DNA from: Bolinopsis microptera
Lineage: Eukaryota > Ctenophora > Tentaculata > Lobata > Bolinopsidae
Assembly: GCF_026151205.1 (NCBI RefSeq)
Contig: NC_087082.1
Location: 6,331,908 to 6,395,907 of the forward strand
Reading direction: 5' to 3'
DNA length: 64,000 bases
Part shown: positions 1 to 64,000 of the stretch, piece after piece
Layout of the letters: the number at the start of each line of letters is the position of its first letter
Position numbering within the stretch: the first letter of the stretch is position 1
Translations under genes and position numbers: made by a program
Notes under the pieces: model-generated
What the model saw: the letters and a program-made list of their open reading frames with translations, nothing else
What the model was told of the DNA's origin: nothing
The model's database searches: none

Positions 1-308
1 GAGTGCTAGCGTTACAATCTGTTACTTGTCATGCGGAGTGAGAGTGCTAGCGTTACAATCTGCTACTTGTCATGCGGAGTGAAAGTGGTAGCGTTACAAT
101 CTGCTACTTGTCATGCGGAGTGAGAGTGCTAGCGTTACAATCTGTAACTTGTCATGCGGAGTGAGAGTGCTAGCGTTACAATCTGTTGCTTGTCATGCGG
201 AGTGAGAGTGCTAGCGTTACAATCTGTTGCTTGTCATGCGGAGTGAGAGTGCTAGCGTTACAATCTGTTACTTATCATGCGGAGTGAAAGTGGTAGCGTT
301 ACAATCTG
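1..308. repeat. 41-bp tandem array, block 1
   Basis: About 7.5 head-to-tail copies of a 41-bp unit containing GCTAGCGTTACAATCTG and CATGCGGAGTGA. Copies differ at a few sites (gtgctagc or gtggtagc, gttac or gttgc). No gene is supported. The array starts at the window edge, so its true length is unknown. Confidence 0.95.
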
Positions 309-472
309 GCACTGAAAATGTTTGATTTGACCTATTATGGGCTGAAAAGGTAGTCCGTCTCTCTCCGATACGTCAGACAAATATGCTCCCACAATTTTTA
401 TTACGGTTAACTTTTGAATCATTTAGTAGTACGGTTATATGTGTATAGTAATGAGGAGAGAAGGATAAAGAG

Positions 473-925
473 CTTGTCATGCGGAGTGAGAGTGCTAGCG
501 TTACAATCTGTTACTTGTCATGCGGAGTGAGAGTGCTAGCGTTACAATCTGTTGCTTGTCATGCGGAGTGAGAGTGCTAGCGTTACAATCTGTTACTTAT
601 CATGCGGAGTGAGAGTGCTAGCGTTACAATCTGTTACTTGTCATGCGGAGTGAGAGTGCTAGCGTTACAATCTGCTACTTGTCATGCGGAGTGAAAGTGG
701 TAGCGTTACAATCTGCTACTTGTCATGCGGAGTGAGAGTGCTAGCGTTACAATCTGTAACTTGTCATGCGGAGTGAGAGTGCTAGCGTTACAATCTGTTG
801 CTTGTCATGCGGAGTGAGAGTGCTAGCGTTACAATCTGTTACTTATCATGCGGAGTGAGAGTGCTAGCGTTACAATATGTTACTTATCATGCGGAGTGAA
901 AGTGGTAGCGTTACAATCTGTTACT
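473..925. repeat. 41-bp tandem array, block 2
   Basis: About 11 further copies of the same 41-bp unit, separated from block 1 by about 165 bp of unrelated sequence. The order of variants resembles block 1 (a run with CTGCTACTTG and GTGGTAGCG), suggesting a segment containing several units was copied. Confidence 0.95.
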
Positions 926-1235
926 AGTACCCTAGCAGTTAGTGCTGTAACTGCTGCTTTAGTAGCTGTTAGTAGATGTTATTAGCTGTTAGTAGCTGTT
1001 ATTACTTATTAGATGTTATTAGTCGGTTAGTGCTGTAACTGCTGTTTTAGTTAAGCTATAGGTAGCTAATACTGGTCAGTTAGTACTCCAAGTAGCTACT
1101 AGTGTTACTGGCAAACGGGAACTTAGATACCTGCCAATTTGAGTATTTTATTGCCCGCGCCGAAACGAATATTGTACGGTTGAACATTTAACTGTTATAT
1201 CGCGTTTATTTTGTAAAAGGTATTTTCTGGTTTGC
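926..1235. other. Degenerate AGTAGCTGTTATTAG-like repeats and unique sequence
   Basis: Short irregular repeats of agctgttagtag and ttattag type run to about 1100, followed by unique AT-rich sequence. No open reading frame of note. Confidence 0.6.
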
Positions 1236-1450
1236 TTTCAGTTTCATGCTATTCTAACATTGTTATATTAATTAATGTTTTGGTTTCAGTTTCATGCTAT
1301 TCTAACATTGTTTTACGTCTACTAATTAATGTTTTGCTTTCAGTTTCATGCTATTCTAACATTGTTATACGTCTACTAATTAATGTTTTGCTTTCAGTTT
1401 CATGCTATTCTAACATTGTTATACGTTTTATAATTAATGTTTTGGTTTCT
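1236..1450. repeat. 54-bp tandem array with splice-acceptor-like sequence
   Basis: About four copies of a 54-bp unit containing TTTTGCTTTCAG, CTATTCTAAC and CTACTAATTAATG. Because 54 is a multiple of three, one frame stays open for 77 codons; this follows from the repeat and is not evidence of a gene. Each unit has a pyrimidine tract plus CAG and a branch-point-like CTAAC. Confidence 0.85.
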
Positions 1451-2512
1451 GTTCATCTAGGCTAGGAGGATCAAACTCGTACAAGTTTAACAAACTGGCG
1501 TTATTTTAACTTGTTACCGTTAGTTTTACGTCTAAAGAGTAGGCTCAGGGCCGACAATCGAGGGAAACATTTTCTCCATCACTCGATCTGCAGGCCTGGT
1601 CCAACAATTAACATCAAACATGTGCTCCTTCATATTATCACCCGATGGTCGCGCGCGCATCTTACACTGATTTCATGTCAAGGTCGTGTACTCTACTATA
1701 CCACGTTCTGCTTGTATAAAATACCCTCACTAACCCTCAAGATAACGAGCTTACTATATCGGAGAGACACAAACACAGTGCTTTAGTTATTGCTGGATAT
1801 TATTTGAACAATATTGTGTACTCATGTGTATTATAATGAGCAACATATATTTGGTATACGCCTATTTATATTATAAGTATATATACCATGTCTTTTATAT
1901 CTTAGTTCGTATCGTCTCGGCAGAGGAGGAGGAGCCATGAGCGCAGTCATAATCTCCGAACCTTTTCCTCCCGTGTAATATATTTATATTTGCGCTGTCC
2001 GGGCTATAAGTTATTGGTAACTGATATCCTCTTTTCTCTCGTATCGTTGTCGTATATAGTTGTCACTATATTGTTGGTTACTAGAGTTATTGGTAACTGA
2101 TATTGTCTCTATACTCGTATATAGTTGTCACTATATTGTTGGTTACTAAAGTTGTTGGTTACTGATATTTTCTCTCAAGCAGTTATCACTAATAGAGTTA
2201 TTGGTAACTGATATTGTCTCTCTACTCGTATATAGTTCTCACTACTTAGTGAGTCTGTTCCGGTACAAACGGTCTTGGAACTCTGTTAGTCTGTAGCAGT
2301 GTCTAGCTTGCTTGGCTTCGTTTAACAATTCCTAGGCTGTGTCAATTTATTTTTTGTCCTTGGAAAACATGGGAGTTGCTTTGTCTTAACCAGTATAATG
2401 GTTTCCCATTTTTACATAAATATGTTAGTCATAAGAATAGGAACCTTATACTTTTATAGCTAACACCTAAGAGCCAAGTAGGTAGATAATTAGCATCACG
2501 GATATGACTGTA
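1451..2512. other. Intergenic, diverged GTTATTGGTAACTGATAT repeats
   Basis: No gene is supported. From about 2005 to 2240 a degenerate repeat containing GTTATTGGTAACTGATAT and CTCGTATATAGTTGTCACTA recurs three to four times. The rest is AT-rich unique sequence. Confidence 0.6.
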
Positions 2513-2612
2513 GAGTAACCTTATATGGTAGTGTTACCTTATATGGTAGTGTTACTGTGGTTACATTAACTTATATGGTAGTGTTACTGTGGTTACATTA
2601 ACTTCTATACAT
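2513..2612. repeat. 32-bp tandem array, short block
   Basis: About three copies of a 32-bp unit with CTTATATGGTAGTGTTACTG and TGGTTACATTA. The same unit recurs in a longer block near 3 kb, and a trace is seen in introns of calmodulin gene 2 near 39780 and 40845. Confidence 0.9.
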
Positions 2613-2966
2613 GACAGTGCTATGTCTGAACTTTGAAGGACTGAAGAGTAGCCAACTATAACATCTAGTAGCATATAGCTATAAATATATAAGTAGCCAT
2701 TATAATGTGTAAAGAGTTAACCCTTCTCCCCCTAGCTATTAATCACCTTACGTAAACCGAACATATGCGCAACATTTGTAGTCGAATGTAGAGCTATGTT
2801 ATATTTTGTTGTGTTCTGTGTTCATTTTCATGAGGAGAGAGACTGAGAGAGACAGAGAACACTGAACACTGTTGTTTTGTGTTTCGCACACAGAGCACCT
2901 GTTATGTGTTAATTGTTACATTTTGACCTAGTTTATTGTAGTAGTTAACTACACCGTCTAACTGGT
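2613..2966. other. Intergenic, nothing recognised
   Basis: AT-rich sequence with a short GAGAGA-rich patch near 2835. No coding, RNA or transposon signature seen. Confidence 0.5.
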
Positions 2967-3345
2967 ATTACCTTACATGGTAGTGTTACTGTGGTTACAT
3001 TACCTTACATGGTAGTGTTACTGTGGTTACATTACCTTATATGGTAGTGTTACTGTGGTTACATTACCTTATATGGTAGTGTTACTGTGGTAACATTACC
3101 TTATATGGTAGTGTTACTGTGGTTACATTACCTTATATGGTAGTGTTACTGTGGTTACATTACCTTATATGGTAGTGTTACTGTGGTTACATTACCTTAT
3201 ATGTTAGTGTTACTTTGGTTACATTACCTTATATGGAGGTGTAACTGTGGTTACATTACCTTATATGGAGGTGTTACTGTGGTTACGTCACCTTATATCT
3301 TTATATGGTAGTGTTACTGTGGTTACATTACATCACCTTAAATAT
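2967..3345. repeat. 32-bp tandem array, long block
   Basis: About 11 copies of the 32-bp unit (ATTACCTTATATGGTAGTG, TTACTGTGGTTAC), becoming degenerate toward 3300 where ATGGAGGTG variants appear. Confidence 0.95.
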
Positions 3346-3530
3346 GGAGGTGCCATACTGGTGTGTAAGACCTGATGATACCATGGTGTATAGACTATAG
3401 AGACACCTCTCATTGAACTCTGCACTGGAGGTGCACCTGTTTTTCAGCTTTGTCTCTACACACTATTAACCGTGGAGTACACGTTGCAATGTACTCTACG
3501 GGTATCTCTCGTTTTTTATTCATGACTGTA

Positions 3531-3712
3531 TAAACCTTGTAAACCCTGTAAACCTTGTAAACCTTGTAAACCTTGTAAACCTTGTACAGTTTGTAAACCT
3601 TGTAATCCTTTTAAACCTTGTAAACCTTGTAAACCTTGTAAACCTTGTAAACCTTGTAATCCTTGTAAACTTTGTAAATCTTGTAATCCTTGAAAACTTT
3701 TTTTACAGTTTT
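3531..3712. repeat. 9-bp tandem repeat (CTTGTAAAC)
   Basis: About 20 copies of CTTGTAAAC, with variants such as CTTGTAATC and one CTTGTACAG. No coding role is suggested. Confidence 0.95.
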
Positions 3713-4316
3713 TAACCTGTAGCCAGTCTGTGGCGACTCATATAATCCTCACTGAACAGGTGAGAAACTGTTCACATATTCTGAATAATACATAGTAGGG
3801 AACGTTAAATCCACTAACCGAGCTATTGAATCATCCAGCCTGCCACGGATAGGGTTACCTTTTGAATTAGATTCGTCACGATAATGTTTAGTTGAATGGC
3901 CCGGGATTATCACTAGTTTTATGACTAATACAAAATACAATTAACCCTCAAACTACGGCTGGCAAACTAATCCCATACTAAGCACTCACAATTAAAACTC
4001 AGTTTGTCGCGGAGCAACGACCAATCCATAATAATCCATGATTTCATTGAGTTTATATTAAAAAAGAGTTTTCAATTTACCAGCTAGTTTTATTTTTCTC
4101 TTCATGATTTCATTGAGGTTACATCTTCATAATAGACTATAGAGTAATTGTAAATCTGCCCTAGTTTTCCTTTTCTCTCCCACTACTCAATGTCCAATGT
4201 TTATTTTGCTGACTTCCCGCAGTCAACACATAATATTAAATATATATGTATCTCCGTGCGTATAGCACCCAAGGAGACTCATAAGAAAGACACTGAGCAG
4301 CTATTTTAAATATATT
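3713..4316. other. Intergenic, nothing recognised
   Basis: A minus-strand 63-codon frame at 3749-3940 has no recognisable domain and no splice context, so I do not call it a gene. The rest is AT-rich. Confidence 0.5.
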
Positions 4317-5520
4317 ATATCACACGTACAACGTATATATCACACGTACAACGTATATACCACACATATAACGTATATATCACACGTACAACGTATATAT
4401 CACACGTATAACGTATATATCACACGTATAAAGTATATATCACACGTACAACGTATATATCACACGTATAACGTATATACCACACGTACAACGTATATAC
4501 CACACGTATAACGTATATATCACACGTGTAACGTATATATCACACGTACAACGTATATATCACACGTATAAAGTATATATCACACGTACAACGTATATAC
4601 CACACGTATAACGTATATATATATATATCACACGTATAACGTATATATCACACGTACAACGTATATATCACACGTATAACGTATATATCACACGTACAAC
4701 GTATATATCACACGTATAACGCGACGTATATACCACACGTACAACGTACATATCACACGTATAACGTATATATCACACGTATAACGTATATATCACACGT
4801 ATAACGTATATATCACACGTTTAAAGTATATATCACACGTATAACGTATATATCACACGTATAACGTATATATCACACTTATAACGTATATACCACACGT
4901 ATAAAGTATATATCACACGTATAACGTATATATCACACGTATAACGTATATATCACACGTATAACGTATATATCACACGTATAACGTATATATCACACGT
5001 ATAACGTATATATCACACGTATAACGCATATATCACACGTATAACGTATATATATCACACGTGTAACGTATATATCACACGTATAAAGTATATATCACAC
5101 GTATAACGTATATATATATATCACACGTGTAACGTATATATCACACGTATAAAGTATATATCGCACGTATAAAGTTTATATCACACGTATAAAGTATATA
5201 TCACACGTACAACGTATATACCACACGTATTACGTATATATCACACGTATAAAGTATATATCACATGTATAACGTATATATCACACGTGTAACGTATATA
5301 CCATACGTACAACGTATATATCACACGTATAACGTATATATCACACGTACAACGTTTATATCACACGTATAACGTTTATATCACACGTATAACGTATATA
5401 TCACACGTATAAAGTATATATCACACGTATAACGTATATATCACACGTATAACGTATATATCACACGTACAACGTATATATATCACACGTATAAAGTATA
5501 TATCACACGTACAACGTTTA
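4317..5520. repeat. 20-bp satellite-like array (CACACGTATAACGTATATAT)
   Basis: About 60 copies of a 20-bp unit, with point variants (ataaag, acaacg, gtaacg) and a few TA-dinucleotide expansions near 4617, 5050 and 5110. Most of the unit alternates purine and pyrimidine. Confidence 0.97.
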
Positions 5521-6088
5521 TCAGACAATGATTATAATTCTACACGGAGCTACTACAGGTGTAGGAAGAACAAAAGGAACATTAGTAGGAGTAGGTTTCA
5601 CCCTGGCATTTGTCGCTCTGTGCTCCTGCTACGCTCTATACATATATTATAATTCTCAGTCTATTCTATATATTATACACCTGTGTTATGGTGGCTGTTT
5701 TGAGAGCTCCCATGTTTTCTCTACACCTGTGTTTATGGTGGCATGCTGTTTTGCTCCCTTGTTTTCTCTACACTTGTCTTTATGTCACGCTGTTTTGAGA
5801 GCTCCTCTGTTTTCTCTACACGTCTTGTCTTACATGCTAACTCATACCCCAAATTGTTGCCCTATACAGTGTATCATCACAGACGCTCGCATTTCACAGA
5901 GTTCTGTGAATCATTCCTAACACTTACGGTTGATATCTCATATCTTATTGTCCCCCAGATACCCCCTGAACATTCTCTTGTATACACAGAACCAGATTCT
6001 ATTATCAACCCCGATTTGTCCAATTTGGGAGAGAGTTTGGTATTGTTTGAGGAGTACCGCTCTGTAACATTGGAGCTCTGTACCGTTC
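5521..6088. other. Intergenic, short degenerate repeats
   Basis: Overlapping 62-130 codon frames here come from degenerate copies of GTTTTCTCTACAC and GTTTTGAGAGCTC (about 5690-5830). They have no recognisable domain, and none is called a gene. Confidence 0.5.
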
Positions 6089-6562
6089 CAGGTAACCAGG
6101 TAACCAGGTAACCAGGTAACCAGGTAACCAGGTAACCAGGTAACCAGGTAACCAGGTAACCAGGTAACCAGGTAACCAGGTAACCAGGTAACCAGGTAAC
6201 CAGGTAACCAGGTAACCAGGTAACCAGGTAACCAGGTAACCAGGTAACCAGGTAACCAGGTAACCAGGTAACCAGGTAACCAGGTAACCAGGTAACCAGG
6301 TAACCAGGTAACCAGGTAACCAGGTAACCAGGTAACCAGGTAACCAGGTAACCAGGTAACCAGGTAACCAGGTAACCAGGTAACCAGGTAACCAGGTAAT
6401 CAGGTCAGGTAGCCAGGTAACCAGTAACCAGGTAAACAGGTAACCAGGTAAACAGGTAACCAGGTAAACAGGTAAACAGGTAACCAGGTAACCAGGTAAC
6501 CAGGTAACCAGGTAACCAGGTAACCAGGTAACCAGGTAACCAGGTAGGTAACCAGGTAACCA
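6089..6562. repeat. Octamer array (CAGGTAAC)n
   Basis: About 58 copies of the 8-bp unit CAGGTAAC in the plus orientation, nearly perfect until about 6395 and then with small variants. It is bracketed by two copies of a roughly 50-bp direct repeat (6038-6088 and 6565-6626), which share TTGGTATTGTTTGAGGAG and CTCTGTAACATTGGAG. The long open minus frame is a product of the repeat. Confidence 0.97.
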
Positions 6563-6817
6563 GTTTGGTATTGTTTGAGGAGCAGCAACAGTACCGCTCT
6601 GTAACATTGGAGTTCTGTACCGTTCCCTGCGGAGCATATTTGAGGACCCCTACATTAACGTGTTTTATATTTTATAGGGGGAAGTCTTTGAGTGGTACAA
6701 GGTGTTTTCGCACAACATGTCACAAATCTTTGAATTCCCGTCCACTTAGCCTTAAAACAAAGCCTCGGGAAAACTTTGGGGTTGATATTTTTGCTTTTGC
6801 CGAGAAAACTTCGCCAC
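6563..6817. other. Spacer between inverted octamer arrays
   Basis: About 255 bp of unique sequence separate two octamer arrays of opposite orientation. It starts with the second copy of the direct repeat that brackets the left array. It would form the loop if the arrays paired. Confidence 0.8.
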
Positions 6818-7331
6818 TGGTTACCTGATTACCTGGTTACCCGGTTACCTGGTTACCTGGTTACCCGGTTACCTGGTTACCTGGTTACCCGGTTACCTGG
6901 TTACCTGGTTACCTGGTTACCTGGTTACCTGGTTACCTGGTTACCTGGTTACCTGGTTACCTGGTTACCTGGTTACCTGGTTACCTGGTTACCTGGTTAC
7001 CTGGTTACCTGGTTACCTGGTTACCTGGTTACCTGGTTACCTGGTTACCTGGTTACCTGGTTACCTGGTTACCTGGTTACCTGGTTACCTGGTTACCTGG
7101 TTACCTGGTTACCTGGTTACCTGGTTACCTGGTTACCTGGTTACCTGGTTACCTGGTTACCTGGTTACCTGGTTACCTGGTTACCTGGTTACCTGGTTAC
7201 CTGGTTACCTGGTTACCTGGTCACCTGGTCACCTGGTCACCTGGTTACCCGGTTACCCGGTTACCCGGTTACCCGGTTACCCGGTTACCTGGTTACCTGG
7301 TTACCTGGTTACCTGGTTACCTGGTCACCTG
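6818..7331. repeat. Octamer array (CTGGTTAC)n, inverted relative to the left array
   Basis: About 64 copies of CTGGTTAC, the reverse complement of the unit at 6089-6562. Variant units (CCGGTTAC, CTGGTCAC) cluster at the two ends and the centre is homogeneous. The long plus-strand frame is an artefact of the repeat. Confidence 0.97.
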
Positions 7332-8046
7332 TTACACTGGTAATCCGATTGCACTCACACTGATTGTGCCCACGTACAGAAGCCATCAAGCCTTATACTT
7401 TAGTAGTAGTACTGGTATACTTATACTTATACTTTAGTCCGAAACATTGAAATAGTGTGCCCTCCGCTTGATCAGCGCTGTTCTCAACCGTTTTCATGAG
7501 ATCGAGTATCCAGTAGATCACTAGGGCAGTGTATAATTAGAGAGACAGCCTCACTTACTTACCGTGTCCGCGTGTTCGCGTGCAATTAGAAAATTATAAT
7601 GCGGCTCTCTTCACATTAAACAGTGAGCAGAACTGATGTTCTGCAGCTTTTGTAAACTGTACTGAGGGTAGATCACAGGACATTCTTTTGTCCTCATTCC
7701 GTCTACCGTGGTATTCTGTTACTGTTCGCACGGTCTTCCGTACTACTCTGTTACACTTTGTCCGGATACTCATTTTTATTATTTACTCGGTTACTTCTTT
7801 GTTACTTTTTGTCGGGCAACTTTTGCCGCGGACCACGGTACAATGTCTCCACATCTAAAAACCGGTTACACTAGTCAAAACATTATGTTCTGAAGAAGAA
7901 TGACGCGTCAGGCACTACATTGCACAGCGCGGCTCACTGTCCATGGCGACACTGAAGACAATGTGGTCCGTGACAAAGTGTGGATACCACTTGTGCGCCT
8001 GCTAATCTGCCTTTGTTTAACGTGCAGCTGGATTGTAGATCAGATT
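7332..8046. other. Intergenic, nothing recognised
   Basis: AT-rich unique sequence. A 61-codon frame at 7708-7893 has no recognisable feature. I see no gene. Confidence 0.5.
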
Positions 8047-8140
8047 CACCGGTAACCATGGCATCTGTACGTGTAACCATGGCATCTGTACGTGTAACCA
8101 TGGCATCTGTACGTGTAACCATGGCATCTGTACGTGGGCT
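8047..8140. repeat. 21-bp tandem repeat around GTAACCATGG
   Basis: Four copies of a 21-bp unit, GTAACCATGGCATCTGTAC plus GT. The core GTAACCATGG is the same short motif found dispersed in the calmodulin introns. A very similar 21-bp array lies at 37255-37412. Confidence 0.9.
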
Positions 8141-9110
<970 letters not shown>

Positions 9111-9603
9111 GTTCATCAGGTGATTAAGTGCTTACCCAGGTGATTATAGAAGAGTGCATGTTTGTGCACTACAGCTGGAAGAGAGAGGGAGTGACTTTAT
9201 CGATCCTAATTAGCTCTCTCTCTCGCTGATCCACAGAGCGCTGGAGGATCTCTAAATATACGTCTCAATTAGTACTTACTACAATTAGTACTTACTACGT
9301 GGGCTGCTTGTTGTTTTATACTTCACCCGGCCACTGTCCAGCTCGGAAATTCGTGTACGGTAGAACAGTTTAGCTTTCTAATGGGGGTAGATATATACAG
9401 ACCAGGTCTCGGATGATATCCGGGTTACAGGTTGAAAATGGTGGTCGTTCGTTTGTTTATATCGCGGAGTTTGGGAGAAAGGAAAAGGCCGCGGTAAATT
9501 TGGGTTTTGGTTGTTTACATTATGTTAAGCCCTATTTGGGGTCGTTCGTTTGTTTTATATCTCGTATCGGGAAATGATCCAACTGAAGGGCTGAGTGTAA
9601 ACA

Positions 9604-9717
9604 CTGGTTACCTGGTTACCTGGTTACCTGGTTACCTGGTTACCTGGTTACCTGGTTACCTGGTTACCTGGTTACCTGGTTACCTGGTTACCTGGAACCT
9701 GGTTACCTGGTTACCAT
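9604..9717. repeat. Octamer array (CTGGTTAC)n, third block
   Basis: About 14 copies of CTGGTTAC, same orientation as the block at 6818-7331, ending in a CCATGGTTA motif. Confidence 0.95.
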
Positions 9718-11250
9718 GGTTAATGAAATGGTTAATTTACCTCGTACAAGAGGGTATTCATTAAGGATTTACAGTTACAATTGTAACTTCAAAGTTACAA
9801 TTGTGCTGATAAATAATTGATTGGAGCTGGAGCTTCTTGACACTACTCCATGAATCTTTTGTAAATAAGATACTATCTCATTTAAATACGAACACATGGA
9901 TACGCTTAGTTACACTACAAGTTACAATGGCTTATATGTATAACATAGTCTGTTTTGCTTTCATGGCTCTGGTCGCTGATATTTGTAGCATTATTATTTG
10001 AGGACTGTAGAAATACTCCATACCAAATATGGCTTTATCATTATTTTAGAGTTTCGTCTTCTTTCAAATTAAAAAGACACACGTTTTAGTCTGTAGAACA
10101 CAAGTTTGTGTCCAAAACGGCCGCTTCTTTTTGTTGGACTTATCAAAGCGGTAGGCAGCTTTAAATAAAGTTAAAATACCTGAGGAGTACGTGATGGCCT
10201 CATTTGCAAGCTTACAGTAATTGGGAAAGGCAGCAAGCCACTACTAATGTTAACGCTTAAGTTGGAATCAAGTCACTAATGGTCACTAAAAAAGTCACTA
10301 ATCAAGTCACTAATGGCGACGCTGTATGCATTCCCTTTTACAAAGAGTTGGACTATCAAGAAGGTCTTATACGCCATGTTTTAATGATATGTTAGCTTCA
10401 TATTAAGATATTAGTGCACTGAATAGGCCGAGGCTTCTTTTCTGACCCCTTAAACCAAGGTGAATAAAGGTTTGGTAACCATGGTAACCAGGTAATTTCC
10501 TAGCAACCAGTGTGAACCACTGCACTACTCTGCTTTACACACTTAAAACTAGAGGAGTCTTTACACTTGGCCTTACAGCTTCCAGCATCTCCTAGTAAGC
10601 GCTCTTTAAACTCACCAAAATAGTTATACAGTATTCACAAGCTGGATACACACCACCAGAATATATTATGCAGGCAGCTGTTTTCTAGCGCTGAGCTCTT
10701 TTGCTTGCTGCCTACTCCCTCTCTCTCTCTCTCTCTCTCTTCAGTAAACAGTTATGGCTGCTGTGTTTTAATTGTCAGCTGTGTTTTAATTGTCAGCTGT
10801 GTTTTAATTGTGAGCTGCTACCAAGGTGAATGTGGTCGTCTCTTGTCCTCTGTAATTGTATCTGTGAAGCAATGAATCATGTTGTTGTAGTGTTCCCTCT
10901 CAATGTATAGTTCTATCAGTATATCACGAAGATGATGGTGATGATTCCCTGGAAACCATGGCAACGCACGTACACACTGTGATGTGAATCAATAGCCGTT
11001 CTCATTCAATTCATCACAGCACAACATGCTACTTGACAGAACCAGTAGTGCTGCTCTCTGAAAAGCTCTGTAGCAAGTAATGACACATTAATGAAAAGCA
11101 ACAGCTGTTGAGCTTGCTTCATATATCGGCTCTCTCTCCCTCTCTGCGCTGGCTCGTATAGAGAACTTTAGAACTCTACGACAATAATCAGAGTGGATTA
11201 CTGTTCAGAGAGCATCACAAAACACGAGCGGCCTGTACACGTATACTCAC
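9718..11250. other. Gene-poor stretch upstream of calmodulin gene 1
   Basis: No coding exon recognised. Small features only: ATGGTAACCAGG near 10480, a 24-bp CT run at about 10717, three copies of GCTGTGTTTTAATTGT-like sequence near 10760-10815, and GGAAACCATGG near 10950. Confidence 0.5.
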
Positions 11251-11260
11251 GTAACATGGT

Positions 11261-11301
11261 CACGTGATCACGTGATGTGACGACACGTGGGCGGTCACGT
11301 G
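11261..11301. promoter_or_regulatory. Cluster of four E-boxes (CACGTG)
   Basis: Four CACGTG hexamers lie at 11261, 11269, 11284 and 11296. CACGTG is the core site of bHLH and bHLH-ZIP factors in animals. The cluster is 1.7 kb upstream of the calmodulin gene 1 start codon. A similar trio lies just upstream of gene 3 (55279-55321). A role as promoter or enhancer is inferred from spacing only. Confidence 0.45.
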
Positions 11302-12968
11302 GGCAAGTGAGGAGATCTCCCGCGAAGGCACCTAGAGAATAGAATCATGTCGAGTCTTTCAACTTCGTATGTGGCTCTCAATGTGGCTGATTATTATTAG
11401 CTTTGTCGTTGAGTTCCATATCTCCAGGGTAATCTTTCTTTTTCGTTGCCGTGAAGATCTGTAATAATTAGCAGTGTCATGTCTACTCACCACGACACTC
11501 AGAGGTCTTCAATCGTTAGTTTTCATTTTCTGCCAACTTCTTGCGCTGCAATCAAAACAATGACATTGTTCTGATCTTTTCACTGAAGAAATCCCAGCAA
11601 GCCTCTGTATGCACTATATGTTGAGAGTGGACGTGACCATGGTAACCACGTGACATGCTGTGAGGAAACCTCTTTTAGTTAAACTTGTAAAGACGGCTTC
11701 ATACACCTGAACAACATTCACACCACAATTCACCATTAACATTCCCCCCACATTATTCACAGCCTAAAACACTTTCCTTGGCATTATAAGGGGTTGACGT
11801 CACAAATGTAATATACGTGTATATATTGTACGCCAGAGCAACAAATTCGAGCCATATTTGAAAACCGTTCTTCATAGTTGAGACGTACTTCTCCTCTATA
11901 TATATATTATATATATATATTATATACTGCTCTACAGTTATTGAATAATATTTAGACATGTAGTTGTGTATTACGTCACTTGTTTTACACTATAGTTTCA
12001 TTCCTTCATTATTAAAGACAGGGATTCGGTTTGAAGAAGACGACTAGTTATACTGTTATTTTTGTTAACTTTGCAACGCCCTGTAAATCACGCCCCATTT
12101 TCTCATGTCAGTTGATCGTTTCTTCATAATATACTAATATATATGGGTATTATCTATTTTTACCTATTGTTACCTTTTTATCTGTACTAGTCAATCAGAT
12201 TTTTGGGTACCGGGCCATCCTGGTTACCCTGCTATGGGCCGTTCCCCTGGCTTATGCAGGTCTAGTTTACCCATATATATATATAATACATACATAATAA
12301 ACATATATATGTACTAATAGTAATATTATAGTGGTTTGATATTTCCCTCCATAATAGTAAATCATGATATATACACTGCTGCCCCGTTCTTCGCTGCCCC
12401 GTTCTTCGCTAGATCCTAAGTAATACATGCTGTTGCTAAGATTGCAATATGTGAGCAGAGCTGCATGTGTGGAGAGATACAAGTGAAATAGCGTACATAT
12501 GATAGAGTATGTGATGCCGCTTGTGTAATCTATTAAGTGGTATTATAATGACATCATTTGTAAAGAATATTATTTAACATTTATTATCATATTTACAAAA
12601 ACATGTGCTATAATTATCCTTAAAATGATAATGTATTATTTATTAATGCTTTTCAAACAAAGTTACAACGAATTCTTCATGTTATGCATCCTGGGTTTGG
12701 ACAGGATATGCCCCTTTAAAATATTTCCATCACGTTACATTACATAATTCTGAAACATATATTATATTTACAATAAATTTAAAATTATGCAATATCACAA
12801 CAGCTGCCTATAATAGTACCTCATGTGACTCATTTCCTAAAACATTGCTAGTGTGAAAGTGTAACTATTGTTTTGAGGATTAATACACATTATCTCCCAT
12901 CATTCCCGACATTATATAGTCGAGCAACTGGTTTATAACCGACAACCTATTTATAGCCTATAGTGAAG
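11302..12968. other. 5' flank of calmodulin gene 1
   Basis: AT-rich flank with a TA-rich patch near 11895-11925 and a TAATATATAT-like stretch near 12275. ATTATATAG at about 12912 and TTTATAGCC at about 12950 resemble core promoter A/T elements, but no start site can be assigned. A 5' UTR exon further upstream is possible. Confidence 0.4.
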
Positions 12969-13044
12969 ATGGCAAACAAACTCTCAGAAGAACAGATCGC
13001 CGAATTCAGGGAAGCATTCAGTCTGTTCGACAAAGATGGCGATG
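12969..13044 (+). CDS. Calmodulin gene 1, exon 1 (N-terminus and start of EF1)
   Basis: Encodes the first 25 residues plus one base: [20 protein letters not shown] then DKDGD, very close to ordinary calmodulin ([20 protein letters not shown]). It covers the first EF-hand helix and the start of calcium loop 1. The intron falls in phase 1 in the loop codon GDG|T, a position found in many animal calmodulin genes. Donor is GTACGG. The ATG is the only in-frame start and gives the normal calmodulin N-terminus. Calmodulin is the cytosolic calcium sensor that binds and switches many kinases, phosphatases and channels. Confidence 0.95.
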
Positions 13045-13208
13045 GTACGGTTATTTCCCGCTATTCTATGAATACCATTACGTTTTAAATCGAAATAGCA
13101 AATAAAAATAAATGTCATTATGGTTATAACATCACTTTATAAAGTATGGAAACTAACATTGCAACGTCTTTTATACCTCCTGATCTGGATTAACGGTAAC
13201 TCTCTCAG

Positions 13209-13297
13209 GAACTATCACAACAACAGAGTTAGGAACAGTCATGAAGTCCCTTGGACAGAGCCCTTGTGAATCAGACTTGCAGGATATGATCAACGAG
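13209..13297 (+). CDS. Calmodulin gene 1, exon 2 (EF1 exit helix, EF2 entry helix)
   Basis: Follows a TCTCTCAG acceptor and restores the glycine codon. It encodes [17 protein letters not shown] then [13 protein letters not shown]. Loop 1 thus reads DKDGDGTITTTE, canonical with acids at positions 1, 3, 5 and 12. The exon ends in phase 0 after MINE with donor GTAATT. The intron after it (13298-13463) contains several ATGGTAACCAGG motifs. Confidence 0.95.
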
Positions 13298-13463
13298 GTA
13301 ATTTAACCATTTCATTAACCATGGTAACCAGGTAACCAGGTAACCATGGTAGCCCGGTAAATTAACCATTTCATTTGGTGGTCGGGAATTTGCTTGTTAC
13401 CTGGTGAATTAGCTTCCAATTGGTTCTGTTGTGAATATTATCCAGGACTAACATTAAACCCAG

Positions 13464-13571
13464 GTTGACGCAGATGGTAATGGAACGATAGACTTCAAAG
13501 AGTTTTTGGAGATGATGACCAAACACATGAAAGAGGCTGACTGCGACCAAGAATTGCGGGAAGCCTTCAAG
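13464..13571 (+). CDS. Calmodulin gene 1, exon 3 (EF2 loop and central linker)
   Basis: 36 codons beginning [18 protein letters not shown], a canonical EF2 loop ([12 protein letters not shown]), followed by the interlobe linker [18 protein letters not shown]. The exon ends exactly where the C-lobe begins, in phase 0, with donor GTGGGT. This is the common 5' partner for all five downstream C-lobe cassettes, which all begin in phase 0 with VFD. Exons 1-3 give 91 codons. The linker is more diverged from ordinary calmodulin than the rest of the N-lobe. Confidence 0.95.
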
Positions 13572-14948
13572 GTGGGTTTGACTGTTTGATCCGCTGGATA
13601 GTTGTAGCAGTTACTATGGTTACTATAGTTACTATAGTTACCATAGTAACCTAAGCAGTTAGAGTTGTGGGTGTCTTATCTTTAATCGTTTGTACAGATC
13701 CCATCTTTAATCGTATGTACAGATCCTCCAAATTCAGCAGATTTTATTAAAGCTATTAAGCAAGTTTGATTAAATATTGATATTATACCGTGTGTAGTGT
13801 TGAGTGGTGAATATATAATATATTTAATGCTTATATAATAATATATAAATGTCCTATGTAGTGCCACTTCCGCGTGATATTGTGTGTGAAATATTGGCTA
13901 ACAAATTCAAGTTGATGTTTCTGAGTATTCAAGCTATTGTGCGAGAGAGAAAATATGTTTGTTCCAGAAAATCAATGCGGGGTATTATTATATTATTATA
14001 GTGCTATAAAGGATAAATCGCAACACAATATTCGTGAATGTGATGTACACGGAGAAAAGAATGTGATAGAAACACAATCCTCGTAAAGAGCAGATCCTAC
14101 ATCTATAAATATTATAAACTTTTACTACACAGCTTGAAAGCACATGAAATATAATTATTCAAAGTATGAAAATTACAGCATTGATAATTATACAAAAATC
14201 AACAGCAACCACAATTAAAAATTAATTAAAGCTATAGCGTTTATAAATTCCCCTGATTTTGTGATTAATATTTAATTCTCCCGCTGTTACCTGTTGTACT
14301 ATATTACTTTAATGTAATATGTGTCGCTGAAACGTTATTAAACTGCTTGCATCCCTTGCTTGTGTGAATTAGCGTTTTTTGTATTTTTATCACAGCTTTT
14401 TACTTTTACAATGTCCTCTGCTTGTGTCCAGGACGACAACTTCACTACAAGTACAGTTACCATAGCAACACCTACAGCCTGCGTTGCCTTTTTTATAACA
14501 TTTTTTTGTAACAGCACCAATAACATCATGCTTGTGACAATGTGACGATCATGCAGTGGCTAACAGCTCACAGCAAGCATTTACTGAGACGCAGAAGTCA
14601 GCTTGTGTGAGCGAGAAAACACTTGATGTGGTTGTCGTGGCGTGTGTACAGCCAATCACGTGACAGCTTCAAATTCGAATGTAAGATTGTGGAATTTACA
14701 GCACACTCCCGCTAATAACTTGTGGATATTATATGGATATCATGGAACAGCCTTCAATGTGACCACACAAATAGTGGTTCCAGTGGTTTCAGAACCACCA
14801 CAAATGGTGGTTCCAGTAAGTCATGTCCCAGTTGACACAGTGTTCTCTCTCGTGCAGCAGATTGTAAAGCAGCTACATTCCTCCGCATACAATCCTCCAT
14901 GATATCAGTTACCATAGCAACAGTTACCCTCTATCAACACTCCCGTAG
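13572..14948 (+). other. Intron 3 of calmodulin gene 1 before cassette A
   Basis: About 1.4 kb AT-rich intron. It holds a run of GTTACTATAG/GTTACCATAG motifs at 13607-13650, two copies of TTTAATCGTTTGTACAGATC-like sequence (13680-13725), and a small GTGGTTCCAG duplication (about 14770-14820). The 61-86 codon frames in it have no recognisable features. Confidence 0.7.
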
Positions 14949-15128
14949 GTCTTCGACACCGACGGTAACGGCTTCATCAGCTCCGACGAACTGAAGCAAG
15001 TGATGAAGAACCTGGGAGAGAAGCTGACCGACGAGGAGATTAACGAGATGATAAGGGAAGCTGATGATGACGGCAACGGACAGGTCGATTTTGATGAGTT
15101 CGTTAAGATGATGCAATCGACAAAATGA
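14949..15128 (+). CDS. Calmodulin gene 1, C-lobe cassette A (EF3 + EF4 + stop)
   Basis: Single exon of 59 codons plus stop, after acceptor CTCCCGTAG. It begins [19 protein letters not shown]. Loops [12 protein letters not shown] and [12 protein letters not shown] are canonical. It contains [10 protein letters not shown], keeping the lysine (Lys115 in ordinary calmodulin) that is trimethylated in many animals, and ends KMMQSTK. The four C-lobe methionines used for target binding (VM, EM, MM) are present. Joined to exons 1-3 it gives a 150-residue calmodulin. It lies nearest the N-lobe exons and is the most calmodulin-like cassette, so it is probably the default form. Confidence 0.93.
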
Positions 15129-16754
15129 TGGAAATGTTGTGGTCGAGTAAGGGACCTAGGGAAGGTTACTATGGTAACTATAGTAACCATAGTAACTAGG
15201 GCAGGCTCATTTCTCGATCTACGCAGATGACATAATTCCTTATCTTCACACAGTCTAGGCACTCTAGGCACATTTATTAGTTTAATTTAACTTTTAATTT
15301 ATGTATAAAAAAGTGTTTATTACGATACTGTTCAAGAAGTGTAAACCGTTGGAGTTTTAAGCGCAGTTATTTACTTTTGGCGCCTGATTCAGTTGTACCT
15401 TTGAAATTTCCTGTGAAAGAATATTTATAAGTTCAAACGAAGGAATGTATATAATATGCCTGCCCGATCCATATCTCCAGGATTCGAGCAGGATTGTGAA
15501 CTAACTAAAGTATAAGTCTTTTGAAATCCTCAGTTATTATATTAAGATACCATGTGAAGTCCATTTTTTTCCTTATCATTTCAGAATGAAATTCTTATCG
15601 ATTAGTTGTTGTTTTCTTGGAGTTAAAATAAATGTGAAACAAACGTTGAAAAATTATCCAAAAGTTATCAAATGTTCAGCTAATAAACGAAGTCATACTA
15701 TAATTTTGTATGATCACCACACACGTGTTGAAATAAATATATTTCCCTATTTTGCATGATACTCGTCAATGTGCTACTTTCTTGATTCTTGTATAATTGC
15801 CACCAGAAAAACCTATGGTAAATCGTAGTCTTCACGGGGATCTTTGCCATCAAGTAACTTCTTTCTTTCGAAAAATTGAATGTGTGAAAAATTAAATACT
15901 TGCCTCATGACGAGGAAAATTTTCAATATTCTCGCAATTTTGCCATCGAAAAACATCGAATATTTTAGGTTGAAATATGTTTGAGTTTAAGTTTCAGCCA
16001 AATGAATACGAAAAACTCTAAAACTGGATGGCATCGATCCCCACTTTCCTTTCTGCTCCCGTTAATTCAACATATTCTAATTAGCTCCCCTCAATTAAAA
16101 AGGCAGTACTACCTTAGATCTACTGGTTAATATTTCGGATGACCTTCCAGTAAAATTTCCGAAAACAAGGACACTCAAATAGTACTAGTAGTAGTAGATT
16201 GCATTCCGATGCTGGCCTGAGTGTTTTGGAGCCTGTTAAACTTTTGTTAATACTTTAATAGGTATTTATAACACAACCACATGCATACAAAAATGTTTAA
16301 CGTGATACTGCTACATATTTGTTCAATTTTTCCATGCCATGCACTGTGAGCCTGAATAGCGAAAGCAAATGATAATGTTGACAGTATAACCGTCAGCATT
16401 TAGTCTTGAAATTGTAACAAATGGGGTATCCATAGTAACTGTAAGAAATGGGGTTAAAACCTATACCACATTGAAACTGTAAGAAATGGGGTTAAAACCT
16501 ATACCACATTGAAATATATGAGAAGCTAAATTCAGGATTGCCATGGTTACCTGGTTACCTGGTTACCTGGTTACCAGGGTTGCCACTGCAGCCTTCCTAA
16601 TTCTTGAAGCAGCAGTTTCACATTTGATTTGTACACTAATTAAACGTGTTTTGATTAAAATGTACCGAAGATGAAATGTAAGCTCAAAAAGAAATCAGAA
16701 AGCAGTCAGATCTCTCAATTGCGACCACAAAACGCGACCGGCCTTATTATTTAG
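15129..16754 (+). other. 3' UTR of cassette A and intron/spacer to cassette B
   Basis: Starts with an ATGGTAACTATAGTAACCAT motif cluster (15164-15195). AATAAA occurs at about 15627 and is a candidate poly(A) signal. A 38-bp direct duplication (GAAATGGGGTTAAAACC) lies at 16445-16515, and a CCATGGTTACCTGGTTACC cluster at 16540-16580. No other exon seen. Confidence 0.6.
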
Positions 16755-16931
16755 GTGTTTGATAAGGACGGAAACGGAAAGATCAGCAAGGAAGAGCTGA
16801 AACTAGTGATGAAGAACCTGGGGGAGAACCTGACGGACGAGGAGATTAGTGAGATGATATTGGAAGCCGATGATAACGGCGATGGTGCCGTAGATTACGA
16901 GGAGTTTGTTAAGATGATGCAAACAAAATGA
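16755..16931 (+). CDS. Calmodulin gene 1, C-lobe cassette B
   Basis: Single exon of 58 codons plus stop, after acceptor TTATTTAG. It begins [19 protein letters not shown]. Calcium loops [12 protein letters not shown] and [12 protein letters not shown] are canonical. The methylation motif is changed to LGENLTDEE, so the target lysine is lost. The helix after it reads EMILEAD, with leucine replacing the arginine usual in EMIREAD. It ends KMMQTK. Flanks on both sides are homologous to cassettes C and D. With exons 1-3 it gives 149 residues. It has its own 3' UTR, so I infer an alternative last exon. Confidence 0.92.
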
Positions 16932-17519
16932 TGCGGTTACTATGGTAACGGTTGTCACGCTAGTTTTAGTTTGCAAGATCAGTTTTCTCTTCCATGGGGT
17001 GGAAATTCTACTGGACGTTCTTCCTTAAGTTCATATTTAATGTTGAGGTTTACTATAAAATTACTTTACTTAACGTTATATATAATGGGGGTAGTTTCGA
17101 TCAGAGCCGTACTGGCTAAAGTGCAGCTGGATGTGTTGAACTTAAAATATGGAATTTTTATTTTTGGGGTAATTCTAGAATAAAATAAAACTAAATATGT
17201 TCATAAATTTGTGATTAAATTTTATAACTTCAATAACCATAATCCTGTGATGGACGAGCCGCTACCTTTAGATTATGTTTAATCTTATACGACAGAAGTG
17301 AAGGAAATTGGACCTTCATGAAATCGTGGCATTTTAACACAAGTACTTTTTCTTTAGATTTATAAACGAATAAACGGACTTAGGACTTAAAGATTAGCGA
17401 TTCTTTTGCGTAAAGGTGAACGTTTTGTTGACGGATTTTCTGATTTGATGAATTTTGTTCGACTAATATGCTCTGTCAATATTGACTTGTTTTTATCAAA
17501 ATTCGACTCGCATCAACAA
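16932..17519 (+). other. 3' UTR-like sequence of cassette B
   Basis: Homologous to the sequence after cassette C: both share CACGCTAGTTTT, TTTGCAAGATCAGT, CTTCCATGGGGTGGAAA, GACGGATTTTCTGATTTG-like and ATGCTCTGTCAATATTGA. AATAAA occurs at about 17181. The 70- and 88-codon frames here are not supported as genes. Confidence 0.7.
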
Positions 17520-17657
17520 CAGGGACAAAAAAAATCGCGGCATGTGCGGGATCGCGATTTTTCCCTTTCTTTGCGACAAATTTTATGTTTCGTCTGTTTT
17601 GCTTGTCGCGGTATCGCGGTTTGTGGGCAAAATAATCGCGATTTTCTTTTGTCCCTG
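17520..17657. mobile_element. hAT-like MITE, 138 bp, with 8-bp target duplication
   Basis: Terminal inverted repeats start CAGGGACAAAA and end TTTTGTCCCTG. The element is flanked by a perfect 8-bp direct repeat, ATCAACAA (17512-17519 and 17658-17665). An 8-bp duplication and CAGGG ends are typical of hAT transposons. It contains no protein, so it is non-autonomous. The matching position after cassettes C and D has no such insertion, so it came after the cassette duplications. Confidence 0.9.
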
Positions 17658-18175
17658 ATCAACAATAAATAAGTATAAACGAAAGGAATCGATGTAGTCC
17701 GAGGAGCCCTAATCCTCCTCGCGTCCTAAGATGGCGTTTCTCTTGTCTCATATACGAGCCATTAATTGAATCATTTAAAAATGAGCTAAAATATATCGCC
17801 AGTCTAATAGGAAGCATTTGAATTCCGGTTACCATGGTTACCATTGGTTACCTTGGTCATCTGAATAAGCCCTCACTTTTGCTGCTGCTAAATGTTTGTT
17901 GATTTTGTTAGCATGTTTTGAGCTACGAGCGTGAATGAATGAATGAAAAAGAAAGCACTGTTGATAGTACTAATTAGCCTCAGCATTTAGCAGAATTTAA
18001 CGTGTAGGAGCATGCAGTGAAGCGAGATAAGATCTTACCACCATGATAGTGGACGAGTCATGAGCGTGTGTGAATGCAAAGTCCGAGCAGAAATCAGGAA
18101 TCAGTCAGATATCTCCCAGATCACAGAACGAGAAAATTAACAGAACCCTCCTAACACGCACGGTCTTCCTCTTAG
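17658..18175 (+). other. Spacer and intron before cassette C
   Basis: Contains a GGTTACCATGGTTACC cluster at about 17827-17850. From about 18065 it becomes homologous to the sequence upstream of cassettes B and D (AGCAGAAATCAG, CAGTCAGATATCTC, ATCACAGAACGAG, AAAATTAACAGAA). ATTAAC may be the branch point. Confidence 0.6.
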
Positions 18176-18352
18176 GTGTTTGATAAGGACGGAAACGGAA
18201 GGATCAGCCAGCAGGAGCTGAAACTGGTTATGAAGAACCTGGGGGAGAACCTGACGGACGAGGAGATTAACGAGATGATAAGGGAAGCTGATGATGACGG
18301 TGACGGACACGTTGATTTTGATGAGTTTGTTAAGATGATGCAAACAAAATGA
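18176..18352 (+). CDS. Calmodulin gene 1, C-lobe cassette C
   Basis: Single exon of 58 codons plus stop, after the strong acceptor CTTCCTCTTAG. It begins [19 protein letters not shown]. Loops [12 protein letters not shown] and [12 protein letters not shown] are canonical. The methylation motif is LGENLTDEE, without lysine. It ends KMMQTK. It is the closest relative of cassette B (same length, same ending, shared flanks). With exons 1-3 it gives a 149-residue protein. Inferred to be an alternative last exon with its own 3' UTR. Confidence 0.92.
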
Positions 18353-19336
18353 AGCGGTTGTCACGCTAGTTTTTGTTTGCAAGATCAGTATTCTCTTCCA
18401 TGGGGTGGAAACACTGCTGGACGTCCTACCTTTATATTTAATGTAGAGACCTCTTACGAGCATGCTTTACTTAATATCATAGCGAGTTCAACTTCAATCA
18501 GAGCCCCTTTGGTTAGAGTGCAGCTAAATATAGAATTTGTAACCATGGTTACCAGGCATATAGTATGGAATTTGTATAGGTTGAAGTTGAGATCTCATGT
18601 TGCTATGTTGTTAAAATATGAAACTTTATTTTTGGGGTAATCTAGGAAAAAATGTAGATAAATATGTTTCACCCAAAGTAGTGGTATTCATTAGTTTGAA
18701 ATTGAATGTTATATATTATCTTTGACCTTAATTCCGCGAAGTATGACTAGAGCCCACAAAGTTTAGATAATTGTTTCATTGTGCAATTATTGCACTACAG
18801 AAGTAAAGAATATTGAATCTATAACCTATAACGAAATCTCAGCACTAGAATCCTTCACAGCTAACATTTTTATGACAATAGACTTTTTTCTTCAAATTTA
18901 GAAACGCATATATAATATAGTATACCATGGTAACCATGGTTACCATGGTTACCACGCATATAGTATGGAATACTATATATATACATACTATATTAATATA
19001 GTATGGAGTTAGAAGCTTCTTTTATATAAGCTTGTAAGGTGAACGTTTTGTTGTCGGATTTCTGATTTAATGAATTATGTTCGAGTATTGTTCTGTAGCA
19101 ATAAGTTATACTAACATATTGTGCTCTGTCAATATTGTATAGAACATATTTTTAGTAAACGGAATTATGAATTGACTTGTTTTTATTCAAATTGGACTCA
19201 CTTAAATAAATGCATATTGCATAATATCCAATGGGTCAGTACAGTTTACCTACAATAGAAATTCAGTTAGGCAGCTTCTAATGAACCAACCCTACAACAC
19301 AACAATTGGAAGAATGTGACTATCCCGATATCAACC
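18353..19336 (+). other. 3' UTR-like sequence of cassette C
   Basis: Homologous to the region after cassette B for several hundred bases, without the hAT-like insertion (TTGGACTCACTTAAATAAAT matches the empty site). AATAAA occurs near 19205. A CCATGGTAACCATGGTTACC cluster lies at 18924-18957, and the motif is also at 18538-18555. Confidence 0.65.
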
Positions 19337-19817
19337 CTCGCGTTTGTGTGCTAAACAAACCCTTTACACTAGGGCTTCTCGCTTAAATAGCAAAACCTCG
19401 AGTTTGTGTGCTAAACAAACCCTTAATACTAGGGCTTCTCGCTTAAATAGCAAAACCTCGAGTTTGTGTGCTAAACAAACCCTTAATACTAGGGCTTCTC
19501 GCTTAAATAGCAAAACCTCGAGTTTGAGTGCTAAAGAAACCCTTAATACTAGGGCTTCTCGCTTAAATAGCAAAACCTCGAGTTTGTGTGCTAAACAAAC
19601 CCTTAATACTAGGGCTTCTCGCTTAAATAGCAAAACCTCGAGTTTGAGTGCTAAAGAAACCCTTAATACTAGGGCTTCTCGCTTAAATAGCAAAACCTCG
19701 AGTTTGTGTGCTAAACAAACCCTTAATACTAGGGCTTCTCGCTTAAATAGCAAAACCTCGAGTTTGTGTGCTAAACAAACCCTTAATACTAGGGCTTCTT
19801 GCTTAAATAGCAAAACA
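19337..19817. repeat. 60-bp minisatellite, eight copies
   Basis: Eight copies of a 60-bp unit containing CTCGAGTTTGTGTGCTAAAC and CTAGGGCTTCTCGCTTAAAT. Copies 4 and 6 share two linked variants (gtttgAgtg and ctaaaGaaac), pointing to a two-unit (120-bp) amplification step. As 60 is a multiple of three, both strands stay open (160 and 149 codons); this is not gene evidence. Confidence 0.97.
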
Positions 19818-20119
19818 CGCTCCTGAAAACCGTGTAGCTAAAACGTTTCGTAGCCTGTTTAACTTTTATCAACATGTATTTATCCATTTTGATAAAAGTT
19901 AAAATGTTTATAAACACAACTGCATACAACATACCAACATTTTTAACAAAATCAGATCTAGTCATCCAGGTTATAAACTAGTTGACTGTGAGATTAAGAA
20001 AGGGAAATATGTGAATATTATATGGATATCATTAAAGCACTGTTCACAGAATCTTTAGCATTTACCCTTCTTTCTTAAACTTTAAGAATAGAGGGCAAGA
20101 AGTTTTATCACTTTAAACT

Positions 20120-21910
20120 GTATGTATCGAAATCAAGAGGTAGAATTGTTGTCACTTTGAAGCAAATCAACAGGTATAATTTCTATCACTTTGAAGGCAA
20201 ATCAACAGGTATAATTGTTATCACTTTGAAGGCAAATCAACAGGTATAATTTCTATCACTTTGAAGGCAAATCAACAGGTATAATTTCTATCACTTTGAA
20301 GGCAAATCAACAGGTATAATTTCTATCGCTTTGAAGGCAAGGCAAATCAACAGGTATAATTTCTATCACTTTGAAGCAAATCAACAGGTATAATTTCTAA
20401 CGCTTTGAAGGCAAATCAACAGGTATAATTTCTATCGCTTTGAAGGCAAATCAACAGGTATAATTGTTATCACTTTGAAGGCAAATCAACAGGTACAATT
20501 TCTATCACTTTGAAGCAAATCAACAGGTATAATTTCTATCACTTTGAAGGCAAATCAACAGGTATGATTTCTATCACTTTGAAGCAAATCAACAGGTATA
20601 ATTTCTATCGCTTTGAAGGCAAATCAACAGGTATAATTTCTATCGCTTTGAAGGCAAATCAACAGGTATAATTTATATCACTTTGAAGGCCAATTAACAG
20701 GTACAATTTCTATCGCTTTGAAGGCAAATCAACAGGTACAATTTCTATCACTTTGAAGGCAAATCAACAGGTACAATTTTTATCCTTTGAAGGCAAATCG
20801 ACAGGTACAATTTCTATCGCTTTGAAGGCAAATCAACAGGTACAATTTCTATCGCTTTGAAGGCAAATCAACAGGTATAATTTCTATCACTTTGAAGCAA
20901 ATCAACAGGTATAATTTCTAACGCTTTGAAGGCAAATCAACAGGTATAATTTCTATCGCTTTGAAGGCAAATCAACAGGTATAATTGTTATCACTTTGAA
21001 GGCAAATCAACAGGTATAATTTCTATCACTTTGAAGGCAAATCAACAGGTATAATTTCTTTCACTTTGAAGGCAAATCAACAGGTATAATTTCTATCACT
21101 TTGAAGCAAATCAACAGGTATAATTTCTATCACTTTGAAGGCAAATCAACAGGTATGATTTCTATCACTTTGAAGCAAATCAACAGGTATAATTTCTATC
21201 GCTTTGAAGGCAAATCAACAGGTATAATTTCTATCGCTTTGAAGGCAAATCAACAGGTATAATTTATATCACTTTGAAGGCCAATTAACAGGTACAATTT
21301 CTATCGCTTTGAAGGCAAATCAACAGGTACAATTTCTATCACTTTGAAGGCAAATCAACAGGTACAATTTTTATCACTTTGAAGGCAAATCGACAGGTAC
21401 AATTTCTATCGCTTTGAAGGCAAATCAACAGGTACAATTTCTATCGCTTTGAAGGCAAATCAACAGGTATAATTTCTATCACTTTGAAGGCAAATCAACA
21501 GGTATAATTTCTATCGCTTTGAAGGCAAATCAACAGGTATAATTTCTATCACTTTGAAGGCAAATCAACAGGTACAATTTCTATCGCTTTGAAGGCAAAT
21601 CAACAGGTATAATTTCTATCACTTTGAAGGCAAATCAACAGGTATAATTTCTTTCACTTTGAAGGCAAATCAACAGGTATAATTTCTATCACTTTGAAGG
21701 CAAATCAACAGGTATAATTTATATCACTTTGAAGGCAAATCAACAGGTACAATTTCTATCACTTTGAAGGCAAATCAACAGGTACAATTTCTATCGCTTT
21801 GAAGGCAAATCAACAGGTATAATTTCTATCACTTTGAAGGCAAATCAACAGGTATAATTTCTTTCACTTTGAAGGCAAATCAACAGGTATAATTTCTATG
21901 ACTTTGAATT
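20120..21910. repeat. 35-bp minisatellite, about 50 copies, with higher-order structure
   Basis: Unit of 35 bp: GGCAAATCAACAGGTATAAT plus TTCTATCACTTTGAA, with 33-bp units lacking GG. Rare variants recur in the same order about 520-590 bp apart: TTCTAACGC near 20400 and 20921, GGTATGATTT at 20561 and 21152, GGCCAATTAACAGG near 20690 and 21280. Part of the array has thus been duplicated as a block. It lies between cassettes C and D. Confidence 0.97.
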
Positions 21911-22191
21911 TATCATTATTAAAAGGTGCAGGTCAGCACGGTACTTGTGTATCTTTGTGTGTAAGTGTTCAGATTGAAAGCAACCGTTGCTTAGCAACGT
22001 GAAGCTGAAAGCAGCGTGATGTGATCTTCCAGTGTGATCTTTCTTTGATTATCACATGATAATTGTGACGTGTGTCTTGAATGCGAAGCCCGAATGCAGA
22101 AGCAGAAAGCACTCAGATCTGTCTCTACCAATATCTAAATCACAGAACGAGAAAATTAACAGAAGCTTACCCGCCCGGTCTCCTTCCTTAG
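21911..22191 (+). other. Intron end upstream of cassette D
   Basis: From about 22070 homologous to the sequence before cassette C: AATGCGAAGCCCGA, GCAGAAAGCACTCAGATC, AATCACAGAACGAG, AAAATTAACAGAAGC. Conservation of this intronic strip in B, C and D reflects duplication and may include splice control sites. Confidence 0.65.
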
Positions 22192-22371
22192 GTGTTTGAC
22201 AAGGACGGCAGCGGCAAGATCAGCAAGCAAGAGCTGAAAGAAGTGATGAAGAACCTGGGGGAGATCTTGACGGACCAGGAGATAACAGAGATGATAAGGG
22301 AAGCTGACGATAACGGGGACGGTGAAGTTGATTTCGAGGAGTTCGTTAAGATGATGCAGACCACAAAATGA
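22192..22371 (+). CDS. Calmodulin gene 1, C-lobe cassette D
   Basis: Single exon of 59 codons plus stop, after acceptor CTCCTTCCTTAG. It begins [19 protein letters not shown]. Loops [12 protein letters not shown] and [12 protein letters not shown] are canonical. The methylation motif is LGEILTDQE, with isoleucine where ordinary calmodulin has lysine. It ends KMMQTTK. Flanks resemble B and C but are more diverged. Joined to exons 1-3 it gives 150 residues. AATAAA at about 22534 is a candidate poly(A) signal. Confidence 0.92.
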
Positions 22372-24355
22372 AGGGAATGGTTTGCAAGGCTGCAGTCCTG
22401 TCTGCTGTGGCTGGAAATATTGCTGGACGTCATAGTTACCATAGTTACCATAGTAACATTCACTTGTTTTAAATCACATATATAAATTATAAGGGTAACT
22501 TTGATCAGAGCCATTGGATTGAGTGCAACTAAATAAAGAATTTGTATAGTTTAACTTTAGAGTTGAAATCATGCTATTAAAAGGATTTTGTTTTTGGGTT
22601 TCATTCATGAATTTGAATTTGTATTTTGTATATCTTCAAATGATCTCGCAAAGACCAAAACCTTTAGAAGTTTAGATAATTGTTCATTTTGCATTACACA
22701 TCTACAAAAGTGGAGGAATTCGTATCTATTACCTCCATAAATTTTAAAATTATGAAATCATGGCTTTGACTCCTTCACAGCTAACAGTACGATTACAATA
22801 ATTATAAACGAATATAATAATATCATGTGGAATTAAGTGTTACCATTGTTACCATGGTCACGATTCTTTTATAGTTCTATATAAAGATAAACGTTTTGTT
22901 GACGGATTTTCTGATTTGATGACGAATTTTCTGATTTGATGAATTTTGTTTACCTTAACAAAAAGTTAAATCTAACATAATATGCTCTGTCAATATTGTA
23001 TAGCAAAACCAAAATGAATTATCTGAATTGACTTGTTTCAATTAAAATTTTACCCATTTAAATAATTTATGATATTCCAGGGGTCAGACGTCAGTGTTTA
23101 AAACTTTAAAACAACAAAACATTACCCAAAATAGATTGTAGGTTGGGCACTGGGCAATTTTAGTTTATGTTAATTAGTATATTGACGAAAATTCTTACTC
23201 TATCATATCTCCGAGATAAGTTTCAAAGTTTTACCCCTCATCCGAACGCTCTGTCGGGAGTTATATAGCTATAATAGTACATCAGAGTTTACCGTGTATT
23301 ATTAATACACGGTACGGGTAAGCTCTGATGTACGAATAAAGTGCCCTAAATTGAGTGAGATAGGTCGGGAGTACTGCACTGTAGACAGTTTTTGTAGAAA
23401 AATATTGCAGTTATATGGCTGCTGCTATCTGAGAACATTCTAGAAGGGTCTTGGGAGCTGTATATCCTCCGGCCCTCCGGTTACTACTTTACTTGGGAGC
23501 TGTATATCCTCTATCTGGCTCTCCAGTTACTACTTTACTTGGGAGCTGTATATCCTCTGGCTCTCCAGTTACCATCGTTGTTAAATACGTCAAAAAATCG
23601 GCTCAAAATACGGCGCATTCAATGTTCGAGAGAAATGCGTAAGAATACGTCAAGTTTCCATTCAAGTTTCCATTCAATAAGCCCCAAAAAATTGAATTGA
23701 GACCCAGTTAAATTTTGTCCGGAATACGTTTAAAATTTGTCCGAAATACACGCGCAGATCAAATTAACGCCGCGCATTTTGAATTCCTTGAATTTTCTGA
23801 GCAAGTAGGCCATAATATATATAAGGCATAACAGGGTCGCGGTCACAAATCAGCGTGGACGGTCCGCGGTCTAAAGTAGCATTAGCGAGTAGCGACCATA
23901 GTCGCTACTTCATGATACTTCTGATCAGTGAGAGTGGTGGCTAGAGTTTGCTTTTCCGGAACTGAGACTCCTCTCCCCATAGTGGAGAGGGCTAGGACCA
24001 TATTAAGGAAGTATGGGCTCTCGACTTTAGAGAAAGGAATAGCTTTTAGTCAGAAATAGTTTCTTTTAGACTATAATTATAAATAATTAGAATTACTATT
24101 AGGTGTAGCTATCCGTGCATCAAAAGCAAAAAGTGAAAAGGCAGTTTATTTAAACACGTGAATCGACCATTCAACAGCTAGCTGACATACTGCCAGACTA
24201 ACTAAAACTTCCTTTTCATTGATCAGGATAGCTGCATCTAAAACCATTATTTAAAGTGTCATATCAACTGGCCCAAAATCTGTGTAACTGGGGATAAAAC
24301 ATAAAACCATTATGTCAGCACGTTGTGTTAATCTTCACCAAAACGTTGTCGTCAG
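22372..24355 (+). other. 3' UTR of cassette D and spacer to cassette E
   Basis: Shares TGGAAATATTGCTGGACGTC and TTTTGTTGACGGATTTTCTG with the B/C flanks. It holds a GTTACCATAGTTACC cluster (22434-22455), a near-perfect palindrome (23277-23332), about three degenerate copies of CTTGGGAGCTGTATATCCTC (23450-23575), and a hairpin-rich patch at 23880-24000. No exon seen. Confidence 0.6.
23277..23332. repeat. Near-perfect palindrome
   Basis: Arms beginning GTACATCAGAG and ending CTCTGATGTAC, meeting at TACCGTGTATTATTAATACA. The right arm has a small insertion. It may be a very short fold-back element or a structured site. Confidence 0.8.
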
Positions 24356-24454
24356 GTATTTGACCAGAATGGGGACGGGTTCATTTCAGCAGAGGAGCTG
24401 AAAACAGTTATGAGGAACCTAGGAGAGACACTTACTGATGACGAAATAGATCAG
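24356..24454 (+). CDS. Calmodulin gene 1, C-lobe cassette E, first part (EF3)
   Basis: 33 codons after acceptor [31 protein letters not shown] then [13 protein letters not shown], ending in phase 0 with donor GTTTGT. Loop 3 is [12 protein letters not shown], canonical. The lysine of the methylation motif is threonine (LGETLTDDE). Unlike cassettes A-D, the C-lobe is interrupted here, at the same place as in calmodulin gene 2 (after DITK). The second half lies 8 kb downstream at 32453. Confidence 0.92.
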
Positions 24455-25424
24455 GTTTGTGAAATATCACGTGTTGTCGTGTTCATATTGAATTTGATAA
24501 GACAAACTAACATTAAACGTAAATTGAAGCGAAAATGCGCATGATGCAGCTGTTATCAAACTTGTGTAATAACTAATATAAAATGGAGGTTAGACTTAGA
24601 AGATGTGACAAACAATTTCACGGGTCTGGTCTCATCTTGAGTGGACCAAATATCCATAAAACAAACATGTTCCATGTCATTTCGTTGGCCATGACTCCGA
24701 AGATGAATATATAGCGATAACCCTACTCAAGATCATAAACAATATCAGGGTAAGGTTTATGTCTATTAGACATAACCCTTAACCTGATCATAACCCAGAA
24801 CCCTAAGCACATATTTCCAATCCACTACCGTTATAGCCATGACAACCATAGCCCTAAACAATTGAATTCAGCAGCTCATCACGTGATCTAAACAGGTTTT
24901 TGCTCATAACTCCATAGTGAAGCGTATTTACCTTTTGATATGGCAAAATAATATTTTGTGTACCCTCGCGAGGCCGGGGCCGTTCATAAATATTTAAAAA
25001 ATATAATAACGGGCAGCATATTAGTAAATTACATTACCGTTATAATGATATTATGATAATGTTTAGGGCCACAACCTCGGTCGCTCATAGCCTAGCCGTA
25101 GCATGCTGCAAGTGCAATTCTTCATTCTGCGCCCCAATCTCCCGCTCAACCATAAACCACCGATTAATAATTCAAAAGCTTTTCAAACATCATCATTAAT
25201 AATAATAATTATGAACAGTCTTGCGCTAATTCCATTTCGAAAAGATATAAACCGTTGTTGAAGTGTGCGACGTGATATGGATTGGGCAGTATCCATGATC
25301 CAAGAATTCTGATCAGCGGAATTCCGAATTAGGCCTAAACATAATTATTATAACTCAACATAGCCCTAATCGCAACCGTTTTTGAAAACGATATTAACTT
25401 AACCGCTATCTTACTAGCTATATA

Positions 25425-26275
25425 CAGGGTGAGTTGAAAATGCAATGGAAAATAGTGTGTGGAATGTAAAAATCGATAATTTTTTATGAAAGAGCAAATT
25501 TTGAAAGGTGAATTGCTATCAGTTCATAAACTTTACAAATTTCATTCTTGCCTCTCATTAAATTCTAACTTATAATTTGGTTGATTTTTGGCAGTTTTCC
25601 AAAAAATCGTAAATTCGTCCTAATAAGGTTCTCAAATCGCGTGCCCTGAAAATCGAGTCTAAAAATCTATCTTCTCGTACATTTTTTGAGAAAAACTCAT
25701 CAAAAAACGAGGTCCAAGATTTGCAAAATCGGAAAAACAATTTTGAAGGCGTATCTCAAAATTCTGTCCGGATCCGGTTCATCTCTTCTAAATGATCCCT
25801 AGAAGTAGAACATATCCTGAACGTTTCAGGGTGATTGCTCAAAAAATGTAGGACATAGGAGAAAATAGATTTTTAGATTCGATTGTCAGGGCACGCGATC
25901 AAAAATCACCAGGCCACACGCGCTGACCTTTGACCGGCAATAATCAAAAGCATCTGATAAATATTACTCCCCTCTATCAGAAACAACTAAAAAGTAGATT
26001 TTGAGAAAATTTGAAAATTTCCATGAAGACCCCGGCCCCCTTAATACAGTCAAGTCGGCAAATAGACAATTGTCTTAATCGTTGTCGTTATCAACATGTC
26101 CTAGCTAATAAAGGACGATGGGTTGAGCAAATTATTAATTATTAAGTATTTTTATTGTATTATTATAATATTTATATATTTTCATTACCTAAATATGCAA
26201 AAATTAAGTGGAAATTTCATTTTTCAAAAAAATTAGAGCCATTTACATTCCACACACTATTTTCAACTCACCCTG
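25425..26275. mobile_element. Non-autonomous TA-flanked element (Tc1/mariner-like MITE)
   Basis: Terminal inverted repeats CAGGGTGAGTTGAAAAT at the left and ATTTTCAACTCACCCTG at the right, extended by AGTGTGTGGAATGTAAA. TA dinucleotides lie directly outside both ends (25423-24 and 26276-77). The left end has an extra GCAATGGAAAAT within the repeat. There is no transposase. A TA target fits Tc1/mariner-type elements. Confidence 0.8.
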
Positions 26276-26787
26276 TACCTATTATAAAGCGAGACAATAG
26301 TTATGGATGGATGGATGGATCCGTACCATTTTACTGACACCACGGCATCAACTTTAACGTGAATTTCCGCAAAAACCGTATAGTAAAAGACATACAACTT
26401 AAACTTTTTCGACTGGGTCAAATGCTTTAATGGCCTCCAAATCAGCATGAAAAAAAAATTAGCCAAGAAATAGGAGGTTTAGAGCCCAAAATTTGGACTC
26501 CGGCCCCAAGTGGTGTCAAAAACGCGAATTAAATAGGTAATAATTATTTTAGTCTCTTATTTTAGAGTTATACGGGTTCCTGCTAGTCGGCAATAATAAG
26601 TATAACCGTTTTGAAAACGATAACCGGTTTTGAAATAATATAACGATTATTGTTCCTCAAAACGATCATCGTTTTTCAAAACGATAAAATTGGACCCACC
26701 ATAATTGTCTCACTGTTAAATTATTGTTTCCTGCAAAACTAAAATCTAGGAAACGTTCGCGTTTTACTGATGGATGGATCGATTGAA

Positions 26788-26915
26788 TTAATATGCACTA
26801 ATATGCACTAATATACATTAATATGCACTAATATGCACTAATATACACTAATATGCACTAATATACACTAATATGCACTAATATACACTAATATGCACTA
26901 ATATACACTATTATC
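26788..26915. repeat. 10-bp tandem repeat (CACTAATATG)n
   Basis: About 12 copies of CACTAATATG with cactaataTA variants. The same repeat is found at 32105-32312, near the other end of the segment carrying the RTE-like element. Confidence 0.93.
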
Positions 26916-26918
26916 ACA

Positions 26919-27070
26919 CTTTCGAGCCAAATTTGGCAGGAAAGCAGAATTTATATTCCATGCCCCGATGGGGAGCACTGGCTCTCACCCTGGGGCATGA
27001 AATATCAATCAGTTGCTCAGAGAGTGCTCCATAGAAACTAGGAGCCCGCTCTCAGCAACTGATCTACTAC
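26919..27070. repeat. Inverted copy of the motif at 31876-31915, plus local hairpin
   Basis: CACTTTCGAGCCAAATTTGG and GAAAGCAGAATTT are in reverse complement near 31875-31915 (AATTCTGCTTTCC, GGCCAAATTTGGC). CAGTTGCTCAGAG and CTCTCAGCAACTG at about 27012-27060 can pair. It may be the end of an element interrupted by the LINE. Confidence 0.55.
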
Positions 27071-27255
27071 TGTAAGGTACTGATCAAAATACAGATTTAA
27101 ATCAATAACCTGAAGTAGTCTACGACCATAAATGCAATGATCAGATAAACTTTCCAGAATAAGGAAAAATGTATATTTATACTCGGTTTTTAAAACATTT
27201 CCTTGCGTTTGAGATGCGTTAACTTACTTACTTGTAGTTACTTGATTAGGTCTCC

Positions 27256-28390
27256 TCAATCATTCGAGTGGCCTGCACCAATGAACTCCCGTTTGTGACG
27301 TATCATCTCCCTCCAAAGTTTGCGGTCACTAGCCATCTCGCTCGCTCCTTCTAGATCTATGTCAGTGTTTCCTGTAAACGCTGCAGCATCTTCCAGCAAA
27401 CATTTCCTCCAGTTCTTTCTTGGACGGCCCCTAGATCTTCTCCCATGGGCAGGGGTCCAGTTAAGCAGGTACTTAGGAAGCCTAGTGTCTGGCATTCTGG
27501 TGACATGGCCAAACCAACGCAGGCGGTTTGCTCCTATGTACGTCTCTACTGGATTTATCTTTGCACGCTCCAGCACTTCAGTGTTTCTAACCCGATCGAG
27601 CCATCTTATCCTAAGTATTCTCCTCAAGCAACGCTGATGGAACACCTCAAAGCGATGTAGCTGCTTTTTGGTTGTGTTCCAAACCTCACTACCATATAAC
27701 AATATTGTCAAAACCGCTGCCTTATAAATCCTGATCTTTGTATAAGACTGGATGTTGCGGTTTTTCCATATATTACTCAGTTGATTGAAGGCTCCGGAAG
27801 CTTTCTGAATCCTAGCTGACAACTCACGGTCGATAGTACCGTCGCTGGAAATAATTGTACCTAAGTACGTAAAATCACTAACTTGCTGCACTGGCGTGTC
27901 TTCAACAGTGATGTTCACTGTGGCTTCTTTCGTGTATGGCCGTTGAGAGGTTGCTTTACCAATGACCATAGCCTCAGTCTTTTTACCATTGATTCTAAGA
28001 CCTCCCTGGGCACCATACATACACAAAAGGTCAGTTGTTTCTTGAAGACCTTCCTCGCTGTTATCCAGTACAGCCATGTCATCTGCATAATCTGTATCTA
28101 ACACAGTGATATCATCAACAAGCGGACTGATAGATCTTTGAAGAACCGCTCCGTGGGACACCACTTTGTTGCTTTCTGTTCTCTCAGCAGCCACATTGAG
28201 GCAGACATTAAAAAGTGGGGGACCCTGAATGTCTCCTTGGCCACTGCCTGAACTTACTTCAAACCATTCTGATAGTTCACCATTGTGTCTAACAGCACTA
28301 ACAGTTCCATTAAAGAATGCCTGTATTATTCGAATGTATCTACATGGCAGGCCATAATGACTGAATGCTTTCCAAATATAATTCCTGTCG
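27256..28390 (-). pseudogene. RTE-like LINE, 3' half: reverse transcriptase palm to C-terminus
   Basis: Minus-strand frame with the reverse transcriptase catalytic box DTDYADDMAVLDN, then TYLGTIISSDGTIDRELSAR, AAVLTILLYGSEVWN and the C-terminal RCLRRILRIRWLDRVRN and NRLRWFGHVTRMPDTRLPK, typical of RTE-clade elements. The frame can be read upstream to about 28390 through QAFFNGTVSAV and GSGQGDIQGPPLF. There a single frameshift separates it from the upstream half. It lies antisense in the intron of cassette E. The 3' end at about 27223 carries a short AAGT-type tail. Confidence 0.88.
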
Positions 28391-29925
28391 ATGCGGAATC
28401 AAAAGCTGCCTTGAAGTCCACAAAATTTACATACAGGGGGAGATTATATTCAATGCAGTTATGTATAATAGTGCGGAGTGAATAAATCTGATCAATGCAT
28501 GATCTGTTCTTTCTAAACCCACACTGATTGTCTCGTAGCAAACTTTCTAAACCGTCACTCATGCGTTGTAATATGATGATTTGATACAGTTTAGATGCTG
28601 TAGATCTTAGAGTGATCCCCCTATTATTGGAGCAATGAGAGGTATCACCCTTCTTTGGTACAATTATCACGATGCCTTTCAACCAGTCGTCAGGCACTGT
28701 TTCTGAATTCCAAACTTTAGAGAACAATTTCTCCATCCTATCCACAAGACCACTTGCCCCATACTTTAACTGCTCATTAGAGATTTCGTCGATCCCAGCA
28801 CTTTTGTGGTTCTTCAATTTTTTGAGACAGTTTAAAATCTCAAGTCTAGTGGGGGGACCATCACCATCACCAAGATAAGGAAAGCATGGAACCACTTCAA
28901 GATGGTCCAGGTCAGACAGATCCGCATTCGTGGGAGGAGGGTTTAATAGCTCCGAAAAATGTTCTCCCCATCTCTCTCTCTGAGCAGAAGGATCAGCAAT
29001 CAACTTCCCGGATTTGTCTCTTACAGCAGTTGATTTTCGATTCTTCTTACCGGACAGTGTTTTTATCCGTTGCCAGACTTCCCTTTGCCGGCCATGGACA
29101 GCAGCTGTTTCCAGATCTGCTGCAACTCTAAGAGCCCAATTCTCGTCGTCTTTCCTGCAGCTCTTTTTGACAAGTTTGTTGGCCCGAGAATACTCGCTCC
29201 TATTGTTGTTGTCACTAGGCGCCATCTGTTTAATCTTACTGCGTTCTGCAATAAGGCTTTTTGTCTCCTGAGACAAATGCTGCTGCTTTCTGCGCCGGGG
29301 GCGCTCACCCAGTACCTCCATAGACACTTCTTTAATGGTATCCTTAACTAATGTCCATTCTCCATCAAGATTCTCCTCCATTGGTAGGCAGCTAAAACGA
29401 TTTTGAAGAGCAATGCAGTACTCTTCAACCTTGGACTGATCTCTAAGATTCTCAATTGCTGGAGATATCCTACGAGAAGCGTTCATTTTTTGAACTGCCA
29501 TAAGTTTGACTCTAAATTGACCCCGAACCAAATAATGATCGGAGCCAATGTCTGCACCCCTGCATGATCTTACGTCAAGTAGAGAGTGACTCCACTTGGT
29601 AGAAATACAGACATGGTCAATCTGATTTACTGTGCGGCCATCTGGAGACTTCCAACTTCCTTTATGAATATCACGATGCTGGAAAAGCGTCCCACCGATT
29701 GTCAGCTGATGTAATGCACAGAAATCTAATAGTCGAAGGCCGTTGTCATTTGATGAAACGTGAAGGGAATGCTTACCAATCACACCGGACCAAGCTGAAT
29801 TATCTTGGCCAATGCGAGCATTTAGATCTCCAAGTAAAAACTTCACGTCATGAGCTGGTAGTTCATCAAATGCCCCAGATAGCTGCTGATAAAAGTCATC
29901 GTTTACCCCGAATCCGTTAAGCGAA
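28326..29925 (-). pseudogene. RTE-like LINE, 5'-truncated: endonuclease C-terminal part and reverse transcriptase fingers
   Basis: Encodes the second half of an apurinic-type endonuclease (VKFLLGDLNARIGQDNSAW, NQIDHVCIS, GADIGSDHYLVRGQF), then the first part of the reverse transcriptase (LKKLKNHKSAGIDEISNEQL, IIVPKKGDTSHCSNNRGITL, NQCGFRKNRSCIDQI, VNFVDFKAAFDS). The N-terminal endonuclease strand with its first catalytic residues is missing: similarity stops near NGFGVNDDFYQQL at about 29925, and a T-rich stretch follows. 5' truncation is usual for LINE copies. With the frameshift, it is inactive. Related sequences are often misnamed craniofacial development protein 2 in animal genomes. Confidence 0.88.
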
Positions 29926-31870
29926 ATACATTTTTTTTTGTACAACCTTTTCAAGCTGTTGCTTTTTTTATTGCACTTCATAGTTCAAAGCTTAATTAGG
30001 CTTCGGATGATGAAACAAAGTAAAAACTCCCTGGCTTGTGCGACTAACCCCATATCGCTACTATTCAAATATAGTGCCAAGTCGGCCAGTCACTAAGCAG
30101 CTAATTAATACAGATTCGGTTGATGATACAAACTCCCTGGCTCGTACGACTAGCTAGTATTCAAGTATAGTGCCTGGCACAGTTCAGAGTGACTTAAGGT
30201 TACTGAAAAGGACATCAAAGTTTACAAGCAGACTTGAAAGTTGCACAAAGTTTTGGTACTTGTCAGCGATACAATCAATCAGGCTAATTAATTTCCTTAA
30301 TCGCTTACTTGAAATTAAAAAGGAAGTGTCAGAACAAACTACAGTCACCCTCACAAAAATAGTAAACACTAAAAGTAAACGATGTTTGATTCATTGATCG
30401 AACGAATAAAACGCACAAAACAAGAATCTTGGTGTCAAGTAGTTATATTTGAAAGAAAATTATTGTCAAGAATTGATAAAGGGCTGGTCAGCAAATCATA
30501 ACGTAATAAATTGTGATACATTACGAATATTAATTTAGCCACATTTCAGCCATTTCAGACCTCACTTTTAACCCCCTCTGATCCCTTCTGTGAGCCATAT
30601 TCCATATAGAAATTGTGCAGAAATTATACTAGGCTTTTCCAAATCGGCTTCCCCTAGAATGGCTTGCGAAATTCGTGGCTGATATACAAAGAGACTTATA
30701 AATTCTGTACAATAAAGAGCGAAAATTCTATCCCTGCACCAGTTTTAACTGAAGTTTAGTTAGTGCAATAAAAAATTCTATAAAATATATTATGCATATA
30801 AAGATATCAAGGGACGAATGGCGTAACTTAATCAGCTAATCCGGTTATAAATTGGTCTGGTCGCTGGGGCAAATTTAGGTCCGATGATTGATATGCTGCC
30901 ATTCTTTAGACCAATTCAATATTGCTAACAGTACGGGTGAACTGCCTGGCAATGACCAGGGTGGTTATAATAGGCTGGTGAAGTGCGTTCTAAAATGGTA
31001 TTACCAGGCCGATTATCGGGCTATTAAGTCAAGAGTTACTTTCATAAACAATACTAAAGAGTACGGATGTCTGCTCTTGATATTAAAACAATCTAGAGTT
31101 GTATTGAACTTGAAGAGATACATTATATTACGGCTGTTCTGATAATTTCTAGCGAAGCAAATAATGGCAAGATGAATATAAGCTGACTATACTCGATAAA
31201 ATTCAATAAAAGTCAATGATTACAATTAGTTCCAATGATAAATCATTCTGAAATAAGAGACAATCAAGACGGACGATAATATTGTTGATATATGAATTAG
31301 GGCGTGTAGTACAAGTACAACATGAACAGTTGATAATTTGGACTTATAAATAGACAATCATGGCACCACAGCCCTATTCAAATATAACAACCAGGAAATA
31401 CTATCACCTTATTGCAGATACAGATTAGTATTACATGATAAGGACTAGGATGTATAATCTACACTAAAACAGATGTTCTATACATTATACATCTTCAGTT
31501 TTAATGACTCAAAATATATCTAATAGAAATAAAGTATAAGAATCACGTCACACCGATTGATATGCAGGTTATCATTTATGATTAAAAGACGCGCTCGTTG
31601 CGGAATATTCTAGACTGCAATAAGTACAAGACCCATAGGCGAGAAATACATTAATATTCCATGCACTACGTATCAGTAAAAAGCAAATTGGGCGCGGCGG
31701 TTAGCATTCACTGTGTCATAAATGTGAGCACAAAAGATTCTAATTTCACGTATTGTATCTTTAATATCTGAAATACTAACCCATCGAGAGCTATATATAG
31801 TTTGAACATTATAAACATAAATAAGTTCGACATGTCTAGTTTGCTTTGGTGAGATTTATAACTAACGTTT
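29926..31870. other. Intronic unique sequence with a short duplication
   Basis: A segment of about 80 bp with CTCCCTGGCT, GTACGACTAGC and CAAGTATAGTGCC occurs twice (30025-30080 and 30130-30178). The rest shows no gene or known element. Confidence 0.5.
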
Positions 31871-32104
31871 GATCAAATTCTGCTTTCCCGGCCAAATTTG
31901 GCTCCAAAGAAAGTGTGATAAAACATTAATCACATGCCTTCTCATGCGATATCAACATTTTCAAAACTCGGCAAGCCTCGTAATAATTGAAAATGTCGAT
32001 ATAACCCTCGGCAAGCCTCGGGAAATATCGAAACTTTTGCTAACTCGGCAAGCCTCGTGGGCGAAAGTTTTGATATCGCATGAGAAGGCATGTGATAAAT
32101 GTAT
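31871..32104. repeat. Fold-back sequence with CTCGGCAAGCCTCG repeats
   Basis: CATGCCTTCTCATGCGATATC at 31935 pairs with GATATCGCATGAGAAGGCATG at about 32072-32092. Between them CTCGGCAAGCCTCG occurs three times (about 31967, 32009, 32045), and the stretch GAAAATGTCGATAT has an inverted partner. It resembles a small hairpin element. Its outer part is repeated inverted at 26919-26954. Confidence 0.75.
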
Positions 32105-32312
32105 AATATGCACTAATATGCACAAATATACACTAATATGCACTATTATGCACTAATATGCACTAATATGCACTAATATGCACTAATATGCACTAATATG
32201 CACTAATATGCACTAATATGCACTAATATGCACTAATATGCACTAATATGCACTAATATGCACTAATATACACTAATATGCACTAATATGCACTAATATG
32301 CACTAATATGCA
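32105..32312. repeat. 10-bp tandem repeat (CACTAATATG)n, second block
   Basis: About 20 copies of CACTAATATG, with a few ataTAcac variants at the edges. Confidence 0.95.
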
Positions 32313-32452
32313 TGTTAAATATACCCCAATAAGTGACCTACTCAAGCGTGGTTATCCGCACATGGCAATGATGGTAAAATAGTAAAATCCAAGTTAGGCA
32401 TCCAAAATGGAGTTCCATGGACCGGGATAATATGACTTGAAAACAATTTCAG

Positions 32453-32530
32453 ATGATAAAAGAAGCAGATTCAAATGGTGACGGCTCAGTGGACTACGAG
32501 GAGTTCTGTAAGATGATGACACCCAAATAA
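32453..32530 (+). CDS. Calmodulin gene 1, C-lobe cassette E, second part (EF4 + stop)
   Basis: 25 codons plus stop after acceptor ACAATTTCAG: MIKEADSNGDGSVDYEEF then CKMMTPK. The loop DSNGDGSVDYEE is canonical. Together with 24356-24454 it completes a C-lobe and a 149-residue calmodulin with exons 1-3. The stop codon TAA (32528-32530) lies inside an AATAAA hexamer (32526-32531). If that hexamer is the poly(A) signal, the 3' UTR is extremely short. Another signal further downstream is possible. Confidence 0.92.
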   Translation: MIKEADSNGDGSVDYEEFCKMMTPK

Positions 32531-34792
32531 AGATATCTCCTTCTTACAGTGGTCAGTCACGCTATACAATCTTCTCAAAAGTAGCTCTATTTAATTGCTC
32601 TGAAGAAGCTTCTAGAAGAGTCAGGAAGTGTGTAGAAGCATGTAGACGATCGATAGAATTAAAATGATTGGTTACAATATTACTACTGATAGTGATAAAC
32701 GGTTCATTCGCAGTTGAGCTCAGCTTCAGTACTATTGGTGGTTTAAAATTCATTTATTCATTTGGTTTCTTACAGTTACACAGTGTTACACAGTGTTGCA
32801 GAGCTCATAGTATTGTACAATGTAGTTGCCATGATTCTCGATGGAGTCTAATTGAAAACTGGAAGACAGGGATTGAGGGATAAGGTGACATGGAGATTCA
32901 TAGCTTAGATTCATCTTTTGAAATCATGTACACACTGGTAGTCACATGATGGTGTCTGCGATAGGATAAAATATTACTCTCTAAAAATGAAATAGACAAA
33001 TATTGGATGCGCTTTGGTCATTATTTTGCAAGAGGATTGTATTTATAAAGGAGTAGTGTTAATCTTCACCAAAACGCCGATTGAACTGATTATCATTACC
33101 TGCTTACGCAATTGGAAAATCGGTAGTTTCTCCATGACAGATGAACTGTTAAGGGTATAAAAAATTCGAAACAAAAGTGAGTTTTATTGGTTTATGCAGA
33201 TGTGGTCTTCACTTTCAAATCGTTCTTTCATGTCAATGACATTGTCGTTATCTCGTAATTTTATATTTGGAATATAGTTATAGTCTAGTTATACGATTTT
33301 ATAATTTCTCGGGGTTAGTCTAAATTACGTTGATTAATCAATTAAGTTATAACTAATGCAAATGTAGAATGTTTATGTTCAACTTGAATATTTTGATTAT
33401 ATATTTCTATCGGCTTAATCATGTTTACTTTCTTATAAAATATATCAATAATAATATGCCTAAAGCTAATAGCTACTAGCTAGGTTGACAAAAGTACTTG
33501 TGTAAATTATAAATTATACTTTTAAAAAATTCAGTCATGGCTGAAATTAAAATCCGTTGCCACTGAATGTTAATTAAATTTTGATCGACTTAATTTTGAA
33601 CTTTGGAGGATAACGTTATATTCTTCATTATTAACTTATTACCACGTCCTTTTCAAGGGTTTCGCTATTATTCAATTTTTCATGAAGTTCGTAAATACTT
33701 TTCTTATCTTGAAAATTGCTTGCAATGACCACATTATTATACAATTACAACATGGGAAGCAAACTATGCCCAAACATGTTTAATTTTCGAGCAATTGGCC
33801 AAAAACTGATTTTTGCCAAACGAGCTGAATCCAATTTAGCTAATTTATGAACTTGAAGCAAATTAAATACTTCTCCGTAGGTGCAATTAAACTAACCGTA
33901 ATGAGTATATTTATGTACAGGTTGCGAAAAAATATATACCATAACATGCTCAATTTTCTGAGTTATTGTCAAAAAACCAATTCCAGGCCATGTAACTTGC
34001 TCATGAATATACAACATACAAACATGGAAACAAATTTTGGTAAGCAGTAAGGAACAAGAAATGTCCGCAAGAGACTTCCAAATTTCTCAAAAATAATGAA
34101 ATAATTAAATAAAACGCAAATTTTTGTTGTAATTGTATCACTATCACGTCGTGACCTTCATTGTCATTTCACTTAGTCGGGGCGAAAGCCACGATACAGC
34201 CGCGCACTCGTGCACAGCGGGCCTATAACATGCAACGTGAGGCAAAATTATTGCTATTTGTGCAGTTAATATTGCAAAATTGTCCCACATTATTTCAACA
34301 ATTCACCGCCAGCTGCTTAATTGCGAGACCTTTGCTTTGGTAAAAGTCGCAAAATGGGCGATTTTTATGACCCAAAATTAGCGACAGGTCTAGTTTTGTA
34401 TGGTTTCGCATGCACCACCATCCCCGCCGGCTACGTTTCAATTTCACCGATGAAATGATTGGTGGCAGGCCTTTCGTTTGAGCGATGTCCTATTGCGTGA
34501 ATTAGCTATACTATAGCTACTACAGGAATCGACCAGATTTTATTAATTGCGGCATCGTAAAATAGTCGGACATTTATGTTTCTGACCTTGGCCTTTTAAG
34601 TACCGGACCTTTTTGTCTCCAGAAACACCATGGCGCCTAACTAACAGTTTTTATTTGGTCCGGGGATGCTGGATGGTCGTTTCACTAATTTATAAGAGTA
34701 CAGAGCAAAAGTAAACGAATTGATACATTTTATAACTTTATTTCAAACTTTTCTAATCATCTACATTCTACAAGTACAAGTACACGTATATA
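32531..34792. other. Intergenic between cassette E and the MITE cluster
   Basis: No exon seen. GTGTTAATCTTCACCAAAAC at about 33056 repeats the strip just upstream of cassette E (24327-24346). At 34565-34660 there is a fragment of the element family at 35687-35970 (TCTGACCTTGGCC, AAGTACCGGACC, CATGGCGCCTAACTAACAG). Confidence 0.55.
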
Positions 34793-35386
34793 GTCAGTGT
34801 AATAAGGGACAAGCGCGAGCACAGAATTTTTTGTCTCTGATTTTGATAAATTTGGTATCAAAAGTTGCCTCTAAGTGTGAATAATGCAAATTCACCGTGT
34901 AGCACGATAACGTCGAGCTGTATGTGGGCCTCCTGTGCATTGCAAGAATGTAAAAACTAAAAAGGATGAAAAACAGGTAAATTCTTGCTTAAAATGCATA
35001 TACAGATACTTATTATAGCTCCTAAAATATCGAATATTTTGAAATAATTTTTACAGGATCGTAATAAGCTTAGTCAGACGCAAAATTATCAAAAATTTGT
35101 TTACAATTTCACACAAGGGACCCTTGTGTTCAGATTTTAATATTTGAAAATAATGTTCCTGATTACGATGCCATAACAATTATTCCATAATAACCAAAAC
35201 TGTGAAAGTTATAGGCCAAAAACTAAAAATTTGTGCGAAAAAAGCACGGGCGGCGAACAAGCGAAAATTGCTACACGGTGGAATTATTTTATTTACATTT
35301 TTAGACAACTTTTGGTACCAAATTTATCGAAATCGGAGAAACAAAATTCTGTACTCGTGCTTGTCCCTTAATAATAATACACTGAC
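34793..35386. mobile_element. TA-flanked MITE, about 594 bp
   Basis: Inverted ends start GTCAGTGTAATAAGGGACAA and finish with the complement (TTGTCCCTTAATAATAATAC then ACTGAC), and continue through CAGAATTTTTTGTCTCTGAT-like sequence and its complement. TA lies outside both ends (34791-92 and 35387-88). There is no transposase. A Tc1/mariner-type origin is possible. Confidence 0.75.
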
Positions 35387-35686
35387 TAGTGGTAGTACTG
35401 TAATATCCGATATTACAAAGAAAACAACATATATTAACAACATAAAATTCATAATTAGTATTATCAAATAACATTGTCATTAGTACTACTGTACTAGTAT
35501 TACTCTCAACAGTAACACTCAATACTCGATATATATTACATCGCAGCATGCAGCAGCCGAACGCTAGACGTTTACAGTTACAGTTACCGCAACTTTCGAA
35601 AAACATTCTGTTTGCGCAAAATTTTAACATAAAGCTTTAAGTTTATAGGGTCACGGGTACTGGTCATATTTGAAACAAAATCAAAA

Positions 35687-35970
35687 TGTCTTAAATAATT
35701 TTATAGTTCGAACACCAGGGTCCCCCGGCCCTTGTATAAATTTTATATCAATTGTTCAAATTTTCTTACAAATTTTTTCGGAAATATTCAGAAATTTATG
35801 TTTCTGACCTTGGCCTTTTAAGTACCGGACCTTTTTGTCTCCAGAAACGCCATGGCGCCTAACTAACAGTGTTTATCTGGTCAAAAATTTGTAAGAAAAT
35901 TTGCACAATTGATATAAAATTTATACAAGGGGCGATCCTTGTGTTCGAACTATTAAATTATTTAAGACAA
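35687..35970. mobile_element. Fold-back MITE, about 284 bp
   Basis: Arms with TTTATAGTTCGAACACC, CCTTGTATAAATTTTATATC and CAATTGT at the left pair with the reverse complement at 35881-35970. The loop carries TCTGACCTTGGCCTTTTAAG and CATGGCGCCTAACTAACAG, also present at 34565-34660. Confidence 0.75.
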
Positions 35971-38244
35971 CATTTCTTATGAATTTGTTACTAAATGTTT
36001 CGTCTCGTCAAGCTGATTACGATCCTGTAAATATCATTTCAAAATAACTGTCAATTTTGAAGTTATATGCATTTGAAGCTTTAAATTGGTAATTTTTTGA
36101 TATTTTTTACACGTATTTTGAAACATCTTTGAAATCTATATTTCGCACCTTAAAACTCAAAATTGAGAGAAATCCGGTTCCAAAAACTTGTGTATGATTA
36201 TCAACTACACTCACACGAACTTGTGGAGCGATATCTCAAGAACTGTTTGATTGGTAGCCATGTACAAGTTTGTCGGTGCCCAATATTTTAATTCCGCTTC
36301 GTTCGATACTATTCGGCTCGTAACTTGATTGTCTTTTGCTCGATCAAGTAATCTTTTGGAGAAGTTATTTTAAACGTTACTATAAATATTCAGTAAAAAA
36401 TAGCTTAATACCTTTAAAATGGCTTAGAAATCGATATTACAATAACAAATTAGAAAAGATAAAAGTGAATTTTTCCGAATGAGGGAATATTTCAAAATGA
36501 TTTTGAATGTGCCTAAACTTATTGTTTTTTTCCATACTTTCATAATACGAAATAAAATGTTGGCATCAAAAAAGGTTTTGGTGTATGTCCCCTGGCCTTA
36601 AGCTGGCGATGAGCATAATTGAGGCATAGTATTCGATATTGTAACTTTACAACATTAGATTCCGACACATTTTGTGTATAATTCCTGCAAACTTTAATGA
36701 TACTATTAGTATTATTTAACTATGACTACAACTATAATACATCTAGCCGTGACTAATCACTTAAGTGACTCAGTTTCAATCTGTTCAGGAATTACAATCC
36801 AGCTTGACGAGTTTCAGTTATTCATTTGCCAAGATTTACCTTCTTGTGTTTTTTGTTCTCTATCAAAGTATCAAATGTCGATAATATTAAAAGTCGCTGC
36901 ATCATCAACTTTCCATTTGATAATAACTAATAAGAATAATGAACTTGTTGAACTATATGACTTTTTCCCGATTTCAAAACGTTATTCTTCTCTCCGATGT
37001 AACGTAACCTTAGTTGTGGGCATGTCCATCTTATTTCATTGTACATAGCGGTACCAAGTACACAAATCTAATAAAACGAATAGTGGTCGGTGGTGTGAAA
37101 AAGTGCGGTATTAGGTCAATGAGAATAGTGCGATTCCGCAGTCCGCACCCACCGCACTTATACATGTTGTCTCTGATACTCAATCACAGGTTTGACACAC
37201 ATTTTTCGGATTTGACTTTTCAATACAAATTTAAAAGTACCGACGAATGTAAACGTACGTGGTAACCATGGCAACGTACGTGGTAACCACTAACCATGGC
37301 ATCGTACGTGGTAACCATGGCATCGTACGTGGTAATCATGGTAACGTACGTGGTAACCATGGTAACGTACGTGGTAACCATGGCAACGTACGTGGCAACC
37401 ATGATAACGTACGACCACTACCACTTACCAGTCCGAACGTTTCTCATCTTACTTCAAAAATCAAAATTACAGCTGCTCAATACTTCAATAGAGTGATTTC
37501 TTTATTTTGAGTATACGGCACTTGGTACTTTGGTATAGAGCATGAAGTATAATTTAAAACTTGGACAGTCTGTTTTCTGTTTACTTTTGCTAACAATTGA
37601 TAACAATTCAATTGATATGCTTTCAAAAACTGTATAAAAAGCTGTATATATATTTTTTTTATAGCTATACATTTTTATTTCGAGGTCCCATATGCAGCAG
37701 AGGCTTAAAATAGGCACTATTATTATATAACGTGTGTATTTTCATTTTGCTAACTGCATGAACGAGCTTAGTTATACTCTCATAGTTTGTGGGAAATGGT
37801 GTGTTGGCAAATTATGCAGATTCAATACATCCGCATTGAATATCTTCAATAATTTGGTTTTCTGTTTAATGTCTAGGTCCAACGTTTATATGTTTACATG
37901 TTTACATGTTTACATGTTTGTGAATTTATGCAACATAATGTGATTACTGTGCGCAACTTTGTACCTTGAGTACATGAAGTTCACAGTTTTAAAGTTTGTT
38001 GATTTCTCATTTCACCACCCCTGCAAATTTTTGAGCAGAAGTAGTCAGAAAACAACCTTATTTGGCCGGCGGTTAATATCCCACCTTTTTAAAAGTAGCT
38101 TTGATATCAAAAGATATTTAAAGACTTGTTGCCAGTGTTATTTTAATCTAATTTTTCTGCTAGGCAATTCATAAAAAATAATATATTCCTATATCATTCT
38201 ATTATACAAAGTAATTCCTCAATTAATTGGTATTGATATCCTTA
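35971..38244. other. Intergenic, no gene recognised
   Basis: AT-rich. The 108-codon frame at 36722-37048 and others have no recognisable domain. The 21-bp array at 37255-37412 is listed separately. A short TGTTTACATG repeat occurs near 37893-37918. Confidence 0.5.
37255..37412. repeat. 21-bp tandem repeat (GTAACCATGGCAACGTACGTG)
   Basis: About seven copies of a 21-bp unit made of GTAACCATGG and the palindrome ACGTACGT. A single copy is found in intron 4 of calmodulin gene 2 (about 41030-41057), and a related 21-bp array is at 8047-8140. Confidence 0.93.
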
Positions 38245-38249
38245 ATTTG

Positions 38250-39217
38250 TGGGGGGGGGGGGGGGGGGGTGGGGGGCTCACCCTGATTTTTTTGTGATAA
38301 ACAAACTAGGGCCTATGACCGAACTTTTGAGGGGGTTCCGGACTCCTGGTGCCCACCGGTGCCCGCGAGACAACCACGCCCACTTTTGGTCCAAATTATG
38401 TCAAATCACTTTAACATGCTCAAAATTTAAATTTTAGAAAGATTTTAGAAGGATTTTAGAAAGATTTTAGAAAGATTTTTTAAATGCCTGACAAATTTCA
38501 GAATTTGGCCGCTACATTTTTTTGAAGGCCTAACTCAAAATTCCACTCCAAAACTTAAGTTTATCATGCAATTCTACGTTGATTCTTGAAAATTTCATGA
38601 TCAAATATTGAAACCCTATTGAGTTCTATTGTTTTGAGCGAAATCAGTTTTGCGAATATCGCAAACTAAGATATGAGCGATTTTGTTCATTTTTTGCGAT
38701 TATTTGAACGCAGAATCCACAGTTATAATCTATAGGTAGATATTGAGCTGATAATCAGAGACTGTGCAGTTTAGGCAAACCTTTTATATAAAATTGATTT
38801 CATTCAAAAATGTGTAGTATAGGCTTACCTTCCATATAAAGTTGATATCATTCAAAAATATTGATATTAGACCAATTTATGGGCCAAAATTGATCGAATT
38901 TTTTTGCTTATGTCCAAATATGGGCATATGGTTTTTGGCTCATAACTCAGTCATTTTTTGTCCAATCTTGATGGAAATTCATATACGAATTCAAGGGACC
39001 ACTAGTTACAAGTAGAGAACCTACAATCTGGGTTTTGAGGATGTTAAAGTGATTTGGCATAATTGGGCATAATTGGGACCAAAAGTGGGTGTGGCTGTCC
39101 CGCGGGCACCCGGAGTCCGGAACTCCCTCAAAAGTTTGGTCACAGGCCCTAGTTTGTTGGTCAATTGCTATCTCCAAATCAAATTTCACACAAAAATCGG
39201 GGTGAACCCCCCTTAAG
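38250..39217. mobile_element. MITE-like element Z, copy 1 (about 970 bp, inverted ends)
   Basis: Left end is a G run, then CTCACCCTGATTTTTTTGTG and further CAAACTAGGGCCTATGACC. The right end is its complement (CAAAAATCGGGGTGAACCCC, CCTTAAGG). Subterminal sequences such as CTTTTGAGGG and CCAAAAGTGGG also match in inverse. CCTTAA at the ends suggests TTAA-target (piggyBac-like) insertion, but exact target duplications are unclear. A related copy is at 61531-62102. Confidence 0.75.
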
Positions 39218-39664
39218 GAATTTTGCAGCATTCTTGCCGTGCCGTGCTGAAGGCTCCAGTTTGTTCTCTGTTTTCTTTACTTTGGGTTCCTATAGTCAGG
39301 AATTTAGGTTTAAGCTATTATACTTATAGTTGAGTAGCTGTAAATCTTTGATTTAGGATTCTAAAAACTAGTCTGTTATTGCTTAATAAAGTTTCTAAAA
39401 ACTAGTCTGTTATTGCTTAATAAAGTTTCAAAAACTAGTCTGTTATTGCTGAATAAAGTTTCAAACATAGTCAGTTATTGCTTTAGTATGAATTCGATGA
39501 TTTCCGAACAGCCTGTATTTTGCAATCCGAATTAAATATTAATTAAGCCTTCAGTTCAGTACTACAACTTAACCTAATTGGTAATTTCTGCACTTAACAA
39601 TTGATTACCCAGTACCCAGTACCCACCATAAGCACTGTTTGTTTGGTCAAGAGCAGAGGAAGTT
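39218..39664. other. 5' flank of calmodulin gene 2
   Basis: Contains three to four copies of AACTAGTCTGTTATTGCT (AATAAAGTTTC between them) at 39367-39482, a short tandem repeat. No further gene. ATG of gene 2 follows GAGGAAGTT. Confidence 0.6.
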
Positions 39665-39740
39665 ATGTCGAAATCTCTGTCAGATACTCAACTAGCTGAT
39701 TTTAAAGAAACGTTTACCCTGTTCGACAAAAACGGAGATG
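39665..39740 (+). CDS. Calmodulin gene 2, exon 1
   Basis: 25 codons plus one base: MSKSLSDTQLADFKETFTLF then DKNGD. Same length and same phase 1 intron as exon 1 of gene 1, with donor GTAAGA. The N-terminal helix is clearly calmodulin-like but diverged (KETFTLFDKNGDG against [13 protein letters not shown]). The start codon gives the exact calmodulin N-terminal length. Gene 2 as a whole encodes 148 residues, the same as ordinary calmodulin, on the same strand as gene 1, about 7 kb downstream of cassette E. Confidence 0.94.
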
Positions 39741-40093
39741 GTAAGACTACCAGTACCAAATAAGGTAATGTAACCATAGTAACATTAACTTATATGGTAA
39801 TGTAACCATAGTAACATTACCTTATATGGTAAGACACCGTAAAAAGATATAATGATGATGATATGTACACGCTGTAAACTAAAGTTGAAAATATTTTTTC
39901 CAGAATTCAAATTTTCCTGGCGAGTATTGTTTTCTCAGCTTACTTAGCTTTTCAGTTACTTTTCAGTACCGGTTGGCTTTTCATCTCTTCGACAAAAATT
40001 ATTGTTTTTTTTTGCGTATTTGAAAAAAAATCATAGCCTTCAGATGATCGATATGAATACAAAAATGGATATAAGAAACCCGACAATCCTCAG

Positions 40094-40182
40094 GAACTAT
40101 CACAACAGATGAGTTAGAAGTAGTAATGAGGTCGCTAGGACAGGATCCTACTGAAGAATACCTTCAAGCTACCATCGCTAAG
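40094..40182 (+). CDS. Calmodulin gene 2, exon 2
   Basis: After acceptor AATCCTCAG. Encodes GTITTDELEVVMRSLGQ then DPTEEYLQATIAK. Loop 1 is DKNGDGTITTDE, canonical. Ends in phase 0 with donor GTAAAT, as in gene 1. ATIAK replaces the DMINE of ordinary calmodulin, so the methionine of the N-lobe patch here is lost. Confidence 0.94.
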
Positions 40183-40284
40183 GTAAATCACTGTTTACCT
40201 ACAGCTCAGTAAATTTAAATGCAGAAAACTTATCAAAAAAAGCAATTCCATAGTTACACTATTAGTTACCATAGTTACACTACT

Positions 40285-40416
40285 GCAGTCCAGCCCTATT
40301 GTTACCTCTACCTGCAACCCTCAGGTGGGGGGGGGGGCGTTACCATAGTTACACTATTAGTTACCATAGTTACACTACAGTCCAGGCCTTATGTTACCTC
40401 TACCTGCAACCCTCAG
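40285..40416 (+). repeat. Duplicated 3' splice site upstream of exon 3 of calmodulin gene 2
   Basis: The intron end is present twice: TTACCTCTACCTGCAACCCTC followed by AGGTGG occurs at about 40300-40330 and again at 40395-40420. The first copy continues into a run of G instead of the exon (GTGG then Gs), so it would be a decoy acceptor. CATAGTTACACTA motifs lie between the two. Confidence 0.88.
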
Positions 40417-40524
40417 GTGGATGCCAACGGTAATGGATCGATGGAATTTGACGAATTCTTGGAACTAATGACTGAGTACATGGAGGTTGATGAATCTGAA
40501 GAAAACATGCGTGAGACTTTCGAC
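40417..40524 (+). CDS. Calmodulin gene 2, exon 3 (EF2 loop and linker)
   Basis: 36 codons, VDANGNGSMEFDEFLELM then a linker TEYMEVDESEENMRETFD, exactly the length of gene 1 exon 3. Loop 2 is DANGNGSMEFDE, canonical in its calcium ligands but with Met at the usual Ile position. The linker is acidic (EVDESEE), unlike the basic one of gene 1. Phase 0 donor GTGAGT. Confidence 0.94.
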
Positions 40525-40706
40525 GTGAGTGAAAATTGTAAAAATAAGGGATCACTCCCAAAGTTCCGTATTCAGTATACTCACACTCTTTACTTATTAG
40601 TGAAACATAAAGCCACTCATGTGATTAAACTAATGATGGAGTAACGATTTGTATTGACCTAATCCATAATCTATGATTCTCCTGTCTCCACTAAATTTCC
40701 AATCAG

Positions 40707-40805
40707 GCATTCGACCTCAACCAAGATGGGAGGATAACAGGGAAAGAGTTGAAGACAGCGATGAAGAACCTAGGCAATGACCTCACTGACGAAGACATCA
40801 CGAAG
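40707..40805 (+). CDS. Calmodulin gene 2, exon 4 (EF3)
   Basis: 33 codons: AFDLNQDGRITGKELKTAMK then NLGNDLTDEDITK. Loop 3 is DLNQDGRITGKE, usable for calcium though Gln replaces the usual Gly at position 4. The methylation motif is LGNDLTDED, without lysine. Same length and same split as cassette E of gene 1 (24356-24454), so both derive from one ancestral intron-containing C-lobe. Donor GTGATA. Confidence 0.93.
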
Positions 40806-42548
40806 GTGATACATGTAGCAAGTGGTAACTATGGTTACCTACCTATATATGGCAGTGTTACTGTGGTAACTGGTAACTGGTAACTGGTGAGGTGTTCAAG
40901 ATAGCGCCTGTGAATAACTCCCATCTTGCACATATTATATTGTATCTCTATTTCTTAGATATAAAATTGGTACAGTGAACCGTCAATAAAAATTGTTGTC
41001 ATCATATTGTCGTCATCATATTGTGATCATGGTAACGTACGTGGTAACCATGGTAACATCATGTGATTATGAGACAGAATGTCATATGAAAGTTTAGATA
41101 ATGTCAATTACAACAAGTAAATTACAACAAGACGTGTATGAGCTGCTGCACTGGTACGTGATATACAAGTTACATTATAACATACAAAATAGTATTTATA
41201 AGTAATTAATACAAATTGAAACGACGGGTTAGGTCAAACCTAACCCGTCGTTTCAATTTGTATGTCGTTCTCGGCTTGGCGATTGAGCACTGTCAGCAGA
41301 CGATTCACATAGCCATGTATCTACGCGTACTGCGTGACGCGCTTGTTTCGGCGGTCGCCGCTAGTCCCACAATTAACGCTAATATATTTCAGATGATAAA
41401 GGAAGCAGACCTAGTCCCACAATTAACGCTAACATATTTCAGATGATAAAGGAAGCAGACCTAGTCCCACAATTAACGCTAACATATTTCAGATGATAAA
41501 GGAAGCAGACCTAGTCCCACAATTAACGCTAACATATTTCAGATGATAAAGGAAGCAGACCTAGTCCCACAATTAACGCTAACATATTTCAGATGATAAA
41601 GGAAGCAGACCTAGTCCCACAATTAACGCTAACATATTTCAGATGATAAAGGAAGCAGACCTAGTCCCACAATTAACGCTAACATATTTCAGATGATAAA
41701 GGAAGCAGACCTAGTCCCACAATTAACGCTAACATATTTCAGATGATAAAGGAAGCAGACCTAGTCCCACAATTAACGCTAACATATTTCAGATGATAAA
41801 GGAAGCAGACCTAGTCCCACAATTAACGCTAACATATTTCAGATGATAAAGGAAGCAGACCTAGTCCCACAATTAACGCTAACATATTTCAGATGATAAA
41901 GGAAGCAGACCTAGTCCCACAATTAACGCTAACATATTTCAGATGATAAAGGAAGCAGACCTAGTCCCACAATTAACGCTAACATATTTCAGATGATAAA
42001 GGAAGCAGACCTAGTCCCACAATTAACGCTAACATATTTCAGATGATAAAGGAAGCAGACCTAGTCCCACAATTAACGCTAACATATTTCAGATGATAAA
42101 GGAAGCAGACCTAGTCCCACAATTAACGCTAACATATTTCAGATGATAAAGGAAGCAGACCTAGTCCCACAATTAACGCTAACATATTTCAGATGATAAA
42201 GGAAGCAGACCTAGTCCCACAATTAACGCTAACATATTTCAGATGATAAAGGAAGCAGACCTAGTCCCACAATTAACGCTAACATATTTCAGATGATAAA
42301 GGAAGCAGACCTAGTCCCACAATTAACGCTAACATATTTCAGATGATAAAGGAAGCAGACCTAGTCCCACAATTAACGCTAACATATTTCAGATGATAAA
42401 GGAAGCAGACCTAGTCCCACAATTAACGCTAACATATTTCAGATGATAAAGGAAGCAGACCTAGTCCCACAATTAACGCTAATATATTTCAGATGATAAA
42501 GGAAGCTGAAGCAGACCTAGTCCCACAATTAACGCTAATATATTTCAG
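40806..42548 (+). other. Intron 4 of calmodulin gene 2
   Basis: 1.74 kb. Begins with 32-bp-type and GTAACTGG motifs (40845-40890), then GGTAACGTACGTGGTAACC (41033-41055), a perfect 26-bp hairpin (41209-41263), a GC-rich patch (41264-41360) and the 50-bp splice-site array (from 41361). Confidence 0.85.
41209..41263. repeat. Perfect 26-bp inverted repeat, 3-base loop
   Basis: Arm 41209-41234 (starts ATACAAATTGAAACGACGGG) pairs perfectly with 41238-41263 around the loop CAA. No mismatch is seen, suggesting recent origin or maintenance. Confidence 0.95.
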
Positions 42549-42566
42549 ATGATAAAGGAAGCAGAC
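41361..42566 (+). repeat. 24-copy 50-bp array, each copy a complete 3' splice site plus 18 exon bases
   Basis: Each unit is 32 bases of intron end (CTAGTCCCACAATTAACG then CTAACATATTTCAG) and the first 18 bases of exon 5 (ATGATAAAGGAAGCAGAC). Copies are almost identical. Copy 23 has a 6-bp insertion (GCTGAA), and the first and last two have TAATATATTTCAG. CTAAC is a good branch-point sequence and TTTCAG a good acceptor. The last copy (42517-42566) runs into the true exon. Reading on from an upstream acceptor gives LVPQLTLTYFR and a stop, so only the last acceptor makes full-length protein if the exon is spliced once. Confidence 0.97.
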
Positions 42567-42623
42567 CTGGACAATGACGGTTGTGTTGATTATGATGAAT
42601 TTGTCAGGATGATGTCAGATTAA
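42549..42623 (+). CDS. Calmodulin gene 2, exon 5 (EF4 + stop)
   Basis: 24 codons plus stop: MIKEADLDNDGCVDYDEF then VRMMSD. Loop 4 is DLDNDGCVDYDE, canonical in ligands with Asn at position 4. The protein ends two residues earlier than the gene 1 forms. The exon begins inside the last unit of the 50-bp array. ATTAAA at about 42630 is a candidate poly(A) signal. Confidence 0.94.
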   Translation: MIKEADLDNDGCVDYDEFVRMMSD

Positions 42624-42889
42624 TAAGAAATTAAATCTTTAAGTGTGATTTATTCCTTTATTCATAGAAAGAGGCAAAAGGTTACCGTTAAATACACTGC
42701 ACGGTTTAATTTGGGAAGTTTTGATAATTGTTGTGATTTGTGCAACAATAACTATAATTGGGACGACTATAAAAAGTAATATTAATGACAGTGTATGATA
42801 TTTCTGATGTCATGATCATCGCCAAAACGAAGTAATTAATTTAGTCTATTTATCACACAAATATTTTGCTTTTTGAGTAGTCATTTTAC

Positions 42890-44415
42890 CAAAACCCATA
42901 TTCATGGGTAGAGTGGACCGCTGCCAGTGTCTCTCTTTCCCAAACAAAAGGAAATGATATTAATTTGATTGACCGTTCTCAAATGCAAAATGATACCGAG
43001 AATGAAATCGGTCGCTCGCTTTTTCCATTCATTCACGGCTATACGAATTGTAATAAATTTCGATTGATTACATCAGTCAGATGCTGTAAAAATCTCTTTG
43101 GGTTGCGTTCGAATCGATACCTAGTATTTCGGGGTAAGGGTAGTAGTTATTGCTTAATGAATTAGCTGAAGTTTATTGAATCTTTATTGCCGAGTACAGC
43201 TGCCTTTGGGTAGATCTTCTTAATCTATTACAATTGTAAATGAATGGGAAAAGCGAGCGACCGATTTCATTCTCGGTATCATTTTGCATTTGAGAACGGT
43301 CAATCAAATTAATATCATTTCCTTTTGTTTGGGAAAGAGAGACACTGGCAGCGGTCCACTCTACCCATGAATATGGGTTTTGGTAAAATATCATCTCTTT
43401 TTGATTATAATGTCAGGGTACTTTATAAAGTCGAAATATAAACTGATATCTTCATTAATTAATAAGGAGGAAGTTTCAACGATTTCGAAATTTTCCTTTA
43501 AAAACATTTCCTTGTGTTTAGGTAAGCATATCGGTCGATCACTGACTGAATATGCCACCTAATACTCATTCAAGTTGGCATTAAATTCATATATAATGAC
43601 ATTAAACTGTCGTGGCAAAGCAGAATTTGTTGGAAATCACGAATGAGCAAAATTCTCACCTTTCGCACGTGCAAACTTTGAGCGGACGTTGCGTGCGCAT
43701 CCAATATTGAATCGCCGTAAATTTTTTCATGTAATTGTTTTATATATAGCTTGATAAGCATGCAAAGTTTCAAAGTATTTCAAGAAGAACTGTAATCACA
43801 ACGGCACTCTAAAGTTGACAGAAAATGACGAAAACAGCAATTTTCAGTGATTTTAGCACTTTTCTATCAATTTGGGCGTGTCCCCACGTGTGCAACTTTT
43901 CGATTTTCAACTTCAAAACTAGCCTAATGCACAATTTATACCTAAAGGAAGCAGAACTGAGCTCCTCAACTCAAGGCATGGCCCAACACCAGAGAATACT
44001 AAATCGCAAAATTGACGTTTTTATAAAATAATTCTTCAAAAAAGCACAAACTTCAATGACGAATATCTTTATGAAGAAGCAAGCTAGAAAAACTTTCCGG
44101 TAGATTTTCAGAATGCTTGAACAATTATCTAAGATAAAAATCTCCTCAGATTTTGAATAAAATTACTCCTTAATGGTTTAAAATTAATTTTAAAAGTTAT
44201 TACTTTGTCAAAAATCAAGTTTTAAAAACGGTTAACTTTATGACGTCATCAAGGGGTGTTTATGACGTCAAATAATTTTTTATACAATGTAAACTAAAGT
44301 GTAAACAATTATTTGCAAGACCTGTGGTCAGAAATGGCTTTATCTTTTATACTTTTGAATCTATGGACAATTAAATACAGGCTACAATTGACTGGCAAAG
44401 CGTCTATCCCTGAAT
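42890..44415 (+). mobile_element. Mobile element family X, copy 1, with fold-back end
   Basis: Starts with a large inverted repeat (42896-43055 against 43235-43392), whose arms carry GGGTAGAGTGGACCGCTGCC, GACACTGG-type and GATACCGAGAATGAAATCGG. The rest (TCAGGGTACTTTATAAAG, CACGTGTGCAACTTTTCGAT, TGACGTCATCAAG, CAAAGCGTCTATCCCTGAAT) is repeated in opposite orientation at 50137-51525 and 51540-52890. Short frames here (60-73 codons) carry no transposase motifs. Confidence 0.85.
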
Positions 44416-44419
44416 ATGT

Positions 44420-44846
44420 ATGTATCACAATGCTGGCAAGCATTACCGTCGCCCTTATATTCACAACACTATTTACCCCCTATACGATTATATCCCCTTT
44501 ATTGTTTTCCAGGCATTAAGACTCATCGAAAGTAGTTCAGCAGGTACATTTAAGTTCAAAACATTCTAATTCAATGTTGAAGATGACAGGAATAAGAAAT
44601 AGTTATATGGAGGTTTTTAAGAAATTTGCGCAAAATACGCGCCAGCATGTTATACGAAATTAGGTAAAAAACCCAAAATCGCCATATTCAGGTGCCTTAA
44701 AAATCATGTTAAAATTGAGTTAGAGATCTGAAACTTTGCAGGGCGTCTAGACCTTGTCCAAATCGACTGTAAAAAAAATGTCATGTTTCAGGAGTATCGG
44801 GAAGTGGGTTTTCTGGAACCCCTGTTTTACGACAGATTGTCGTGAA
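44420..44846 (+). mobile_element. Mobile element family Y, copy 1 (no GC hairpins)
   Basis: Starts ATCACAATGCTGGCAAGCAT and ends CGACAGATTGTCGTGA. Shares CAGGCATTAAGACTCATCG, TTCAAAACATTCTAATT, TACGAAATTAGGTAAAAAAC and GGGCGTCTAGACCTTG with copies at 44861-45393 and 52905-53443. It lacks the two GC-rich hairpins found in the other copies. Confidence 0.85.
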
Positions 44847-44860
44847 GATATATATATCAC

Positions 44861-45393
44861 AGTGCTGGCAAGCACGAGCGGTGTCTTTATTGGGGGTATA
44901 CTATGTACCCCCTTTACTATTGTACCCCTTTACTATTATACCCTCTTTACACCCCCTTTGGTAAACGTCGGAAGCCTCTTTCGTGCACGCGAAGCGTGCA
45001 CTCCGGCCGGAGGCGGCGGCCGAAGGCCGCCGCCTCCGACAGGAGTTTTTCAGGCATTAAGACTCATCGGAAGTCGCTCAGCAGATATATTTTTAGTTCA
45101 AAACATTCTAATTTGATGTCAAAGATGACAGGAATAAAAAATAGTTATGCTGAGATTTTAAAGAAATTTGCATAAAATACTCGCCAGCACTGTTATACGA
45201 AATTCGGTAAAAAACCCAAAATCGCCATATTCAGGTGCCTTAAAAACCATGTTAAAATTGAGTTAGAGATCTGAAATTTTTTAGGGCGTCTAGACGTTGA
45301 CCAAATCGACTGCAAAAAAAGTTTCAAGTTTCAGGAGCATCGGAAAATGGGTTTTCTAGAACCCCTGTTTTACGACAGATTGTCGTGATATAT
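44861..45393 (+). mobile_element. Mobile element family Y, copy 2 (with GC hairpins)
   Basis: Starts TATCACAGTGCTGGCAAGCA and ends CGACAGATTGTCGTGA. Between TTACTATTATACCCTC-type repeats and CAGGCATTAAGACTCATCG it carries two perfect GC-rich hairpins (44983-45001 and 45008-45038). No coding capacity. The frames of 90-120 codons across it are not supported. Confidence 0.85.
44983..45038. repeat. Twin perfect hairpins with GAA loops
   Basis: Hairpin 1: GTGCACGC, loop GAA, GCGTGCAC. Hairpin 2: 14-bp stem around loop GAA (CGGAGGCGGCGGCC-type arm). GCGAAGC in hairpin 1 is known to be an exceptionally stable DNA mini-hairpin. The same pair, inverted (loop TTC), is at 53255-53312. Confidence 0.92.
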
Positions 45394-45641
45394 ACATACA
45401 TAAACAGGATTAAACAGGATTAAACAGGATTAAACAGGATTAAACATGAAATTACCAGAGAGAACACTAACGGACTCGTCTTGGCTATACAAGGATGAAT
45501 AAATAAATCAATAAATAAAATTATTAAAACTGAATCATTTAAAAATTATTAAAATTTAACCGTTTACAATTTCACGAAAATAAAAGAAGATCGTCTATAA
45601 TAATTTAAGGTAATACAGTAAATAAAGTTCGAGTACGAGGA

Positions 45642-46937
45642 TTAGGACTTATTTTTAGGATTTCGAAGGTTTGAAGAGTCTGTTAGGTATTTCCCGAATT
45701 CTTTTGTGTGACAAGAGTTCATTATGGTCCTATACTCTTTTAGCATTACAAGGCTTTTCAGGTTATCAGAAAGCTTTGAGCGGAGGGAGTGGTATCCAGG
45801 GCATTCAGTTATGACATGATCCTCAGTTTCTAGGATAGGTGTTTCAAAGAAAGGTAGCTCTTCGAAAAAGCGAATGACGTCTGTGTCTGGAGAGCAGCAA
45901 AAACGACACGTTTTCAATGCTGTGTTGTATCGATCACTAGTATATCGACCTTTCTCTACCCTCAGATCGTGACTGCTAGAGCGAAGTTTAGCAATGTTAG
46001 CTCTCTTAAGCCTGCACGGAATCTGTAAGTACTGTTCTTCACCAAACTCAGGTTTGACCGCGGTGTAGAATGACATCTTCGGCTGGTTGTGAAGATCCTT
46101 TTTCCAGTGGTTCACAAAGGTTTCGTGTATGTGCTCACGTGCTGCAAGAGCGGGGTGTAGGTTTGGTTTAGCGGAGGTGCTCATCTTGATGATAGTGGAC
46201 CAAGTGTCATACCAGGTAAGGTTCAGTTGTTTCTGCTCCTGAAATGTATGGTGCAGAAGTGTGTTCACGTTACCTACTACCGCTTGTGATGCTCTATAGA
46301 AGTAGGCAATACATTGAGGGAGGACGGTCACTGTCCAGGGGGTTCTTCCTGTGTCGCCGTAACAGAAGTTGTTATTTGCCTTTTTGTGGACACCCAATAT
46401 CCATTTAAGAATTTTTAGGTGAGTAGATTCGAGAGCATCTTTTGCTGCTGCTTTTGGGAGACTCACTTCTTGGTTTTTTGAGAGAATGGCTTTCGCGATG
46501 TTGGTCGATGGCAGCCAAACAGGGCATCCGTATGTAGCTGCTGGCTTGACTAAGCTATCGATGAGTTTTAGCATCGTGCTAGTGGAGAGTGCTCTCGTGT
46601 CAATAATTCGTCTCATAGAGAAGAACGAGCGTAGAGCTTTTTTCCTAAGCTCGTCGATTGCTTGTTTGAAGGAACCGTTCAGAGAGAATTGGATTCCAAG
46701 GTAGCAGTATTTTCTTACTGGTGCGATGTCCAAGTTTCCTAGTTTAAATCCGTAAGCACATTTGAGTATTCGTGAGCTTGTGTTAAATACCATCACACTG
46801 GTTTTGTTGATGTTCACAGACAACTCCCACTTTACGGCATAGTCATGCAAGCAGTTCAGCAGTTTCTGTAAGCTGTCCGCATCCAGCGCTAAGAGGACCA
46901 GGTCATCTGCCCAAAGGAGGTGGCTTACTTTTAACAC
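45642..46937 (-). pseudogene. LINE ORF2, downstream part: reverse transcriptase active site, thumb, C-terminus
   Basis: Frame begins just before VSHLLWADDLVLLALDADS, which holds the WADD catalytic aspartates of the reverse transcriptase, followed by LSVNINKTSVMVFNTSSR and YCYLGIQFSLNGSF (palm end and thumb). The C-terminus has CRFCC and EDHVITECPGY, a CCHC-like zinc knuckle common at the end of CR1/L2-type ORF2 proteins. It overlaps the upstream frame by 7 bases. One frameshift near 46931-46937 separates them. Otherwise open for 431 codons, so the copy is young. Confidence 0.88.
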
Positions 46938-49234
46938 CGTTTAGGAGGTACATCCAATTCCTCAATTTGTTCCAGCCTGATGGAGAGCTCGTGGATATAA
47001 AGTTTGAAGAGCTCAGGGGACATTGGATGCCCTTGTTCTGTACCGATCGTAACGTCAATGGCTGCGGAGAGCTTTTGGATCAGCTTGACTCGGGTTGAAG
47101 AGTTGTTGTACATGTGACTGATGCATTCGAAGAATTTGCCTGCTATTCCCATGTTGCTCAACTTGAACAGAAGTGCTTCCCTACATACACTATCGAAAGC
47201 CTTGCGATAGTCAACAAAGCATGCGAATAGTCGCTTCTTCTCTTTCTTGGCGTATTTCTCAATGATTGTATTTAGGGTGAGTATGTGGTCATTACATTGG
47301 GCTCCACTCCTGAATCCAAGTTGATAGGGTCGGTCAGGACAGGCTCTTTCTCTGAATTCGATTAACCGTTTGAGGAGTAGATTCGAAAAGAGTTTACCGA
47401 GACAGCTCCCAATTGTTATGGCCCGATAGTTATCAGGGTTTTGCCGGTCACCCTTCTTATGGAGGGGAGTTGTGATGGAGTTGTTCCAGGGGTAAGTTCC
47501 ATGCTGGAGGCAGGAGTTGAAGAGTTTTACCACGACGAGTTGGAGTTTCTCGTTGGAGTTTTTCAACATTTCGTTGGATATCAGATCATCGGACACACTC
47601 TTATTGTTTTTGAGTTTTTTAGTTGCATCTTTGATTTCCTGTAACGTGAATTCGCGATTCAGTTCATCGACCAGTTCCTTGGTAAGCTGCGGGTTGTTGG
47701 ACAATGGAGTAGAGGTGACATCGTCCCTTGAGTGATCGTTCCTACCACACTTCCGGTTGTAGAGATCATTAAAGAATTTGTGGAAGAGGATGAGATCGTA
47801 AATGTCGAATGGTTCTTCATCTTTGTACTGGTCAGATAGCCGTTTGAGTGCTGCCCAGTTTACATCTCCACTTTCGTTTATCTTCTGGTTCATCTCATAC
47901 AGGAATTTCCCCTTTTTCATCCTCTTAATAGCTCGGTATTCCTTTTTTCTGAGGAAGTGCTGGTCACGAAGGAAGTTGCTGTGTGGGTTACTGTTGGCAT
48001 TTCTGTCGGCTCTGTTGGCCTCCCTTTTAGCATGTCTACAGCTTTGGTCAAACCACTTTTTCTTACTGGTGCGTTTGCCACTTTTGGTCGTAGTAACAAA
48101 ATTCGCAAGATTGTGGTATGTTGCAACCACGTCTTCATTAAGCTGAGCAGCGTCGTTTGCTGTGTTCACTGGTTGATCAAGGAGGCAGTCCATTTTGTCT
48201 TTGAATGACTGATCATTCTGTGCCAGCCGGAACTTAGTTGCTGTGTCTGCAGAGAGGTTCTCTGATAAGTTCCATTTGAAAGCTTTAGGTGCATCTTGGA
48301 TATCTGGCGATTCAAGACTGTTAGAAATCCTTCTTAAAGGGTTTGTCGATATTGACATTGACAGCGCTCTGTGATCGGAATATTGAGAGATGCTCTCAAT
48401 TTTCAGGTGGCGGACTCTGTCATGAAGACTCGTCGAGACGCAAATGTAATCAACTGTGCTGACACCATGCCGCTGAATACAGGTGGGTTCACCGAATATG
48501 TCGCCGAGAGTTCTGCCATTTAGGATGACTAGGCCTGTCATCTGAAGGAGTTCGATGAAGGGTCGCCCATTCGTGTTTAGCTTTGGGTCTGAGTTATTGC
48601 GTTTAGCCAGCTTTTTAGAGAAATGAGCGTCGAGCTCTGTATCCTTCATTAGACTATGGTCTGATAACATGTCGTCCAGAGTGCCAGTTCTAGCATTGAA
48701 ATCCCCGAGAAGAATGATATCCTCGTTCAGAGGAACTCCAGCCAGGAATTCTTGAAGATCCTCTAGAGTTGACATACTGTCTTTAGTTTCCAAACCTTTT
48801 CTTCGCTTCTTGTAGGATCCATTTTTAGGTGAGTCATAGACATTGATAATATAGGTGTTTCGGTCTAGGTCGAAGTAGTTAGCTTTAAGCTTAACTACAA
48901 CGATATCTTCCGTGGAATTCATACGAACGTTGGTTACACCAGCTTTTAAGCTTTTGTGAACTCCGATACATACTCCGCCTGAATTTGATCCCTTCCTGTT
49001 AGAGTTAAAGCAACAGTAGTTACTTAAGTTGATCTCCCCTTTTGTTTCTTGCAGAGCAAAAATATCGTGGTTTTCAAGTAGTTCACGAATTTCGGTTATA
49101 TCAACCTTGGCTCCTTCAATTTTGTCCCGAGAGTGGTTGATATTCCAGCACAGAAACTTAAGGGAGTGGCGGGACCTCGTTGATGTGAGTTTAGTCATTG
49201 CTAAACCTGTTGGTGCTGCGTCTTGTTTTATCAT
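46931..49234 (-). pseudogene. LINE ORF2, upstream part: endonuclease and first part of reverse transcriptase
   Basis: 767 codons. Endonuclease (EEP fold): LKFLCWNINHSRDKIEG, IFALQETKGE, IILLGDFNARTG, VDYICVSTSL and SQYSDHRALSM supply the catalytic Asn, Glu, Asp/Asn and Asp-His. Reverse transcriptase: KKLKNNKSVSDDLISNEMLK, NYRAITIGSCLGKLFSNLLL, QLGFRSGAQCNDH, CFVDYRKAFDSV, GTEQGHPMSPELFKLYI. It ends at a stop just before the catalytic WADD box, which lies in the next frame. It begins overlapping the end of ORF1 by 44 bases, as in many LINEs. Confidence 0.9.
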
Positions 49235-50123
49235 TGTCGTGGTAGCTTATTCGGGGGAGTCGCAGGGTCTTCCTCAGACCCTCCCGGAGGCGAAGCCAAA
49301 GCATCTTTTGACCTCTCTGCCTTAGCTCGAATCCAGTGTTGAACGAATAAGAATTTTGATCGCCAATTTTATCGTTTGAAAAGGTGAAGATCCTATCTTT
49401 GACATCCGGCCTGTGTTTGTGGAGCCAGCTAACATGGTTTCTGGTCTCCTCATTGACGACTTGTATTTTTTCATTGATGCTAGAGTTGTTGGAGGAGGGT
49501 ATCAGCGCTGAAAAGCATATTTGAGCCTTTGTGGTGTTCAGTAAATGTTCGTAGAGTTCCTTCACATTGCTTACAAGACTTGATTTCTTTTTAAGGAAAT
49601 CATTGCTCCCTGTGTGAATGTAAATGCACTCAGGTCTTAGTCTTTTTATAGTGTTGTTGAGCTTCTTTGATTTTTTCAGCATATCTGAGTAACTATCTGC
49701 TTTAAAACAGTGAACATTAAACTGACTGTTAAAGCGCCTCGGGTCAAACTCGTCAAAGCTCTCATCATGGATGAGAAGAACTGTGTGACGCCTGTAGCTA
49801 ACCTTAGCTTCAGCGGCAGAGTTTGTTTCACTGGAACCCCGATCGGGGGGGTTAGTATGTTCTATTCTGTTTCCGAGGTCATATTGGCGGCTTCTAGTGT
49901 TGAGGTTCTCCCGACTTCGCCTCATTTCGCTAGAGGGTCGATCGCCTCTAGAGCCCCTTTCATTGTGGTTTTTCATGTTCTGCTTGTTTGCCACCGTGAA
50001 TGGCGTCTTGTTGCTTTGATCAACCCTCTCTGCCCAGGACATCTCTGCTTGCTTGAGCTCGCTTTCACCTGAACGTGCTGTGGCATCGCTGGAGCTGTTA
50101 CGGTGTACTCTGCATATATACAT
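49191..50123 (-). CDS. LINE ORF1 protein with SGNH/esterase-like domain
   Basis: 310 codons, intact. After a charged, low-complexity N-terminus (about residues 1-110) comes a domain with VLLIHDESFDEFDPRRFNSQ, PECIYIHTGSNDFL and AQICFSALIPSSNN, and near the end FNTGFELRQRGQKMLWLRLR. TGSND matches the block III (GxND) of SGNH hydrolases, found in ORF1 of many CR1/L2-type elements, where it may aid membrane or RNA-particle functions. The usual GDS serine block is altered (HDESF), so catalytic activity is uncertain. Confidence 0.82.
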   Translation of the reverse strand: MYICRVHRNSSSDATARSGESELKQAEMSWAERVDQSNKTPFTVANKQNMKNHNERGSRGDRPSSEMRRSRENLNTRSRQYDLGNRIEHTNPPDRGSSETNSAAEAKVSYRRHTVLLIHDESFDEFDPRRFNSQFNVHCFKADSYSDMLKKSKKLNNTIKRLRPECIYIHTGSNDFLKKKSSLVSNVKELYEHLLNTTKAQICFSALIPSSNNSSINEKIQVVNEETRNHVSWLHKHRPDVKDRIFTFSNDKIGDQNSYSFNTGFELRQRGQKMLWLRLREGLRKTLRLPRISYHDNDKTRRSTNRFSND

Positions 50124-50136
50124 ATATATATATATA

Positions 50137-51525
50137 TTCAGGGATAGACGCTTTGCCAGTGAATTATAGCCTGTATTTAAGTGTCCGTAAATTCTGAAGT
50201 ATAAAAGATACAGCCATTTCGGACCACAGGTCTTGAAGATAATTGTTTAGACTTCAGTTTAGATTATGTTAAAAAGTAATTCAACGTCATCATCACCACT
50301 TGATGACGTCATCAAGTTAACCATTTTTAAAACTTGATTTTTCACAAAGTAGTCATTTTTCAAATCGATTTTACGCCATTGAGGAGTAATTTTATTCAAA
50401 ATTTGAGGAAATTTTTATCCTAGATAATTGTTTAAGCATTCTCAAAATCTACCGGAAAGTGTTTCTAGCTTGCTCCTTCATAAAGATATTCGCTATTGAA
50501 GTTAGTGCTTTTTTAAAGAATAATTTTATAAAAACGCTAATTTTACGTTCTAGTATTCTCTGGTGTTACACCATCCCTTGGGTTGTGGAGCTCAATTTTG
50601 GTTCCTAAAGGTCTAAATTATGTCATAGGCTAGTTTTAAAGTTGAAAATCGAAAAGTTGCACACGTGGGGCCACGCCCAAATTGATAGAAAATTGCTAAA
50701 ATCACTGAAAATTGCTGTTTTCACCAATTTCTGTCAACTTTGGAGTGCCGTTGTGATAACAGTTCTTCTTGAAATACTTTGAAACTTTTCATGCTTATCA
50801 AACTATATATAAAACACCATCACGCAAAAATTGACGGTGATTCAATATTAGATGCGGACGCAACGTCCGCTCAAGGTTTGCACGTGCGAAAGGTTAAAAT
50901 TTTGCTCATTCGTGATTTTGAACAAATTCTGCTTTGCCACGACAGTTTAATGTCATTATTTATGAATTTAATGCCAACTTGAATGAGTATAAAGTGGCAT
51001 ATTCAGTCAGTGATCGACCGATATGCTTACCTAAACACAAGGAAATGTTTTTAAAGGAAAAATTTCGAAATCGTTGAAATCACCTCCTTATTAATATTAA
51101 TGAAGTTATGAGTTTACATTTCGGCTTTGTAAAGTACCCTGACATTATAATCAAAAAGAGATGATATTTGACCAAAACCCATAATCATGGGTAGAGTGGA
51201 CCGCTGCCAGTGTCTCTCTTTCCCAAACAAAAGGCAATGATATCAATTTGAATGACCGTTATCAAATGCAAAATGATACCGAGAATGAAATCGGTCGCTC
51301 GCTTTTCCCATTCATTTACAATTGAAATAGATTACATGTTATAAATCGAAACTTATTACAATTCGTAAGCCATGAATGAGTGGGAAAAGCGAGCGACCGA
51401 TTTCATTCTCGGTATCATTTTGCATTTGATAACGGTCATTCAAATTGATATCATTGCCTTTTGTTTGGGAAAGAGAGACACTGGCAGCGGTCCACTCTAC
51501 CCATGATTATGGGTTTTGGTCAAAT
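50137..51525 (-). mobile_element. Mobile element family X, copy 2 (inverted)
   Basis: Starts TCAGGGATAGACGCTTTGCC and runs through TGACGTCATCAAG, GCACACGTGGGGCCACGCCC and ACGTCCGCTCAAGG-type sequence into the fold-back end at 51171-51525 (GGGTAGAGTGGACCGCTGCC and its complement). It is the reverse complement of 42890-44415. Confidence 0.85.
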
Positions 51526-51539
51526 ATATAATATATATG

Positions 51540-52890
51540 TATATATGTATAGACGCTTTTGGCAGTCAATTGTAGCCTACATTTAAGTGTCCGTAGATCC
51601 AAAAGTATAAACGATACAGTCATCTCGAACCACAGGTTTTAAATATAATCGTTTAAGCTTTAGTTTACATTGTATTGAAAAATAATTTAACGTCATCATC
51701 ATCACTTGATGACGTCATCAAATTAAGTGTTTTTAAAACTTAATTTTTGACAAAGTAACAACTTTTCAAATCGATTTTACTCCATTAAGGAGTAATTTTA
51801 TTCAAAATCTGAGGAAATTTTTAGCTTAGATAATTGTTCAAGCATTCCGAAAATCTACCGGAAAAGTTTCCTACCTTGCTCCTTCATAAAGATATTTGCT
51901 ATTGAAGTTAGTGCTTTTTTGAAGAATAATTTTATAAAAACACAAAAGTTGTGAATTAGTATTCTCTGGTGTTGGGCCATCCCTTGGGTTGTGGAGCTCA
52001 ATTTTGCTTCTTAAAGGTCTAAATTGTGTTATAGGCTAGTTTTAAAGTTAAAAATCGAAAAGTTGCACACGTGGGGACACGCCCAAATTGATTTAAAATA
52101 GCTAAAATCACTAAAAATTGTTATTTTCACGATTTTTATCAACTTTGGAGTCCCGTTGTGATCCAAGTTCTTTTTGAAATCTTCTGAAACTTTGCATGCT
52201 TATCAAACTATATATTAAATACCACTATGCAAAAATTTACGGTGATTCAATATTGTATGCGCACGCAACGTCCGCTCAAAGTTTGCACGTGCGAAAGGTG
52301 AGAATTTTGCTCATTCGTGATTTCGAATATATTCTGCTTTCCACGATATTTAAATGGCATTATATATGAATTTAATGCCAACCTAAATGAGTAAAAAGTG
52401 CCATATTCAGTCGGTTATCGACAGATATACCTACCTAAACACAAGGAAAAGTTTTCAAAGGCAGAATATCGAAATCGTTGAAATTATCTCCTTATTTATG
52501 ATTATGTTAATGAAGTTTCGACTGTGTAAATTATCCTGACATTATAATCAAAAAGAGATGATATTTGACCAAAACCCATAATCATGGGTAGAGTGTACCG
52601 CTGCCAGTGTCTCTCTTTTCCAAACAAAAGGAAATGATATTAATTTGAGGAACCGTCCGCTAATGCAAAATGATACCGAGAATGAAATCGGTCGCTCGCT
52701 TTTCCCATTTAATAAGCTTTATTACAATTCGTAAGCCGTGAATGAATGGGAAAAGCGAGCGACCGATTTCATTCTCGGTATCATTTTGCATTAGCGGACG
52801 GTTCCTCAAATTAATATCATTTCCTTTTGTTTGGAAAAGAGAGACACTGGCAGCGGTACACTCTACCCATGATTATGGGTTTTGGTCAAA
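51540..52890 (-). mobile_element. Mobile element family X, copy 3 (inverted)
   Basis: Directly follows copy 2 in the same orientation, separated by a TATATATGTATATATG stretch. Ends with the fold-back at 52560-52890. Its arms have diverged together (GTGTACCGCTGCC in both, and GCGGACGGTTCCTC in one arm with its complement in the other), so each fold-back keeps self-complementarity. Confidence 0.85.
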
Positions 52891-52904
52891 TATATATATA
52901 TATA

Positions 52905-53443
52905 TATCACGACAATCTGTCGTAAAACAGGGGTTCTAGAAAACCCATTTCCCGATACTCCTGAAACCTGAAACTTTTTTTGCAGTCGATTTGATCAACG
53001 TCTAGACGCCCTGAAAAATTTCAGATCTCTAACTCAATTTTAACATGGTTTTTAAGGCACCTGAATATGGCGATTTTGGGTTTTTTACCGAATTTCGTAT
53101 AACAGTGCTGGCAAGTATTTTATGCAAATTTCTTAAAAATCTCAACATAACTGTTTTTTATTCCTGTCATCTTTGACATCAAATTAGAATGTTTTGAACT
53201 AAAAATAATTCTGCTTAACGACTTCCGATGAGTCTTAATGCCTGGAAAACTCCTGCCGGAGGCGGCGGCCTTCGGCCGCCGCCTCCGGCCGGAGTGCACG
53301 CTTCGCGTGCACAAAAGAGGCTTGTAACGTGTACCAAAGGGGGTATAATAGTAAAGGGGGTATAATAGTAAAGGGGGTATAATAGTAAATGGGGAACATA
53401 GTATACCCACAATAAATGCAACGGTCGTGCTTGCCAGCACTGT
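52905..53443 (-). mobile_element. Mobile element family Y, copy 3 (inverted, with GC hairpins)
   Basis: Starts TATCACGACAATCTGTCGTA and ends GCCAGCACTGTGATATA, the reverse complement of copy 2. Contains twin hairpins at 53255-53289 (16-bp stem, loop TTC) and 53294-53312 (GTGCACGC, TTC, GCGTGCAC), plus three copies of AAAGGGGGTATAATAGT. Confidence 0.85.
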
Positions 53444-55278
53444 GATATAATTATAAGTCAGTAATATTCATTTTGGTTCTTTTACATTTTCAACTTGATT
53501 GTCTGCCAGATAAAATTCAAGGCGATCGATACATCAAAGTTGTTACTATTGCTCTATCGTAATATAATCAACATTTATTTTTAGCTAATGCTCCATTTGA
53601 TATTGTTTTATCAACTTTTAATTTTACCGGGCAAATTTGTGTTTATCATGATATTCGCGAGATTTTTGATTTTTAGCGTGCGTTTCATTTTGTGCTAGCT
53701 TATTATTCTCCGAATTAAGACCTAATATTATGATTAACCTAGGGACATACCTACTGCATGTTCGATATCATGACATGCGCAAAATATTGCAAACAGTCTT
53801 ATAAATAACCGGCCACAATTCTACAACGATACATCCGCTGCCAATAACACTAAGAAAGAGTCTTGTGTGAAGAAATTATAATCTAACACGTCATAGAAAA
53901 ATAAGGTAAAAAACGGATACAATTTTTTCAGAAAAATGTCTTACTTTAAGGTGGTTGTACGGTACGTACTTCTCATCTTAGAGTATCTTGTGTGATTAAA
54001 TTACAATCTTTTTCTTACATTTTCTCTGATCAAGTCCGAACAAGGATTGCTCTATGAACTTGAAGTAGTCAATGTGGTACAAAATGTGGTCATTTTAGAT
54101 TTAACTGACGCAAGAAATTTTGGGAATTCTCTGCGATGATTTCTTGGACCTGTCCTGACCATATTCCGTTGAAATCGCTTTGTTTAAAATTATTACCGAC
54201 AAATACTTACATTTTGACATATTGCACTGGTAAATCTACAAATTATTTTTGGGGTGTTGCTTACCGTAATCGATTTAATTTTAAAAGCATGAGAAAATCT
54301 ATGAAAGTTTAGAAAATATTTCAATTAGCTAAACCTTATTACCTACTACGATGAAATTTGAAACTAGAGAGTGATGAATTCCTCATGAGGTTTTAGCGGA
54401 AAGACACATGATCTTTTTTCGATATATACATTCTCTACAGACCATATAGGTATAGGTATATATGGTCTGTAGAGACTTTAGTCAACTCTTCACAGCTGTC
54501 CATAAAAAATGAATTGTATAATGTATATTGTACTCTTCTCCAATGTATACAAAAATATTGGTTATTGCTTCCAAGTGTCAATCTTGTTCCGTGATCGTAC
54601 ATCACCATTAAACACAGTATAATGTAGGTATAAGAAATAATGACATTAGAGTTTGAAATCCAATATCTTTTTCCAGGCCTCTAACTCAATTTACCTCGCG
54701 GAGATTTATGACTTTAATTTGCACACTCTCGCATACATAATCATGTAATATATGTTGTTGTTGTGCTTATTTTTAGTGATTTGATCGCTGCATGCTGTTC
54801 ATTTGTTTTGTGCATTCTGTAGTAAAATGATTTAAATTATTATATTAATTATCTCCATAATCTCATCAGACTATGAACAACAGCATCATATTTTGCTTTC
54901 ACCTCTGTAAACTTGAATTATTGAATAACATTATCATGATCCTCCCTATAACTAAACACTACAAATTACAATGTAAATATCATGAGCCATCAATTATAGT
55001 GGAGTGTGTAGCTTGAAACACTGTTAAAAGTTCTAGGAAGCCATTTGCTTGCAGCTTTGTTTCGTTTTCGATCCTGTTTCATGTGAAATAGTCACGCAGT
55101 CAAGGAAGTCAGAGAAGTCAGGAATCATCTCTCAGTATAAACTTGCAACGTTGGAAACAGACACACATTTGTAAATACTGAATGGAGTTGGGTTAGAAAC
55201 ATATAAGAGATACGATGGTTTAACTTGTAGAAGCTTTCAATAAACATGTGTTAATCGTCGTCAGCATTTGTAAATAGT
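53444..55278. other. Intergenic upstream of gene 3, nothing recognised
   Basis: AT-rich unique sequence of about 1.8 kb. A TATAGGTATAGGTATATATG patch with inverted GGTCTGTAGAGA sequence (54440-54475) forms a short hairpin. No exon recognised. Confidence 0.5.
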
Positions 55279-55321
55279 CACGTGATGCCCTAATTTGGTC
55301 ACGTGATCAGGTCACCACGTG
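55279..55321. promoter_or_regulatory. Three E-boxes (CACGTG) upstream of gene 3
   Basis: CACGTG at 55279, 55300 and 55316, about 80-120 bp before the likely first exon of gene 3. The cluster resembles the one upstream of calmodulin gene 1 (GTCACGTGATCACGTGATG there, GTCACGTGATCAGGTCACC here). Confidence 0.5.
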
Positions 55322-55397
55322 TCAAAATTACAGAAGGGAAGTCAGGAAATCTCTAAATATAAACTTCAATAGGTTTAGAAACGAAGGACCCAACAAG

Positions 55398-55425
55398 ATG
55401 TTTAATCTGTTTGCCAGACGAACAG
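55398..55425 (+). CDS. Calmodulin-like gene 3, likely exon 1
   Basis: ATG followed by nine codons and one base (MFNLFARRT, then G split), with donor GTAAAG. The phase 1 end joins in frame to the acceptor CTCCCAG at 55958 and gives GRSASGKF. The basic, hydrophobic start could be an N-terminal extension or a targeting segment. The alternative is a start at 55934 (MKHNNTLPG), in the same frame without the intron. I prefer the spliced version because acceptor, donor and phase agree. Confidence 0.5.
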
Positions 55426-55958
55426 GTAAAGAAGCTAATTTAATCTTATTTTAATGGCAATCTCTTCTGAAGTAATATAGTTTGATAGTTGGGGACGAAG
55501 TTAGAGTCTCCACTCAGTGTTTCAAAACAATTAGTTGCCGACATTTCGGCACAAGCCTTTGTCATAGACAGGACTTTACAATAACTTACATAGCTAATAA
55601 ATGTAATAGATTTTTAGTATTGTAACTAATAAGTTTAAAACTCAAAAGAAGCTGATAATTCGGACCATCATAACTGCACAAAAAGGTATGTTTATCTTTA
55701 TGAATGCACGTGATACACATTCTGAGTTGTTAGATAGCAATCATAATAATGTAATTACAGCACTACAAATCTATTACATTCATTTAGTATTATGTAATGA
55801 GATGGAAACGTTTTTACCATTCCACCCTGGATCCATAATTAAATAAATATGAAGATGTTTTAATTTTTAATGAAAAGCTCGAGTACTATCATTGCGCTTT
55901 GAATCCCTTAGTCTAATAGCTATATTATAAGATATGAAACACAATAATACACTCCCAG

Positions 55959-56161
55959 GCCGTTCCGCGTCCGGCAAGTTCGCGTCCTCTCACTGCCAGC
56001 CCACTGAAACCCGGAAGTGGACTGATGCAGAGTACAAGGCTGCGTTCCGGATGTTTGATCGGGACCGGGACGGGACGATCACAAAGTACGAGCTTCAGAA
56101 GGTCCTGGGAACTCTGGGACAGGAGACTACGGAGGAGGAAATGGATGAGCTCATGGGAGAT
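55959..56161 (+). CDS. Calmodulin-like gene 3, EF1 exon
   Basis: Encodes an N-terminal extension GRSASGKFASSHCQPTETRK, then the EF-hand WTDAEYKAAFRMF DRDRDGTITKYE LQKVLGTLGQETTEEEMDEL, ending MGD in phase 0 with donor GTGAGT. The loop is canonical for calcium. The exon corresponds to calmodulin exons 1 and 2 fused. No following EF2 exon with good similarity was found, so the gene is incomplete as seen, with distant or missing exons. It is on the same strand as calmodulin genes 1 and 2. Confidence 0.82.
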
Positions 56162-56309
56162 GTGAGTATTTTTTCTATCCACCTTTTTGCAAGATGGTTA
56201 GAAGTGGTAGAAAGTGAGGTAGAAAGTGAGGTAGGAAGTGATGTAGGAAGTGAGGTAGGCTTTTTGTGTCAGGTGTCATAATGATAAAAGAAAACATGTG
56301 CTCCTTCAT

Positions 56310-56341
56310 AAAGAAGGAGATGAATGAGCTGATGGGAGATG
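56310..56341 (+). pseudogene. Duplicated 3' end of the gene 3 EF1 exon
   Basis: AAGGAGATGAATGAGCTGAT then GGGAGAT followed by GTGAGTATTCTG repeats the end of the EF1 exon and its donor (MDELMGD|GTGAGTATTTTT). Only the last ten or so codons are copied, so this is a fragment or a second usable donor. Confidence 0.75.
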
Positions 56342-59300
56342 TGAGTATTCTGTTTTTTAGGTTGAACGTAATTTACTGGTAAAATATTTTTTCCATCGCC
56401 TTAAAAAGGCATTAGATGGTTAGAAGTGGTAGGTCGTAGGATTTGAGGATGGGTATAGTGGGTAGGAATGTTTTTCGTACGGTGTCACAAAGCAAAACAT
56501 GCATAACCCTCCGCATAACCATTTAAATGTATCTTCTCTGCGCGCGGAGCAGTAAAGGTGTAGTCGTCACGGTTACCCTCCGCACACGTTTGCACGATTC
56601 GAAGATTGTATTACACTATCAAATGCGCGGCGCGGCGCCAAGCTGACTGAAGTTTTTATAACAGTTACGGTCATTAAATGGGTCAGCGTACGTATGTAAT
56701 TACAATAATTTATTCTGTTGTTTTAAATGGATTTTAATATAAATAATATTGATCACTGATGCGCTACAAGTACAAGTACAAGTATAACATACTAATTTCC
56801 GTTTTGTTGTGAGTTATTGCAATTGGTGCAACAACCGACTTGGCTCCCGATAATGCTATTAGAAATTAGAAATTAGAAATTAGAAAGATCATTGCAAAAT
56901 TACATGTGTCAGAACTCAGATCCCAATCAGTTAAATGATGATTATTAATTATTATTATTATTAATCAACTATTTACAGCAAACACAAGATAATAGAAATT
57001 AAATCATAAAATCGAGTGGCCGAGTAGTCTCGACTCACCCATAACTTCTCCAAAAACGTCTATCATGAGCTTTGTACACTAAATCGTTGAAATTACTTAA
57101 ACTAAATCTTTTATTTACAATCACAATAATTTGTTTCTATTATTAATAATCCGTTATATTGTTGAACGAGCGTGCTAAATCACTTTACAGTCGATCTTCG
57201 AGATTGTTCTAAAATTGGAATTAATATATCAAATAATAGGGTTAAGGTTTCGAATAGTCGTTCAGGGCCAGCTAGAGAACGGGTTGCAAAAGTTAAATTA
57301 CGTGATAGTCGAGTGCAAAGTGACTAATCATCATGATCATCCTTTGTTGAACAAATTATGATGCTCGATATTATTTTAAACGTGATTTTCGAGTGATTGA
57401 TTTATTATACGAGTGATTGATTTATTATACGAAATTAGTAATCCGTTATTATATTGTTATATAAACCATGATGTTGATTTTATGTTGCCGTTGGACATGA
57501 TACTGATCGAGAAATTGATTTATTATACGGAATGGACGGTAGATTTTGTTATTATTAACATTATAACGGTCGATGGAAATCTAGCGTCCGCTAACCGCGG
57601 CGCAATTCTTGTTAACTTTTAAAGAGTTGTTTAATTGTAATACAGTCGCCTTTTCTTACTGAACAGCTTCAAAGAATAAGTTATTGACTCAATCAGATCC
57701 AAAATATACTGTCATTGAACTATGGCGTGGAATCAAATAAATTCACAACGTTGAAAAGAATCAGATGAACTCGAAAATCTAATCTTATCAATACCTCTAT
57801 AATGTCTATATATAGAGTATATATACTCTATATATATAGTCTATATATACACTATATACATGATATAGAGATGGGTAGTGAGAGATATTATCACTTAACC
57901 CCAGTGCACAAAGCAGTAATATAACTATATAACAACTGCAAAACTCTGAAATATTTACATACTGTCTTTTTATCGAACTGTGGAATTGCAGACGAAATCG
58001 AAAATTGTATCTTATCAACACCTCTACAATTCTATAATTCTATAATATATAGAGCCAAGGATGAAGAGGGAGTGAGATTCTCACTGTTTTACCAGAGTCA
58101 GACCCAATATGACGCACAAAACAGTAATTTAATACCACCACCAGCTCTTACACCTGGTCTATCTGTGTTTCTTAGTCAGCTTTATAGTTAGACTTGCTCA
58201 GATATTTTACATTTTATTATACACTATACAATATTATACATTTCATCTTACTCACTAATCTACTAAATACCAATGAAGGATATCAAGCTATTTTAGGTTC
58301 ATTCAGACTTTGGGCGATCCTGTTGATCTTGAGTTTAAACATCGTGTTTTAAACATCTTTTGAAAATCTTTTAAAGATCATGGGTAAACAATAAGACTAG
58401 AAAATATTTGTTGTAATATGAGATGGTCGAGAAGTTACAGTGCAATGATTCAGAATTGGTGGTTGAGATAGTAATAATAGATGTGTTTCTATTCTATATA
58501 GGAACTCTGAAAATACTTTGCATCGATTAGAATTAGTCTGATAATGATTTTTATATGTATTTTGATTGGCTGCCATTTTACTGCAAAGAGAATTGCTAAA
58601 ACCGCCAATTCTCCATAAGTGCACTATTAAGTATTATAGTATTCGTATTGCTATAACATAACTTAATGATTCAATAAATGAAATATCAATGTAATGACAT
58701 TGTAGTGATAGTGTTATGAAACTTGATTACCGTGATTGTATTAAAAGCTCCTCAGTCCTCAGTGTAGCTGATATAGTGTCTTGTTAACATACCATCACAT
58801 ACCTAGTATAACACTAACGTGTCTAGAACCTTTGTCTTTCCTGTAGGAGTTTATTCAGTTTGTTGTTGGGGCCCCGCTGACCCCGCTGTCCGGGTGCCAT
58901 CTTAGGGGGGCGCAAAATCGTCGTTTGAATGTGGGACAATTTTGAAAAACGTAACTGAGGTACTAACAAAACTGCACGTTTTGCTCTAGAAACACACTTT
59001 TTTAGATATTTTACCGGCGTATCCTCTAAGATCACCTAATTTGTTCAATTTTAGGGATAGGCGCCAAAACGGGAGGAGGCGCCAACAGGGGGGCGCATTT
59101 TCGGCCCCCCTGTTGGCAACGTTACGCCACTGGTTGGGCGCTTTAAAGTTCATTCTCATACTGCAGTTATTGTAGCTTTGTTTGCTGGTGGGCGCTTTAA
59201 AGTTCATTATCAGACTGCAGTTATTGTAGCTTTGTTTGCTGTTGTAACTTCAGGAACTATGGTAAAACGTTTGAGTATATAAGTGGGATTTATACCTTAA

Positions 59301-60887
59301 TGACAACGGAAATTTTCTCGCAGAAAGAATTTTCTTTGTCATAGGTAATTGAATAACACATTGCATTGAATAAATGACATCATGTCTGAGACAGAAAGCA
59401 AAACATAATAATACTTATTTGTCATTTATCATTTTCTTTGTCGTAGGTAATCGAATAACACATTATTTTTTTGTAAATACAACCTTATTGTGCTAGAATT
59501 TTTATGAGATCAAAAAAGATTTTTGAAATATCCGAGTTATACTTTTCCAATTTGTTTTCTCGAAAGCGGGTCCGGGAAAGTTATAAAGTTATACTGATAA
59601 TATTTATTAATTTAGACTGCTGGGCGCTTTAAAGTTCATTCTGAGACTGAAATTCTTGTAACTATAAGTACGGCAGGTTTTGTTTTTTGCCATTCACCAT
59701 TTCTTTGGAAGAAACGATTTTTAAAATAGGACATTTTTATAAATTAATTACTCTATAGCTCAAATTAGTAAAGTTCTTACTTAAGTTCTATAACCTGTAT
59801 AAGGCGGTTGTTTTAAAACTCAATGTTGACTGGACTTATGACCTTCTAAAAAAGAGTGAATAGCATAATTCCAGTATCGCTCCCTACTTATATAGTCCTA
59901 TGCCGTCCAGAGGGCACCCGATACACTAGGCACAATGCTCAAAGTCAAATAATTGAAAGGTCGGATACTTCAACTTACATGAGTACTACAGCTGTGCCCT
60001 GCTCGGATGCCTTCCGAAATAGCTTCTTTCATAGATGAAGATCTATGCTGAAATGGAATAGTCTACCAGTATATGTATCCGGTAGTCAGAGCGGATTTCT
60101 ACTTTTAAGACCAAACTGATCAAGTACCTCTGGGCTGCCGATATAGTCTGGCCAGATTAGCTCATCAGTCTTCTCATATGATTCCAAGAAATGTTTTTTT
60201 TGTTGGTTATAATTCTGTCCGTCCGATTTCCTGTCCGCTTGTCTCCCCTATTTTTTTTTGTTCTCAGTTGTGATAGAATTGTATTTGTAATGAGCAGAAT
60301 ACTTATAATAATTTATGATATGATTCATGTTTGATGTCTTGTTATTGTTTGTCATGCAAATTTGGTAGACGGCCTCAACGTTAATGTGGCTCTTGCTAAG
60401 TGTTGGTTCAGCCGAATTAATTATTATATAATAATCAAGTTTATTTTTCTTGTTTAGTTAGTTGTCATTCGGCCACACATTAAGCAACTTATATTGCAGT
60501 ACCATTTATCAATTAGTAAATCAAAACATGTCATTGTAATTTTGCATGGCTGAAATGTAACGCTTGATTTATATATATTAATAATTTATATATATGTAAT
60601 AATAATTAATTGAATTTTCAAATAAAAAAGGACTCTTCGTGGAGAAATATGTCTGTCAGTTCGAGGAAGGGGGTACTGAACAAACTTTCCAGGTATCCAT
60701 GCAGACTAGCAATAGATTTAATCATAAATAATTAATATCATCATGATGTTCAAAAATGTTAAAATAATTAACAATATCCATATTATACATATATTAAGAC
60801 ATTCGCTTGCCATTTTAGAACGTTAGACATCTCTTATCTTTCCTGAATTCACGAACCTGCTAATCACCACATCCCAACCGGAAACAG
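56342..60887. other. Long gap in gene 3, intron or intergenic
   Basis: No EF-hand exon of good quality. Seen instead: TTAGAAATTAGAAA triplets (56860), GTGATTGATTTATTATACGA duplicated (57393-57431), a TATATA inverted repeat (57805-57850), a GC-rich patch at 58855-58910, repeats of GGGCGCTTTAAAGTTCATTC at 59138, 59188 and 59626, and a decayed LINE end (listed separately). Confidence 0.55.
59856..60175 (+). pseudogene. Decayed 3' end of a LINE reverse transcriptase protein
   Basis: Plus strand, broken frames: ARG-rich segment ending AFRNSFFHR, followed after a stop and frameshift by LKWNSLPVYVSGSQS. RNSFF, then WNSLP and a V, is the usual end of several LINE ORF2 proteins. The rest of the protein is not recognisable. 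Confidence 0.55.
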
Positions 60888-61041
60888 CCCAACCGGACTG
60901 ACTGATGGGCAAGTGAAAGCAGCATTTCGCATCTTTGACAAGAGCAAGAAGGGAGTAATAACGCGAGGTGATATTAGGAAGGTGCTGGTGGTGCTGGGTC
61001 AGGAACCAGGGCTGCAGGAAATGGATGTGCTGATGGAAGAG
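60888..61041 (+). CDS. Second calmodulin-like EF-hand exon (gene 3 paralogue or alternative exon)
   Basis: Frame PTGLTDGQVKAAFRIF DKSKKGVITRGD IRKVLVVLGQEPGLQEMDVL, ending MEE with donor GTGAGA in phase 0. It is clearly a relative of the 55959 exon (WTDAEYKAAFRMF, KVLGTLGQE, EEMDELM). The loop is degenerate: Lys at position 5 and Asp instead of Glu at position 12, so calcium binding is probably weak or lost. The only in-frame acceptor is ACAG at 60884-60887, with a poor pyrimidine tract and a phase (2) unlike that of the 55959 exon. No in-frame ATG. It may be an alternative exon, a separate gene lacking its start, or a pseudogene. Confidence 0.55.
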
Positions 61042-61530
61042 GTGAGAGGATATATCGAGGCGAACGTACTTATTCATAGGGGATCTTTTATTGCTTATAA
61101 ATGTATTAGTATAATTCAAAGTGGACGCTCTGTAGAAAAATCGAAAGCGAGCTCCATGGCATTTTGCAGTTACCACTTACCTTGTGTTCAAGCAGTTACC
61201 ACTTACTCGTGTTTAAGCAGTTACCACTTACCATGTGTTCTAGAATATCCTGCAGACAGTAAATCAGTGGTATTCTACTTCCTAACACTGCTAAAAGTTT
61301 CTCTGTTTGTTTGCGGTTGTATGATTATTTAAAACTACAATTATTATCCTTCATGCTGCTTATAGTTATACTCAGCAATTAAACGGAACTTCAGTTAACG
61401 GACCTTTAAAGATAGTTGAAATTCGAAATCTAGTGTCATCTAGTGTCATCTAGTGTCATCTAGTGTCATCAAGTGTCATCTAGCGTCATCAGGCGTCATT
61501 TCACGCTAGATGACGCTACATGACGCTAAA
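61042..61530. other. Downstream of the second EF exon
   Basis: Three copies of GCAGTTACCACTTACC-like sequence (61167-61225) and a short tandem TCTAGTGTCA repeat (61432-61490), followed by GCTAGATGACGCTACATGAC. No further exon found. Confidence 0.55.
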
Positions 61531-62102
61531 TTAAGGGGGGGGGGGGGTTCACCCTGATTTTTTTGTAAAACTTGGTTTCGAGATAGCAGTTGACCAACAA
61601 ACTAGGACCAGTGACCAAACTTTTGAGGGGGTCCCGGACCCCAACCGCCAAACGGTGCCCGCGGGGCAGCCACGCCCATATTTGGTCCATAACAGGCCCA
61701 ATTTAGCCAAATACCCTGAACATGCCCAAAACCCAGATTTTAGGTGCTTTACTAGTAGCTAGTGGTCCCTTGAACTCGTATATGAAGTTTCATCAAGATT
61801 GGACAAAAAATGACTGAGTAATGAGCTAAAAACTATATGCCCATATTTGGGCATACGCACTAAATTTGATCGATTTTGGCCCATAAATTGGTCAAATATC
61901 AATATTTTTATGATTATCAGCTCAATATCTACCTAACTGTGGATTCTGTGTTCAAATAATCACAAAAAATGAACAAAATCGCCCATATCTCAGTTCGCGA
62001 TATTTGCAAAACTGACTTTGCTCAAAACAATAGAACTCAATAGGGTTTCAATATTTCTTCATGAAATTTTCAGAATCAACGTAGAATTGTCTCATGACCT
62101 TA
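61531..62102. mobile_element. MITE-like element Z, copy 2 (truncated)
   Basis: Begins TTAA then a G run and TTCACCCTGATTTTTTTGT. It matches the reverse complement of copy 1 (38250-39217) for about 570 bp, e.g. ACCAACAAACTAGG, AAACTTTTGAGGGGGTCCCG, ATCAAGATTGGACAAAAAAT, GGCCCATAAATTGGTC. It stops at CATGACC, where the next element starts. Confidence 0.75.
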
Positions 62103-62786
62103 AGGGGGCAAACACCAAATCTGTCCAGACCAAATGACCTCATAGGCAGTTCAGTGACTTTCTAGCGCACCGTTTCCACACCAAAAAAAATCATTTTGAG
62201 AATACCCATTTTTGTAATCGACAATTTCCTGGTTAAGAGTGCAATTTTCGGAAAAAATAATTTTTTTGGTTGAGACGCTATAATTTAGCTAATTATTGAG
62301 ATAGCGAGCTAAAACTTTTCAAAAAACATGTTTTTGTACTGTTCTACATGGGTGTAAAATTTCATTACCGTATCTCAAAAGGCTGATGTGTTATAACCAT
62401 TTAAAGTCAAAAAAGCTGAAATCGTCCTTTCAGGCTCATTTTGATCATAAGTCAGTCAGGGAACAAGGTCGTTTTTTATGCTTGACATGAAATTGTTCTC
62501 TGAACTCTGGCGCAGTTTTTGATGACCTCAAAAATGTGTTTACTCATTTGTAGTCAGATCTATTGGACCTCAAAGTTACAAGAAAAAAGTTATGATATTT
62601 TTATTTTTGTCAAAAAAATGATTCTGAAACCACAGAAACGAAGCTTGGACTCCAATTTTAGGTGAAAATGGTCCGCTTCAATGTGCTCTAAGACCCTGTA
62701 TTGGTTAGGAAATCATTCTGGCGAACAAAAATCGTGCATTTTTTCCCCTGGGTGATTGTAAGATATTTGGTGTGTTTGCCTCAAAC
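62103..62786. mobile_element. MITE-like element beginning TTAAGGGGGCAAACACC
   Basis: Left end GGGGGCAAACACCAAAT, right end ATTTGGTGTGTTTGCCTC, an imperfect inverted repeat about 680 bp apart. The left end abuts TTAA at the break of element Z. No coding capacity. Confidence 0.6.
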
Positions 62787-62980
62787 GTCCAAAGTTACTC
62801 GATTTGGGGCTAATATATTATGCTGGAGTTGTTAACAGATAAGACATGCTTTTAAATTTGTGGACATCAATTTGTAGTCGACATCGAGAGAGAAACTAAG
62901 CTTTGTGCTTTGATTATAAATTATTAAAAATATCAGAACTATAATTGAAATTAAAACTGTACATCATTTTACAATTACAG
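62787..62980 (-). other. 3' flank of the exonuclease gene
   Basis: AT-rich sequence downstream of the stop. No clear AATAAA on the minus strand close to the stop. Confidence 0.5.
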
Positions 62981-63745
62981 CTAATTGCTTGAAGTCATAT
63001 AATGGCTACGTTTATTTAAGCAAATTTTTATGGACGCTTGACGAACCCCCAGAGCTAAAAACATTTTGGTCACTTCCTCGTCAGTCATACTGAGATACTT
63101 TTCACATGACAATTGTTCTGTCATTTTTAATGCGACAGTATCAGTAATGAGACCCGCTTTTAGCATGGGATTTGTACAACGCTGAATAACGCTCTCTAAA
63201 GAGCGGCAGCTAGAGCTCATAATTTCTAAAGTCACTTTCAAAGTGCTCATTATCTTTGCCAAAGCCTTGCAATCATGAAGAGCATCATGGAGCTGGCTGG
63301 TTTCTTCTACCGAACCCCCACAGGCCACAAAGTTTTTCTCCAAGGTACCGTTCAGTTTTAGCATTCTTAGTATGTCAACTGTGAACAACTTCCGCCGCAC
63401 TATGATGAAAAGTTCTGGGTCGAGTTTGTTTCTCCAATGACTTAGGAGACAATGGTCATCAAAGCTCGAGTTGTTGTAACCAACACAAATGACTTGTGCT
63501 GGCTCCAGCTCCTCCCCACCCTGGAGGTTCAATACCCATCTTGCAAATTTGTCAAAGACAAGACGTGCTGGTGAGGCTGACAATTGTTCCATCACTCCGT
63601 TAGACTGCTTGCAGAGGTTGCCCCCGACCTCAAAAAGTCCATTCACTTTTGAAGCATCGGCCGAAACCGGACCAGTAGGCAATATGTACTCTGAGAACTG
63701 CTCCATGATCGTGCCAGTGGAGGGATCAAAGCGTACAGCAGCAAT
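62981..63745 (-). CDS. DEDDh-family 3'-5' exonuclease, last exon
   Basis: 254 codons plus stop, from acceptor ATTTCTCAG. Begins IAAVRFDPSTGTIMEQFSEY. Motif Exo II: VICVGYNNSSFDDHCLLSHW (catalytic Asp after the aromatic). Exo III: QLHDALHDCKALAKIM, with His and Asp in the HxxxxD spacing of DEDDh nucleases (DnaQ/TREX-like, RNase H fold). About 85 residues follow with no known domain. With the upstream exon (DLETAGL, Exo I) all five catalytic residues D, E, D, H, D are present. Substrate (DNA or RNA) cannot be told. The reading frame upstream of 63745 runs into the intron, so the long open frame overstates the exon. Confidence 0.88.
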   Translation of the reverse strand: MAAVRFDPSTGTIMEQFSEYILPTGPVSADASKVNGLFEVGGNLCKQSNGVMEQLSASPARLVFDKFARWVLNLQGGEELEPAQVICVGYNNSSFDDHCLLSHWRNKLDPELFIIVRRKLFTVDILRMLKLNGTLEKNFVACGGSVEETSQLHDALHDCKALAKIMSTLKVTLEIMSSSCRSLESVIQRCTNPMLKAGLITDTVALKMTEQLSCEKYLSMTDEEVTKMFLALGVRQASIKICLNKRSHYMTSSN

Positions 63746-63931
63746 CTGAGAAATGTTGTCCATCAAAATGAGTTTATTGAACAATGTGTAAAAATGTGCT
63801 ATGTATTCTAAACTAACATACTTTAGATATAATCAATGTGTATGCAGATTTTAGTTTAAGTTATTGTGTAATTTGTCAAGAAGACATACTATAGTGTTTA
63901 CTGTTCAGTATGATATTGCTACAATTCTCAC
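63746..63931 (-). other. Intron of the exonuclease gene
   Basis: 186-bp AT-rich intron with donor GTGAGA and acceptor TTTCTCAG, phase 0. Confidence 0.85.
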
Positions 63932-64000
63932 CTGAAGTATGTCATTCTCTCTACGTAACCCGGCTGTCTCTAAATCGTAAACAACCACACTCTTAGCCAA
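63932..64000 (-). CDS. DEDDh exonuclease, upstream exon (partial, runs off the window)
   Basis: Minus-strand frame LAKSVVVYDLETAGLRREND then ILQ, followed by donor GTGAGA in phase 0, joining to IAAVRF at 63745. DLETAG is Exo motif I with the two metal-binding acids. The exon continues beyond the window edge, so the N-terminus is unseen. Confidence 0.85.

Follow-up and report, generated by a model that had tools for sequence, protein, structure and literature searches.

The locus described here raises the question of whether a calmodulin can be diversified one lobe at a time within a single gene. The work of calmodulin is divided between two lobes, each with its own Ca2+ kinetics and targets, and the diversity of animal calmodulins is usually described in terms of whole-gene copies. 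In a window of 64,000 nucleotides from the ctenophore Bolinopsis microptera (contig NC_087082.1, positions 6,331,908 to 6,395,907; feature coordinates are those of the window), three exons encoding an N-lobe are followed by five C-lobe cassettes, A to E. This arrangement is best read, in our judgement with good probability, as a single ctenophore calmodulin-like gene (gene 1) that would end in any one of five 3′-terminal exon cassettes, used as alternatives.

One N-lobe lies on the forward strand in three exons (12969-13571), which when joined give 91 codons ending in phase 0. Exon 1 (12969..13044, +; 76 nt) carries the start codon and EF1 to the middle of its loop and ends in phase 1 at the donor ATG/gtacgg, an intron position shared with the canonical calmodulin gene; exon 2 (13209..13297, +) carries the remaining EF1 loop to the start of EF2, and exon 3 (13464..13571, +) the EF2 loop and the central linker, ending with REAFK in phase 0. 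This assignment, made in the initial annotation, was reproduced by tblastn with human calmodulin (E = 1e-11, 8e-12 and 3e-13 for exons 1 to 3) and by exon joining. The exon 3 donor, AAG/gtgggt in phase 0, would serve all cassettes in common; the intron between codons 91 and 92 is no peculiarity of this cluster, as two other loci (L032 and L034) carry it too. Homology searches of 13572-39600 with the N-lobes of human calmodulin, gene 1, gene 2 and L032 found no second N-lobe, which bears out the earlier statement that no further N-lobe exon precedes gene 2. With three N-lobe queries the matches in this interval were the cassettes themselves, the best elsewhere (E = 0.044) lying on the minus strand inside a retrotransposon, and no calmodulin match at E 0.01 was seen in the 9.9 kb that precede the window (L037).

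Five complete C-lobes follow downstream on that strand, spread over roughly 19 kb. Each has canonical EF3/EF4 loops, a stop of its own and an acceptor in matching phase; tblastn and exon joining reproduced all of these elements as first annotated. Cassettes A (14949..15128, +), B (16755..16931, +), C (18176..18352, +) and D (22192..22371, +) are intronless single exons that encode EF3 and EF4 and end in TGA (tblastn E = 2e-23, 7e-22, 2e-23 and 6e-21, the match of C extending 51 nt into the upstream intron). Cassette E is split into E1 (24356..24454, +; EF3; donor CAG/gtttgt; E = 2e-10) and E2 (32453..32530, +; EF4; stop TAA; E = 5e-7) by a 7,998-nt intron containing a LINE-like element (retrotransposon). 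As sequence comparisons, these C-lobe E-values (2e-23 to 5e-7, A to E2) exclude chance. The EF4 intron of E is at a position common to gene 2 (39665..42623, +), read by eye as an independent calmodulin-like gene that has an N-lobe of its own and a single C-lobe, and whose introns fall at the same places as those of gene 1 with cassette E. Possible 3′ ends follow each stop: AATAAA lies 499, 554 and 604 nt past that of A and first occurs 248 nt past that of B, 853 nt past that of C (with AGTAAA at 450) and 161 nt past that of D, while E has ATTAAA at 128 nt and no AATAAA within 1.5 kb. The predicted products of A to E have 150, 149, 149, 150 and 149 residues.

The products belong to the calmodulin-like EF-hand proteins, for which four EF-hands with canonical loops are expected within 148-150 residues. 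Pfam EF-hand_1 was matched over four stretches in the two of five isoforms submitted (E = 5.7e-40 for isoform A and 2.2e-41 for isoform E), and isoform A matched a solved calmodulin at E = 3.8e-69. All ten EF3/EF4 loops have D at position 1, E at position 12 and D, N or S at the other side-chain ligand positions. Across the five cassettes 35 of 55 C-lobe columns are invariant, as are 13 of the 13 positions examined that we take to form the hydrophobic pocket; the 20 variable columns include three at ligand positions, by D/N/S exchange. At the position of Lys115, presumably the calmodulin trimethylation site, lysine is found in cassette A only, with N, N, I and T in B to E. For a conventional calmodulin over 90% identity to animal calmodulin is expected. 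The matches to human calmodulin are 60-81% identical, some extending into introns, and a canonical calmodulin gene with matches 84-100% identical lies about 4.6 Mb off on the same contig (C11:10.968-10.977 Mb). By its sequence, then, gene 1 is a divergent calmodulin-like paralogue and not the canonical calmodulin, and the description of it as a central calcium sensor has to be given up.

Measured between paralogous cassettes of one genome over 56 codons, pairwise dN/dS is 0.12-0.20 at dS 0.43-1.14 in the six pairs of A-D, and against E pN/pS is 0.23-0.29 (pN 0.21-0.24, pS 0.84-0.92). The nonsynonymous share fell to the observed value or below in 0/600 neutral replicates for five of the six A-D pairs and in 4/600 for B-C; codons at which a single cassette differs alone are few, 16 in all. 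Cassettes A-D are thus not decaying, and the alternatives, judged among paralogous cassettes, appear to be kept by selection. Tandem pseudogenes are ruled out by the intact frames and by dN/dS far from the expectation near 1. In the tree A-D group together with modest support (80/89); E is more diverged than A-D, its place is not fixed, and 8 of 12 inner branches are open.

The flanks add to the picture of tandem last exons, in which homologous downstream exons have phase-matched acceptors and their own stops. Flank homology, both upstream and downstream, is confined to B, C and D; none was seen for A, and the tandem origin of A therefore rests on its coding sequence, while for E the comparison took the stretch after E1, which is intron, and not the 3′ side of E2. 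A 26-nt stretch upstream of C (18120..18145, +) is identical to 22139-22164 upstream of D and contains TTAAC, which we take to be a branch-site-like motif with a presumed function. Several minisatellites lie between the cassettes.

Some cassettes might instead be separate genes, each transcribed from a promoter of its own, opening with a small start exon that lacks an EF-hand and yielding a C-lobe-only 'half calmodulin'. Every cassette does have its own stop and possible 3′ end, and a start exon that is short and encodes no EF-hand would go unseen in homology searches, while its presence would likewise leave codons 1-18 under constraint. We nevertheless consider this unlikely: homology searches found no EF-hand start exon, and the phase 0 junction and the first cassette codons (VFD) fit the exon 3 donor exactly. 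In each of A to D the immediately preceding codon is a TAG created by the acceptor; translation of a whole C-lobe would therefore have to follow splicing. Initiation at codon 19, which holds the first in-frame ATG, fits poorly with the constraint on codons 1-18 upstream of it (pooled pN/pS 0.30, as compared with 0.23 and 0.16 for the two remaining segments). A spliced-leader operon of C-lobe genes with a start codon at the beginning of the frame conflicts with the same three features, the TAG before A-D, the first ATG at codon 19 and the constraint on codons 1-18.

It is also quite unlikely that use is limited to one or two cassettes (A, perhaps E) and that the others are duplicates still awaiting decay. 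A matrix trained on 15 acceptors chosen by hand, of which two come from this gene, was applied to the 1391 AGs of 13600-39600 and ranked the acceptors of C 11th, E2 12th, D 28th, A 38th, B 133rd and E1 353rd; the acceptor of B is thus middling and that of E1 the weakest of the set, scoring 1.2 (leave-one-out training range -2.4 to 11.7). Against the reading as five alternative last exons speak this low score and the need, for D or E1, to bypass three or four upstream acceptors, together with poly(A)-like motifs, across 8.6-10.8 kb, and, for the E isoform, to remove an 8-kb intron with a retrotransposon. Against disuse stand the dN/dS values of B-C, B-D and C-D (0.20, 0.14 and 0.12 at dS 0.43-0.78), and under simulated neutral drift of 0.3 changes per site the frame was still open in 29-33% of single copies.

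A very unlikely reading is that the N-lobe exons and C-lobe cassettes are separate RNAs joined in trans, a process exemplified by mod(mdg4) and lola in Drosophila. The distances are long, and ctenophores perform spliced-leader trans-splicing: in Hormiphora the leader was present on 56% of Iso-Seq reads, a share that the authors regard as a minimum for mRNAs (PMC8527503). All cassettes, however, lie downstream of the N-lobe on one strand and no more than about 19 kb away, and cis-splicing suffices without extra steps. A scan for the leader pattern of Hormiphora showed no signal here, with 22 matches, all at 3 mismatches, against 24 for a reversed control. An assembly artefact or collapsed paralogues, to which the minisatellites might lend some weight, are extremely improbable, since the cassettes differ mutually at 21-59 of 168 bases and no second copy or haplotig of 12900-15700 or 22000-23100 was found among the genome matches listed, where the other gene-like match was one of 118 bases at 73% on C3 (L031).

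We therefore return to alternative last exons, which suggest a model for the activity of gene 1. One pre-mRNA, from what may be a single promoter, would carry exons 1-3 (EF1, EF2 and linker), and the exon 3 donor would be joined to one of five acceptors, each cassette supplying EF3 and EF4 together with the stop codon, and also a 3′ UTR and poly(A) site of its own. If all five junctions are used, as we suppose, the outcome would be five calmodulin-like proteins with identical N-lobes and different C-lobes. The initial annotation had proposed one gene with five mutually exclusive last exons; alternative last exons indeed fit best (one compatible donor found, five phase-matched acceptors, low dN/dS throughout the six A-D pairs and separate stops), but this does not imply that splicing alone makes the cassettes strictly exclusive, because each is a last exon with a 3′ end of its own, and their choice may lie in competition between splicing and polyadenylation. 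The older gene probably had the E-type end only; a C-lobe without the EF4 intron would then have arisen and been duplicated to give A-D, in an order that we can only infer, and these would have diverged under selection. Since the Ca2+ ligands and the pocket are kept and 20 other columns vary, the isoforms would be expected to differ in Ca2+ affinity and target choice, and thus may differ in function.

Tandem alternative last exons are of a known kind, seen in pip, PGRP-LC and GNAO; what is exchanged here is a calmodulin lobe. In pip, likewise, a constant 5′ part precedes a tandem array of homologous terminal exons, although its paper treats it under UTR duplications, whereas in the ctenophore gene 1 the unit is coding and corresponds to a calmodulin lobe. 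Drosophila PGRP-LC has alternative 3′ regions of one gene selected by competing RNA structures (PMC9013439). In gene 1, unlike PGRP-LC (PMC9013439), a limited test gave no pairing signal: in a search for docking/selector pairing, the 120 nt upstream of the five cassettes paired with the opening 329 nt of intron 3 no better than did 12 shuffles each (z for A-E 0.0, -0.6, 1.8, 2.6 and 0.0, positive being weaker), and in C and D the pairing was weaker than in the shuffles. Vertebrate GNAO likewise encodes a signalling protein, a G protein, and its last exon set is duplicated in the region that contacts a partner; it has a mutually exclusive pair of final exons, where gene 1 has five ends (PMC5896119). 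Among ctenophores, Mnemiopsis Mhc2 is also predicted to be diversified by duplicated exons, these being internal, mutually exclusive and two in number, where those of gene 1 are terminal and five (PMC3912159). Several calmodulin isoforms likewise occur in one invertebrate, the abalone, but the account of them reports four whole separate calmodulin genes and excludes splice variants of one gene (PMC6171432). No paper on calmodulin lobes exchanged by splicing appeared among the open-access literature matches listed.

A plausible, still tentative, extension is that gene 1 acts as a combinatorial calcium sensor of an early-branching animal, in which a common N-lobe is paired with a C-lobe swapped by terminal-exon choice; the isoforms would then differ in Ca2+ affinity, in the range of their targets and, Lys115 being confined to A, in methyl-lysine status, as set by cell type. 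A gene that holds one lobe constant while the other is swapped amounts to a natural lobe-exchange experiment, and if our reading is true, it would mean that splicing can diversify calmodulin lobe by lobe.

Gene 1, the calmodulin-like gene studied here, combines one N-lobe with five C-lobe cassettes, all on the plus strand. Its N-lobe exons 1-3 (12969-13044, 13209-13297 and 13464-13571) join to give 91 residues and end in phase 0. Joining exon 3 to cassettes A (14949-15128), B (16755-16931), C (18176-18352), D (22192-22371) or E (exons E1, 24356-24454, and E2, 32453-32530), across predicted introns of 1,377, 3,183, 4,604, 8,620 and 10,784 nt, gives products of 150, 149, 149, 150 and 149 residues respectively, which reproduces the arrangement described in the initial annotation. 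Its claim that no further N-lobe exon precedes gene 2, a separate calmodulin-like neighbour, also held: three N-lobe queries of 13572-39600 found no second N-lobe, with the top match outside the cassettes at E 0.044 on the minus strand, while the same kind of search does detect diverged N-lobe exons in downstream genes. No calmodulin match at E 0.01 occurs in the 9.9 kb that precede the window. LINE-like reverse transcriptase frames, with RVT_1 in both, lie within the E1-E2 intron (27256-29984, minus strand), and the C-D interval carries two minisatellites (60-bp unit, 8 copies, 19336-19816; 35-bp unit, 51 copies, 20130-21908).

We propose that a single pre-mRNA is probably cis-spliced, such that exon 3 would be joined to one among five terminal exons. 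In cassettes A-D a TAG that belongs to the acceptor is the codon immediately 5' of the exon, and thus complete A-D C-lobes are translatable only once spliced; the closest in-frame stop upstream of E1 is nine codons away. A weight matrix trained on 15 acceptors picked by hand among the calmodulin-family genes of this genome (264.65 Mb in 232 contigs), two of which belong to gene 1 exons 2 and 3, ranks the acceptors of C, E2, D, A, B and E1 at 11, 12, 28, 38, 133 and 353 among the 1391 AGs of 13600-39600; that of E1 is weak, yet within the span that the training acceptors themselves reach in leave-one-out scoring. The first AATAAA follows the stop by 499, 248, 853 and 161 nt in A-D, while cassette E has ATTAAA 128 nt past its stop and no AATAAA within 1.5 kb, though such poly(A)-type motifs are weak evidence because they are frequent in AT-rich DNA. 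No competing RNA structure for cassette choice emerged from a limited test. Trans-splicing of separate N-lobe and C-lobe RNAs is an alternative worth keeping, since a leader is reported on 56% of Hormiphora Iso-Seq reads (PMC8527503).

Comparison between the cassettes, as paralogues rather than orthologues, points to purifying constraint, with dN/dS of 0.12-0.20 and dS of 0.43-1.14 for the six A-D pairs (Nei-Gojobori, 56 codons). A nonsynonymous share at or below that observed arose in 0/600 neutral simulations for five pairs and in 4/600 for B-C. In the comparisons with E, synonymous sites have reached saturation (pS 0.84-0.92; pN 0.21-0.24; same method and codons). Differences confined to one cassette (synonymous/nonsynonymous: A 6/1, B 1/1, C 1/0, D 4/2) are too few for a per-cassette test. 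Pooled pN/pS is 0.30 for codons 1-18, the least constrained, 0.23 for 19-33 and 0.16 for 34-56. Codons 1-18 would be untranslated if translation began at the first in-frame ATG. Equal constraint on them would be expected if the cassettes were joined in phase 0 to a non-EF start exon, a less probable rival to the cis-spliced N-lobe.

Across A-E, 35 of 55 C-lobe columns are invariant and 20 vary, including 99, 102, 107, 115, 126 and 135. The 13 positions of the pocket that were compared are identical, as are the first and last ligands of each loop, while D, N and S are exchanged at ligand positions 95, 97, 131 and 133. Lys115, known as the trimethylation site of calmodulin, occurs in cassette A only.

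Flank homology extends to both sides among B, C and D; at the threshold used the flanks of A match no other cassette, and E shows none on the upstream side compared. C and D have an identical 26-nt stretch, starting 56 and 53 nt before the respective exon, with a branch-site-like TTAAC motif in it; B shares no run of at least 12 nt. The C-lobe tree places A-D together with modest support (80/89). Both cassette E and gene 2 are interrupted after codon 123 by a phase 0 intron that is absent from A-D; in the canonical calmodulin gene the corresponding intron lies 8 nt earlier (codon 121, phase 1). The simplest story, whose direction we infer, is that the E-type end is original and that an intronless C-lobe appeared later and was then duplicated.

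Tandem terminal exons, as proposed for gene 1, are described for Drosophila pip, and 3' variable regions for Drosophila PGRP-LC (PMC9013439), and pairs of final exons for GNAO (PMC5896119). The mutually exclusive exons predicted in Mnemiopsis Mhc2 are internal (PMC3912159) and abalone calmodulin isoforms come from four genes (PMC6171432). Among the matches listed from open-access literature, no paper concerned splicing-swapped calmodulin lobes.

In gene 2 (39665-42623, plus strand), a 50-bp unit is repeated 24 times with little change at 41361-42568; it covers the acceptor of the EF4 exon together with that exon's first bases (tatttcag|ATGATAAAGGAAGCAGACC). The last copy alone runs on into the exon, and gene 2 thus presents a ladder of duplicate acceptors. 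A minisatellite of the same acceptor-plus-exon-start kind (about 8 copies, 51-bp unit, over the start of an EF2-loop exon) lies in another calmodulin-like gene just downstream of the window (contig C11, L036:4743-5162). With three further N-lobe-like EF-hand exons downstream on that strand, at 56018-56170, 60886-61044 and L036:4143-4289, the region resembles a cluster made up of diverged calmodulin-like genes. Tandem EF-hand frame arrays occur on other contigs (C13:11.08 Mb, C1:22.00 Mb, C5:17.01 Mb, C2:11.25 Mb, C3:3.42 Mb); the C13 unit, the only one of the five identified, is by its PDB matches a photoprotein close to mnemiopsin 1 (E 8.6e-126; berovin, 7.9e-125), which marks the animal as a ctenophore.

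The initial annotation regarded gene 1 as encoding a central calcium sensor. This label does not apply, as its matches to human calmodulin are 60-81% identical and a canonical gene elsewhere on the same contig (10.968-10.977 Mb) has matches 84-100% identical, read up to residue 140; judged by sequence identity, gene 1 is evidently not the main calmodulin of the animal.
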